From positions 348,198 to 412,197 of the forward strand of contig WAEK01000026.1 in NCBI GenBank assembly GCA_011634665.1: a stretch of DNA of 64,000 bases, written 5' to 3'. This stretch comes from Mortierella sp. BCC40632. Lineage: Eukaryota > Mortierellomycota > Mortierellomycetes > Mortierellales > Mortierellaceae. Under the pieces are notes generated by a model, which was not told where the DNA came from, searched no databases, and saw only the letters and a list, made by a program, of their open reading frames with translations. Of this stretch, positions 1 to 64,000 are shown piece after piece (position 1 is the first letter of the stretch; every line of letters starts with the position of its first letter). Made by a program: the position numbers and the translations under genes.

Positions 1-654
1 CAGCCAGGGCACCTCTAATGCACACGTCTCTTCAAGGCTCTTTGGCATTGCCCCCAACGAAGTCTCATTCCTTGGACGCATTATTCCCGTGACCCGAAGC
101 CACTGCGCCCACTCCTCGTTCGAGACTTGGCCTCTCGGGTTGCGCGAGAACAGTTCTCTCCCAGACTGCGGTCAATCTACCAAGCTGTTTGTCATCGCCA
201 GGGTTTTGTCTTTCTACCAAGCCATGGACGCATTAACACAGCAAAGCCTCTGTAGGACGCGCTCTAGTCAATGACTACAGACGCGCATGGACTACGATTC
301 CATTGACCTGTGTTGACAGAAGAAGACTTTTTTCTTCCTCCTTTGGTTTTCCATGGGTACGAGACAACTGCGTGGCTGATTTGAAAGGACAAGTTTCTAG
401 GCCTTGGTGACAACTGCAGAGTTGCTCTTAGACCGCTTTTGGCTCTTTTTTTTTTTTTTTCAACGGTCCTGCGTGATTGCTCAAGTCCGCGAGCACATCA
501 TCATCCGCCCCTCCCCCCCCATCTGGATCTTTCCTTTCCTCCCGACTCCCTCTCCTCTACCACTTTTGTCAGAAGCCCCCACTCACCACCACCACCACTC
601 GCCACCACCACTAAACTCTCATACACGCACCACAATAGGGAATCCCAAGTCTAG
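1..654. other. 5' flank and leader of the septin gene
   Basis: I see no supportable gene in this stretch. It holds a poly(T) run at about 441-456 and a strongly C/CT-rich tract at about 500-600 of the kind that precedes many genes in this window. It is probably the promoter and 5' leader of the septin gene that follows. The short open frames here have no family signature. Confidence 0.5.
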
Positions 655-1133
655 ATGCCTCTCGTAAGAGCTGATTCTCATGGGCATGCTGCACTTCATC
701 TCGACGTGTCTAATGTCAGCAGCCTCTAACCGAAACTCCTCCATTTCCGTTGCAATACCATCTCTCAATGTTCTCCGGCAATGAACTGTTAACCCATCCA
801 GGAATTTGCCCATCAACACAGGTAGCGGCCTACTACCATCTATTCTCAACCCTTCATCTCCCGACTTGTTGTTCGACTTGCTTACCGGTTGCTCGCTTTG
901 TCCGCCATCTCTCTTTGAACCTTGTATAGCGGTCGGTTCCCGAACCCAGGACCATGGAAGCACCCTGAGCCAACACCCTTGGAGCTCTCTGGGCCCCTTG
1001 GGCTTGAAGCTCTTCCCGCCCAGCGCTTCACCAAGGTCAAGCGCAACACCTTTGGCCTGAATCTCATGGTTGTTGGTGAGTGTCCATCAAAGGCGTTGGG
1101 TGGCTCTGAGTGAAAAATTCCAGAGAAACAGAG

Positions 1134-1170
<37 letters not shown>

Positions 1171-1739
1171 CCGCTGTCTAGGCGAGAGTGGACTGGGCAA
1201 GACAACGTTCATGAACACTCTCTTCAACACCGACCTTCGCGAAGAGATTCTTCCCAGGAATATGCAAAATACTCAGACGGTCAAGATCCAGCCCTCATAC
1301 TATGGTATGTATACCCACATGCTAGAGTTAATTGAGTGGAAGGAAGAGAAGAAAGGGGGGCAACCAGACAGTTAGAAAAGGCTAATTTAGTGGCGTCATG
1401 GACCCGGTTAACTCTACTTTTTTTTCCCCTTCCAACAATCTTGTAGAACTGGTGGAGGACGGAGTCGTCTTGAACCTTTGCATTGTCGACACTCCAGGAT
1501 TTGGCGATGAACTGAACCGTGAACACAAGTAAGGCTTGACTCTCCCTACCCTTACCCCCCTCTCTTCCTCTTGGTCCATTTTGCCGACATGCATCACTGC
1601 TGCTGCTCCTCTCGATACTGGACCTGGACAGATAGGCTGTTTGTAGTGTCCGCGGGCGTGCTCACTTTTTATGTTGGCTCAGATGTTCCTTGTCTGTAGC
1701 CTATAATTACCCTGTGGTCGTCTTGTTTACACTCAACGA

Positions 1740-1771
<32 letters not shown>

Positions 1772-3383
1772 TTTTCGCGGGGGGATGAGAGAGAAGTGAG
1801 CTGCCCTGCTGTTGTGATGACGGACCATCTGGTACCTTCTCCAGCGTTTTGTTGGAGCTGGGTGCTGTTTGTCGGAGCAATGCGTGGACAAGCACTCATC
1901 TCACACATACAAAACACACACACACTCTCTCTATTGTCCATCTCTCTCACCTTTTTGAGAGCAATTCGCTCAGGCGCTCTGACTTGCTTTTTCACTCTTT
2001 GTCTCGGCCGTTACTTTTTTATTTTTTGAAGCCCCTATACTAAACCACATCGTTCAACGTTCACTGTTCCTATGGTTACTCCCTCTGCCTAGTCTGGCGC
2101 CGATCATGGAATACATTGACAAGCAGTTCGAGGAATACATGACTGCTGAGCGACACCCAGGATTCCGCAAATCCATCCCTGATACCCGCATTCACGCAGT
2201 GCTCTACTTTATCGCCCCAAATGGCCATGGGTAAGTCATCTCCAGGTTGAGAGTTCAAGTCCGCTCCGGAGGCCCAGCTCCTACAAAGTTCGAGTCAGAA
2301 ATCTTTGTATCTGCAGGCGGCTTTTTTTTTATGGTCTCTCTTATTTTGCTCACACATGCCAACTTCTTGGGGCCTATCTGTAGCTTAAAAGAACTCGATG
2401 CCAAGGCTCTGAAGACACTCTCGCAGAAGGTCAACGTGATTCCTCTTATTGCAAAGGCTGACACCATGACGACAGATGAAAAGAAAGAGTTCAAGAGTAT
2501 CCTATTGAACAACCTGCAGGAATACAGCATCAGGACTTTTCCTTCGTCTTACCCTGACGAAGTTGATGGCGCCGAGGAGCTTTTGGTATGGAGTTGAGAG
2601 AGAAAGAAGAGAGCAAAAAAAAGCGTGAGCTCTCTGGTGCATTTTTCCCGCCTAACCGCTCACAAATGTTCCGTACTCAGTACTAACCTTACCTACTTTT
2701 TTGTATTGAATTATGTCAAAAAAAGCAACATGTTCCATTTACTGTCATCGGCAGCGACACTGTTGCAAACGTTGAAGGTCGCATGGTCCGCTGCCGAACA
2801 TACCGCTGGGGCGTGGTTGAAGGTAAGGTCCTTTGTCGAGTGACTTTGGATTTTTGATAGATGAATTGAATGTACAATCGCCAGCGGTCACTGATGTAAA
2901 GACCGGATCTCTTTGGGGGAAAACCATCCGATAGTTGAGAATGCGGAACATTCGGACTTTATCTACCTCCGTGAGCTCTTGATGTCAACCTGCTTGCATG
3001 ATCTTGTTGAAACAACTCACAGTGTGCATTACCATAAGCATCGCAGCAACCACCTGCGAGCAATGGGACGACCACGATCGATTTTGGAGTGTGACGACAC
3101 CTATGAGTCTCAGGTTGAAGGAACGAAGCAGACTAACAAGGCAGATATGGACCAAAAGGAGGAGGCTATCCGACAGAGCTTTGTTTTGCGTGTCAAGGAA
3201 AAGGAGGTGACTCTGCGTGAGCGCGAGGAGCGTATGGCAGCCAAGAAGATCGAAATGGAAGCCGAATTGGAGATGTTGCGCGCCAAGTTGGAGGCTGAGC
3301 AGAAAGAGCTTGAGGATGTTGTCACGCTGGTGCGTAGTGGCACTTTGAGCAAGAACTCGAGCAAGCTCTTCAAGGCCAAGTAA
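655..3383 (+). CDS. Septin GTPase (coiled-coil class)
   Basis: Septins are GTP-binding proteins that form hetero-oligomeric filaments at septa and growth sites. Exons by frame and splice sites: 655-663 (inferred start exon, ATG CCT CTC then gtaaga), 961-1075, 1182-1304, 1447-1528, 2093-2230, 2384-2585, 2726-2822 and 2935-3383. They give about 404 residues, normal for Cdc12-like septins. The P-loop GESGLGKTT lies near residue 42, followed by the G3 motif DTPGFGD, the G4 motif AKAD and the septin-unique element [14 protein letters not shown]. The last 90 residues are a charged coiled coil. The first exon and the 961 acceptor are the weak points: the frame is closed at 916-918 and has no ATG upstream of the P-loop exon, so an upstream exon is needed. 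I cannot assign the exact septin subgroup. The first P-loop intron contains a poly(T) run of about 30. Confidence 0.9.
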
Positions 3384-3596
3384 AAAAAAGAAAAAGAAAA
3401 AAGAAAAATGAAGAAAAGAAAAAAAGCAAAGGCGGGACCGTTCTCGAAGGAGATATTCAGTACTAGACTATTCCTTAAAGCGGGAACAGATACAATTAGC
3501 GGGATAACTATAAACGATATATAATTCTGATTGCTTAGCAAGAAGCGATGAGAGGAAAATGTAAGGTGTTCCTTGTAAGGCATTCTCGTCCAAAGA

Positions 3597-3628
<32 letters not shown>

Positions 3629-4109
3629 CGAAAATGAAGAAAGGTAGAAAAAAAAGTGTCTAGACTGATGAGACCACTATTGATGGAAGTAGAACATGAA
3701 CCCTCCCTAGCCTACGCGGATTATCTCCTGCCTCTTTTGTACGTGGTCTGATTCCTCTTATTCTAGGCATGCATCATCAAAGTTTTTATTCGATAAAAAA
3801 AAAAGCGAGAAAGTGAGAGAGAGTCACTTTCCCCCCCAAACCTGTCCTCAGTTTTTACGTGACACTTTCTATGTTTGGACACAGTGAGAGGTAATTGAGG
3901 TGATCGCTACTTTATCTTTGAAGAAGAGGCAGTCAGTACTATTAGGAAAACAAAATCAGTGTACGTCAAGGATGCGGATCAAATCTAGACCGACCATGTT
4001 TGGACTCTTTCTCGGTCTGCTTCTCTCTTTAGAACGTTTTCTTGTTATTCGCTCGCTCGCTATCTTGTGAGGAGGAGGGAGCAAGAGTACAAGTAGAAGA
4101 GGAAAAAAA

Positions 4110-4189
<80 letters not shown>

Positions 4190-4562
4190 AAAGAGATTAA
4201 ATTGCTCTTGGCCTCATATGAAGGTTTTGAACTAGGGAGAATATATAGAAAAGATGTTCAGGTATTGAGCTGGAGCTGGAGCTGGAGCTGGGGGGGGGGG
4301 GGAGGCGAGACCAAAACAGCATTCCAAGGTCAACTCTTGAGAGTCTTTTGGGATTTTTTTGGGATCCTGAGAAAAAAAAAATAAAAAAGCAAAAAAAATA
4401 ACGCGACTAAACTCCAGCAACAACCTATTTTTTTTCCTGGGTCATTCACGTTTTTATTGAGAAAAAAAAAACCAACGGTCACCATAGAACGCATTCTAGT
4501 AGACATGTTATTGTTTCGTGTGACTGAAAGCACAGCAAGCAAGTTGTGACACGGGATCGGGC

Positions 4563-4604
<42 letters not shown>

Positions 4605-5411
4605 TGAGTGAGTGAGTGAGTGTGAGTGAGTGAGAGAGTGTTTGGGAGAGAGAGAGGAAGAAAAAAAAAAGTTGGGACTTTGGAACTGAGTGGGGAAGGT
4701 GGGAGAAGGAAAGAAGGATGAGGATTGATATTCGGACAAGAATCGCGCGCCCCCGGAGGCCAGACATATCACTTAGTCTGGATCAGCATGCATCTTTGTA
4801 CTACGATGGGGGAGGTGGAAAAGAGGAACAGCTGGGAAAGAGAAGAGAGAGAGAGAGAGAGAGAGAAAAGAGAGAAAGAGAGAGAGAGAAGAAGAAGAAA
4901 GAAAAAAAATACCGCTTCTTCTTTTCTCTTTTAGAACGTCGTTCTCTCTTTGGGGGGCAATCTCTCCGCAGAGGCAGATCCGGATGGGTGGCTCTCTGGA
5001 TTCCTTCTTGTGGCAGACTTGTGGGAGAGAGAGAGAAAGAGAGCGAGTGGCGGCAAAACCCCGGCACCTCTTTTGCGGCCCTCACTGGATCGGAAATCTA
5101 TAATTGCCTCGCTGCTTCTTTCTCTCTTTCTCTCTCTTTCTCACTCTCTGTCCTCTCGCGGTCCTCTTGTCCGCGGCTTTATCCTTCCCCCCTCACATAC
5201 ACAGACACCCCACCAAGTTGGATAAAGCCTAGGGCATTTCCTTCCCTACAAACCCAGTCTCTTTTTCTCTTTCTCTCTCTCTTCCTCTTTTTTTTTTTTT
5301 TTTTTTCTTTCCATCTCTTCCCATCCCATTCTTTCTTTTTCATTATCCCTTCTCGCCACCTTTTTTTCTTTTTTTTTTTTTCTCTTCTTTCCAAGTCATT
5401 CAGCTCACACG
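3384..5411. other. Intergenic, repeat-rich, with Mo25 leader
   Basis: No gene is supported here. The stretch holds the septin 3' flank, an A-rich tract near 3384-3430, (GA)n at 4119-4186, a GGAGCT tandem near 4269-4290, poly(A) at about 4570-4600, then a long polypyrimidine stretch up to a possible splice acceptor at 5402-5403 just before the Mo25 start. Long open frames in this interval are translations of GA or CT repeats. Confidence 0.5.
4119..4186. repeat. (GA)n dinucleotide repeat
   Basis: An uninterrupted GA run of about 68 nt lies in intergenic DNA, preceded directly by poly(A). Confidence 0.95.
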
Positions 5412-5817
5412 ATGAACTTTTCAAGACAAAGCCCAAGACGCCATATGAGCTTGCACGCTCTCTCAAGGATTCGATCCAAAAACTCGATGGCCCTGAAAGG
5501 AGGAGGGTACCGTCCATTTTTTTTTTTTTTTTTTTTTCCTTTCAAGAATCCAGCCCTCTCCCTCTTTTCCACTCTCTCCTTTCTCCTTTCATGTCCTTTT
5601 GATGAACCTGGTTTTTTTTTTTTATTAGCTGTCTTTTGCATCGCCTCATGTGAAGCAAAGCATGTCTGCATTTCGACCGAGGGCGGGTTTTAGCATCCCG
5701 ATGACTGATATCCGGATAGATGGATGGGGGGAGGAAGAGGGAAAGGAGGGGAAGGGGTAGGAGAAGAGAAGAAAAGCAAGCGTCAGTGCTCACAGACGTG
5801 ACGATGCCAGTGTGGGA

Positions 5818-5854
<37 letters not shown>

Positions 5855-6151
5855 CTCTGAATATGCGTGTGTGTGGGTGTGCACGTCCACAAGTTTTTTT
5901 TGGCCTTTTGGGAGAACTCTCTCACACTGTTGACCATTTTTGTTTTCTCTCTTTTTGTTCGTTCTACTAAAATTTGTCTGTTCTGTGCCCACTCAGAAAC
6001 TAAAATCTCAAACATCTCTTTCTTTCTCTCTCTTTGTCTTTCTCCCCCTTTCTCTCCCACTCTCTCTCTCTCTCTAGGCAACTGAGGATGTATCCAAGAA
6101 CTTGGTGGCCATCAAGGCAATGCTCTATGGCGATGGTGGCAAGTTCCTCTT

Positions 6152-6187
<36 letters not shown>

Positions 6188-6191
6188 CGTG

Positions 6192-6229
<38 letters not shown>

Positions 6230-6970
6230 TTGTTTATGATTTCTGGTTTTTAGTGGCGTCTGGATCCCACCCATTCTTTACAGAAACCACCCCGAACAAG
6301 TCCGCGCGTCCTGTCTTTCTTTTCTTTTCTTGTTTTTTTTCCTCATCTAATCCTTTTCTTTCCGCCAACATACACGCGCGCACGCGCACAAAAAAAAAAA
6401 AAAAAAAAAAAATAGAGAACGAGCCTGTGCCAGAGATTGTCGCCCAACTTTCGCAGGAAGTGTACACGAACAACCTGTTGCAGCTCCTGGTCGACAACAT
6501 TGCCAAGTTCGAGTTTGAGGCCAAGAAGGATGTTGCCCAGATCTTCAACTGTTTGTTGCGTCGGAGTATCGGACCTCGATCGCCTACTGTCGAATATCTC
6601 TGCACGCGCGACCAGATCCTTTTTACATTGATCCATGGGTAAGAAGACAAAAAGAGTGTTTTGTTTGTTTGTTTTATTTTATTTTTTTTATCATTATTAT
6701 TGTTTTCTTTTGCCCTGGATCGATCGATAGGTCCAGAGTCTACTGGGCACAAGGAGAATTGGTGGGAGGCTTGATTTCTCTCTCTCTCTCCACTTCCCAA
6801 AGACTCTATTTTCGACACTCTTGTCCTTGGGAGCATCATGAGGATACAATCAGGAAAGAAAAAAGAAAAAAAAAAAAAAAAAAAAAAAAAGAGGCGAGCA
6901 AGAAGGAGAAAAGGAAGAAGAAAAAAAGGGTCGACTCGACATTACCTCACGAGGAATAACAAGACACAGC

Positions 6971-7025
<55 letters not shown>

Positions 7026-7352
7026 TGAGGTTGACCTTTCGGTCAAAACTTTTTTTTTACTCATGGTGTGTATCCTGTTGACGGCAAGTTCTTCCCATGA
7101 CAGATGACCACAAGAGAGATCGGGAGAAGAGGAGGAGGAGGAAGAAGAGGGACAGAGCATCATTTGAGCTGGCTGGGGCTGACTAATAGCTGGCTGTCGA
7201 GAGGAAGAGAAAGAAAGAAAGAAAAAAGCCGATCAGGATCCATCAGTCAGGTTGGCTCTGTCCCACCTAACCCAACCCAACCAATCCAACCCCTTTCTTC
7301 TTCGATGGGAACCCCTTGAAGAACAGTACCGTTGACGGTCCACGATCGATAA

Positions 7353-7386
<34 letters not shown>

Positions 7387-9096
7387 CTTTCTTTCCCGCC
7401 ACCCGCCTGTGCCCTTTTGCGTGTGGTTTCTGAGACTTGCTGTCTCCTTGCTGCTCATTGCTCTCTCTTCCTCTCTCTCTCTCGCCCTCTTACTCTTCTA
7501 TTTTTTTTTTTGTCTCTCCCGGTCACTCGCCTCCAAAGAAACATGGAGTAGAGGCCTTGGTCCTACCCTGAAAACAGGCATGAGATAAGAAAGGGGCGAA
7601 AAGGGGGGGAAAGAGAGTCGAGACAGAGATGGTCACGGCGTGGAGGAAGAAAGAGGGGTGTGTGTGTGCGTGTGTATTTGTGCGTGTGTGCGTGCGTGCG
7701 TGTATGTTGGGGTGTGTTAGGCGCGCGTGCGCAACAAAATGGTACACTCCGAGGACAAAAAAGACGCAGGACCATGGACAAGGAGGAAAGAAAAAAGGCA
7801 TACAAACTGGTTCAAGACGCACCCAACCCAAATACGCTGCTCGTTGTCGTCATCGATTCAGCCAACTCTCCCCTATCCCTCCTCCACCCCCTAAAACTTA
7901 GTCCTATCAACTTGAACCGTCTAAAAAAGGCTCACTCGGTTTGGTTCGGTTTATCCCATCACTCGGATTTAGATATGAGAATCAGGAGATTGCTCTCAAT
8001 TGCGGTATGATCCTACGGGAATGCCTTCGCCACGAGGTCTTGACCAAGATTGTCCTCAACTCGCCTCAAGTCTACAAGTTTTTCGACTATGTTGAAGTCA
8101 ACACCTTTGATATTGCCAGTGACGCGTTTGCGACCTTTAAGGTATGCCAGACACCATATTTAGGAATTATCTCTGAAGGCGTGCAAATAGCTTCGGATAC
8201 GGTCACTGCCGGGAGGTCATCTCGGAACTTTTTTTTTTTTGCTAACCTCTTCATACCTCTTCCTCCCCCCTCCCCTTTTTATTTTCTAGGATTTGTTGAG
8301 CAAGCACAAGGTACCTGTAGCCGATTTTTTGGACCAGAACTACGATGCCTTTTTTGAAAAGTACACCCAGCTGTTGCAGTCGACCAACTATGTCACGAAA
8401 CGACAATCATTAAAGGTACCGTCTAATAACTTTCTCACTCTCTCGCTTTGCCTGTCTTTCCTCAGCCCCACGGATACTTGCCATTGTTCAGATTCTCAAA
8501 ACTGATGCACTCTTTTCTTTTTTTCTTTTGCTGCTCTGGTTTTTGTTAGCTACTTGGAGAGATTCTACTGGATCGTGCCAACTTTACAGTGATGACTCGA
8601 TACATTGCAAATGCAAACAATCTGAAGCTGATGATGAATTTGCTTAAAGACAGAAGTCGTAACATTCAATTCGAGGCCTTCCATGTCTTCAAGGTAAAGC
8701 AGAAACGATATGCTGATTTGGTCTGTATTCTTCGTAGACAATCCTTCTGTTTACTAATAGAGTCGGCAACCCCTTCTCTCCATTTTTTTACTCTGCACTC
8801 GTAGGTCTTTGTCGCAAACCCAAATAAGAACAAGCCAATTCTTGACATCCTGGAAAAGAACCAGGACAAGCTGATTGCCTTCCTAAGCACTTTCCATAAT
8901 GAACGAAACGGTAATGGAGAAAAAAGAATTGAAGAGCTCTGTTTGAAAGTTTACTCCGCATGACTACTGCCGATGACAGACCAACTGACCTTGACTATAC
9001 TTTTTGGTTGCTGTTTTTTTATATATATATTTTATAGATGATGAGCAATTCAATGATGAAAAGGCGTTCTTGTTGAAACAGATTGAGAGTCTGTAA
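5412..9096 (+). CDS. HYM1: Mo25/Hym1 (CAB39) scaffold protein
   Basis: Mo25-family proteins are helical-repeat scaffolds that bind and activate germinal-centre/STE20-type kinases; in fungi they act in the RAM/MOR morphogenesis network. Exons: 5412-5506, 6078-6135, 6416-6638, 7973-8141, 8290-8415, 8550-8693, 8805-8910 and 9038-9096, about 325 residues against 330-340 in the family. Hallmark stretches are EIALNCG-type (here [19 protein letters not shown]), [54 protein letters not shown] and the C-terminal [18 protein letters not shown]. The ATG at 5412 is followed by one base too few to reach the family frame (see findings). Intron 3 is 1,334 nt, very long for this window. Exon 2 may end at 6135 (GT donor) or at a GC donor just downstream. 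Very high confidence in the family. Confidence 0.95.
6973..7022. repeat. (GA)n repeat in Mo25 intron 3
   Basis: About 50 nt of GA dinucleotides lie inside the 1.3-kb third intron of the Mo25 gene. The same intron also has poly(A) near 6867-6890, poly(T) near 7355-7386 and a GT-rich tract near 7657-7715. Confidence 0.9.
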
Positions 9097-9358
9097 CATT
9101 ACCTTCACTCTCTTCTTTTTTTTTTTTTTTTTTTTTTTATGTTTTTCCTCACTCACCCACTCACTCACCCATTTTCACCCAGACCGCAGAGCTCTTGGCA
9201 CCACCCCCACCACCCCCACCCTTGATTGCTTTCAGGTTCAAATGGAGCCTGTGAAGAATGCTAGGATGTAGATAAAGACCAGAGAGCGAGCTAGCATGCA
9301 TGCACACTAAAAAAAAAAAAAAAAAGGAAGAAATAAAAAAAAAAAGAGAAAGGTGTCT

Positions 9359-10810
9359 TTATGAACAAGAAATTCTATTCTCATCGTCAAGTCGATTCTG
9401 ACTAGAGGGTGTCAGGAACGCGTCAATGGCATTGAGAGCAAATGGGCTCTGAAAGATACCAAAGTGATTCGAGTGTTCAGGATCCACCCCACAATAGTCT
9501 TCCAGGATCATGTTCTTTGAGTCGTACACTGGTTCGAGTTCGGTTCGAAAAGTGGAAGAGGTTTCAGGATCCCTGCCAGATGCTGTGGTTGGGATGGATA
9601 AGAGTCCGTTCGTATAAGGTGTAACGAGCTGATCCTGGTTGGTGAGAATGCTGAGATACCGTACATGAGGTGCCAAATCCAACGTGGTCTCTGTTTCTCC
9701 TTCCTGTCCAACTTTCAAAACCCCATTCTCACCCCCTGTGGCTTCTGTTGAATCAATGATGGCTTGAGCATCTTTTGGGGGTTCGGTATCTGCTTTGGAA
9801 TAATAGAGTTGATTCAACAGATCGGATCCTTCCAAGAGCTGAGTACAAGCAGCACAGAGACCATGGACGACATGAGAGAGAGCATCGTACCAACCGACGA
9901 GCTTTGTGACTCCCAAAAGTCCCTGAACCGTGGTCCCATGTCCAATGGGGGCCACACTGACGACAGAGCGAACTTTTTGATGGTCAAGAAATTTAGCATA
10001 CCACCTAGGATTAAAACAAGCTAGTTAATTTACTTGTCTGTTCATTTATATTATTATCGAACTCGACCCTTCCCTTCCTACAATAAGGAGAGAGAAGGGG
10101 GAAAAAAATCAAGTCAAATCAAAGCATGCTCAAAAGGATTACCTGGAGACAACCGTACCCTCCGAGTGTCCGACCAAATCCACTTTGGAGGCCAAAGTCA
10201 AGGACAAGACCTTGTCGATATAGTGTTCAAGTTGATGAGCCGAATCCCGGATATCACTCAATCCGCCCACACCAGCCAAACCTGGGAGCATCCCATATTG
10301 GAATTGATATACACAATAGCCTCGGTTCTTGAGATTCTCTGCCAGATATTGCCAGCTGAAAGAAGAAGAAAATAGAGAAGATCGAGTCACCCCCCACCCC
10401 CACTCCTGTATTAGATGAAGAATTGAGAAGAAGGAATGGGGAAACAAAATGAGGTAGGTGTGGTGGGAGCCCTTAGTGGTTTACCTTGTAAATTGTGGAG
10501 CGATTAACCCATGAAGTAGAATGACAGGATAAGGGTGTTCTTCTGTTGGTTGACAGGACCAATCCGTAAATTTGGTAAACTCTGGGGAAGGCGAGGCTAC
10601 CAGGGCGGCGGGGATGGAAAGCAATGCCTCAATTGTTTCGTCAAAACCATGTTGGATAGAAGAAGAGGATGATGTGGATGATGGAGTCCTTTTTTCGAGG
10701 GAGACAAAGAGATCGGGTTCAGGGAGGGGGCGGGCTACACCTGGAGCTGAGAACTGGGTGAGGGAGAGGAACAGGTATACAAAGGGTGCTACCGACTTTT
10801 TATACAACAT
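9359..10810 (-). CDS. Secreted class-2 lipase (alpha/beta hydrolase)
   Basis: Predicted secreted triacylglycerol lipase or esterase of the Lipase_2/EstA-like type. Exons on the minus strand: 10810-10485, 10355-10143 and 10004-9359, giving 394 residues with consistent phases. Residues 1-25 form a signal peptide (lysines, then a hydrophobic core). The oxyanion strand PVILLHG is near residue 130, followed by SWQYLAENLKNRGYCVYQFQYG. The nucleophile elbow is GHSEG with Ser about 173, then TVVSRWYAKFLDH. The likely catalytic His is in SNHFG, near residue 360; the acid is not assigned. A Ser/Thr-rich linker at about 45-55 follows the signal. Glu replaces the more usual Gln or Gly after the nucleophile Ser. 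It faces the convergent Mo25 gene across 260 nt. Confidence 0.85.
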
Positions 10811-11020
10811 TTTAAAGGAGGATGAACGAAGTGGAGAAGGAAAGAAGGAAGGCAGAGGAGAGAAGAAATTGTTGAGTTGAAGGGAAAAAAAGAAAAGAAA
10901 GTAAGAGGAAGCGGGATAGGGGAGGAGGGTAAGAAGAAAAGAAAGAAAAAGTTGAGAGAAAAAAAAAAGGTCATCTCCATGTTGGATATCTCCAACGATC
11001 TCGAGCGCTTGCATTGAGGA

Positions 11021-11075
<55 letters not shown>

Positions 11076-11695
11076 GGCCTGTAGTCCAAGGTGGAATCGA
11101 GAGAAAGAGAAAGAGAGGGTTGATTGTGTATGTGAGGCTCCCACAAACAAAAAAGGTAGTCAGCATCTCAACGTGCACCGATACATCATGGATGCGCTAT
11201 CGTAAAGACTGATCCTCTTTCTCAGCCATCTGACCACCATGGCTCACTCCCTCCTCCATCTCAACGCGTAAAGTTGAAGGGGGGGGGGAGTGTCTCTAAG
11301 ATATCTAAGAGTAAAAGCTACCCCTCCCTCTCCCTTTTTTCATTTCTAATTTTCTGGATGCTCTCCTTTGTCAACAGTACTAATTCCTTTGAGACGACAG
11401 GCACACACTTTTATGAAAAGGCACACTTGGAATCTCGATGCCTGATTTTGACTCTTGGACCCTGAGTACCATGTATTTGTGTGACATCTGCTTGCTTTTC
11501 TTTTTTAAGGTGAGAAAGAGAATGGGGGGACCTGGATAGAAGGCGAGGGTTCTCTTTAATGGGGTGAATATAGTACAAGAAAAAAGTAAAAGAAAAAGAA
11601 AAAGAAAATCGTTTTACAGGAACCTGATAAAGAAAAAAAATAAAATAAGATAAAAAAAAAAGGAAATAGAAGAAATGCTCTTTTTTTTTTTTTTT
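10811..11695. other. Intergenic between lipase and phosphatase-like genes
   Basis: Lipase promoter and leader side, with a (CT)n run at 11024-11071, then the 3' flank of the next minus-strand gene with T- and A-rich tracts. I see no gene. Confidence 0.5.
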
Positions 11696-12913
11696 TTAAG
11701 AGACCAGGCCATCTGTCGATGCTTGTCGTTCTTTGGCTTCCCATGCCTCAACTTCTCGTTGCTCTTGTAACAAAAGTTCTCGCTGTTCTTCTTCTTCACC
11801 CTATTTTTTGTAGTAGTAGTAGTGGTAGTCGTATCCAGAATGAAGAATAGACGTATAAAGGCAATTTTAGAGACAAAGTCTTGCTAGTTTTTTTTTTTTT
11901 TTCGATAATCCAACCCAAATGACAATAAACAATTTTAACAGAGAGGGGGAGAGAAAGAGAGAGAGACAAAGAACTTACCCACATTTGTTCTTGCTCAATC
12001 CACCAGTTGGGGAGGGACTCTGGGAGGGTGATCCAATCTACATCAAATAGCTCGATAAATTGCTCGTTCACGTAACGCGCCTTGTTCCCTGCGTAGGCTC
12101 GGTACTGTATTTGTTTGATACATCAAAAAAGTAAGAAGAGAGGTTAGAACGAAGAAGGAAAAAAAAAAAAAGACAGATCAGCTGAACAAAACTTGCCTCA
12201 ACAATGATAGAACTAAAGTTCCAGTGCTGAAGACGTCGGAGACAACCCATAAACGTCCCAATCTCATGGATACCGGACCTATAGGTTGTAGTTTGGTCCG
12301 CCAAAAGGTATGGGTTCCCGTAAGTATTCAGTTGGAGTGCAGACAAAAGACGGAACAATAAATAGACATTCGGCGCACCCACAGGGCCTCGAGAGAGATC
12401 GATAAACCAGTAAAGATAAAAAGAAAGAAACAAGCCTTACGTGTCCATCACAATGATCGGATAGTTGTTGGCGTCCAGGATCATCTCAAGTCCATCCTTG
12501 ATGAGTTCCTCACTCAACGGTTTCCACCAGCTCGTTTGAAAGGGCGTGGCTGGGATGGAGGGTGTTGTCATCGAGTTTAAATGATGGTGATGAGGACTCG
12601 GTTGGACAGGCTGTGTTCCCGGATTACCAGTCTCCTGACCTGGATTATCTCCAGTCCCTGTGTTACTGTTGTTGCTATTACTGTTGCTGCTGTTATTGGC
12701 ATTGTTCTTCCAAGAACCGAGAGCCAGATCAATCAGGCGGATATTATTCTCTTCAAAGAAATTGGACATGGCTCTCGAAGGAAGCTCTGGTGTGAGAAGG
12801 ATGGCTGTCTTGAGGTTGAGAGAACGAATAAATGGAAAGTTGGATGGGTGAAGCGTGTCCGAGCGGTAGAGCCCCGACTCTACAATACCAAACTGTTCTG
12901 GAGGAGTCAGCAT
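11696..12913 (-). CDS. Oca/Siw14-type phosphatase-fold protein, degenerate P-loop
   Basis: Related to the fungal Siw14/Oca group of atypical dual-specificity (PFA-DSP) phosphatases. Minus-strand exons: 12913-12441, 12278-12197, 12104-11979 and 11800-11696, total 261 residues. The N-terminus (MLTPPEQFGIVESGLYRSD, then KTAILLTPELPSRA) and FFEENNIRLIDLALGSW match the family core. The C-terminal part has CLRRLQHWNFSSIIVEYRAY, FIELFDVDWITLPESLPNWW and an acidic tail. The expected CX5R catalytic loop reads DTSGIHEIGTFMG, with neither Cys nor Arg at the active positions, as in pseudophosphatase Oca members. An insert of about 55 residues, rich in Asn/Ser and His, splits the core before TSWWKPLSEELIKDGLEMIL. 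The second intron uses a GC donor (GAG then gcaagt at 12196-12191). Confidence 0.85.
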
Positions 12914-13348
12914 TATGAGATGTGATATTGGAGAGTTTGACGCCTGGTTATGTCGTGTAGTGTTCTTCTAGCTCAAGAGAATCACTGTTCAGCTAGAGTC
13001 AGATATATGGAGAGAGAGAGAGAAGCCAAGACTACTGGTTGTTGCTTATTCTTTTTTCGATTCCTCGACTAATGTCCTGAGTTGATGACTAGATGGATTC
13101 ACTTGCTCCTTTCCGTGGTAGATGGCGCGCTTGTTGCCTGAGCAACAAAAAAAAAGAGAAAGTGTGTGTGGAAATGGCAAAGTGCACATGTCTCGTCTCT
13201 CGTCCTGGGTCGGTGGCTTTGTGTCCCGCGCTTCTCTTCTCTTCTGGTGGACTTTTGGGACCTTTTGTTCCCTTTTCAAGGCCTCAAGGAATTGACTTTG
13301 AGACCATTGTCCCTTCTCTCCCTAGCCTCTTCAAAAGCACTCTTGACA
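12914..13348. promoter_or_regulatory. Divergent promoter region, phosphatase-like / LSM2
   Basis: A 435-nt head-to-head gap between the minus-strand Oca-like gene and LSM2. No motif is clear beyond CT-rich leader sequence before 13349. Confidence 0.45.
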
Positions 13349-13428
13349 ATGGTGGGTCAGGGCGACATTTATCCAGGAGGCCATCCCCAAGGAAGTCAGG
13401 ATTACCTCGGAATTCAATTGTCAGGATA

Positions 13429-13472
<44 letters not shown>

Positions 13473-14694
13473 GCGCGAGATCTTCTTTGCGGCAACTCGA
13501 TAAAGGAATATAAAAAAAACGTAGCCTTGTCTGTCCCATCCATGACGAGACGCCATTACCACGGCATTGCTGTGGATCAGACTAAATGCATGGCACCAGA
13601 AACACCATGTCTGCATCTTTATTCTTTGACTCCTACCTGGCTGCAATAGCCATTCGACCTTTTTTTTACATCAGGAAAACAGATTCTGGAGAGTGGCGCC
13701 AATGTCCAGCCGCAGGATATTACCACCCTTGTTTCTATTTCCTTCTCAATATTCTCCTTCTCTCTTCTTCTCCCTCCCTTGTCTTGTTGACTAAACGGGA
13801 ACCTCTTCCTTCTCGATATCTCCCGACTCTTTTTAGCTCTTCTACTCATTCTTCAAAACACTGGTTGGCCAGCCCGTAACGGTCGAACTCAAGAACGATC
13901 TGGCCATTACTGGAGTGTTGGTTTCTGTGGATCAGTTCTTGAACATCAAACTCGACAACATCAAGGTTGTGGATGAGGCGCGCTACCCACACATGGTAAA
14001 TTTTGGAAGGATAACGGAGATTGTGTACTTTGAATTGCATCCCCTGTCCATTTGGTTCGCATCAGTACTTTTACACTTCCTCTCTATTAGGGGAAGAAAA
14101 AAAGAAAAGGGAAAAAAATATACGAATTGGCATAGGTCAGGAATTGCGGAAAGAAAAGCTGTCATTGTGTATTTCGGTCGTGGATAGTAAAGCCAGGAAC
14201 GATAGTTGCGGGGAAAATAGACCATCTTGACATCCAGCAACGAACAACATGCGGCAGCAATACTTTCAGTCCACTGTGACAAAAGGGCTAGTCAACACAG
14301 CTTTGACACCTGCCTTCTCCAGGGCGTATTTGTTCAAGGAGAAAAAATCGCAACATTTTGTGGGAAACAGCTCTCAATTGCTTTCTTTTTATTCCAGTGA
14401 CTTTAAATCACGAGTCGGCTGGCGAAAGGGGATCATGAGAAATCAGTGTCATTCACCAGCTCACTCTCGTGAGGGATTTATCATTCTTGGAGGGAAAAAG
14501 ACTCATCTAAACTCAACACACACCTCTTACTCGATTTTTTGTATTTTCAATGATAGCTTGCAGTGAAGAACTGTTTTATTCGAGGATCTGTTGTTCGTTA
14601 TGTCCAGCTTCCATCAGCCTCGGTCGATACACATTTGCTTCAGGATGCAGCTCGTCGCGAAAGGCAGCAGCCATCGACTGGTGGCAGAAGATAA
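13349..14694 (+). CDS. LSM2: Lsm2, U6 snRNA-associated Sm-like protein
   Basis: Subunit of the Lsm2-8 ring (nuclear, binds the U6 snRNA 3' end) and the Lsm1-7 ring (cytoplasmic mRNA decay). Exons: 13349-13351 (ATG only), 13837-13995 and 14557-14694, giving 99 residues against about 95 in the family. Sm1 includes LFYSFFKTLVGQPVTVELKN and SVDQFLNIKLDNI; Sm2 is NCFIRGSVVRYVQLP; the tail VDTHLLQDAARRE is typical of Lsm2. Exon 2 starts at the residue right after the initiator Met, so the Met needs its own exon. The ATG at 13349 followed by gtgggt is the only ATG|GT in the upstream stretch. Intron 1 contains a 42-nt poly(A). Identity is very secure; the one-codon start exon is an inference. Confidence 0.93.
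13430..13471. repeat. Poly(A) tract, 42 nt
   Basis: Pure A run within the first intron of LSM2, the longest homopolymer I count in the window. Confidence 0.95.
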
Positions 14695-15392
14695 GTCGGT
14701 GGACTAGCTACTACTGCTACAACATCGACAACACCAGCACTACGCAAAACACAACAGTACTTTCTGAAGGAGCGAAAGAAAAAAGAAAAAAAAAAAAAAA
14801 AAAAAAAAAAAAGAAAAAAAACCTACTACCACCACTACACCTACTCATCAACTCATCAACCTCTTCCGCCATCCCTCGCCATATTACATTGAATAAACAC
14901 CGTTTTTTTTTCCCGATCCGTAAAAAAGAAAAGGGAGGAAGATTCTTCAAATTGGACGCGGCTTTCCTAGCATGAGCCAATCTAATCAGGGCAGGAGTTC
15001 TCCAATGGGCTAGCCTACTTTTGGCTTTCTTTCGCTTATTGATCACTTTCAAGTCAAAGGGTACCTCCCTTCTCAAAAGGACCAGCCATGATAGAGCTCA
15101 CCATGTGAACGATAGTGAGAGGGAAGGAGAGAGAAAAGAAATGTGCGAAATACAATGGAGTGTTTTCTTCTTTTTCTTTAGAGCATTCGCCCAATCATGA
15201 CTCCCACACCCACATGAGCACCTTCCCCACCCACCCACCCACCACACAGGCAAATTTCAATTGATTTTCTTTTTCACAAGTTGGTTATATTTAATCAAGT
15301 TGACAAAGGGAGAGAAGGGAGCTATACATTTTCTCTCTCTCTCTCTCTCTCCACTGAGCCATTCCTCATTCTTTTTTTTTCTTTTTTTCTTT
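14695..15392. other. Convergent intergenic region, LSM2 / PfpI-like
   Basis: 3' flanks of two converging genes, with poly(A) at about 14787-14812 and (CT)n near 15333-15350. I see no gene. Confidence 0.5.
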
Positions 15393-16781
15393 TTAAGCAG
15401 AGCGAGTGTAAGGGTACATCTCGGCAAAAGGATCTTGGCCAGCATCCTTGTGCCAGGTGTACTCGATCGCCTGGGCGACCATATCGGCGTTCTCCATGCT
15501 GGTGAGCTCCGAGACAATGTAAAGCGCGGCATCGATACCTGAAAGAAATTGGATGGAGAGGAAGGAATGCAATGTTCAGTGAAGTGAACAGCATGAAGGA
15601 AGGAAAGGAGGGGTTTTTTTGAAAAAAAAAAAAAATAGGTAGAGACTTACCAGCAGAGACTCCAGAAGAGGTAACATATTTGCCATCCTGGACCCAGCGG
15701 GCCTTCTTGATCCAGTTAACAGTAGGGACTTCTCCATCGTTATTGTTTGTAAGAAATAGGGAAATATCCATACATTAGTCAAGTCTTTCTTTTTTCTTCT
15801 TTTTTTTGGTGAAACAAGCATAGGTTCAATTATGGCTTACCAACAACACTGAACAACTCGAATGCTGACTTGTTCGTACTAGATGAGGAAAGAGAAAAGA
15901 AAAGGGAGGAGAAAGAGTGAGTGAGTGAGTGAGTGAGTGAGTGAGTGAGAGAAGGTGTGAAAAAAAAAAGAGATTGTCGTTGTTTTTTTTTTTTCTCACG
16001 GTTCATTCTCAAGGCCAGTGGCCACTGTCCAGATACGATGACGCGCAATGGCGACCATTTTCCCCCTCCTCCTCCCTTATCTTTTTTTTTTCATGCAGCC
16101 ACTTACGTGAGACTGTATCCATCGACGAGACCCGTCTTGGCGAGGATGGTGGCACCAGTGCAGACAGTAAAGCACCAAGTTGCCTCTTGGATACGGGTGC
16201 GGATCTTATCAAGGAGCACATCATTGCTCAAAAACATAATCGTTCCTGGACCTGGAGAAGTGGAAGGAGAAGGAGAAGGGGAAGGGGGAGAAGAGGATTA
16301 GTTGATTGTGGTAAGCAAGAAGCGCTAAAGAACAAACTCAAGGACATTCGACAAAGGACATGAGTGAAAAAAAAAAAAAAAAAAAAAAAAAAGGTACCTC
16401 CAGGCATGAAGAAAATGTCCATCTTGGGAGCATTGTCGAGAGTATAGTGAGGCGTGAACCTGACCTGCTGGCAGGAACGGACTGGTTTCATATCATAAGA
16501 AATAAAGCAAATCTCAATGTCGAGCTTGGTCATCGGTTCACCAAAGATTCTCATGGGTCCCATAATCTAAGATAGAGTCAGGATAGAGGAGGGAAGGGAG
16601 GGTTAAACTTTTAGAGAGGGTAGAATAATAATAATAATAATAGTAAACTCTTGCGTAACAGGTATCTAGACTTTACATCGAGGAGATCCATCTCGTCGTA
16701 GATGAGCGCGCCCAACTTGAGCTTGGTTTGACCCTCGGGGATCTTGGGAAGGGGACCATGAGTGGATGGGACAGGAGCCAT
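15393..16781 (-). CDS. DJ-1/PfpI family, isonitrile-hydratase-like
   Basis: Member of the DJ-1/PfpI glutamine-amidotransferase-like superfamily, closest in layout to the isonitrile hydratase-type branch (inference). Minus-strand exons: 16781-16677, 16566-16398, 16251-16107, 15878-15841, 15731-15651 and 15538-15393; phases agree and give 227 residues. Landmarks: KLGALIYDEMDLLD near the N-terminus, IFFMPGGPGT, the nucleophile motif VCTGATILAKTGLVDG with Cys about 122, TTNKSAFELF, WVQDGKYVTSSGVSAGID and the tail YTWHKDAGQDPFAEMYP. Joining 16107 directly to 15878 restores the family motif and skips an open stretch at 15990-16048 that ends in frame conflict. The start ATG at 16781 is the first in frame. 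Substrate is unknown. Confidence 0.87.
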
Positions 16782-17262
16782 GATGATGATGATTTCAAGA
16801 GATTGGAAAAGGAGGAGAACGAGCGAGACTGTGGGAAGGATGGGCTTGCAAAAAAGGATGTGTGTATGTGGATAAAGCGAAAAGGGGAGGGAAAGAAAGC
16901 GCGCTCATTTTTATACTCGCCTTCCTCTCCTTCCTCCGCTTGAAGATCTCTGCGCAGTTCCCAGGAATCCAAAACAGCCGCGTAGGCTTCCTAACCTGCA
17001 TGTCGACGAGAGGAAGAGAGCGATTGGCTGGACTTCGGGTAGACTTTGATGCCGAAAGGCGGAGGGTAGCTAGATCCCACTCTGAACGTCAAAGGACGGG
17101 GACCCTCGGGTTGACTGAGAAGTACACTGAGAGGGGAAAGACAGGAGCGCCCTTTGTCCTAGCGGAGACCCAAGCCCAATTGGGCGCCTTCTCTAGAAAC
17201 CATTTGACGTTTTTTTGACAACCTGTTTAGTGGTACCACAGATAACCTCTGCTGTTCTCGTG

Positions 17263-17295
<33 letters not shown>

Positions 17296-18699
17296 AAAAA
17301 ACCACGCCAGATTAAAATGTCATTTTAGTTGCTGGCAGCAATTGAAGCAGGACTAGGAATGAATCTTCGGCGCCTATCTACTTCCACTTGAGGTCGAGCC
17401 GAATTCCCACGAATGAGCGAGGCTTCATTCAGGCATAGGGCGTAATTAGTAATGATCCTTTCTAAAGCCCCACTTTTTTTTTTTTTTCCTGCTCCATACT
17501 AGGCGTATTTCCTTCTCTCCTGGAAATCCCTAGGCGCTGTATGCTTAAACGAAACACAGTCCGAGCAGGGACATAGAGAGCAAGTCAGAAGAAAAAGATG
17601 AGAGAGGAGGGGAAGGGAAATTGCAATTTTGGTTGCTTATGGCATTGAGCGGTGGGCGGAGAAAAAAAAAACAAAAAAACAATAGCAAGTGAGCGGCTTT
17701 ATCTCCTTTTCTCTTTCTTTCATCTCCTTCTCTTTCTCTTTCTCTCTCTCTGTCTGAACGAGGTTTTCTGTCCTGCTTCCTCGCTTTACTTTGATCCGGG
17801 AGTACGAGTCCCGCTTTGTCTTGATCGGGCAGTGTCTCCGAACCTTGCAAATCCGACTCGTTCGATCTTTTCCTTTCCCCTTCTCTTCCTTTTTCAAAAA
17901 AAAAAAAAAAAAAAAAAAAGAGTTGAAGAATATAGAGAAGGTTGCCTGCATAGAATGAGAAAAGAGCGTTTCTTGGGGGTTGGCTATGAGCAAACAACAT
18001 GGCCTCTACGCAAAAAAAAAAAAAAAAAAGGAAAAGGAAAAAGGAAAAAAAAGAAAGATACTTGCGTTGATGCTCTCCTCTTCTAACCGATCGTCTCCAC
18101 GTTTCGTGTATTTTATCCGTCAGGAACCGATCCTCTCTCTTCCTCTCAACTCCCCTCTCCCTCCTCTCTCCAGACTACATCGGCGGCGCCTAGTGTCTCA
18201 AAACGCGGTCCGTTGACAAGGATAGCCCAAACTGTTTTAAAAAAGACGCGAAGAGAATGAAAACAGGCACGGTTTGCCTCTTGTCCTTGTGTGCCACAGA
18301 GCGTTTCAGGAGAAGGTCAAAAGCCATTCGTTACACTCTTCCCCCTCACCTGGTCCGTTAATGCATGTAATGTCAATTGAACAAAAAGGTGCGAAAGTGT
18401 GTACAACATCAGAACATCAGGGAAGGAGAGGGGGGGGGGGGCGCGCGCGCAAAAGGGCGTCAACAAAGCTGCTGCTTCACCCACACCACACTCTGGAATG
18501 TATTTTTTTTTTTTTTTTTTTTATTTCTACGCACACACTCTGTCAATCATCATTGTTGGTTGTTTGGGAATGTTCGATATACAAATTGCGATGAGAGAAG
18601 AGAGAAAGTGAGAGGAGGGAGGAACGAATGCTTGAAGAATCCACTATCTGAATATACAGTTGAGATGCGGTCGGAATCGAGAAAAAGAAAAAAAAAAAC
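16782..18699. other. Long intergenic region, no gene recognised
   Basis: About 1.9 kb between two minus-strand genes. It holds poly(A) at about 17265-17294 and 17897-17919, CT-rich leader-like sequence near 17700-17760 and poly(T) near 18502-18522. Open frames are short or made of repeats. I cannot support a gene here. Confidence 0.45.
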
Positions 18700-19182
18700 T
18701 TAGTGGGCAGCGGGGGCGGCGGCACCCTCGAGCTCCGAGGCAACAGCGGTGACCTTGGCCTTGAGGTTCTGGTAAGACGAGTCAATGTCGTTCTTGTGCT
18801 GGACCAAGAAGGGGCGGAGGACGCGGGTGTAGACAATGGCAGCACCCTAAAATATACCAAGAACATCATCATTGACCCGAGAAAGGGAAAAAAAGAAAGA
18901 CGAATCACGTGAGTTAAAGGAGGCTTGTGCGGGGAACGGAGAAAGAAGCGGAGAAAGAGAGAGAGACCAAGAGACATATGAGAGAAAGAGAGAAGGAAGC
19001 TTACGTTGAACGAGGGGATCATGAGCCAGAGGAGGAAGACGGTCTTGAGGAAGAAGTAGAAGGGGAACCAGTACAACAAGACATCGGTGAACGACTCGAG
19101 GATCGAGACGAATCCATAGACACACCTAAAGCATTTGGAGAAAGGAAACAGGCAAGCTGGTGAGTGAGAGAGCAATGGGCTT

Positions 19183-19213
<31 letters not shown>

Positions 19214-19302
19214 TCCCAGTCTCAGGGACAAGTCATTTCCTGTTTCCTGTAGACTTGACTTACCAGTAGGTCAACCTGTGGACATGAACGGGTACAATTA
19301 TG

Positions 19303-19357
<55 letters not shown>

Positions 19358-19849
19358 GAGAGAATGAACAAGAGTTAGGATTGTGTACTTTTTTTTTTTT
19401 TTTTGTTTTTTGATTTGAGCAATGCCCGCAGGCACATTGGCCTGCCCTCTCGCGCTGCATTATATTGAACAGACCACCCGACGGGAATAATCGAGCCAAT
19501 CGCCTCGGAGCAGCCACCAGCCCATCGTGTCGGTGACATCCAAGAGGAAAAATAATAAAAATAAAAAGACAACATTGAACCGCGTTCAGCTCCACCGCTC
19601 AACATTACCATTGCTTGTCATCCTCCTTCTCGGGGGTCTCGAGGGCCTTGAAGGAACGGTAAGCGGGGTAGACCCATCCGAGGAGGTTGGAGAAGAGCTG
19701 GCCAGCAAAGTTGAAGAAGATCATCAAGAAGAAGAAGGAACCAGCACCGATCGCCAAGTAGGTCTTGGGGACACCAGTGGCAGCCTGGAACTGGTTCAAC
19801 TGGGGGATCTTGCTGAGCTCCTTGTCGAGCTGAGCATTGTAGTAGCGGG
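18700..19849 (-). CDS. YOP1: Yop1/REEP (TB2/DP1/HVA22) ER-shaping protein, 5' end unresolved
   Basis: Membrane-curving protein of tubular ER that works with reticulons. Minus-strand exons: 19849-19609, 19275-19264 (12 nt), 19125-19005 and 18846-18700. Core motifs: LDKELSKIPQLNQFQAATGV, then a hydrophobic hairpin, LLGWVYPAYRSFKALETPEK, DDKQWLTYWCVYGF, LLYWFPFYFFLKTVFLLWL and VYTRVLRPFLVQHKNDID. Two long hydrophobic hairpins fit the reticulon-homology fold. The 12-nt exon supplies LTY of the conserved QWLTYW. The exon starting at 19849 needs an upstream exon with a one-base overhang. The best candidate upstream piece (ATG at 20505, donor after 20431) is one base out of phase, so the first 10 or so codons are not settled. 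The tail is alanine-rich and ends at 18700. Confidence 0.9.
19305..19356. repeat. (GA)n repeat in a Yop1 intron
   Basis: About 52 nt of GA dinucleotides lie inside the intron just upstream (in transcription) of the 12-nt Yop1 exon. Confidence 0.9.
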
Positions 19850-20706
19850 CTAGAAAAGCAAAGGTCGAATCATTCACAGAAAGGTAACCGAGAGACAGAG
19901 AGAGAGAATAAGAAAGGGTCAGTCGCCATAGAGGAAGAAGAAGTATCCTTTGTTTTTGTTTTTGTTTTGAGTTCGTGGTTTGAGGTTCGTATCTCCAGTC
20001 AGTCCATGTTGTTCCCGCGGGTCCAAAAAAGAAGACTCGACGTGTGCGAGTCTGATGAGCAGATCGGTGCTCATTGCTCGCTCATGATGGATCGTGCATG
20101 GTCCGAGATGGAGACAAATAATCTCTTTCTCTTTCAACCTCTCCTGGATCAGCGCGTGTGCCTTTCATCCGTCTTTTATTTTTTTTTTCTTTTTTCTGCA
20201 TCCGCCTTGCATCCGAAGCTGGGCCGGGGAGGGCTAACGTGAGAACGAACGGTGGTGGCGGTGCCTGAGCAGGCGCAGGAGTAGCACGAGCAGGCGCAAA
20301 GAGCGCAGGAGTGGCGTAAAAAAAAAAAGAAAGGGACGATGGATACGCTTGGTAGATAAGCGTGGTCCTTTGAGGAGGAGGAGGAGGAGGAAAGAGAAGA
20401 AGAAGAAGAACAAGGGGAATTACCTTTGACTTGAACGGCACGACACTCACACCACCACCACCTTCACTCTCTCTCTTTCTCTCTCTCTCTCTCTCGACCA
20501 CAGCCATGAACAGAAACCTGCTGAAAGAGAGAGAAAGAAAAAAAAAAGGCGCGAAAGAAAGGAGAAAGACTTCTCCGCTCTGACATGTGTCTCTCCCTCT
20601 CTCTCTTTCTATCTCTCTCTTTCTTTCTCTTTTCGATCTTGCTCCTTCTCTTTCTCTCTTTCTACTCTCTTTCTACTCTCTTTCTCTCTTTCTCTTTCTC
20701 TCTTTC

Positions 20707-20804
<98 letters not shown>

Positions 20805-22218
20805 TTCTTCTTTATTTCCTTCGGTAACCCTTCTTCCCATTGTCTTCTTTCTCTATTTCTTTCTCTCTCGCTCTTCTCTCATCCGACTCATCCAGAGCGC
20901 ACGGTCGTTTCCTCAGAGAAGGAGTCGTCGTCGTTGTCGTCGTCTCTCTCACTCACTCCTTGTAGCACACAAAGATGCGACGCGTTATTATGTGCCTGGA
21001 CAAACCCCTTTCCCCTTTGATCCATCAAGTTCTGGCCACGTATTTTTTTTTTCTTTTTTCTCCTTTCTCTCTCTTTCTCTCTCTTTCTCTCTTTCTCCTT
21101 CTCTCCACGACGGACAACGTTTTTGCCTCCGCTGGGCTCGTGTGTTGGTGGTGGTTGGCTTTTTCTCTCACATAAGAAATAAGGGACGGTTGCCCGATTG
21201 CTCGTTTGGAGTTGCGGAGTTTTGCGTGGTATGGTGCTCTTTTTCACACTGTTATCGCTCGGGAAAGTGGAAAGAAAAAAAAAAAGAAAAGAAAAGAAAA
21301 ACGGCGGGATCCAGAGCATGCAGGGTAGAAAAAGAGAAGGATCGAATACACTGTCCCTATCACACCATTGTCACATTGGGTGGTCTTTTCTCTCTCTCTC
21401 TCCACTTTTCCGCTCGTTGTACCGTGCGAGTTGACGGCGCACGACCAACCCGTTATTTTATTTTCCGCGGTATATGGGAGATTCTCTCCGTCGTCCATGA
21501 CCCGCATTGTCCACTTTAGACAAAGATTCCTGGGATCGATGTGGTTGCTAGCCTAGTTCAAAAAACAGCAACAACAACAATAACAATAAAAACAGGCACA
21601 AGTATCAATGACCTGGTTTTGGGATTCAATCTGCAAGATGGACGTTTAGAGGGACAAAGCAAAAGACACATCGGTCTCCTTGGTTTGGAAAGAGGTGTTC
21701 AAAGCATGATTACTCTTTTATCCGATACAGAAGAGATACAAGACCGCATGCCAGGGGAGAGAGTGAGAGTGAGAGAGAAGTGGAGTATGAAAGGATCGGC
21801 AGAATGCTTTGCTACGGGAGGATCGTAAAGGACCCAAGTACACTGTGCTCGACTCATGGCTCATCGCCCTGGGAACGATCGAGTGTGTCTCTGAAGAAAA
21901 GAGTAACACGACGGCATTCTGCAGCAAGGGAGAGAGAGGGTGGTGTGAGTTCAGCGTGTGTATTCCATTCATTCAAACGGACCGTCCGGTAAAATGAGCA
22001 CTGGCCCCGACAACAGCTTTAGACCACAGCCCAAATAGATCTGAACGCTCAGGACCAAGACAGGATAGGTAAGCAACCATTTTTACTTTCAACCTATGCA
22101 AATTGCAATTGCTATGTACATTCTGCCAGTGTCTCCTGCTTGGTAACATAGGGAGAACGAGAGCGAGAGATAGAAAGAGCATGTTTCAATGCTCTTTATG
22201 TCATCCTATTTTTTTTTT
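19850..22218. other. Yop1 5' region and long intergenic stretch
   Basis: Contains the likely first Yop1 exon(s) within about 20430-20590, then a 90-nt (CT)n at 20710-20799 and CT-rich DNA to about 21100. From 21500 to 22200 composition is more balanced, but I find no conserved or spliced frame. The 310-residue open frame at 20587-21519 is a read-through of the CT repeat and is not a gene. Confidence 0.45.
20710..20799. repeat. (CT)n dinucleotide repeat, about 90 nt
   Basis: The longest dinucleotide run in the window, in the CT-rich region upstream of Yop1. Confidence 0.95.
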
Positions 22219-22613
22219 TTACTTGTGAGCATTCTGGATAGCCGCATGGATCGCCTCTCCAAAACCTGGTGCGCTAGCAGGGTTCTGGCCCGTGACAACA
22301 CGACCATCTGTCACGACCTTGGCACCCCAATCCTTATCAGCCTTGTGATAAATAGCTCCAATCTTCTTGAGCTTGGTCTCCAGTAAGGTTGGCACCGCTA
22401 AGGATGAAAGAGAGAGAGAATGAGAGAGGATGGTGGTTGCAATTGCAAGACATGGCCAGTTCTGTTAGCATGACTACTTTCAAGGGTTGATTCATTAAGT
22501 GGAGAGTAGGATACAGTGTGAGAAAAAGAAAGAAAGAAAGAAAGAAAGGACCTTGGAGGGATAGGACTACAAGTCTCGCATGAACTAGTGGGTTCCATTT
22601 TTTTTTTATCATG

Positions 22614-22648
<35 letters not shown>

Positions 22649-23071
22649 ATAGATTGGGTTCTGTTTTACCATGCTCGAGCTGGACAGCCCGTTCTTCATC
22701 GTCACTAAAGCCTGTAACGTTCTTGCCCTTGAGTAAAAGGGAACCGTCCGAGAGCGTCACGTCTGTGAGAGCGATGGGACCATGACAGACTGCCCCGACG
22801 ACCTTGCCAGCTTCATAAGCGGCAGCTGTCACCCTGAGCGAGGGCTCGTCATGCTCTAGATCGAACATGGGTCCATGGCCTCCTGGATAAACGATGGCCT
22901 CGAACTGGCTCTCATGACCAACAAATTCTTCGACCTTGTGTGTGCTGTTGATCTTGTCCTGGAAGGTTGGGTCGTTCAAGAAGGCAACCACGGTTTGGTT
23001 GTCCTATCGTAGTACATCCAGGCAAACAATGGGTCGAATAGGCAGCATGAGTACCATAAAAATTTTCCCAT

Positions 23072-23102
<31 letters not shown>

Positions 23103-23395
23103 GAGTCCATCCCATTCCATCCAAGGCAGGGTAGAGGATCTTTCCTTGCCTCGCCTCTTTCTTTTTCTTTTTTTTTTCTTTTTGTTATAAAACATACCTT
23201 GGCAGCCTCGACCGATGTGGGATCAAGTGGAGCCTTGCCTCCTTTGGGTGAGGCAAAGACAATGTCGTAGCCATAGTTCTTAAGAATGGTTGCAGGCTCG
23301 CCCACTTCTTCTGCATACCAGCCTGTCTTTCTACCCGTGTTACCCAGCTGGTCGTGCGAAGTGAGGATAAAGAGAATCTTTTGGGGTGAAGACAT
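22219..23395 (-). CDS. Hsp31-like DJ-1 family glyoxalase III/chaperone
   Basis: Class I glutamine-amidotransferase-like protein of the Hsp31/Glx3 branch, known for glutathione-independent conversion of methylglyoxal to D-lactate and stress chaperone activity. Minus-strand exons: 23395-23198, 23003-22670 and 22397-22219, phases consistent, 236 residues as expected. Motifs: KILFILTSHDQLGNTGRKTGW, then a GEPATIL segment carrying the conserved Glu, VYPGGHGPMFDL, and the nucleophile elbow GAVCHGPIAL with Cys about 139 followed by His. C-terminal VVTGQNPASAPGFGEAI is diagnostic. It is distinct from the PfpI-like gene 6 kb upstream. Intron 2 contains a 29-nt poly(A) and intron 1 a 32-nt poly(T). Confidence 0.93.
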
Positions 23396-23467
23396 GGTGG
23401 TGGGAGGTCGACCAATGAAAAGGTGTAAGGTATGGGAAAGATGATGATAGAAGAGAAAGGTAAATTC

Positions 23468-23499
<32 letters not shown>

Positions 23500-24050
23500 G
23501 AGAGAAAGAGAAAGAAATCCTGGTAAGAGGGGTCTTTTTTGTTTTTTTAAACGACCTGCTTCTTATTTCTTATGACAGAGCAAATCGCGGATGTGGCGTC
23601 CATGACGCGACAATGAGCTCGTCGCACTTTTTTTTTTCTTTGCCTTGCTCATTCTCCCTTTTTACCCTTCGACGAAATGTAGTCAAGGTAAATTGTTTTT
23701 CCCAGATATAAATGGGGGTTTACGCACTCTCCCGCCTCCTTCCCTCCCCCCTACTCTACCCTATTCCTCTAATTCCTCTTGTCCCAAGCAAAGCAACGAC
23801 GATGGTTGGATACGGAGCGTCATAAAACGAACGAACGAACAAGCGAGGAATGAATGAATGAATGAAAGAAGAAGAAAAAAGACCATTGTTTCCTATCCTA
23901 GATATGCTGCTGTGTTTCTACTCGTCTCTCTCTCTCTCTCTCTCCTTCACCTTCCTCCTTCCCCCCGATGAGAAACAATAATGCTGATCTGGCCAATTCA
24001 ATCCATAACATATTAAATTCAACGAAACGACATCCAAAATGCACAGAGCA

Positions 24051-24083
<33 letters not shown>

Positions 24084-24429
24084 AAAAATAGAGGACATAT
24101 ATTTTTATACACAAAATAGAGGAAGAGGAGAAAAGAAAAGAAAAAAAAAAAAAAAAGAAAAAAAAGAGAGAGAGAGACATGCGGGAGAAGAATGAATTGC
24201 GGTAAAGTACAAATATATCTAGTTTATTGGGATTGCTTGATGTGTGCGTCTATCCGCCTGGAGGAAGGAGGAGGAAGAAGTAGAGGAGGAGCGGGATGCA
24301 TGAGGTGACGAGGGGGGGATATTAATGATTTTTTTTTTCCTTTCTTTTCTTTTTCTTTTTTTCTTTTTTCTCTCTCTGGCTGGTGTTGCTGATTTGCTCT
24401 GTAGTATTGTTTTTGTTTTTGTTATTTGT
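23396..24429. other. Intergenic, no gene
   Basis: Promoter side of the Hsp31-like gene and 3' flank of the A20/AN1 gene. GA-rich tract at 23470-23515, (GAAC)n-like and (GAAT)n near 23827-23866, poly(T) at about 24053-24080. Nothing coding is seen. Confidence 0.5.
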
Positions 24430-26501
24430 TTAGTCCAGACGGGTGAAGCTTCGTCCACCCCTTGGCTTCTCGTTCAACTTTGGGTTGTTCTTTGCGAGCA
24501 GATCCCGGTCCATCTTTGCATAGTCAAAGTCGCAGTCATGCTTGGATGTCGTCTTGTGTGCGTCGCAAAAGATGTATTCTAGAATGGAGAAGATCAAAGA
24601 AAAAAAGAAAAAAAAGAGGGCAGGAGAGGGATGGGGGATGTTAGAGTCATGTCTTGGCTTTTCTTTGTTTGTTGCAAAAAAAAAAAAAAAAAAAAAAGGG
24701 CAAGCGAAGAATGAGAGGGGAAAGATGATTACCACAACGACACTTGTTGATCGTCTGTTTGGCCAGCGGGATCTAAGTAGGACAAGGAAGGAGAAATGAC
24801 GACAATGACGAAGGCGGGTTAGTCAGTCTGTCCGAAAGAGAGGAGAGAGGGGGAGTGAAGAAAAATAGAGACGCGCTGATTTGTCAGGCGCCTGGTTTCT
24901 CCACCGTCATATAAAAAAAGTATATAAAAAATATAAAAGTTGATAAAATAGCCCTGTGACTACGACTGATCACTTCTCCACTCCACCCAATTACGGCTAT
25001 TTAAAACCCCGTCAGGTGTGTGGATGGGTCCTGTCCAAGTGTATAGGATGAGAGAAATAAGACTCACCTTTGCACGGCACATGAAGCACCGTCCCTTGTT
25101 GGTTTGAACGGGGCGAACGCCCGGCTCTGTTGCTTCAACCTTCGTCATCTGTGCCAGGCTGGGCATCCGAACAGAAGGCATTGTCGGCATCATCGGTACT
25201 GGTGATGCGACAGAAGGAATGCCGCTCATTGGCTTGGACAAAGGCCTTGACAAGGAGGGCTGAGGAACAGGCGTTGGTGTGGGTACTGCCATAGTCAAAG
25301 GAGAGACAACAGCAAGAGGCGTAATAGATGAGGTAGAGGTGGACAACGACGAAGAGGCGGATGCAGGCAGTGGTGTTACTGCATCCGTCATCGGTGTGTC
25401 CAGCAGCGGCTGTGATGAGGTCGAGGAAGAAGAGGAAGTGGAAGAAGAGGAGGAGGAGGCAGCGGAGACAGCGGCGACAGCGGCTGCGGGGTCAACCGGC
25501 AGGTCGGTGCTCGCCTGACTCGTCTCCTTGAAGCACTTGGAGCACATGTTGTTATTGATCGGGTTTCTGTTGATTCGTCAAGAAAGGGAGAGAGGGAAGA
25601 AAGAGAGCCAGGTCATTGGGTCCAGGATCCGTGCCAAAAAGTAAGCGAGTTCAGGTTCGTTCGAGTTTGTTCGAGTTCGTTCGACAAGATCGAGACCAAG
25701 AGCAGATTCGATAATCCAGACACGGCCAGGCCAGTAGACGAGTCAGGGGCGGTCATTGGAAAGGAATCGAAGGGAACAAAAGGGAAAAAAAGAAAAAAAA
25801 GTTGAGCATCGATTAGTCACCAGGTCACGGGCTACTGAATAGAGAGAAAAGAGAGACGAGAAAGACAAGAGACGAAAAGAATGGAAAAGAAAAGAAAGAA
25901 GGAAAGAGAGAGGGGGGGGGGAGGAGGAGGAGGGAGGAGGAGGAGGGGTTGGATTGAGTTGGGGTGGGTTAGGTCAGGTCGGGTTAGGTCAGGTCGGGTT
26001 AGGTTGGGGGGCAAGTGGGGGAAGAACAAGGGAGCGGGAGCATCGAAAGAGAAGGGATAACTAGTCATCACAGACAAAGTATGCTCTGCGGACCAGGCAA
26101 GCAAGCCAGCCAGGAGACGCAAGTGAGAAGGAAGAAAATACATGGCAGCAGCATTGTAAAAAAAGGATCGCTGCAGCATGCTGCTTGTCTGCAGGTCTAA
26201 CAAAGAGGGTATAATTAGAATGCCCAAACCCAGCACACATCATATATGCATGGGCAGCATGAATTGGTCCTCATTCCGTGGCCATGCGGGAGGAGTGCAA
26301 GTTCTCGGATGGAAGAATGCCAAAGAATGGAATGGGCAGGACGGAGAGGAGGGGAGAAGGAGCTGTAGAAGAAGAAGTAAAAAAAGAAAGAATGAAAGAA
26401 AGAAAGAAAGAAAGCGATACAAGGAACAAAGAAGCTTACCCATAGAGACCGCAGCCATTGGCGCAGTTGACAGGCATGTTCTGGGCGTTGTTGCCTTCCA
26501 T
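24430..26501 (-). CDS. A20/AN1 zinc-finger protein
   Basis: Stress-associated-protein type with an N-terminal A20 and a C-terminal AN1 zinc finger; A20 fingers bind ubiquitin, and these proteins act in stress and ubiquitin pathways. Minus-strand exons: 26501-26440, 25566-25068, 24772-24733 and 24578-24430, giving 249 residues. A20: CANGCGLYG, then CSKCFKET (C-X3-C-X11-C-X2-C). AN1: CFMCRAKV, then KCRCEYIFCDAHKTTSKHDC with the full CX2C...CXCX4CX2HX5HXC ligand set. The two fingers flank a disordered Ser/Thr/Pro linker of about 130 residues. The first intron is about 870 nt and contains a TCGGGTTAGG-like repeat near 25970-26010. The last residues are basic. Confidence 0.93.
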
Positions 26502-27013
26502 GGTTGTGGTGCCTGAGGTAGTCTAGTAGGATGGGATCGGTGGGGAGTGCTTGAAAGAGGGGGATAGAGGAATTAGGGGCAGGAGAGGAGGGCGGTGTGT
26601 ATGTGATGAGAGAGAGAGAGTGAGTGAGAGAGAGAGTGATGTGGGTAAGAGAGAGTGCGTGTGAGGTTGAGCAAAGGTGGATGTAAGAGAGAGAAGAAGA
26701 GAGAAAGAGAAAGAAGGAAAAGAGAGTGAAAAGGTAAAAAAAAAAAAAAAAAGAAGCAGAAAGGGGTGTGTGGTGGGGGTGAGGTGGGTGGATATTGGCA
26801 ATGAAGTTCGTTGAAGAGAAGAAGAGAAAGAGAGAAGAAGAAGAAGAAGAAGAAAAAAAAAGCGAGAGAGAGAGAGAGAGAGCAGGCCATTTATCTCCTT
26901 TCTGACTGAAATGACAACCAAGGACACAGCGTGCACAATGACGCAAGAGACCAGCAGCAGGCTCGGATAATCCTGCCCAGTCCGCTCTCTCTCCCTTTCC
27001 CTTTCGCCCATTT

Positions 27014-27058
<45 letters not shown>

Positions 27059-27777
27059 TACTCGGTCATCTCCTGTCCCATTGGGCCTCCTCCACCCCAC
27101 CCCCCACTCCCTCCTCTCCGCTTCGAACGGACATCATCACCATGCCCCTCTAAAAAGCACGTTGTCAAAGAGCCTCCATCTGGTCACCTTCGTAGGTGTA
27201 TGTGCGTGTGCGTGTGTGTTTGTAGATGGTGTGTATGTGTATGTTTGTATCTGTCTATGTGTCCCTTGAGTCCCCTTGGTTCTTCTCTCTCTCCCTCTCT
27301 CTTTCTCTTCTTTCTCTCCCCCTCCCATTGTCCCGCTCTCATCCTCTCGCTCTTTCCTCACTCTCATTCTCTTCCCAGTGATTGCATTGTCCGATCCTCG
27401 GCATTCAAGTGAACAAAGAAAAGAGTCACACTACCTTTCGCCCAGAATGGCAAGTGGTCAAGTCAATTGACTTGCACCGCCACAGATCCCTTACCTGGCT
27501 CTGCGGCAGGGCCCTTTCCTGTTCTCTATCCAGACAGTATGGGTTGACATGATCCTGATCCACTCCTCCTCCTCCTCCTCCTCCTCCTCCTCCTCCATTC
27601 GACCGACCTTGCTCTCACTCTTGCTCTCACTCTCACTCTCACTCTCACTCTAACTCTCATTCTTACTCTCTCGCTCTCACTCTCATTCACCCACTTTCTC
27701 TTCCAATTGCTACTTTTGGCCTACACACACAAAGCCATCCTCATTTGCTCTTCTAATTCTCACTCACCCCCCTGCCC
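26502..27777. promoter_or_regulatory. Divergent promoter region, A20/AN1 and PSO2
   Basis: A 1.3-kb head-to-head gap. It holds GA-rich sequence on the A20/AN1 side, (CT)n at about 27017-27050, a GT-rich tract near 27200-27260, (CTC)n near 27565-27596 and a (CTCACT)n tract at 27610-27690. No gene is seen; these are low-complexity leaders. Confidence 0.5.
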
Positions 27778-30347
27778 ATGGACTCGGTCACAGAGAGGAA
27801 ACGTACTCTCTCTCCTCCTCTGCCGCCCTCAAAGCGGCATCGCATTCGTTCTCTCCGTCGACCACGAAGCACCCCTCCTTCTCCTTCTTCTCTTCCCACA
27901 TCTCCCCACTCCATTTCCTCTCCTTCTCCTTCTTCTTCTTCTACCTTTGCCACAATAAAAGGCGCATCATCGGACTCTCCTCTCTCTGCTCATGACCAGC
28001 GCCACCATGAATCAGAGCCATCGCCAGACACCATCGATTCATTCTCCAGCCCTGAAATTACCTCAGACCAAACGGTCCAAGACTCGCCTACACCATTCTT
28101 CCTTGATTCCAAGACTCAGGGCAAGGAGACGAATCGCCTTCAAGAGGACTCTCTCAGCTCCTCGCCGAAAAAGAACCTCCGTGTCGACCATCTTTGTCAA
28201 GAGACGACCCACGTCCACAGCAAGGATGCTTGCCAGCCATCGGACCAACACAGGTGCCAGGTTATCCAGGAACAAGGACTCCATCCAAAAGAGCAACATC
28301 TTAACAGCATCTCTAGCAGAGTGTCTGAAAGCACTGACACTCTAGACCGTATTATCGACACAGTCGGATCCTCAGCTGAGGTTGACCCCATTATTACCAG
28401 CTTTGATCTTGACCCTGAAGACACCGAGACTCGACTGCCTGAACAAGATGCTTTCTTGGACTTGGACGAAATTGAGGATTGGGATGTCGGTGTTCTCGAA
28501 GAAGAAGAAGAAGAAGAAGAAGAGAATGCTAGTCGAACTGTAAGCTCTGTGCTTGACAACACCTGTCCTCTCTGTGGCATCTCATTCGAATCGCTGCGTG
28601 ATGTGGTGAGTCTGGTTGGTTCATTCCTCATATCTCAGTTTCAGTCTCGTTGTTGTCTACCTCTCTCTCCTACCACAAACTAACCTTCGCCTCAGACGCC
28701 CGATGCACACGTGAACCGTTGTCTAGATGGGGCAGAGCCAGTTCAGCAGAATCAACCAGCGGCAACTAGAGAGGTTGGCCTCGCAGAGTTAGGAAATCCA
28801 TTGGTATCGCTTTGTAGCTCTATCCGTTCAACTCTTTCAAGGGTCCTTCCCCCGACTTTGACAAGAGCAACATTGCATTCTCCCAAAGAAGTGGACACGA
28901 CCAAACGCACTAAAGAATGGCAACCTAGAACAAAAACTCCACGGCCCTGCCCATTTTACAAAAGGATGCCTGGTATGTACAAGAGGTCTCTAAACAGGCC
29001 CCTACTTGTGTATATCATGGGACTGCTTGTCAATCTCATAAAAAGGATACTTTTTTTACATTCCTAGACACCGATTTCACGGTCGATGCATTTTCATATG
29101 GAGCAATTGACGGCTGCAAAGCTTACTTTCTCACTCATTTTCATTCGGATCACTATGGAGGGTTGACCAAGAACTGGAGTCATGGGCCTATTTATTGTTC
29201 TAGCATCACAGCTAACCTTGTTCTCAGTCGGTTGGGTGTAGACCAAACATATGTAAAACGATTACCCATGTACGAACCCACGACTGTAGACGGGATCACT
29301 GTTCGGTTGATGGACGCAAATCATTGCCCCGGCTCTGTGTTGTTTGTCTTTGATCTCGAGAATCCACGAAGGCGATACTTGCATACAGGCGATTTCAGAG
29401 CATCCCCTGATATGATTGTTCATCCAATTCTCAGACAGCCCGAGAATGCCCCGATTGATATTCTTTACTTGGATACAACGTACAGTAACCCAAAGTATAC
29501 CTTTCCGCCACAGGACCTGGTAATAGAGGAGACAGCTCGACTTGTCTGTAAGGAGGTTGGAATAGACTCTTTAGTTACAGCGCCTACAGTGGCAACAATC
29601 AAAGTCCAGAAGAAAGAGACGAGTCTAATGGAGAGATGGTTGCGGAAAGAATCTGGTAACGGCGAAAAGTTGACAGCCATGTCGATCAAGACCTCTCAAA
29701 CACTCAAGGCTAAACAAAAATGGCAGGAGCCCACGGAGAAGAACAAGATTGTGATCTGTGTGGGTACCTATCTCATTGGGAAGGAACGAGTTTTCATGGC
29801 GATTGCCAAGGCCATCAAGAGCAAGGTCTATGTCCAACATTCAAAATATCAGATCTTGGCCTGTCTCGAAGACAAGGAGTTGATGGACATGTTGACAAAT
29901 GATCCACGGGAAGCACAGGTACATCTGTTGCACATGGGATCCGAGATGAATCCCGAGGCACTGCAAGACTATCTTGATAAGCTTGCACCGACATTTACGC
30001 GACTGATCGCCATCCGTCCTACTGGATGGACGTTTACTGGATCGAAAAAGCATGGTCCTGGAGACAGTGCTTCACCCGAAACGATGTCATCGGGATCCAG
30101 TCCAGTTCCTCCTCCACCGTCCACCCTTGTCCTAAAGCCTACCTATTCATCGGCGACTGTAAAGATATACCCAGTTCCGTACTCGGAGCATTCAAGCTTT
30201 AGTGAGCTCGCAGGATTTTGTAGGTCATTGAATATTGCAAAGATCATTCCTACAGTAGGTGTTGGGAGCGAGCAAGGCCGACATATGATGGACGCATGGT
30301 TCAAACGATGGGCACAAGAGCGCCGACAAGGGGTCCGATGGTCGTAA
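27778..30347 (+). CDS. PSO2: Pso2/SNM1 DNA cross-link repair nuclease
   Basis: Metallo-beta-lactamase/beta-CASP 5'-exonuclease that processes interstrand cross-links in the nucleus. Exons: 27778-28605, 28696-28972 and 29068-30347, giving 794 residues. The N-terminus is Ser/Pro-rich with a basic patch (KRHRIRSLRRPR) that fits a nuclear signal. A UBZ4-type zinc finger has C263-X2-C266 with H281 and C285, split by intron 1. The catalytic domain starts near 369: HFHSDH at 392-397, DANHCPGS, HTGDFR near 474, LDTTYSNP, and YSEHSSF near 740. Between them GTYLIGKERVF and the ARPTGW-like element (here AIRPTGWTF) are typical of SNM1/Pso2. All metal ligands I can check are present, so the enzyme should be active. 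An acidic run of glutamates precedes the zinc finger. Confidence 0.96.
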
Positions 30348-31286
30348 AAATTAAAAAAAAATAACAACGATCCACCATTTACCTCTCGTTGATTCGTGCA
30401 CTCTTACGGTCCTTTCAACCAAAGACATTCTAGTCACTTCTGGTCTATGGAAGAACGATCTACCAATTTTTATTTTTATTTTCATTTTTCTGATAGGTCT
30501 GCTAAACTTTTAGCCAATGTCTCATCAAGATTTGTCAGGGCCAGAGCACTGGATGTATGATTGGCGTGTCTTCTTGGTGGACAGCCTAGCCTTTATTCCG
30601 ACCTTTAGACCAGTAGGAGGAAGTCTACGTGTGGAGCTCTCTCTAGTGGAAGCCATGTTGATCGAACTCGACCTCTGAAGCTCTGCGTGCCGCCTCCGAG
30701 TATCCAAACATGCCCATTCTCTCTTTGATATGACCATTACTAAAGTCGTATTGATTCTTATCAAGGTGCTCCCTTTAGGTAAGCTCAGAATTAAATCGCA
30801 CAATGCTACAATGGAGTTGACTCCAACGTGTCGTGGATCAGTGCTTCTTATCAAGCCTATAGTCCATGGGTATACACCATAGGCTTGTGCCAGTCTGAAT
30901 CGATGTAGCTGCCTCTTCTCTATATATCCATCACCATCCGCTCTTTTTTCTTCATTACGCATTTGCTCTAATCCCCACACACACCGCTGACTTAATTTTG
31001 GGGATATGTTCGGCAACTAACAGAAAATTGGCCTGGCCGACCAAGTCCTTGCCCGATAGCTGCTCATCAGATGAGTGTTTGACACTTGACATGATCACTG
31101 CATTTGCGATGATAATATACCGTGACGCACTAGAAAATTTTTTGCTTCTTCCCCTTCGTCTTCAATGCTGGAAGACATCCATCCTCTCCTCTCCTCCATT
31201 TTTTTTTTCCACCCTGTTCCTCTCACCCCTTCTCCTTCTTCTTCTCCTCTCTTTCCTTCTCAGCATTCCTGCATTGTCGATAGCAG
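30348..31286. other. Intergenic, PSO2 3' flank and FET-like gene promoter
   Basis: Possible minus-strand open frame at 30525-31016 begins with TTG, not ATG, and matches nothing I know. A CT-rich leader at 31180-31270 precedes the FET-like start. An inverted repeat with TATAGTCCATGGGTATACACCATAGG lies near 30868-30892 but is short; I assign no function. Confidence 0.4.
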
Positions 31287-31561
31287 ATGGCTGACGACTC
31301 TACTCAAGCTTCTACCGGCGCTCCCGCCGGTGATCAGAATGCCGCTGCTTCAGGATCCTATGAGCAGCAATACGCCCAATGTAAAACTCTTGGGAGAACC
31401 CATGTTGTTGCTCGCCAACTTTTTTTTTTTTTTTCCTCCTCTCCCATTCTCTTTTTCCTCAACTTTTTTAAAAGAAAAAAAGAAAAGTAGACGCTCCTCA
31501 CCACCCATGTCCTGAAGAACCAAACACCTCCCGCCTTAACATTTCAATTCACCCAAACAAA

Positions 31562-31596
<35 letters not shown>

Positions 31597-33751
31597 CAAC
31601 CTTAGACCTTGAGGCCCAGGCCGCCTACGATGCCTACTATGGCCCTGGCGCTTCCGCTGCCTATGCCGCTGCAGCAACTACGGGACAACCTGCCACCACA
31701 GGAGAAGATTCGAACGCACCCGCTACTTCTTCAATCCCAGCTGGACCTGGATATGGTCAAGATCGATCGGCCGAAGGAGGCTACGGTGGTCAAGGAAGCA
31801 CAGATCCACACAAATCCGGCTACGCGAACGACCCATCAGGATACGCTGGCTCTGGATATCGCTCAGAGAAGAGTGGTGGGGGTCCCCCAGGTGCTGACAG
31901 CTTCAGATCATCATCATCTCGCGATTACAATGGCGGCGGCTCACACTACAGCTCAGGCGACCGTAATGGCGGACATGATTCGAACCGGGACCACTATGGC
32001 GATAGCCGTCAGAGCTCTTCTTATGGAGGTGGCAGTGGTGACCGATATGGTTCCTCGGGCTCTTCCTATGGAGGAGGATCTGGGTACCAAGGCGGAAGTA
32101 TGTCCTTGTTGTATTTCACAATGTTGAACGAAAACGTCTGGCAATGGACACCTTCCTCTCATTCGACATACCCCTGACCCTTTCGATATCGTTATTGTTA
32201 GATCGCGACGAGCCTGCTGTCCAAAAGAGCTCTGATACCGTCTATGTCAGTGGCCTAGGCACTAGCATGTCTGAGAAAGATCTTACGGATAAGCTTGAGG
32301 AGCTCTTCAAGTCCATTGGCCGCATCAAGGCTGACAAGAGAACAGGAGCTCCTAAGAGTAAGAAGCATCTCCCACGACTCTGTAGTAGTCTTGATGAGCC
32401 ATTGAATACTAACCTGTCACTCTGTCTGTTTACCTCTTCTTCAATCTATAGTCCGCGTCTATGTAGACTATGCCACAGGAGCACCCAAAGGAGATGGTAT
32501 AAGACCGTTAATCGAAACTACTAACTGAGCAAGCTTTTCAGATTATTTCCTAGGAAACGCCTTTTTTTATTTTCTTTCTCTTTCTTCTTTTTCTTTTGCT
32601 CTATCCTGTTGACATTGGATTTTCTATTTTGCCTTAGCTACCGTTACATACGAAGACCCTTTCACAACTGATGCCGCGATCAAGTGGTTCAATGGCACAG
32701 ATTTCCATGGAAATGTAACGTTGTGAAGCTCTTGACTGGATTTCTTTCTTTCTTTTCTTTTCTTTTCTTTCTTTCTCGCCCTTCATTTTAGTATGACCAA
32801 GGACCTCAATTGACTCAATTGGATCTTGTGTCCCTTCTATCTATCTTATGCATCCATCCTTCCACCTTTATGTAAATAGGTAATCAAGGTTGAAATGTCG
32901 GAACAAAAAGTGTGGACAGGAGGATTTACTGGCCGTGGCCGTGGTCGCGGCCGAGGCGGCTTTGGAGGTCCAGGAGGCGACCGAGGCGGTTTTAGTGGTG
33001 GTCGAGGTGGAGGCCGTGGCGGATTTGGTGGTGGTGGTGGTGGTGGTGGTGGTGGCGGCCATGGCGGCCCACCCCCACGTGAAGGCGACTGGCTCTGCGA
33101 AAGGTACCTTTTTTTTTCTTTCTTTCTCATTTTTCTCTGACTCTCAAAAACCATGTATTACCCTGGCTCTAATGACCAATGTCTCCTCTACATTTTCATC
33201 TTGACGCAACTGTTCCTCAACCATTTTTTTTTAGCTGCAACAACAACAACTTTGCAAACAGACAAGAGTGCTTCCGATGCCAGGCTCCTAGGCCAGCAGG
33301 TGCTGGCAGTTCCGGCTCTGGGTTCTCTGGAGGAAGCAGTCGCTACGGAGGCAGCGGTGGCCCAGAGAGAAGTGGCCCTCGTTCATATGACAACAACAGA
33401 GGTGATCGCGGAGGATACTCTGGAGGTGGCCGTGGTGGCGATCGTGACGACCGTGGCGGCGATCGCGGAGACCGAGGAGATCGAGGAGATCGTGGAGATC
33501 GAACCGGTTCCTATGGTGGACACCAAGACCGAAGCAGTAGCTATGGCAGCGGTGGAAACTTTGATCGTAGCAACAGCGGTAGCAGTGGCTACAACGACGG
33601 TGGCTATCAACGGTCTGACCGTGGTGGCGGCAGCGGAGGACGCGGTGGCCGAGGTAGCAGAGATGAAGGCGGCCGAGGTTCGTATGGAAGCGGTGGACAA
33701 CACCGTGACGACCGCCGCAGCGGTAGCGATCGTCGCGACCGACCATACTAA
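31287..33751 (+). CDS. FET-like RNA-binding protein (RRM, RanBP2 zinc finger, RGG)
   Basis: Predicted nuclear RNA/DNA-binding protein with the domain order of the FUS/EWS/TAF15 family. Exons: 31287-31380, 31606-32097, 32202-32357, 32452-32496, 32638-32714, 32880-33103 and 33235-33751; phases agree, 534 residues. Residues 1-195 are low-complexity, rich in Gly, Ser, Tyr, Gln and Ala. The RRM (about 205-290) has RNP2-like VYVSGL and RNP1 PKGDATVTYEDP. An RGG block (about 300-355) follows. The RanBP2-type zinc finger is GDWLCESCNNNNFANRQECF with four Cys (C-X2-C-X10-C-X2-C). Then comes a second long RGG/RGD/RDR block to the end. Such proteins bind nascent RNA and GU-rich sites and phase-separate; that is family knowledge. 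Intron 1 holds a 31-nt poly(A) just before its acceptor. Confidence 0.92.
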
Positions 33752-34422
33752 GCCCAACCTTTCTCTGATTTGTTTCTGAGGTTGCACTCCTCTTCTTCCT
33801 CTTTATTTTTTTTTTCCCCGAGCTGACGACGAAGCATGGGGGGCCAGTGCAAAGAAGATCATCAGGAATCAGCAACCACAACATTCTGTCTTTACGAGTC
33901 TTTTCAGATAACGGAGATGGGAGAGAAAAAAAGAAAAAGAAAAAAAAAAGGAGGGGAAAGAGAAGTCTATGTGTTGTAAGAATCATCCATCGGTGCCGCT
34001 CGAGGGAGATGCATTGTGATGGATGGGTATGGTTATGGAATCAAATAATCGTGTATTCACGGACCGAATGCACCTAAACTATCCATTCTTTGGTTTCTGG
34101 GCCCTCGCGCGTCGCGCATTGTCATGAATGATACTGTTGAATGAAACGGGTGAGTATTTTTTTTTATTTATTTATATATTCTACGAATGGGGCCTTTCGG
34201 GTGAGTATTCACGGCATTAAGGATTTGAACATGTCGGTTTGTCGATTGGCTTTTTATGAAAGGGAGGGAGGAAAAGCTCGCCTAGGGCCTGGGACTCGAA
34301 AGTCGGTTTTTTTTTTTTTTTTTTCCTTGTCATTGACATGATCATTTGGTAGCTTTACTTTTTTTCTTTCTTTCTTTGGAACCAAGGGCAGTGTAGTTAC
34401 ATGAATACTCTTCTACGCACAC

Positions 34423-34470
<48 letters not shown>

Positions 34471-34592
34471 CCCCCCTTTCTCTCATTCTCTCATACACAC
34501 ACTATTGATAAATGCCCCTCCACTATTTCCTTGGGTTTACTTTTCCTTTTTTGTTTTCCTCCCCCTCCAAGAATCTCCAATCCTCTACGATT
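33752..34592. other. Convergent intergenic region, FET-like / PDI
   Basis: 3' flanks of two converging genes. (CT)n lies at about 34427-34467 with an adjoining C run, and poly(T) near 34305-34324. I see no gene. Confidence 0.5.
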
Positions 34593-36456
34593 TTACAGTT
34601 CGTCTCTGGAAACTACCTCGTTCTCAAAGGCCAAAAGGATATTGTGCTTGATTGAGAGTTCATCCAACTTGTTCATGCTCACCTCACCCTTCTCAATGAT
34701 CTTGGAAAGTCGAGTCGACTCTTTGGTGACAAACTCGGGATTCTGTGAAGCCTTCTCAAAGATTCTGGCATAATGTTTGGCATTGACTTGATCCGCCTCA
34801 GACTCGATCAAAGTCGAGGCTTCCAAGGCCTCTTTGGAGAGTGCTTCTCTTTCCTCGGGTGTGGTGGCCTGAGCAAACTTTTCGGCAATGGCATCCAATC
34901 GTTGGATTCGACCTGCTTGTTTGTTGAGCCGTCCACCGACGGCACGTCTCGAACCGGTCTTTTTGTTGATGAATTCGACAAAGCTTTCTTCGGTGCGACC
35001 ACCGTCGTAATCAACAATGTTTCCGTCTGGACTGAAGAATTTGATGGTTGGGTAACCACCGATTCCGTATTTTGTTGCGAGTTCCGTCTCTACGGTCGCA
35101 TCAACCTTGGCAATCACGATCTAGTAGTTAAGGAATGAGGAAAGAGAAGGAGGAAGGAAAAAGAAGGGGCAAAGAGGTTAATTGAGGTTTACAAGTAAAA
35201 GAGTTGGTTCATCAAGAAGTTCCTTCGGCTAGGGGGGGGTACTTACGTTCTTCTCGTTCAAGAAGTCAGCCGCAACCTTCTCGTATGTTGGTGCTATTTT
35301 CAAAGAAAAAAAGAAGAGAGGAAAATGGCACATCGCCTACGAGTTAGAACTAAACTGGACTATCCCACTACCTGTAAACAAAGACATTTCCTTGTTTCCC
35401 TTCCAGATGAGAACCACTCTTACCCAGGTTCTTGCAATGGCCACACCAAGGGGCATAAAACTCGACCAAAACGTTCTTCTTGCTGTTCAAGACCTTTTCG
35501 TCGAATATCGCTTTTGTCAGCACTTGCACTGCTGAAGGAGCACTACCTGCGGGTTTGGTGCCTATTTGGATGGTATGGAAAAAAAGAGAAGAAAAGGGAG
35601 GAGAAGGGGACGACGGAGAGAAGGGTAGGGGGGGAGTCAGCGACCTCCTTTGGCTTTGGGGTATAGGGGAGGGAAGGGAGCATTCACTCCACAAAGAACC
35701 TCTCCCTATTTTTTTTTTTTTCCTTATTTTTTCATTCTTTCAAATTTGCTTTTCATACCAGACTTCTTGGCTACGAAAGAGGTCAAAGATTCAAGATCGC
35801 GACCACCCGAGTAGTCTTCGGGTTCAGCGTTGATACCGTTGGGGAACCATTTGATGGTTGGGTATCCTTTGACGCCATACTTTTCTCCCAGGGACCGGTG
35901 TTTATCCGCATCGACCTTGGCAATCAGCACCTTGTCCTGTTTCGAAGCAAACGAATCTCCGAGCTTGTCATAAATCTAGCAATCCATTGAAGAGGAGGAA
36001 GAAGAGGAGCGCGATTAGAGGCGAGTGAAAAACATCAAAGGATTGGACCTTCAAACGTAGTTCTATCAGAGATCAATCCAGAAAATGCTTACTGGGGCGA
36101 GTTTCTATAAGGAACAATGAAAGAACAAAGAGAGAGAGAGAACATGAGACAGGGCCAAAGGCTAGAGAATTTAGGAGGACCAACGGGATCAAAATGAGGC
36201 TGCCTTTTTTTTTTTACCGTGCAGTGTCCACACCAGGGAGCGTAAAATTCTACAAGAGACGGACGAGATCCCAAGGTCTTGAAGAAGCAGAAAAAAAGTC
36301 AAAGAAATGTTAGACAAATTCTAGCATCGTTGAGTTTTTTCTCTCTTTTTTACCGAGTCAAAGTTTTTCTTGATCGAGAGCTGCCACGCTGTCGGCTAGG
36401 GCCTTGGAGACAAAAGCAAGAAGTGCAAATGCCAATGAAATCTTGTTTCCAATCAT
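34593..36456 (-). CDS. Protein disulfide isomerase, two thioredoxin domains plus ERp29 C domain
   Basis: ER-lumenal oxidoreductase of the tigA/ERp38 type. Minus-strand exons: 36456-36354, 36277-36218, 36104-36093 (12 nt), 35975-35759, 35561-35424, 35293-35247 and 35120-34593, about 367 residues. A signal peptide (residues 1-21, ending KALA) is followed by NFDS, then two thioredoxin domains, both with [10 protein letters not shown] and YPTIK cis-Pro regions. A helical ERp29-like C-terminal domain ends in the ER retrieval signal RDEL. The 12-nt exon encodes KLAP right after the first active site. The first exon as read is one base out of phase: the signal peptide frame hits TGA, whereas the NFDS frame lies one base over (see findings). 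Confidence 0.92.
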
Positions 36457-37382
36457 GTTTGAAGTATGCGATTTTTTTTTTTTTTTTTATCTCTTCCTGA
36501 AGGGGATCGGTCGAATGGAGTGAAGACTGCTGTTGGTGTCTTTTATTTTTTTTTCAGGTTGACAAGATGAAATAAAGAAATGGAAAAAAGATCAGTGAGT
36601 GGAAAAAGAGTTGGTGTGAAAGAAAAAGAAAAAGAAGAAAGAGGCGCGAGAAACTATTAAAAAAGTGGTGAATAAATCCTCCTGGACGCTTGGATGCTTT
36701 GGTTCTCCTCGCTCACTCCTCACTTCTTTCCCCCGTTTGCACTATCCAACTTTTGACCGACTAGAAGAGGCAAGAGAGAGAGAGGGAGAGATAGAGAGAG
36801 AGGAGGGTAGGGAGGAATTGGATGTCCTCCTTTTTTTCCTCCCCCAACCCCCCCTTTACGATGAGAAAAAGAGCTGGACCAAGCTCGGGAAAGGGGCCGA
36901 ATGGTGCACTGTGCCAAGCGACAGGGGCGAAGAAGTGTGGGAGGAGGGGGTGAAGGGATGTCTATGATGTCGTTGCTATACCCTTTTTCCCCTCCCCCTC
37001 CTCAAAAAAAAAAAGACGCGATTTCGAACTTTTATTTACTTCTACTTGAACCGAGCCTCCTTTTTTTTATGTCTATTTGTTTGTTTGTCAAGCCCATGAT
37101 TGTGGGCAATATTCATTCAGAGGTTTTCGTAGTAAAAAAAAAAAAAAAAGAAAAGCTCTTTCGAGAAGCTAGCATTCCCGATACGAAAACACTGTCGGAT
37201 CCAGCATCTCCACAGTCACGCCTTAACGACCCTTTTAAAAAAAAAAAAAAAAAAAAATTCAAACAGAGCTGGGAGCTCCATCGCTCCCCTCTCTTTCACT
37301 CTTTGGGCTTTGTAGCTTGGCTCACAAAGAGGCTACTCTCTTTGTATGGAGGTCGACCGCTATCTAGGAATGCCTTCTTTAT
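36457..37382. other. Intergenic, PDI promoter and Eaf7 3' flank
   Basis: PDI promoter and leader on one side; on the other the 3' flank of Eaf7, with poly(A) runs near 37135-37150 and 37238-37256. I see no gene. Confidence 0.5.
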
Positions 37383-38802
37383 CTAGGCATTCGTAGTCTC
37401 ACTGGACCAAAAGGGGAAAAATAAAAAAATCATAATCAAAATAAGGACAAAGATACTACAACATAATCCAATTTGGACATTTTTTTTTTTAAAAAAAAAA
37501 ATAGCTACCTTTTTGCTTGTCTTACGACCTCGTGTCGTTGGCGCAGGATCTACTTTTGTCCGAGTTCTCCGAGAAGATCCTGCTGTTGCAGACGATCCGG
37601 AAGTTCTAGGGCTAGATGTGTCGTTCACGTCCGATTTCTTGGTGGCTCTGGATGTTCTCCGCTTCCTAGGCTCTAATTCGGAGATAAGGAAAAAAAATGG
37701 GTCGAAAGAATATCGAGATGAATGTTACTGTTCCTTTTTGCCTCTCGTTGCCTCTTCTTTCCTTTCCTTTCCTTTCCTATTCTTTTTGCTTCTTTTTCTT
37801 CTTTTCCTTCTTTTCCTTTGTTCTCTCTCCTCTCTCTCTCTCTTTTTTTTTGTCGTCCCTGCTCGCACCTATGCCCTTTTCCTCTTTTCATCCATAACCA
37901 TCGAGTCCCAATAGTTCCTCACTTCAGGATAAGCACTGGATTTTGCCACGTACGACCTTCTTCCTCTGGTGAAGATGCACGACTTGAATCCGCGATCGAT
38001 GGTGTCTGTGATCCCTCACGTTGAGCTCGGGTCGTCCTCATGGGCGATGGCGAAGGTGACGGTTCCCGGGCGACTTCTGTCACAAACGGATCAAAATCAT
38101 GGAGTGGCAATACAAATTCTTCGCTATGCTTGAAACTAAAGTCCCTGTCCTCGTCCTCATCCATTTCTTCATCCTCGGCAAAGAGTCCCAGATCTTCCTA
38201 TGACGGGAGAGGTGGGAGGAGGGAGTGAGAGTTGACGCCATAGTTTCAGTGAAACAAGAACGGTGAAAGCTTTGTCAGATACGAACAGAATCATCTGCAA
38301 GAGTTGCGTTCTATAGTGGTGCAGACTGGTGTGCTTGGTGTTGTTTGTATTCGATAGCTGCTCATACCCGTTCATCCAGTGTTTGTAGATCATACATCGT
38401 TCCAAGCTTGACCCAGAGGTCTTGGATAGTGCACGGCGTAGGCGAAAGTTTCATAAAGTGTCGGTGGAGGTTGATCATTCGAAAGTGCTTGTGCATTCCT
38501 GTAGAAAGAGGCAATTCAACAGAGAAGCATTTTTTTTTTTTCCCCCGGTTTCCCCGGATTGCATGTCAGTTGTGCTTTGTTCATCTAGCCTCTCCTTTGG
38601 AATGGAGAGCAAGGCGGTCTGTGGAAGAGGAAAAGAGAGAGTGTGTGAGAGCGAGAGAGAAAGAATAAAAGGGTAGCTCATTACCGACGGGCTTGAACTT
38701 GATAGATGCGTAGAACAGAGCCATCTCCATGTTCTCATCCCAGATGACTTCGCCGCCGAGCATTTCCTGGTCCTCGACTGTCTCATTGAGTTCTGTTGGC
38801 AT
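37383..38802 (-). CDS. EAF7: Eaf7/MRGBP, NuA4 histone acetyltransferase subunit
   Basis: Chromatin protein of the CT20/Eaf7 family, part of the NuA4 acetyltransferase complex with Eaf3 and Eaf5. Minus-strand exons: 38802-38685, 38498-38368, 38197-37957 and a last exon from 37672. The conserved core is EVIWDENMEMALFYASIKF, KPVGMHKHFRMINLHRHF and TPCTIQDLWVKLGTMYDLQ, about residues 18-83. An acidic segment follows (EDEEMDEDEDRD), then a Ser/Pro-rich stretch and a basic tail (PRKRRTSRATKK, TRGRKTSKK). The unspliced frame continues to 37383 with a hydrophobic tail that looks unlike the family. An intron from 37508 to about 37402, giving TGA right after KK and about 217 residues, is the likelier end. 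Donor at 37956 (gtcgta) is weak but gives the right phase. Confidence 0.88.
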
Positions 38803-39067
38803 GATGTTCTCCTGGTCCAAGGCAATGTAAAGAGAAGAGATAAACACGGGACAACAGGCCGAGGAGGAGGCACTTACACCTAAATATCAAGAAAAAAGAG
38901 CAGTCAACATCAATGGCTTGGCTTATGATAACTCGTAGTAGACGCGCTTGATACCATTCCCTTGGACTACTGTATTCCTCCTGGAGAATCAAAGGGGCTG
39001 AAATATGGAGAGGCGCATGGCTGTAGCAGGATTTGCCAAGTATCAGATGCACACTAGACATTCGTAG
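38803..39067. promoter_or_regulatory. Divergent region between EAF7 and an unidentified plus-strand gene
   Basis: Head-to-head spacing of a few hundred bases. It must hold the EAF7 promoter and, if the downstream plus-strand gene is real, its first exon(s). An acceptor-like TCGTAG lies at 39062-39067. Confidence 0.4.
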
Positions 39068-39464
39068 TTGCGAACAAGAAGGACAAAGCTACTCCAGGGA
39101 GTCTCTGGAGACATCTCAAATTTATGGCCTCAAGTGAAGGTAAAAATAAAAAAAATGCAGGTCTGGCAAAGAGTATCGGCTAGCACGATTGTTCAGAACC
39201 TTGACGTTATCCACGAAAGTCTGGATAACCTCTCACCCCACTTGATCCCTGACACGACCAATTGGTGTCCCAACAACCCAACTTTTAAACACCTTGAGAA
39301 GGACTACCGCCGGTTCCAATGTAACTTTCTTTTCCTTTTCTTTTCCTTTTCCTTTATAGTAGAGGGAGAGGGAGAGGCGTAGAGGAAACACAAAAGGCGG
39401 CACGTTTTTTTTTTTTTTTTTTTCAGTGGCTCGTAGACTTGCTCAACTTGCAGCCAAGAGATAA
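39068..39464 (+). CDS. Unidentified gene, last two exons only
   Basis: I do not recognise the family. An open frame from 39068 runs to a donor after 39320 (GTAACT), and the acceptor at 39425-39426, after a long poly(T), joins in phase to a short exon ending at the TAA of 39462-39464. The end of the protein reads RRFQLARRLAQLAAKR. The main exon encodes a mixed, non-repetitive stretch (VWQRVSASTIVQNLDVIHES, then DTTNWCPNNPTFKHLEKDY), unlike the low-complexity noise around it. The codons 39140-39160 could be a 21-nt insert or read-through (in phase either way). No ATG opens this frame, so at least one 5' exon is missing, probably in 38830-39060. It would share a promoter with EAF7. Confidence 0.45.
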
Positions 39465-40820
39465 AAAAATATGCATGCGATTCTCGGGAACGAATTGATC
39501 GCCTTGGCGACAGGGATGATCTAAACGATCACTGCTAGACACTCCGCCAACAGTCGCTTCATCTGACAAAATCTGCTCCTGTTGACCTCGAGCACCGCAC
39601 AATAGCATATTTAACAAGATAAAAAAAAAAAAAAACTTCTCGGGGATGGTCTTTGGTCTATTCCAACTGAAGCTGATGAAATTATGATAGTCGCACTCCA
39701 TTGGGGGATATTACAGTCTGCTAGTCGCCTCATCTGTCAAGGCATGTGGACCAATTACCCCATGTAAAACAAGTCAAAAATCTTTTCTATCGAATTATCC
39801 CATAGTATCGACTTTATGCTATCTGCGCAAACCCTGCACCGCCCCTCATTCTTCCTTTCACCACTCCCACGCCCTTCCATCCCTTTCATAGCAGCTTCAT
39901 CTCTCTTCCTCTTTCGGTCAATAGCCTTACTCATCGTCGCCCTTCTCTTGTCCTTTACTCTTTTTTTTTTTTTTGATAAAATTGTTGATAGACACAGGCG
40001 CCAAACAAACAAGTTTATTTTGCCTACATTCAAAAAACAGGGAGGGGCTTCTAGGCTCTGAATCACCGTCTTTCCATGTGGTAGCATAGTTGGGTGAAAT
40101 GCGGTAGAAAGATGGTGCATAGGGAAAGGGGAGAGAGGTACCGGCGTCTCGCAATCAGAGATACTTTTGTAATCTTGGTAGAGAAAATATCAAGAACGTT
40201 GCCGTGAGCTTTCCAAGACCTCAGTCGAGGCGGGGCGCCAGGAACTACTCCTTTCTTCTGTATCGCCTGGGGATAAGAAGAGAAAGTTTATCCTAACCAA
40301 CTTTCCCCCTTGGCTATTGTCATTGGCTGTTGTGGTGGCGTGGTCCTACAAACGGATAGTGCTATCTGGTTAAAGACAGACCTCAGAACCGAAGTGTAAC
40401 TAAACAACAACAAAATCCATCATTGTCATTGGACAGGGGGGTGGTTTTGGGAATCCAAAGGTAGGAGACCGCTGGAAAACAGGTATAGTTGATAGCTCTT
40501 TCTAGAGACAGAGTGAGTGTAGGAATGGTTCGAGGGTACAGAGAGTCCCAAAGAGATCCATATTTGTGGCTACCAATGAAGTAGTTTCTTGTGGTTGTTG
40601 TCAAGAGGCTGGCAAGATCCTAGCGCGTCCAACGCGTCAATTAAGATAAAATATTTAAAGAGATTCGGTGACGTGGCTTTTCTCGTCTTCGGAGCGGAGG
40701 AAGGTTGGGATTAACTCCTGCACCTTCCTCACTCCCATCCACTCATCCGCTTGCCTTTTCCTTTCCTCCTCCTCCTCCCCCTCCTCCCCCCCTCCTCCCT
40801 CTTCTCAGTACTCACCAACA
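39465..40820. other. Intergenic, NDUFA9-type gene promoter
   Basis: 1.35 kb without a gene I can support. A (CCT)n-rich leader at 40760-40805 directly precedes the complex I subunit start. Confidence 0.5.
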
Positions 40821-43352
40821 ATGATCGCGGGTTCCACCCTTGCCAAACGTAAGGATGATTCAGCAGCCGTCTCACTCCATTCAACCTACCCATGATCAGG
40901 CTCTGATCTACTCGAGACCTCGGAAATTTTCGTCAAACAACAAATAAAGAAAAGGGACCCCTCTCTCCGGGCAATGGGGTTCTTTTGATGAGTTGCAACC
41001 CTTCGGCATCCTTGGCGAGAAGAGCGGACATGGAATAAGTGAAAACATGAGCGCAGGATGCGATAGGATGATCTCCGGCAGCCATCTCCGAAGCGATTGT
41101 CGCTTTTCTCAGTCTCGGACATCTAGGCAAAGCCTTCGGACGATTTCCTCTTCGGGATTCAGGATGTTCGTGATCTGGATCAAAAAGAGCTTCTCCAACA
41201 TATCGCTCCTGCTTCCCTCGCACAATTGCCATATCCACAAGACAAGAAAATCCCTAACGCCTCTCTCACAAACCCTTTTTTCCCGCCCATTGTGTCTACT
41301 TAGAGTCCAAGCAGGTTGTTGCTGGACTTGTCCAGAAGGTAAATAAAACATACCCCAAGTTAGAGCAATCGATAGTTCGTGATTCAAGAGCGTGTCGATA
41401 CTCTGTATTCTTCCCTAACCTCTCTTTTTCTTTTATTTTTATAGCGCTTCGCTTCTGACTTGGTTATCTCTCCCAAGACTGGACGCTCTATCATCCGTAC
41501 CGGTGGTGGTGGACGGTAGGTTCTCGAAAGCCATTGTCAAGGGAGAAATTTCAGGAGGATGGAGTGTCATTGGACCCTGCAGTCCACAAGAGTTGCTACC
41601 GATCGCTAATCGTCTCGCCAACTGAATTTCATTTGCTCCGCCCCTTTCTTTTTTTTCTTTATAGCTCTTCCTCGAACGGTCATGTTGTCACCGTTTTTGG
41701 ATGTACTGGATTCCTCGGACGTTACCTCATCAACCGCTTGGGTAATACTATTTTTTCTTTTTTCTTAATGGTGGCACTGGGAATAGACACCAGGAAAGAG
41801 ATGACAAGCGATCTATTGTTTCTCTACTCACAAAACGAGTCTGTATTTTTTCTTTAATTCTGGGGAACCTTTGATAGCTCGCGATGGTTCCCACGTCATC
41901 GTCCCTTACCGTGATGAGGACGACATGCGCCACTTGAAGGTGATGGGCGACCTTGGAAAGATTATCCCCATGGAAATCCACCTCCGCAACAAGGACTCTC
42001 TTGAGGCTGCTATCCGCCACTCGGACACTGTCTACAACTTGCTTGGCCGTGATTATGAGACCAAGTAAGGGGAAATCGCGAAAAAAAAAAGAACCAGCTG
42101 TAGGATCTGTCGACTTTTATGATACCGACTTATCAACGCGAGAATCTAACTCATCTCGGCTCAATGTCCCGCTACTTCACACTCTTATTCAAATCCAGGA
42201 ACTTTTCCTTTGCCGATGTTCATGTCGAGGCTGCTGGAGTTCTTGCCGAGCTTTCCCAGAAGCACGATGTTGATCGCTTTATCCAGGTCTCTGCCTTGAA
42301 CGCCGACGTCAACTCTACTTCTCAGTTCTTGAGCACCAAGGTATGAGTGCTATCCCTCGACCATTGGGATAGGATGAAAAAATGAATGATATGCGGTCTG
42401 AGAGGATATAGCCGAGAGTAAATAGCTAATATGCAATGTTTTGTGTTTATTCGTTGACAATAGGCTCAGGGAGAGGAGCTTGTTCGCAGCATCATCCCCT
42501 CTGCTACCATTGTTCGCCCTGCCGTCATGTATGGACAGGAAGATCGCTTCCTTGCCCGTCTTGCTAGTATGTCTCTCTTTTCTATATTCTTTGTTGGATT
42601 GCAATCAATTGTTCTTGAGGGCCATGTAGCACTAACATGAATGCTGCGTATTCCCTCTCCACAGTGTCGCGCGGTCTTTCGGTTCGCATCAACGGCGGCA
42701 ACACAACTGTTCGTCCTGTCAATGTGTCTGATGTCGCCGCTGGCATGTTCCAAATGCTTGACGATAGCACCACTGCCGGCGAAACCTACGAGCTTGTCGG
42801 GTAGGATTCTGATGACGGAGCGCAAAAAAAAAAAAAAAAAGCCAGCGCTTCTCTCTCAGACAACACCAGAAACCTAACGAATATGAAAATACTCATACCT
42901 CTTTTAGTGACCAAGTCTATACCTACAAGGAGCTCATGGAATTCATCAAGCAGACCACCAACCTCGACATTGGTGATATCAACGTCCCCAAGCCCATTGC
43001 CTCCTTGATGGCCAAGGTCATGAACCTCCTCCCATGGCAGACTCTTGGCGCTGATGAGGTCGAACGCGTAAGTAGAAACGTCGTGTTTCTTGTAGTTCAC
43101 CCTTCTTTGTTTATTCTTTTGAGATGATCTAACATTAATCTTAAACCTACTCGCTGGATCCTTCATTAGATGATGATCAACGACAAGCTGACTGGAGTCA
43201 AGACCTTTGCCGATCTCGGCATTGAGCCCAGCTCGCTCGAGATTACTGGTATTCAGTACCTTCGCCGTTTCCGTTCCAACTTGTACAACGACGAGCCTCT
43301 CAAGAAGGGTGTTGTTGGCAAGAAGAAGGTCTTCCACGCTGGCTACCTGTAA
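40821..43352 (+). CDS. NDUFA9: Complex I 40-kDa subunit (NDUFA9/NUO40)
   Basis: Accessory subunit of mitochondrial NADH:ubiquinone oxidoreductase with an atypical short-chain dehydrogenase fold that binds NADPH structurally. Ten exons: 40821-40848, 41304-41338, 41445-41515, 41665-41741, 41878-42064, 42199-42340, 42464-42566, 42665-42800, 42908-43067 and 43170-43352. All phases agree and give 373 residues. The N-terminus (MIAGSTLAK, then VVAGLVQKRFAS) suits a mitochondrial presequence. The nucleotide loop is VFGCTGFLGRYLINRLA. Further landmarks are VYNLLGRDYETKNFSFADVH, RFIQVSALNAD, IVRPAVMYGQEDRFL and VRPVNVSDVAAGM. The C-terminal part (TFADLGIEPSSLEITGIQYL and a basic end) is as in fungal homologs. 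A very intron-rich gene with introns of 80-460 nt. Confidence 0.96.
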
Positions 43353-44051
43353 ATGGCATGCGCTTCCTCTTTGTTGATACACACCCGGCTCTCTCTCTCT
43401 CCTCTCCTTTTCTCCAACCCTCTCTCTCTTTCGTTTTACTGCTTCATCCCCACCCTTTCCTCTCATCAGACATGACATAAACCTATCCCCATACCTACTT
43501 TGTCCGACTATGCAGAAAAAAAAAAAAAAAAAAAAAAACAAGTCTAGATGTGCGAAAGAAAAATACAGGCACTATATACTTTTACGATGGAGTGGGTACA
43601 TCATGGCATCATGACTAACAGGCATGATGAGAAAAAAAAAATGCTTGGCGTCCTTTTTTTTTATGTCTGACATAGTCTTGGGAAAGGATTGGAACAGTGT
43701 CACTGGTCGGTTCTTGGTCTGACTGCTCAACAGCCATTGCTCTGCGCGTGACACCAAGTGCTCATGCATAAAAGAAGAGAGAGAGAGCGACGGGCGTCCT
43801 GGGAAACCCTTTTTTCCATTTTTTCTTCTTTGTTCCCTTGATACCACCCTGTATTCATCGTAAGCTGGGGATTCTCTTTCTTCTTTTCTTGGACCCTGAC
43901 TTTTATTGCCACGTAACTCTTTCCTTTTATCCTTTCCAGATCATCTACTGAAGAAAAAATACCCAACTCTCCCTCTCTCTCTCTTCTCCTTTTCAACAGC
44001 AACTATCATCTTCCTTTTAGCCCTTCTTACCTTCCCCCCACAACTCTCCAT
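43353..44051. other. Intergenic, 3' UTR and leader of the next gene
   Basis: CT-rich 3' flank, poly(A) at about 43517-43538, then a pyrimidine-rich leader before 44052. No gene. Confidence 0.5.
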
Positions 44052-44474
44052 ATGTCCGGCTCAAATTCAGTCACTCCAGTCTTTGGAGCAGTAGGTCCTT
44101 CGACAACACAGATTCCAGGTCTGGCAGCGGCAGCGGCGCTCAACGATACTGTACAGGGCACACACCGATTCCAAGGTCAGCCTATCCAACAAGCCGTCCT
44201 CATGGACCCTTCCTCGTCCTCGCAAGCTAATCAAGGACCTGTTCCGGGCGATGTCGAGAATGAGAATGAACCCGATTCGAATGAGGCCAGTACAGGAAAC
44301 AATCAAGACAATGAGAATCCTTTGGGGGTGACCGAGACGGATGAGGAACGGAGAGCAAGGGAAGAGCGATTCCAGCGATTGTTCAGTAGTGGACGATTGG
44401 GAACGCCTTCGGTTGACGACCGAGAGCCAGGACGATGGTTCACTCTCCCAGTGGTTCGACCTACACTCAAGTAA
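44052..44474 (+). CDS. Hypothetical acidic, disordered protein, 140 aa
   Basis: Family not recognised. The frame is a single exon with ATG at 44052, after a pyrimidine-rich leader typical of genes here, and TAA at 44472. The N-terminal half is rich in Ala, Gln, Ser and Thr; residues 60-95 are acidic and Asn-rich (NENEPDSNEAS). It then has a short charged helix (TDEERRAREERFQRLFSSGR) and ends GRWFTLPVVRPTLK. There is no signal peptide or membrane span. Amino-acid use is not that of a simple repeat, which supports a real gene, but there is no homology argument. Confidence 0.55.
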   Translation: MSGSNSVTPVFGAVGPSTTQIPGLAAAAALNDTVQGTHRFQGQPIQQAVLMDPSSSSQANQGPVPGDVENENEPDSNEASTGNNQDNENPLGVTETDEERRAREERFQRLFSSGRLGTPSVDDREPGRWFTLPVVRPTLK

Positions 44475-44885
44475 ACCATAGCTACTTTTATTTCTCTTTC
44501 TCTTTCATCCGCACGGATCCATGTACACACCATGTACATACTTTCTCTTCCTTTTCTCTTCTCCTTGTGCTTGTAAAAGAGTATGTATTTTCTCCTGTTG
44601 AAGTCAAAGTCAAAGTATAAACGACTCCAGTGGAGCATACCGAGGATCTACGTTTTTCTGGTGAAGAGTTTGGGTTTGAGGAAGAGAGGAGGTGGAGGTG
44701 GAGGAGGAAGGCATGGCTATACCAAGAAAGCTGTGCTATCCTCTTTCTCTTTCATTATCCTACAAAGAGGGAAGAAGGAAAGGCTAAGAATGAAGTGGAA
44801 AAAAAAAAATAATAGGGGAGCAGAGAAAGATAGATAAAAAGAGCTTCTTTTCTCCTCCTCCACTGAATGTAAGTTGAACTACACA
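44475..44885. other. Intergenic
   Basis: About 410 nt with GA/CT-rich patches and a short GGA repeat near 44685-44710. No gene seen. Confidence 0.5.
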
Positions 44886-45411
44886 ATGTCAACTGAAGAT
44901 TGGATAGGTGTTAACAGGAATGCTCGCTAAGGATTTTCTTTTTTAGAAAAGCAAAAAAGAAAAGGAATCGCCTGCTGCAGCTTTCGCCCTTCTCAATTAC
45001 TTGCCTCCATCTGGCCATGATTGTCGCACCGCCTTCACCGGTCGACTTGGCACACTTGTCCTTGACCTCGCCGTCTGCTGTTCGGCGAAAATTACGAAAA
45101 GTCTTCTTGCTCGTGCCACAGATAGTTACCGCCCATTGTCAACTAGTTGGAGGTAAAACAGGCGTTCTTGATTCTCAACATGGTTCATGACGATGTTGAT
45201 AATGATATGCGGATGAAAATTCTGGATATTCTTTTTTTTTTTATAACGTTCCAGGACACCCCTTTTGCTCTCCATTCTCTCCTCGTTTCCTTCTACCTTC
45301 CTTCATGCGATGAAGTTCGGACTCTGCCTTGTCGGAAGACGATTCGTATCAGAGTCTTTACCAACACTTAGAGATGACACAGAGCGCGTCAACTCAGTTT
45401 CTTCTTTTTGA
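44886..45411 (+). CDS. Hypothetical small membrane-type protein, spliced
   Basis: Family not recognised. Three exons join in phase: 44886-44907 (ATG), 44981-45152 and 45255-45411 (TGA), for 116 residues. Introns are 73 and 102 nt with GT/AG ends. The product begins MSTEDWIAFALLNYLPPSG, is rich in Leu, Ala, Ser and Thr, and has two or three moderately hydrophobic stretches (LGTLVLDLAVCC; LLLSILSSFPSTFL). The frame may continue past 45411 through a further intron into the region that follows. The case rests on phase, splice sites and composition only. Confidence 0.4.
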
Positions 45412-46457
45412 CCATGTTGCTGCTCGTATCAGGAATTGTTATTCGCTGGCTTTCATTGTTACTTGTGAATTCGGTTATCCATCCGCTTCTGCTTGAGCCT
45501 TATCAACCATCTTTTTACACCATAGTCGTTATTCTCATCGTTGTTGTCACCATTGCCGTCAACTACGCCAGTCGGACAAAGAGTGGTGGCGGTAGTGGTG
45601 GTGTTTGAATGGACTGACTGTCCCTCATCTCGAGTACTAGATTCCTGACCTGGCATAGAATGCGTTACTCGATTCGGACACCTGGTTAATACCGTCGGAT
45701 CGACCGTTCTATACGCATGTAGCCAACTTATCACATAACTCGTGCATCGAGTGGCACCAATGACAACTGGTCGAGGTCTTCAATCACCGCAGTTCATCAA
45801 ACAGTGATGGCGTTGGCTCCCCTCTGCCTTTTCCATTTCCTTGGCCCGGTATGGAGCTTTACATGTATTTACTGCGTTTATCACCCTTGTAACAGCGCTG
45901 AAGAGAATGAGGATGTTAATACACACGAAAATGAGGATACTATGGGCGTGCTGATAAAAAAAAAACCATCCTTGTTTGCGATACGACGTTTGTCCATACG
46001 ATCGGCAAACACCAAAACCAGATTTTCCGAAAAGGTCAAAAACGAATCGCCCTGGTGGAAAAAAGTATCAGACACTCTGGATCGATCGAAAGATCTGTTG
46101 GACGATCAGAATATGTATGGCCCACAGCGGTTGGAGAAGAGGTTCATGGCACAACTCAACTGGCGATGAGGGGAGAGGGTTCTCCATACCTGTCGCTTGA
46201 TTTCTAGGCATTGGCAAGGGATAGTTCACATGAACAGTGATGACGGTTTAGGACAGGGTACTGCGCCCATTTTTAGTAGCCGCTCAATCCAAAATCAAAG
46301 TTGCCCAGCGCCGCGCTTCGTCCTCCTTTCCCGTAGTGGCGCAAAATCCTTGTGTCGATCAGCCCCAACCAGGGAGATCTTTGATAATGATATCTTAGAC
46401 TATGCTCCCTCCTTGGAAGAAAGGAAGAGGAGGAAAAAAAGCGAAGAGTCATTCTAA
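45412..46457 (+). other. Candidate exons of an unidentified gene
   Basis: Several open frames on the plus strand have coding-like composition but no resolved structure. 45408-45605 encodes a hydrophobic span followed by YASRTKSGGGSGGV. From an acceptor near 45896 a frame runs to about 46134 (acidic ENEDVNTHENED, then FAIRRLSIRSANTKTRFSEK and SPWWKKVSDTLDRSKDLL). An acceptor at 46203-46204 leads to a frame ending at 46457 (ILDYAPSLEERKRRKKSEE). These may be one membrane protein with a basic tail, or the 3' part of the gene at 44886. Not assigned. Confidence 0.3.
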
Positions 46458-46617
46458 GATGGGAACGAGTCTTTCCACTCCAGGAGATAGAACTACGCCA
46501 GCTACAACTTTTGGCATTTGATCCATTCTATATCTCCTCTGGAAAGTAAACCAAACCCTGGCAAAAGACTTGTATTTGAATCCTCTCCACCTGGTCTACA
46601 ACAAACCATTGCCTCTC

Positions 46618-46658
<41 letters not shown>

Positions 46659-46835
46659 GGTACAAACCGAATGTGTAACCTATTTTGTATGTGTGCGGTG
46701 TAGGTGTGTTCACATCTGTGCCTCACTCGTTTGAGTATGTGTGACGAGACATTTGGATCGAGAAATGCAACTTGTCTCCACTCCCTTCCATTCGTTTACA
46801 TTCATTGTTTATTCTTTCCACAGCACATTCATTTG
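46458..46835. other. Promoter region of the left F-box-like gene
   Basis: Contains a 34-nt poly(A) at about 46620-46653 and a CT-rich leader to the ATG at 46836. No gene. Confidence 0.5.
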
Positions 46836-49800
46836 ATGATGTCCAGCAGCATTACTTCCCGTGCCGGGATCACAGGTGTGTTCTACTGCTTTCTTGACCA
46901 TCCTAACATCAAAGTCTCATTCCAAAAAAAAAAAAAAAAAAAAAGGGTCTAACTAATAAGCCTATGCCTTGGTTATCTCCTCTCAATAGAAGGCAGTTTT
47001 CGGCAACAGCAGCGAATTCCCAATGAATGTCTCTTAATTATTATCCAAGAGTTCAAGTCCAATATCTCCATGCTCTTTAATCTCCTAACAGTGAACCGCT
47101 TCTTCTTTGAAGAGGCTGCGAAGCTGTTGATAATGAATAGTCTTAGATCGCTTTACTTCTGTTCCAGCTCTGAAGAGGTCTGGTATATTCGGGAACGTCG
47201 AATGGCCCTTATTTTTCGCTCGGCACTACAGCGCGAGTGGTTGAAACGACAAGGAACAATGGGCAGGAAAAATCAGCAAAAGTGGGAGCATCAACAAGAA
47301 AACGGGGCAGAGAAAACATCATTGGGTTGCCAGGATTGGATCACCACCGCTTCAGGTTGGCCTCAGTCTGTCCAAAATCGTGTCCATGGGAGTGAATATT
47401 TGGAGGACCTGGATTCGATTATGAATGAGTATGGGTTGACGCTCACCTACTCTTCACTTAATCCCAAGGAGTCATACTCTCAGCTGACTACAGTCGACTA
47501 CTCGTTGTATTTGTTGTCAATTTCCACCAATGACTACACATATTTTGATGCTGAGAAAATAGTCAAACTATGGCAACCAGGAGACTCAGACTCAGGGACG
47601 AATGTCTATCCAGGGGCAATTGAGGAGCAACAGGAGTCACTTAGAGAAAAAGTTACCATGCACGTCATCCATTTCTTAATTCAACATTGCTGTCAAAACA
47701 TCACCAAACTCAGGCTCCGCTTAAACAAGTCGGATTTTTACGTCCAGTTTGCATCAGTGATGTCGAATCTCAGAATGGTTCGATTCGATATGTCCAAATC
47801 CTTTGGCAACACTCTTCCATCCATACTCAATGCCGTCCGTCTTATTCGTGAGAACCAGGAGGCCTTTCCGCTCAAACGTCGGCTGGATCTGGAATTTTAT
47901 GAGGGTCCATACCAACGTACTCTCAATTACACTCGGGCTGACACTAGTCTGGACGATTGGTTGGACAATCGTCGAGGAGTGAAGGCCAAGTACATTGCTC
48001 GAAAGATGTTGTATGAAGCGGTTGGTTGCCCAAGGTCGATGGATGTAAGCCTCTGGCCTTGGTTTTATGAAGAAGCGGACTCGATCGACACCAGAGACCT
48101 CATGTCATTTGTGGATAGTGATGTTGACCGTTGGGATGCAGGGGAGGGCCCAGCAATAGCAACATTCCTGCGGCGTTGTACAGAACTACGAGAACTTGAA
48201 ATGGCCGTCGGACATCATACTCTGTTCCAATGGCTCCGTCCCTCCTCAACGACTATGGACTCAACAGGAGGATCTATTTTAATGACATTCCCTCAACAAC
48301 CTCTCAGAAGGCTTTCAAACCTAAAGCTGAAGTCCAACCGTGATTACTGGATTGTTTTTCATGTACTCAATGAAATCGTTGCAGCCTCTGGGGCGAGCCT
48401 CGAATCTATCACGATTAACCAAGGACGGTCTGACGGGTACTATCCAGAGGATGTAAGAGCAGACTTTGTGGGTAAATCTCAAGAGTTTCAAAGTATTCCT
48501 AGGGCAACTACCATTGGCTTGAATTGGTATCTTCCAAGGGTGCGCAAGATCGAGATAGCGTTTGGAGGAACCATATCTGTTGGATTGTTCGATCAATGTC
48601 CGCTTCTTGACAGCCTCTCTATCGAAAGCAGTGTAAATGACTTTTTATCTCGATATGATGATTCCGTGATTGAACAGGAACAGCAATTGGAATTCAAGAA
48701 GACTTTGAGACTTTTACCGACCTGGAAACTCCCTAGACTCAGAAGACTGCGTCTAGATGGCATGGTAGCAGTCCAGTTCGACTTTGAGTCAATCAGGTTC
48801 ATGCCCAATCTCCGAGATCTAGAATTGAGTCTGACGTTTGGTGGCTGGCTCTCAACATTTGCAAACATGTACATGGAGGTGTGTCCTGACAATATAAGGT
48901 CAATCCTCGTAAGTACTGGGTTTATGGATCTGACTTTCTTCGCCTTGTTCGCCTTGTTCACCTCATTGGCCCCCTCCCACTTCGCACCTCTTTTTGCTCT
49001 CTCATCACCCTCAGCTTCTATTTAACCTGCTTGCTAACTCGTTGGAATGTGGGATCAACTCTTCAGGGCATGACAGTGGATACCCCACCAAGTGAGGCCC
49101 AGACATCCAAGTTCTACCCTTGGAACTGGTCTTCAGAATCGCTTTCCTCACTTGATATCGCAGGTCCTGCAGCCACGATGTTTCATCTTGGACAGTTCAC
49201 TCTGTTTCCATCTCTTAAGAGACTTGCCATCACACCTCGCGACAGCGGTGACTACAAAATACTTCGGACACAAGAGGAGGCCCTGGCCAGGCTCTACTCT
49301 AGTCAGACCATTTTCCCAAACGAACCACCCTTCCATCTTGACAGCATTCCGGATCAAATCTCTGCCTCGGCTGTGGCTAAGGTCGAGCCTGAACTAGCAT
49401 CAACGGATCAGAGGGTCGATAGTGGAGCTATTTTGGACCTGTTGAAACTTCACTCCATGCGACCATATCCAGAGTACAGACTTCGATACATCTGCTTCTA
49501 TAGCGACTCGATTGTTATCAGTCCAGATGTCTGGTTCTACCTATTGAAAAGATGTGCGCCCGATCGCATTGATTTAGGTAGGCAAAAAGATCAGAGCTTG
49601 TACACACAAATACGTATTTTTGAGGAGGTACTCGAGATGATTGAGAAACTGGAGGATGTCCAGGATAGACCCAAGGAAGACACAGAGGCTCTGGTGGATG
49701 GAACACACCCAAGTGATGATCGGCACCAAGGAGAAAGATCAAGTAGAGGCCTTGTTGTGTCATTCCGAAGCTATAATCCACAGTTTGGTGATGGTGTGCT

Positions 49801-49945
49801 AACTGAATCTCACCAGAAGGCATTGGGTTTGGAGAAGATCTCCGAAGAGGAGAAAGAGAAATACGCGGCTAGACCAGGATGTCGGGTCTATCGTTTCGTT
49901 TACTATAGTGAAGATTGTTTTGTTCCGAGCAAGTTTTGTGAATGA
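46836..49945 (+). CDS. F-box-like/LRR protein, left paralog (945 aa)
   Basis: Large F-box-like protein with irregular leucine-rich repeats, a family greatly expanded in Mortierellaceae-type fungi (inference); such proteins usually act as substrate adaptors of SCF ubiquitin ligases. Exons: 46836-46875, 46990-48908 and 49067-49945, phases consistent. The F-box-like start at about 20-60 reads RIPNECLLIIIQEF, then LLTVNRFFFEEAAKLL. The body repeatedly shows LRR-like hydrophobic spacing (LPRLRRLRLDGM, FMPNLRDLELSL). The C-terminal part ends GCRVYRFVYYSEDCFVPSKF. Its structure and sequence are mirrored by the minus-strand paralog at 54649-57747. The last intron is conserved at the same place. A 57-nt (CT)n follows 70 nt downstream. 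Confidence 0.85.
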
Positions 49946-50008
49946 GTTTCATCGTCATCTGGATAGCTGATAGAGGAGAGCACGAGTATGTGTGCGGATC
50001 GAATAAGA

Positions 50009-50013
<5 letters not shown>

Positions 50014-50070
<57 letters not shown>
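50014..50070. repeat. (CT)n dinucleotide repeat
   Basis: 57 nt of CT lies just outside the left palindrome arm, between it and the left F-box-like gene; it is absent at the mirror position on the right side. Confidence 0.95.
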
Positions 50071-50071
<1 letters not shown>

Positions 50072-50262
50072 AGTCAATAATGTGTGCAAGAGTGAGAGCA
50101 ATGAGATCCGAAAAGTGAGAAAGAGAGAGATCCTACCACAATAGTTGCTGACTGGATGTTGGACAATTAAACATCAACTTCAGACTCTTTCCTTTCCTCT
50201 TAATGACAGATGAGTAGAGGGGAAGGTGGTGCTTGAGAAATCAACCTGTGCCCTCCACCTTT

Positions 50263-50448
50263 TCACCAAGTGTTAAAACAATTGCGAAATTTGACCGCGT
50301 TTGTTGTTTGACTTCCAGGTGTGGCCATGAATGCGTAGTAGTCCCAGTCAAAGTAACCGAATCTATATCTTGAGTCAAAAGAGTAATCTCCTATGTGTGC
50401 CGCACAGGGCCAGTATACACTACAATACTTTCCCTGAAACAGACACAT
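50263..50448 (-). other. Conserved 61-codon open frame, left A copy
   Basis: A frame of 61 codons with three Cys and many aromatics (CSVYWPCAAHIGDYSF, then YFDWDYYAFMATPGSQTT). It is identical in both arms of palindrome A and present, with an internal stop, at 63586-63771. It lies about 470 nt 3' of the secreted-protein gene on the same strand. It could be a relic exon of another secreted protein. Function unknown. Confidence 0.35.
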
Positions 50449-50915
50449 CGCTATCCAGACAGTGTTCCTTTCGCCTTGTGTTCCGGATACCGTTCTTATA
50501 TTTCATCACAGTCTCTCCATCTGCTTCACATCTATAATCCATTGCATGCCTCTAGTCTACTACACACCCCTCATCCGATCCACAAATCCATGTGCTCATC
50601 AGCCTGCCACTACAAAATCATACAAGACGACTCGCTTTTATAATACTCGCGAGAAAAGTGAATATAAAGATGAGGGACGGGAGCAGCAATAGCCTGTAGG
50701 TACTCATTCGACCTGGATCCCAGAGAGAGAGCGAGTAAAAGACAGAAACGAGAACAGAGAGTAGAATGGTTGTAGAAGAAAGGTGTAATATGTGATTTAT
50801 TATAGGGTAATCTTCGAATAGATGAGAGCTAGATGAGATCTCATGTGTATGTCGTGTATGAATGTTGAATGTTGAATGTTGTACGTTGTATGTTGTGTGT
50901 TGTGTGTGTTCGAAT

Positions 50916-51484
50916 TTAGGCCTTGACACTGAACTTGATGACCTCGAGGAGGGGACACGCTCTCTCCCAGACCTTGTTGGCAAGAAGAACTCGCAAGTAC
51001 CCTTGTACGAGTCAAAGCAGAAGGATCCATCGTCGTGGCATCCCTTGGGGAAGTTGTCGACGGCATCAATCGATCCTACCTCGGGATACACAACAGCTCG
51101 AGATTGTCCCCAGGCAGAGTTGACATAGCCACTGAAGCGGAAGCTGTAGACAGTTGTACCGAATCCACCACCGTTACCACCAATGCTAACGTTGATGCTG
51201 CGGTTGTCGGTGCGAACAAACAGGTTGGTACCAAACTCGTGCTTGGAGTTGTTGGTGTTGGATCGAGACTTCTCCTTGGTGCAGGTGTACTCGGTAGCGC
51301 CGTTCGACAAGGGGGTGATCTTGGTAGTGCCAGGGACACAGCCCTTGAAGTAGTGAGCCTCAATGGCCTCATCCATCGAAGCATAAGACTGGCCAGCGGG
51401 GTCGGTAGTGGCGACAGGAGCAGGAGCAGCAGTCGCCGACAACAAGGCCATGGCAAGAACAGGGAGAGTCAAAAAGAACTTCAT
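50916..51484 (-). CDS. Small secreted six-Cys protein SSP, copy A-left (frameshifted as read)
   Basis: Unknown family; predicted secreted protein of about 189 residues. A clear signal peptide opens it (MKFFLTLPVLAMALLSATAA), with no membrane span after. Landmarks: SMDEAIEAHYFKGCVPGTTK, NSKHEFGTNLFVRTDNRS, FSGYVNSAWGQSRAVVYPE and CEFFFANKVWERACP in the intact frame, with six cysteines in the mature part, so three disulfides are possible. As read, one T is missing from the TTCTTC(T)TTGCC stretch near 50980-50986, so the last 27 or so codons are out of frame. The right-arm copy is intact there. A leader with a possible intron and a TATA-like box (51721-51728) lie upstream. Role could be effector, toxin-like or adhesive; I cannot tell. 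Confidence 0.75.
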
Positions 51485-51720
51485 GGTGTGATTTTTCTAA
51501 TGAGAGAGAGAAATGAAGTCAATCGTGTTAATACTTGTGGGTTCCAGGTCACACAAGAACAGAGTAAAAAGAGGGTTACAAGGTAGAGAGAGAAAAGAGA
51601 TGATTTGATTTTGAAGGGTTGGACAAGAGAGAGTTTGTGTGAGTGAGTGAGTGTTGGAAGACCTTGGTAAGGCAGATGATGTGTTGTGAAGTAATGAAGA
51701 AAGAGAGGGGTAGAGGATTA

Positions 51721-51728
51721 CTTTTATA
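51721..51728 (-). promoter_or_regulatory. TATA-like box of SSP copy A-left
   Basis: TATAAAAG on the minus strand, about 240 nt upstream of the start codon, mirrored exactly in the right arm. Confidence 0.5.
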
Positions 51729-52182
51729 CTTGAGAGGTTGAGAGGTTAAGAGGCTGTGTGTGTGAGAGGGGGAAGGAGAGTGAGAGAGCGAGAGAGAGAG
51801 AGAGAGAGAGGAATGTTTGTTAAGGTCCAGGCCAGAAATTGACATCTTATTGCCAAGCGACCGTTGTCGTGAAGATAGCGACCAACGAACAAACACGACA
51901 ATCCCCAGGGGTCAGATCTCAAGACCCTAGTTGGCCCAATCGGGCAAGACTTATGTCCCTAATAGACAGGGACAGACAGGACATACATGACAGACGAGGC
52001 TTTGACACTGCATGAAGGAGGGAAGGGGCTGAAGTTGGTACTTCACTAGTATGCTCTGTATGAACCTTATTGAACAACCCTCAATAATTTTTGTCTGTCT
52101 GACTGTCTGTCTGTCTGTAGCTTTTTTTTTTCCCGGCTGTAGCGCACGCTTCTATAACAGCAGACTACCAGTGAACGTTAGT

Positions 52183-52242
52183 GTTGGCTCTATCCAATCT
52201 CAGCCATTGTTGGCTCTGTCCAATCTCAGCCATTGTTGGCTG
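52183..52242. repeat. 26-bp tandem repeat in spacer A
   Basis: Two units of 26 bp starting GTTGGCTCT, differing at one base, plus a partial third unit. Confidence 0.85.
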
Positions 52243-52822
52243 TTTGAAACCCATCAGCCATTCTCTTTACAGCCGTTGTGTGGCTGATGCTGCTATGCTG
52301 CTATGCTGCTGTGTCGCCATATACAACTGTAGACTGTGGCTTTAGATGGGACGTATCTCTGTAGCGGGGCAGGCTCCTGGATAACCTTAACAAAACATTT
52401 CAAAGTCACTTTAACTGGTCAATTGACCTGAGTCTGGTACACGTTGTTGGCTGCCTTGGAGATGGCCGAATTTCCGTTTCACCACAATTGGCTGTATGCC
52501 CTTTTTTTTCCCATCAACTGAAGAGTAGAATAATTTTTTTGAGCCGATGTGGGTATGAGAAAATTGACATCTGGGGCCACTATTGGTTCAAATTCCTCGG
52601 TCAGATAACATTCCTCTATGTCATGCAGTGTCAAAGCCTCGTCTGTCATGTATGTCCTGTCTGTCCCTGTCTATTAGGGACATAAGTCTTGCCCGATTGG
52701 GCCAACTAGGGTCTTGAGATCTGACCCCTGGGGATTGTCGTGTTTGTTCGTTGGTCGCTATCTTCACGACAACGGTCGCTTGGCAATAAGATGTCAATTT
52801 CTGGCCTGGACCTTAACAAACA

Positions 52823-52862
<40 letters not shown>

Positions 52863-52909
52863 TCCCCCCCTCTCACACACACAGCCTCTTAACCTCTCAA
52901 CCTCTCAAG

Positions 52910-52917
52910 TATAAAAG
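52910..52917 (+). promoter_or_regulatory. TATA-like box of SSP copy A-right
   Basis: TATAAAAG about 245 nt upstream of the ATG at 53160; it matches the mirrored box in the left arm. Confidence 0.5.
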
Positions 52918-53159
52918 TAATCCTCTACCCCTCTCTTTTTCTTCATTGCTTCTTCACAACACATCATCTGCCTTACCAAGGTCTTCCAACACTCACTCAC
53001 TCACACAAACTCTCTCTTGTCCACCCCCTTCAAAGTAAATCATCTCTTTTCTCTCTCTCTACCTTGTAACCCTTTTTTACTCTGTTCTTGTGTGACCTGG
53101 AACCCACAAGTATTAACACGATTGACTTCATTTCTCTCTCTCATTAGAAAAATCACACC

Positions 53160-53730
53160 ATGAAGTTCTTTTTGACTCTCCCTGTTCTTGCCATGGCCTT
53201 GTTGTCGGCGACTGCTGCTCCTGCTCCTGTCGCCACTACCGACCCCTGCTGGCCAGTCTTATGCTTCGATGGATGAGGCCATTGAGGCTCACTACTTCAA
53301 GGGCTGTGTCCCTGGCACTACCAAGATCACCCCCTTGTCGAACGGCGCTACCGAGTACACCTGCACCAAGGAGAAGTCTCGATCCAACACCAACAACTCC
53401 AAGCACGAGTTTGGTACCAACCTGTTTGTTCGCACCGACAACCGCAGCATCAACGTTAGCATTGGTGGTAACGGTGGTGGATTCGGTACAACTGTCTACA
53501 GCTTCCGCTTCAGTGGCTATGTCAACTCTGCCTGGGGACAATCTCGAGCTGTTGTGTATCCCGAGGTAGGATCGATTGATGCCGTCGACAACTTCCCCAA
53601 GGGATGCCACGACGATGGATCCTTCTGCTTTGACTCGTACAAGGGTACTTGCGAGTTCTTCTTTGCCAACAAGGTCTGGGAGAGAGCGTGTCCCCTCCTC
53701 GAGGTCATCAAGTTCAGTGTCAAGGCCTAA
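53160..53730 (+). CDS. Small secreted six-Cys protein SSP, copy A-right (frameshifted as read)
   Basis: Near-identical to the copy at 50916-51484 but on the other strand. Here the C-terminal part is intact, with CEFFFANKVWERACP and the TAA at 53728. Instead one extra T in GACCCC(T)GCTGG near 53245-53248 breaks the frame just after the signal peptide and propeptide-like APVATTDP. Removing it gives 189 residues. The two mirror copies therefore have complementary one-base lesions at different sites. Signal peptide, six Cys and the Asn-rich middle are as in the left copy. Unknown function. Confidence 0.75.
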
Positions 53731-54195
53731 ATTCGAACACACACAACACACAACATACAACGTACAACATTCAACATTCAACATTCATACACGACATACA
53801 CATGAGATCTCATCTAGCTCTCATCTATTCGAAGATTACCCTATAATAAATCACATATTACACTTTTTCTTCTACAACCATTCTCTCTGTTCTCGTTTCT
53901 GTCTTTTACTCGCTCTCTCTCTGGGATCCAGGTCGAATGAATACCTACAGGCTATTGCTGCTCCCGTCCCTCATCTTTATATTCACTTTTCTCGCGAGTA
54001 TTATAAAAGCGAGTCGTCTTGTATGATTTTGTAGTGGCAGGCTGATGAGCACATGGATTTGTGGATCGGATGAGGGGTGTGTAGTAGACTAGAGGCATGC
54101 AATGGATTATAGATGTGAAGCAGATGGAGAGACTGTGATGAAATATAAGAACGGTATCCGGAACACAAGGCGAAAGGAACACTGTCTGGATAGCG

Positions 54196-54381
54196 ATGTG
54201 TCTGTTTCAGGGAAAGTATTGTAGTGTATACTGGCCCTGTGCGGCACACATAGGAGATTACTCTTTTGACTCAAGATATAGATTCGGTTACTTTGACTGG
54301 GACTACTACGCATTCATGGCCACACCTGGAAGTCAAACAACAAACGCGGTCAAATTTCGCAATTGTTTTAACACTTGGTGA
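54196..54381 (+). other. Conserved 61-codon open frame, right A copy
   Basis: Exact mirror of 50263-50448, with the same predicted 61 residues. It lies 3' of the A-right SSP gene on the same strand. Confidence 0.35.
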
Positions 54382-54648
54382 AAAGGTGGAGGGCACAGGT
54401 TGATTTCTCAAGCACCACCTTCCCCTCTACTCATCTGTCATTAAGAGGAAAGGAAAGAGTCTGAAGTTGATGTTTAATTGTCCAACATCCAGTCAGCAAC
54501 TATTGTGGTAGGATCTCTCTCTTTCTCACTTTTCGGATCTCATTGCTCTCACTCTTGCTCATTACAAGGGCTCGAGGGGGGGTGGAACCCTAAAAAAAAT
54601 CTCATACATGCTCTCGCTTCTTCCGAGCAGTACTGGCAAAAAATATGT

Positions 54649-57600
54649 TCACCCATAAAATTTGCTCGGAACAAAGCAGTAGTTGCTATGGGTAGTGAAA
54701 TAATAGACCCGACATCCTGGTCTTGCCGCGTATTTCTCTTTCTCTTCTACGGAGATCTTCTCCAAACCCAATGTTCTCTGGTGGGATCTGGTTAGCGTAC
54801 TATCACAGTCCCGTAGGCTATATCCAGAGAATGATACAGTCAGACCTCCATTTGATCTTTCTTCTTGGTACCGATCACCACTTGAGTGCATTCCTTCCAC
54901 TAGAGCCTCTGTGTCTTCCTTGGGTCTATCCTGGACATCCCCCAGTCTCTTGATCATGCTGAATACTTTCTCAAGATCACGTATTTGTGTATACAGGCTC
55001 CGATATTTTTGTCTACCTAATTGAATGTGATCGGGTGCACATTGTCTCAATATGTAGAGCCAGACGTCGGGACTGATATTTGTTAAGTCGCTATTGAGTT
55101 TGAGGTATCGAAGTCTGCAATCTAGATGTGGTCGCGTGGACTGAGGTTTCAATAGGTCCAAAGTAGCTCCACTATCGACCCTCTGATCCGTTAATGCTAG
55201 TTCAGGCTCGACCTTAGTCACAGCCGAGGCAGAGATTTGACCTGGAACACTGCCAAAATGCAAGTAAGGCCCAAATGGGAGAATGGTCTGATTAGAGTAG
55301 AGCTTAAGCAGGGCCTCCTCTTGTGTCTGAAATATTTTGTAGTCACCGATGCTGCGGGGTGTGATGGCAAGTCTCTTAAGAGACGGAAACAGAGTGAACT
55401 GTCCGAGATGGAACATTATGGCTGCAGGACCTGCGATATCAAGTGAGGAAAGCGACTCTGAAGACCAGTTCCAAGGGTAGAACTTGGATGTCTGGGCCTC
55501 ACTTGGTGGGGTATCCACTGTCATGCCCTGAAGAGTTGATCCCACATTCCAAATGAGTTAGCAAACAGGTTAAATAGAAGCTGGTGGTGATTAAGAGAGC
55601 AAAGAGAGATGCGAAGTGCGAGAGGGCCAATGAGGTGAACAAGGCGAACAAGGCGAAGAAAGTCAGATCCATAAACCCAGTACTTACGAGGATTGACCTT
55701 ATATTGTCAGGACACACCTCCATGTACATGTTTGCAAATGTTGAGAACCAGCCATCAAACTCCACACTCAATTCCAGATCTCGGAGCCTTGGCATGAACT
55801 TGATCGACTCAAAGTCAAACTGGACTGCCACCATGCCAACTAGACACAGTCGTTCCAGTCTAGGGAGTTTCCAGGTCGGGAGGAGTTTCAGTGTCTCCTC
55901 GAATACCAATCGCTGCTGCTCTTGTTCAATGTTCAAACTATTAAATTTTGATAGGTCATTGCAGGCATTACTCTGGATCTCGATGCTCCGGAGAAGCGGA
56001 CATTGGTCGAACGATCCGACAGATACGATCCCTCCATATGAGATATTGATCTTGCTCACTCTTGGAAGATACCAGTCAAGACCAATCGTGGTGGGTCTAG
56101 GAATACTTTGGAACTCTAGAGATTCACCTACAAAGTCCCCTACTTCATTTCCTGGATAGAATCTGTCGAGCCACCCTTGATTGACATTTATGAACTCGAG
56201 GCTCTCTCCAGATGCTGCGATGATATCATTGAGCGCGTGAATGATAATCCAGTAGTTGCGATTGGATGAGAGATGTAGCTCTGAAAGCTTCCCAAGGGGT
56301 CGCTGTGGTAAAATCGATAATGGGGGTCTCCCTGTCGGTTCCAAGGTAGTCGAGGAGCGGAGCCATTGGAACTGAGAGAGATGTCCCACGCCTATGACAA
56401 GAGTGTGTAGCTTTGTACAACGCCGCAGGAATGTCTCAATTGCTTGGCTCTCTTCAGAAACCCACCGATCAACGTCATGATCCACAAAAGACTCGAGATC
56501 TCTGGTGTCGATGGAATCGGCTTCTTCATAGAACCAAGGAAAGACACTCACATCCATCGACCTTGGACGACCAACTGCCTCATACAACATCTTTCGCGGG
56601 AGGTGCTTGGTTTTCCATCTTTGACGAATTTCCAACCAGTCCTCCAGGTAATTGCCACTTTGACCAGGGTCGAAAAGGTCGTTATCGTAATCCTTACAAA
56701 ATTCCAAATCCAATGGACGTTTGAGTGGAAAGGCCTGTTGGTTCTCACGCACTAGACGGGCGACATTGAGTGTAAATGGGAGAGGGTCGTCAAAGGGGAG
56801 TAGCGTATCAACTTTCAATATTCTGAGATTCGGCATCTTGGTCGCAAACTGGAGATAAAAAGCTGATTCTTCCAGGTCAAGCTCGAGTTTGGTGATGTGT
56901 TGACCACAATGTTGAAGAATAAAATGTGTGAGACGTCTGGCAATCCTTTCATTGAGTGGGTGCTGTCGTTCTTCATCTGTCTCTGGATAAGCCGGTGTTA
57001 TCGAGTTTGAATCCTTTGGTTGCCATAGCCTGACTATTCTCTCCATATCACAATAGCTATAGTCTGCGCTGGAAATTATCGATAAATATGCCGAGTAGTC
57101 GACTGTAGTCAACTGAGAGTACAGCTTCACTTGATGAACAGAGGGAAAGGTGAGCGCCAATCCATATTCGTTCAGGATCGAATCCAGGTCCTCCAAATAC
57201 TCAATCCCTTGGACGCGACTTTTGACAGACTGAGGCCAACTCGGGGTGAAGGTAGTCGAATCCTGGATATCCAATGTTTGTTCTTCCACCTCGTTTCCTT
57301 CATTGTGCTCGCGGTTCCTCTGAGCTTGTCGGATCAATGCTTCTTGTCGTCTCAGCCATTCACGTTGCAACGCTGAGCGAAAAATAAGGGTCGCTTGGTT
57401 TTCCCAACCATCCAGGATATCTTCGCCGTATTCAAGTGTCCTGTGATGCATCAATTTCACAGCCTCTTTAAAGAAGAAGCGGTTCACTGTCAAGAGATTT
57501 AAAAGCGTGGAGAGATGGGACTTGAGATTCTGGATAACCATGGCGAGACATTCGTTTGGGAGACGCTGTTGTAGCCGACTGTCTTCTATTGAGAGAAGGG

Positions 57601-57747
57601 AGCAGAAGCGTAGGCTGGTTAGCTTGCCAGTCCTTTTTTCTTTTTTCTTTTTTTTTTTGGAAAGAGACTTTGATGTCAGAGCAAGCAAGGCATTCAGTAG
57701 TGTGTGCCTACGTTACCGGCATGGAGAGCAAGGTCGCCAGCCATCAT
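54649..57747 (-). CDS. F-box-like/LRR protein, right paralog (935 aa)
   Basis: Inverted paralog of the gene at 46836-49945. Minus-strand exons: 57747-57717, 57585-55688 and 55527-54649; the last exon has the same length as in the left copy (879 nt) and both introns sit at the same positions. The F-box-like region reads RLPNECLAMVIQNL, then LLTVNRFFFKEAVKLM. The same LRR landmarks appear (KLPRLERLCLVGM, FMPRLRDLELSV), as does an almost unchanged junction (MEVCPDNIRSIL, then GMTVDTPPSEAQTSKFYPWN). Elsewhere the paralogs differ clearly in residues and by short indels, far more than the inner palindrome arms do. The end is GCRVYYFTTHSNYCFVPSKFYG. Likely an SCF-type adaptor, by family. Confidence 0.85.
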
Positions 57748-57922
57748 CGAATGAGTGTGCTTTTGGAATGAGAAGAGCAAATGGAGACAAGATGGAGCTA
57801 GGACAAGGCGCATTTCCTGATCAGAAAGCCTCGTCACATGCACAACCAAACAATTGAGGCCAGAAACCCGTCCCCCGTTCCTGTTGTCTTAGAGCCATAC
57901 TGTTCTAAAAAAGTGACTCTCA

Positions 57923-57961
<39 letters not shown>

Positions 57962-58325
57962 AGCAACATAGTTCACAAGTGGGTGTGGACCTTGTGGAGC
58001 TGTGAAGGGATAATAGCTCAATATGCCTTGGTCAAAACCCTCCACGACGTATTATCAACCGGTACGAGGGGAGAGAAAGGGAAGGCCACTTCTAATTTGG
58101 TGAAAGAGAAGCTCCTTTGGCTGTGTTTGACAGGGTTCAGTGCCCTGTCCCCATGTTGGGTTGGAAGGAGAGTCCACAATCCCTCTCGAGACACGCGCAT
58201 CCTTGAGCCATTTACATAAGATATCCATGCTATAACATATCTACTACTTAAAGTAATCCAATCTCTTCACTCAATGGCGTACAACGCTACGAACCGTCTC
58301 TCATAATGCCTGGCTTCCAGAAGAG
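57748..58325. other. Gap between palindromes A and B
   Basis: Promoter side of the right F-box-like gene, followed by a 36-nt poly(A) at 57924-57959 and unremarkable sequence. No gene is seen. Confidence 0.5.
57924..57959. repeat. Poly(A) tract, 36 nt
   Basis: Pure A run in the gap between the two palindromes. Confidence 0.95.
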
Positions 58326-60371
58326 AGGCATCAGATAGGCTCCTTCGAGAATGCGAGTTACAAGAAATAAGGATAGAAAAACCTGTAATCTGGCTCCTAG
58401 ATTTCCTTCTATCTGTCGGTGTTTGCTTGGGAAGAAGATGGAGAGTCAGGGCCACTTCTCTAACTCACTAGTGAGTACCGATACAATGCCCCTCCAACAT
58501 ACATCCAGTAACCATCCAACTATCCAACCATCCAACCACTTAACCCCTATCCTTTACTAAACACTCTCCAAGAAGACCAACAACAATCTCAATCCAAAAT
58601 ACTTGAGCAGTGCTAATGGCCAAGAACCTATCGACAATCTTCAAAGGCACAGTCTCTCTTAATCTTGAAGGGTAACCTTGGCCAGGATGAGGAGAGTTGT
58701 TCAGCACCTCCAAGAGCGGGAACACATAGTAGACAAGTCACGAGTCCTTGGTATCATTCGAGAGATTCATCCAATAGCCTTCACGAACCAACCAATCATC
58801 CGACTGTCTCTGCAGCATCCAAACTATGAAAACTCATCGGAGAGTAGTCAGTCCTCATCCATTGTACACCTCTCATCTAATCCACAAGAATAACAGCTTC
58901 TTATCCTGACACCGCCAATCATTCAAGGAGCATCGTCTCGAAAATACTCGTCTCTCGGATCAAAAGAGAAAGCAATGTGGAGTGTCAAGTAGTAGCCGAA
59001 ATTGACAATGTGACGTCTCTGGATGTCTGTGGAGGACTCTCATTCAAACACAGAACTTTGACTTCATCCTGAGAATCTGAGATCGAATTGAGGGAGCAAA
59101 CAACATGGTCTCGGAAGACTAGAGACAGCTTATTAAAAGTAGAGATAGAGTGTGGAGCGGACCTAAGGATACCAGGACATACATGACAAGTAGTAGTAGC
59201 TGTCTCTACTCTTTGAACAAACAATCAAGGAGACGACAACCGAAACACAACAACGAAAGTCAAGAGAAATCACACTTGAAGAATCAATAGATGCAAGGTA
59301 TGGTTTATTACAGAGTAGGAGGGTGGTCTTCGAGTGGTAGCTTCAGGCTACAGATGCATGGGAACACATTAACTCGTTTTCTGGGTTTATGCTGCCACAC
59401 TGAACTTGATCACCTGGAGAATAGGGCATGCTCTCTCCCACACCTTGTTGGCAAAGAAGAACTCGCATGTTCCCAAGTACGAGTCAAAGCAGAAAGATCC
59501 ATCCTGGTGGCAGAGCTTGGGGAATCTGTCGACAGCATCAATCGTAGGAGCCTCAGAATACACAACAGCACGAGCTGTTCCCCAAGCAGAGTTGACATAA
59601 CCACCGAACCGGAATCCATAGACTGTTCCTCCAACTCCTCCACCCGTTGCCACCGATACTGATACTGACGCTGCGGTTGTCGGTACGAATGAACAGGTTG
59701 GTACCAAACTCGTGCTTGGAGTTGTTTGTGTTGGATCGAGACTTCACCTTGGTACAGGTGTACTCAGTGGCACCGTCCGACAAAGGAGTGACCTTGGTGG
59801 TACCAGGAACACATCCCTTGAAGTAGAAGGCTTCAATGGCCTCATCCATCGAGGCATAAGACAGACCAGCAGGGTCGACGACAGCGGCAGGAGCAGGAGC
59901 AGGAGCAGCAGTGGCCGACAACAAGGCCATGGCAAGAACAGGGAGAGTCAAAAAGAACTTCATGATGTGATTTCTATTGAGAGATATGAAGAAAAGCAGA
60001 AAGGAAGATCAATCGTGTTAATGGTTGTTTGTTCCAGGTCAAAAAAGATCAAAAAAGCACTAGATGAGAGAGGAGGAAACAGAGACTTCAGTGCAAAAAG
60101 AACAAGAAGAGCAAGAAGGGTTGTTACCTTGAAGAGTTGGACAGGGGGCGGGTCTGTATGTGAGTGAGTGAGTGTTGGGACCTTGACGAGGCAGACGATG
60201 TGTTGTGAAGTGGTGAGGAGAGGGAAGGACCAATGTTCGTTTTATACCTGAGAGAGACAGAGTGGGATAGTTACTGAAGTCCAGGCATGTCTTTTGTGTC
60301 TTGTTGCTTGATTGTCTCTTTGACAAGCAACATAATCCCAGAGACACTAACCGTGAGCTCGCATCTCCATG
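58326..60371 (+). repeat. Palindrome B, left arm
   Basis: About 2.05 kb repeated in inverted orientation at 61244-63293. The match runs from GAGAGGCATCAGATAGG-type sequence at the outer end through the SSP gene to GAGCTCGCATCTCCAT at the inner end. Most differences I found are homopolymer length changes (T5/T3, C5/C4, A4/A5). Weaker similarity continues inward to about 60453. Confidence 0.92.
59387..59963 (-). CDS. Small secreted six-Cys protein SSP, copy B-left (frameshifted as read)
   Basis: Second subtype of the SSP family, about 191 residues. The same signal peptide is followed by a longer Ala-Pro run and VVDPAGLSYASMDEAIEAFYF. Landmarks KGCVPGTTKVTPLSDGATEY, YGFRFGGYVNSAWGTARA and CEFFFANKVWERACP are kept, with the same six Cys. 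One extra G in the GGCAACGG(G)TGG stretch near 59644-59648 breaks the frame in the middle; upstream and downstream halves are each intact. Relative to the A copies there are many substitutions, so B is an older paralog. Function unknown. Confidence 0.75.
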
Positions 60372-61367
60372 GTGCCTAGGGGTCGACTCCCTGGACCAAC
60401 CCCTGGGCCAACCCTAGGAATCGAAACTCAGGACCATAGTTAGCCCGCAACGCTGACCGATTGGGTAGAGCTGCAGTCGTGCAGACGGGGAGACGGGATA
60501 GGATAACGAAGATGGGACGGGAAGTGCACTTCAACAACGGGCTCTGCCTGAACCTAGATGGACCACCCTCAAAATTATTTTAACCGTGGCACCTTCTTTT
60601 GCCAGTTCAACTGTAGCGCACGCTTCCATAGCAAATAGACAGCTCTCTTTGGTTACACTCAGAATAGTGTTCAACACCCAAAGATGCTGTTGGCCGTGTG
60701 AAACCTCCAACGGTCCACTTACAACCGTTGCGCAGAGTGTGTTTCCCCTCTTTTCCACTCTGGCTTGTGCAGCCGCTGACTACTGCTGTGTCGCTGGATT
60801 GTTTTCCTTGTGGCAGGGCAGGCTCCCGGATATGTTTCGTGCAACCTTTTAAAATGGCTTTAACCTATCAAAGAGCTGGGGTCTGGTGCACGCTGCCAGG
60901 TATGCAGAAGCCAGCCGAATTTCCGTTTTGCCAGCATTACTTATGCGAGAGTTCTTCTTTCCCACCAAGGTACCGTGTGTATGGCCACACACTATTCTAG
61001 GTCGAAGTGTAGATGCGAGTTTAATTCGTCTAGAGACTCTGTATGCAGACTCGAACATTCTCAATCTTGTCCGTTGAACTTTTTATTTTTTTGTTAGCAC
61101 ACATTCCTCTCTTTAGAAGGCATAGAGCATTCCTTGTGTCCCCCTGTCCAGTCTGTTGGGAACACACTCTGTCCGTTGCGGGCTAACTATGGTCCTGGGT
61201 CTCGATTCCTAGGGGTTGTTCCCTGGGAGTTGAACCAGGTACAATGGAGATGCGAGCTCACGGTTAGTGTCTCTGGGATTATGTTGCTTGTCAAAGAGAC
61301 AATCAAGCAACAAGACACAAAAGACATGCCTGGACTTCAGTAACTATCCCACTCTGTCTCTCTCAGG

Positions 61368-61375
61368 TATAAAAA
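61368..61375 (+). promoter_or_regulatory. TATA-like box of SSP copy B-right
   Basis: TATAAAAA about 275 nt upstream of the ATG at 61649, at the same place relative to the gene as in palindrome A. Confidence 0.5.
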
Positions 61376-61486
61376 CGAACATTGGTCCTTCCCTCTCCTC
61401 ACCACTTCACAACACATCGTCTGCCTCGTCAAGGTCCCAACACTCACTCACTCACATACAGACCCGCCCCTGTCCAACTCTTCAAG

Positions 61487-61638
61487 GTAACAACCCTTCT
61501 TGCTCTTCTTGTTCTTTGCACTGAAGTCTCTGTTTCCTCCTCTCTCATCTAGTGCTTTTTTGATCTTTTTTGACCTGGAACAAACAACCATTAACACGAT
61601 TGATCTTCCTTTCTGCTTTTCTTCATATCTCTCAATAG
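61487..61638 (+). other. Likely 5' UTR intron of SSP copy B-right
   Basis: Begins GTAACA after CTTCAAG, has a pyrimidine-rich 3' part and ends CTCAATAG; the coding ATG follows ten bases later. Confidence 0.5.
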
Positions 61639-61648
61639 AAATCACATC

Positions 61649-62225
61649 ATGAAGTTCTTTTTGACTCTCCCTGTTCTTGCCATGGCCTTGTTGTCGGCCA
61701 CTGCTGCTCCTGCTCCTGCTCCTGCCGCTGTCGTCGACCCTGCTGGTCTGTCTTATGCCTCGATGGATGAGGCCATTGAAGCCTTCTACTTCAAGGGATG
61801 TGTTCCTGGTACCACCAAGGTCACTCCTTTGTCGGACGGTGCCACTGAGTACACCTGTACCAAGGTGAAGTCTCGATCCAACACAAACAACTCCAAGCAC
61901 GAGTTTGGTACCAACCTGTTCATTCGTACCGACAACCGCAGCGTCAGTATCAGTATCGGTGGCAACGGTGGAGGAGTTGGAGGAACAGTCTATGGATTCC
62001 GGTTCGGTGGTTATGTCAACTCTGCTTGGGGAACAGCTCGTGCTGTTGTGTATTCTGAGGCTCCCTACGATTGATGCTGTCGACAGATTCCCCAAGCTCT
62101 GCCACCAGGATGGATCTTTCTGCTTTTGACTCGTACTTGGGAACATGCGAGTTCTTCTTTTGCCAACAAGGTGTGGGAGAGCATGCCCTATTCTCCAGGT
62201 GATCAAGTTCAGTGTGGCAGCATAA
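61649..62225 (+). pseudogene. SSP copy B-right, multiple frameshifts as read
   Basis: Mirror of 59387-59963. The middle that is broken in B-left is intact here, but compared with it this copy has an extra C near 62064, an extra T in TCTGCTTT(T)GAC near 62127, an extra T in TTCTTCTTT(T)GCC near 62160, and lacks two bases (GA) in GTGGGAGAGAGC near 62178. The first 138 codons are open with the signal peptide and the first two Cys. I label it pseudogene because of four lesions, but they have the pattern of consensus errors and the gene may be intact in the organism. Confidence 0.6.
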
Positions 62226-63529
62226 ACCCAGAAAACGAGTTAATGTGTTCCCATGCATCTGTAGCCTGAAGCTACCACTCGAAGACCACCCCCTCCTACT
62301 CTGTAATAAACCATACCTTGCATCTATTGATTCTTCAAGTGTGATTTCTCTTGACTTTCGTTGTTGTGTTTCGGTTGTCGTCTCCTTGATTGTTTGTTCA
62401 AAGAGTAGAGACAGCTACTACTACTTGTCATGTATGTCCTGGTATCCTTAGGTCCGCTCCACACTCTATCTCTACTTTTAATAAGCTGTCTCTAGTCTTC
62501 CGAGACCATGTTGTTTGCTCCCTCAATTCGATCTCAGATTCTCAGGATGAAGTCAAAGTTCTGTGTTTGAATGAGAGTCCTCCACAGACATCCAGAGACG
62601 TCACATTGTCAATTTCGGCTACTACTTGACACTCCACATTGCTTTCTCTTTTGATCCGAGAGACGAGTATTTTCGAGACGATGCTCCTTGAATGATTGGC
62701 GGTGTCAGGATAAGAAGCTGTTATTCTTGTGGATTAGATGAGAGGTGTACAATGGATGAGGACTGACTACTCTCCGATGAGTTTTCATAGTTTGGATGCT
62801 GCAGAGACAGTCGGATGATTGGTTGGTTCGTGAAGGCTATTGGATGAATCTCTCGAATGATACCAAGGACTCGTGACTTGTCTACTATGTGTTCCCGCTC
62901 TTGGAGGTGCTGAACAACTCTCCTCATCCTGGCCAAGGTTACCCTTCAAGATTAAGAGAGACTGTGCCTTTGAAGATTGTCGATAGGTTCTTGGCCATTA
63001 GCACTGCTCAAGTATTTTGGATTGAGATTGTTGTTGGTCTTCTTGGAGAGTGTTTAGTAAAGGATAGGGGTTAAGTGGTTGGATGGTTGGATAGTTGGAT
63101 GGTTACTGGATGTATGTTGGAGGGGCATTGTATCGGTACTCACTAGTGAGTTAGAGAAGTGGCCCTGACTCTCCATCTTCTTCCCAAGCAAACACCGACA
63201 GATAGAAGGAAATCTAGGAGCCAGATTACAGGTTTTTCTATCCTTATTTCTTGTAACTCGCATTCTCGAAGGAGTCTATCTGATGCCTCTCCTTTTGGCT
63301 TCCAGACGTGATGAGGAACAGCTCATAGTGCCGTATGCCAGTAGATGAAAAGATTGGATTTCCTTGTCTAGAACATGTACCATATTCAAACGGCTCAAGG
63401 TTATTCGTGTCTTGAGAGAGGTTCCGTGATAATAAGTGACCTCCACAGTTCACAATGTAGATTATGGATCTCAATTTTTCACGCACACTGTTCTCAAACC
63501 ACAGGAACGGCAGCTTTTGGCCTCACTTG

Positions 63530-64000
63530 TAGACGAGTAGAGGGAAAGGTGGTGCTTGAGAAATCAACCTGTGCTCTCCACCTTTTCACCAAGTGTTAAA
63601 ACGATTGCGAAATTTGACCGCATCTGTTGTTTGGCTTCCAGGTGTGGCCATGAATGTGTAGTAGTCCTAGTCAAAGTAGCTGAATCTATATCTTGAGTCA
63701 AAAGAGTAATCTCCTATGTGTGCCGCACAGGGCCAGTATACACTACAATACTTTCCCTGAAACAGACACATCGCTATCCAGACAGTGTTCCTTTCGCCTT
63801 GTATTTCGGATACCGTTCTTATATTTCATCACTCTCTCTCCATCTGCTTCACATCTATAATCCATTGCATGCCTCTATTCTACTACACACCCCTCATCCG
63901 ATCCACAAATCCATGCGCTCGTCAACCTGGATCCCAGAGAGAGAGCGAGTAAAAGACAGAAACGAGAACAGAGAGTAGAATGGTTGTAGAAGAAAGGTGT
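63530..64000 (+). repeat. Third, partial copy of the palindrome A outer arm, cut by window end
   Basis: Matches the left arm of palindrome A (about 50208-50786) in the same orientation, with scattered substitutions and a deletion of roughly 110 nt at about 63927 (corresponding to about 50605-50719). This is the 3' flank of an SSP gene, so a fifth, minus-strand SSP copy should lie just beyond the window. Confidence 0.85.
63586..63771 (-). pseudogene. Conserved 61-codon frame, third copy with internal stop
   Basis: Homolog of 50263-50448 with the same length and several substitutions; the Trp of the FDWDYY-like segment is TAG here (complement of 63667-63669). Confidence 0.4.

What the first reader, a model, noticed from the sequence alone, without database searches (positions are those of the whole stretch)
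46836..64000. Array of large palindromes pairing F-box-like/LRR genes with small secreted protein genes
The last 17 kb is built of mirror units: F-box-like(+), SSP(-), spacer, SSP(+), F-box-like(-), then a second SSP palindrome, then the start of a third copy. Inverted arms of 1.9-2.05 kb with spacers of 0.6-0.9 kb are unstable in most genomes, yet two stand side by side. Seen directly: the mirrored genes, arms and spacers. Inference: an amplifying locus that evolves by inverted duplication, with a secreted product and an intracellular ubiquitin-type adaptor kept together. I know of no described system with this layout.
Basis: partly seen in the sequence, partly recalled or inferred. Interest (0 to 1): 0.9.

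Follow-up and report, generated by a model that had tools for sequence, protein, structure and literature searches.

The report
Mirror-image secreted-protein genes kept identical
At the broken end of one contig of a soil-fungus genome, a gene for a small secreted protein sits in mirror-image pairs whose two halves appear to copy over each other, much like the palindromes of the human Y chromosome, while the neighbouring F-box-like genes look like ordinary members of a big family that happen to lie beside them.

Summary
The layout is real. Two inverted repeats carry small-secreted-protein (SSP) genes: arms 50083-52015/52621-54561 (98.7%, 605-nt spacer) and 58255-60452/61174-63360 (97.4%, 721-nt spacer). 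The first lies inside a mirrored F-box-like/LRR pair only 76% identical. The window's end is the end of contig C26. A second copy of the system ends contig C20, which speaks against a one-off read fold-back.

The four arms of the second palindrome give the key result: in the outer arm, 19 two-by-two sites group arms within each locus; at the inner tip, 11 group the same arm across loci. Most likely the palindrome existed before the two loci separated and its arms were later homogenised by arm-to-arm gene conversion.

All seven SSP genes found in this genome lie in these two loci. The F-box-like family has dozens of members elsewhere, without SSPs, some in inverted pairs, so the "pairing" is local. 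Every named SSP homologue is from Mortierellaceae; the duplication is lineage-specific, under purifying selection (dN/dS about 0.17). Only 2 of 7 copies are open from end to end; the breaks are mostly run-length indels, probably consensus errors. The protein's function is unknown. A known kind of structure in a new setting.

The parts
46715..49945 (+). F-box-like/LRR gene A, left outer mirror arm (ORFs 47070-49025 and 49031-49945)
   Evidence: 75.9% inverted match to 54654-57864; 61% protein identity to copy B with one in-frame TAA
50083..52015 (.). SSP1 palindrome, left arm
   Evidence: 98.7% inverted match to 52621-54561
50916..51484 (-). SSP1 gene copy A (frame broken near its 3' end by a 1-nt deletion)
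   Evidence: stop position read from the sequence
52016..52620 (.). SSP1 palindrome spacer; elsewhere found as its first 68 nt at the end of contig C20, plus three short repeat matches
52621..54561 (.). SSP1 palindrome, right arm
53160..53730 (+). SSP1 gene copy B (frame broken after the signal-peptide region by a 1-nt insertion)
54649..57864 (-). F-box-like/LRR gene B, right outer mirror arm (ORFs 55499-57688 and 54649-55545)
   Evidence: F-box-like N-terminus in alignment A3, read by eye
58255..60452 (.). SSP2 palindrome, left arm (C26a)
   Evidence: 97.4% inverted match to 61174-63360
59387..59963 (-). SSP2 gene copy A (frame broken by a 1-nt insertion)
60453..61173 (.). SSP2 palindrome spacer; 99.6% identical and in the same contig orientation in locus C20
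61174..63360 (.). SSP2 palindrome, right arm (C26b)
61649..62225 (+). SSP2 gene copy B (several 1-2 nt indels; end taken from the mirror position of copy A)
63531..64000 (+). Start of a further SSP1-type unit (3' flank only), cut off by the contig end
   Evidence: matches 50208-50606 (95%) and 50708-50786 (99%); contig ends here

Best explanation
A lineage-specific amplification of a Mortierellaceae small-secreted-protein gene. SHOWN: the SSP gene exists as head-to-head (divergent) pairs in inverted repeats of about 2 kb per arm, at two loci on different contigs, next to members of a large F-box-like/LRR family; identity along the arms is mosaic. INFERRED: an SSP gene was duplicated in inverted orientation within an F-box-like gene cluster, giving palindromes; whole palindromes were then copied to a second locus; since then the arms of each palindrome have been homogenised by gene conversion (a broken arm repaired from its inverted partner), with further exchange between loci over the coding core. 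The effect would be several near-identical copies of one secreted protein under purifying selection, with the F-box-like genes as neighbours and mostly outside the converted tracts. What the secreted protein does is not known.
For: Four-arm test on the SSP2 palindrome (recounted): of 1857 gap-free columns 56 vary: 23 private to C20b, 3 private to C20a, 19 within-locus, 11 arm-orthologous, 0 crossed. The 30 two-by-two sites form two runs, 19 within-locus (C26a 58599-59166) then 11 arm-orthologous (60371-60428); P 3.7e-8 if sites were independent. Outer zone (58584-59210): C26a/C26b 0/627, C20a/C20b 8/630, between loci 21-25/627. Further out (columns 90-330) C26a and C26b do not differ while C26a and C20a differ at 43 sites. 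Inner tip: arms differ 11/171 in both loci, the same arm across loci 0/183 and 0/171. So the palindrome looks older than the split of the loci, and identity inside each locus younger than the palindrome. SSP1: arms A and B have 0 substitutions over 50100-50700 while the C20 unit is 70-76% identical to them over the first 400 nt and 96.5% after; over 48500-48900 C20 equals B (0 substitutions) but is 68-88% to A. SSP2 spacers are 99.6% identical between loci. SSP1 and SSP2 are sisters (100/100) in a tree of 13 proteins; dN 0.096, dS 0.553 between the two open C20 copies.
Against: Only two loci of one assembly, both at contig ends where assembly is weakest; no reads were available. The assembly may hold redundant sequence: stretches of contigs C31 and C37 are 97.8% identical over 3.5 kb, so near-identical copies on two contigs are not unique to this locus; however the flank of C26 (window 36000-44000) and of C20 (933499-935499) each occur once as near-exact sequence. 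Five of seven coding copies carry frame-breaking indels, which means either consensus errors, and then fine differences are suspect too, or decay, and then selection for dosage is doubtful. The within-locus pattern could also come from a renewed inverted duplication that reused the old inner tips. The core is nearly identical between loci, so exchange between loci is needed as well. At the outermost edge (columns 10-85) C26a and C26b differ at 22 sites, so homogenisation does not reach the arm end. Sites in a tract are not independent, so the P value is only a guide.
Confidence: 0.68

Rival explanations
1. Recent inverted duplications, formed separately in each locus (for example by template switching between pre-existing inner tips), with no ongoing gene conversion; arm identity just reflects youth.
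For: C26 arms differ at 0/627 in the outer zone next to tips that differ at 11/171, which reuse of an older short inverted repeat could give. Inverted pairs also occur in the neighbouring gene family.
Against: Both loci share the same spacer (99.6%), the same inner tips and, on the left side, nearly the same outer end (C26 58255/58279 against C20 949532), so the palindrome looks inherited as a whole. The C20 right arm is truncated, so its outer end cannot be compared. SSP1 shows the same kind of mosaic.
Confidence: 0.17
2. Assembly artefact: fold-back or chimeric long reads, or arms collapsed and polished to each other at a contig end, or C20 and C26 as redundant versions of one locus.
For: Both loci end contigs. 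Four of four C26 SSP copies and one of three C20 copies have 1-2 nt indels, with 0 substitution columns among four SSP2 coding copies. No TTAGGG x4 in the assembly, so the ends are not shown to be chromosome ends. Contigs C31 and C37 hold a 97.8% identical stretch, so some redundancy is possible.
Against: A simple fold-back would not have a unique spacer and arm-specific tips, nor recur on another contig with locus-specific differences in both arms. F-box-like arms at 76% cannot be a fold-back. The flanks of the two loci differ and are each single.
Confidence: 0.1
3. A functional module in which the secreted protein and the F-box-like protein are co-inherited partners.
For: F-box-like and SSP1 lie side by side in three of the four SSP1 units seen (C26 A, C26 B, C20).
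Against: SSP2 pairs have no F-box-like gene inside their arms; the C20 unit's F-box-like gene is truncated and the 63531 fragment shows none. The F-box-like query has 71 matches on nine contigs, the SSP only two sites. F-box-like arms are mostly not homogenised (76% overall).
Confidence: 0.04
4. A foldback-type mobile element carrying the SSP gene.
For: Long inverted repeats around a short spacer, present at two sites.
Against: All 19 matches of 58100-64000 lie on C26 and C20 only (best candidates only are scored); no target-site duplication seen by eye at 58255/63360 or at the C20 left edge.
Confidence: 0.01

Closest known systems
Inverted repeats with divergently or convergently oriented paralogue pairs in Caenorhabditis (Zhao et al. 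2007, PMC1803023; abstract, part 1 of 2 of Results, and Discussion read)
   Same: Head-to-head paralogues; at F44E5.4 palindromic arms of 2207 bp around a 126-bp spacer; arms more alike within a species than orthologous arms between species; pairs duplicated as a unit, with partial decay of outer parts.
   Different: There the comparison is across species; here it is across two loci of one genome. Here two palindromes stand side by side within an F-box-like cluster, and the product is probably secreted.
Human Y-chromosome palindrome P6 (Hallast et al. 2013, PMC3723533; abstract and outline read)
   Same: Arm-to-arm gene conversion as the cause of arm identity, with tracts of a few kb (mean 2068 bp there).
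   Different: Arms exceed 99.9% identity there, and events were counted among 378 Y chromosomes of known phylogeny; here conversion is inferred from site patterns in one genome and the arms are only about 2 kb.
Other F-box-like/LRR clusters of the same genome (L053, L054, L055)
   Same: Same protein family; neighbours 64-72% identical; L054 and L055 are inverted pairs, L053 a direct pair plus a 251-column inverted match.
   Different: No SSP genes and no near-identical arms. L054 and L055 were picked because one search showed opposite-strand neighbours, so they are not a random sample.

Membership tests
Gene-converting palindrome (Y / Caenorhabditis type) | Long inverted arms around a short unique spacer, genes in the arms | tested here: met
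   1.93-2.2 kb arms, 605 and 721 nt spacers, one SSP gene per arm
Gene-converting palindrome (Y / Caenorhabditis type) | Arms more alike within a locus than corresponding arms between copies | tested here: met
   Outer arm of SSP2: 0/627 and 8/630 within, 21-25/627 between. Not so for the coding core (identical in all four) nor for the inner tip (reverse pattern)
Gene-converting palindrome (Y / Caenorhabditis type) | Palindrome older than the arm identity | tested here: inconclusive
   11 arm-specific differences at the inner tip shared by both loci, same spacer favour it; renewed duplication from the old tips is not excluded
Gene-converting palindrome (Y / Caenorhabditis type) | Conversion events seen among related individuals or strains | not testable with these tools
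   No second strain; this genome has no relatives in the search tool
F-box protein | F-box domain by profile | tested here: inconclusive
   Window ORFs give no F-box hit at E<=1, nor do three homologues of other species. PF12937 is over its cut-off at C2:2712400-2712510, inside the N-terminal end of family member C2:2710561-2712522, 36% identical
Small secreted effector | N-terminal signal peptide, small size, conserved Cys | tested here: inconclusive
   189-191 aa, hydrophobic N-terminus ending in a likely cleavage site (by eye), four invariant Cys in eight sequences; no signal predictor run, secretion not tested
Small secreted effector | Acts on another organism | not testable with these tools
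Foldback-type transposon | Dispersed copies with target-site duplications | tested here: inconclusive
   Matches on C26 and C20 only (best candidates scored); no duplication seen at the edges by eye

The most novel reading that the evidence does not exclude
The C26 and C20 ends are two sides of one larger array: alternating SSP1 and SSP2 palindromes that convert between arms, flip their spacers and trade cores with each other, so that a fungus keeps a multi-copy secreted protein uniform by palindrome conversion. Consistent with this, both contigs break inside SSP1 units, and the SSP2 spacer has the same contig orientation in both loci although the F-box/SSP1 unit next to it lies to its left in C26 and to its right in C20.
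Probability: 0.25. Interest if true: 0.6.

Novelty: new member of a known kind. Interest (0 to 1): 0.38.

Why it matters
Palindromes with converting arms are best known from sex chromosomes. A case with two loci in one fungal genome, with inner tips that seem to record the old arm differences, would let arm-to-arm conversion be measured in what is probably a culturable organism, and would show one way in which a family of secreted proteins is kept uniform. It also warns that such loci can end contigs and show broken reading frames in assemblies, so copy number and integrity of secreted-protein genes there are easily misjudged.
Full report
WHAT IS THERE. The window is C26:348198-412197 of a 49.9-Mb, 62-contig genome, and its last base is the last base of that contig. 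The SSP genes are head to head, about 1.7 kb from start codon to start codon. With simple repeats masked, the rest of the window has no self-match of 100 nt or more at E 1e-10, and one control stretch of contig C1 (L056) none of 150 nt or more.

IDENTITY ALONG THE ARMS. The F-box-like arms average 76% and the SSP1 arms 98.7%. In 200-nt bins the F-box-like part ranges from 63 to 96% (highest at 48900-49300), falls to 60% in the bin before 50083, then jumps to 100%. Three other clusters of this F-box-like family were compared: L054 (72%) and L055 (64%) are inverted pairs, L053 a direct pair (72%) with a short inverted match. I had picked L054 and L055 for their opposite-strand neighbours, so this shows that mirrored pairs occur without SSP, not how common they are.

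A SECOND LOCUS. Contig C20 ends (958311) in a related array: an F-box-like gene at 942113-944236 (three in-frame TGA over its match), the SSP2 palindrome at 949532-954285 (96.6% to C26 58279-63037, same orientation), then, after a join at 954285/954286 without visible microhomology, the 3' part of an F-box-like gene, an SSP1 gene, and the contig end 68 nt into the SSP1 spacer. The window left of 46780 has no match of 150 nt or more on C20:923000-958311. Samples of both flanks are single: window 36000-44000 matches otherwise only in short pieces, and C20:933499-935499 otherwise only a 74% relative on C1 and short pieces. So C20 does not look like a plain allele of C26. Against this, short stretches of contigs C31 and C37 are 97.8% identical, so the assembly may hold some redundant sequence. 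With the SSP protein as query the genome gives ten matches: nine belong to the seven SSP copies of these two loci, one is weak (E 0.089, C20:884933-885190). The F-box-like query gives 71 matches on nine contigs, some of them pieces of one gene.

THE FOUR-ARM TEST. The SSP2 palindrome is present twice, so four arms can be compared. Of 1857 gap-free columns 56 vary: 23 private to C20b, 3 private to C20a, 19 grouping arms by locus, 11 grouping the same arm across loci, none crossed. The 19 lie in the outer arm (C26a 58599-59166), the 11 at the inner tip (60371-60428), with no mixing. In the outer zone the two C26 arms differ at 0 of 627 positions, the two C20 arms at 8 of 630, arms of different loci at 21-25 of 627. 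Further out, where C20b is missing, C26a and C26b do not differ over columns 90-330 while C26a and C20a differ at 43 sites; at the very edge (columns 10-85) C26a and C26b differ at 22 sites. In a coding stretch of 476 positions all four agree. At the inner tip the arms differ at 11 of 171 in both loci, yet each arm equals its counterpart in the other locus (0 of 183, 0 of 171). The simplest history is one palindrome, then two loci, then homogenisation of arms within each locus that stopped short of both ends, plus exchange of the core between loci. A renewed inverted duplication reusing old tips is the main rival. SSP1 shows a similar mosaic: A equals B over 50100-50700 (0 substitutions) where C20 is 70-76% identical over the first 400 nt and 96.5% after; C20 equals B over 48500-48900 where A is 68-88%.

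THE SECRETED PROTEIN. The two copies open as assembled (191 and 189 aa) have a typical secretory N-terminus (by eye) and are 85% identical. Homologues: 8 proteins by single sequence, 14 by profile. The 11 with an organism name are from Podila, Lobosporangium, Actinomortierella, Entomortierella, Linnemannia and Mortierella, all genera of Mortierellaceae in the NCBI taxonomy; 3 have no name. The F-box-like query found 3 proteins (of the 7997 candidates scored), from Lunasporangiospora and Podila, of the same family. That places this genome in or near Mortierellaceae (inference). SSP1 and SSP2 are each other's closest relatives (100/100; 2 of 10 inner branches of the tree are well supported), so the duplication is in this lineage as far as sampled. 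dN 0.096, dS 0.553 by NG86 between the two open copies points to purifying selection. Before the start codons both subfamilies carry TATAAAA and a possible leader intron (GTAAC...TAG; by eye). No known domain or fold was found.

READING FRAMES. Two of seven SSP copies are open from end to end (C20 SSP2a, C20 SSP1); all four C26 copies and C20 SSP2b have 1-2 nt indels. Among the four SSP2 coding copies there are 7 indel columns and 0 substitution columns; among the three SSP1 copies 2 and 4. All but one of these indels lie in a run of one base or a short repeat (my reading). Indels with few substitutions fit consensus errors in repeats better than decay; this is inference.

THE F-BOX-LIKE PROTEIN. 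The N-terminus reads as an F-box-like motif (by eye), but no Pfam F-box hit was obtained for the window ORFs or for three homologues. A family member on C2 does overlap a PF12937 hit over the cut-off. The genome has 151 PF12937 matches at E<=1, over a hundred of them above the cut-off. The label is likely but not proven for these copies.

VERDICT. It belongs with gene-converting inverted repeats known from Caenorhabditis (PMC1803023) and the human Y (PMC3723533). I know of no such case for a secreted-protein family in this fungal group, but the literature searches are too narrow to claim that none is in print.

Noticed in passing
L009:3054-5006 (C20:946053-948005, minus strand): 650-aa cysteine-rich open frame between the F-box-like gene and the SSP2 palindrome of locus C20; no Pfam family, one chance-level NCBIfam match.
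   Followed up: partly
C20:954285/954286 (L010:1286/1287): Join of the truncated SSP2 right arm to the middle of an F-box-like gene, a rearrangement breakpoint or assembly join, without microhomology visible by eye.
   Followed up: partly
window 63922-64000: The contig-end fragment lacks about 100 nt that SSP1 arms A and B have (around 50607-50715), so it is a further, distinct SSP1-type unit.
   Followed up: no
L060 (C31:120000-123500) and L061 (C37:8000-11500): 97.8% identical over 3.5 kb in opposite orientation, with 24 mismatches and 54 gap positions: a redundant contig, allele or recent duplication.
   Followed up: partly
G000, many contigs: F-box-like domains (PF12937) are very numerous in this genome, over a hundred matches above the curated cut-off.
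   Followed up: no
L055:2682-8510 (C6): A convergent F-box-like pair with the same mirror layout as in the window but no SSP between: a natural comparison for the state without the SSP palindrome.
   Followed up: partly
window 29163-30347 and 22398-22991: Ordinary genes in the flank: a DNA-repair metallo-beta-lactamase (DRMBL) and a DJ-1/PfpI family protein.
   Followed up: no
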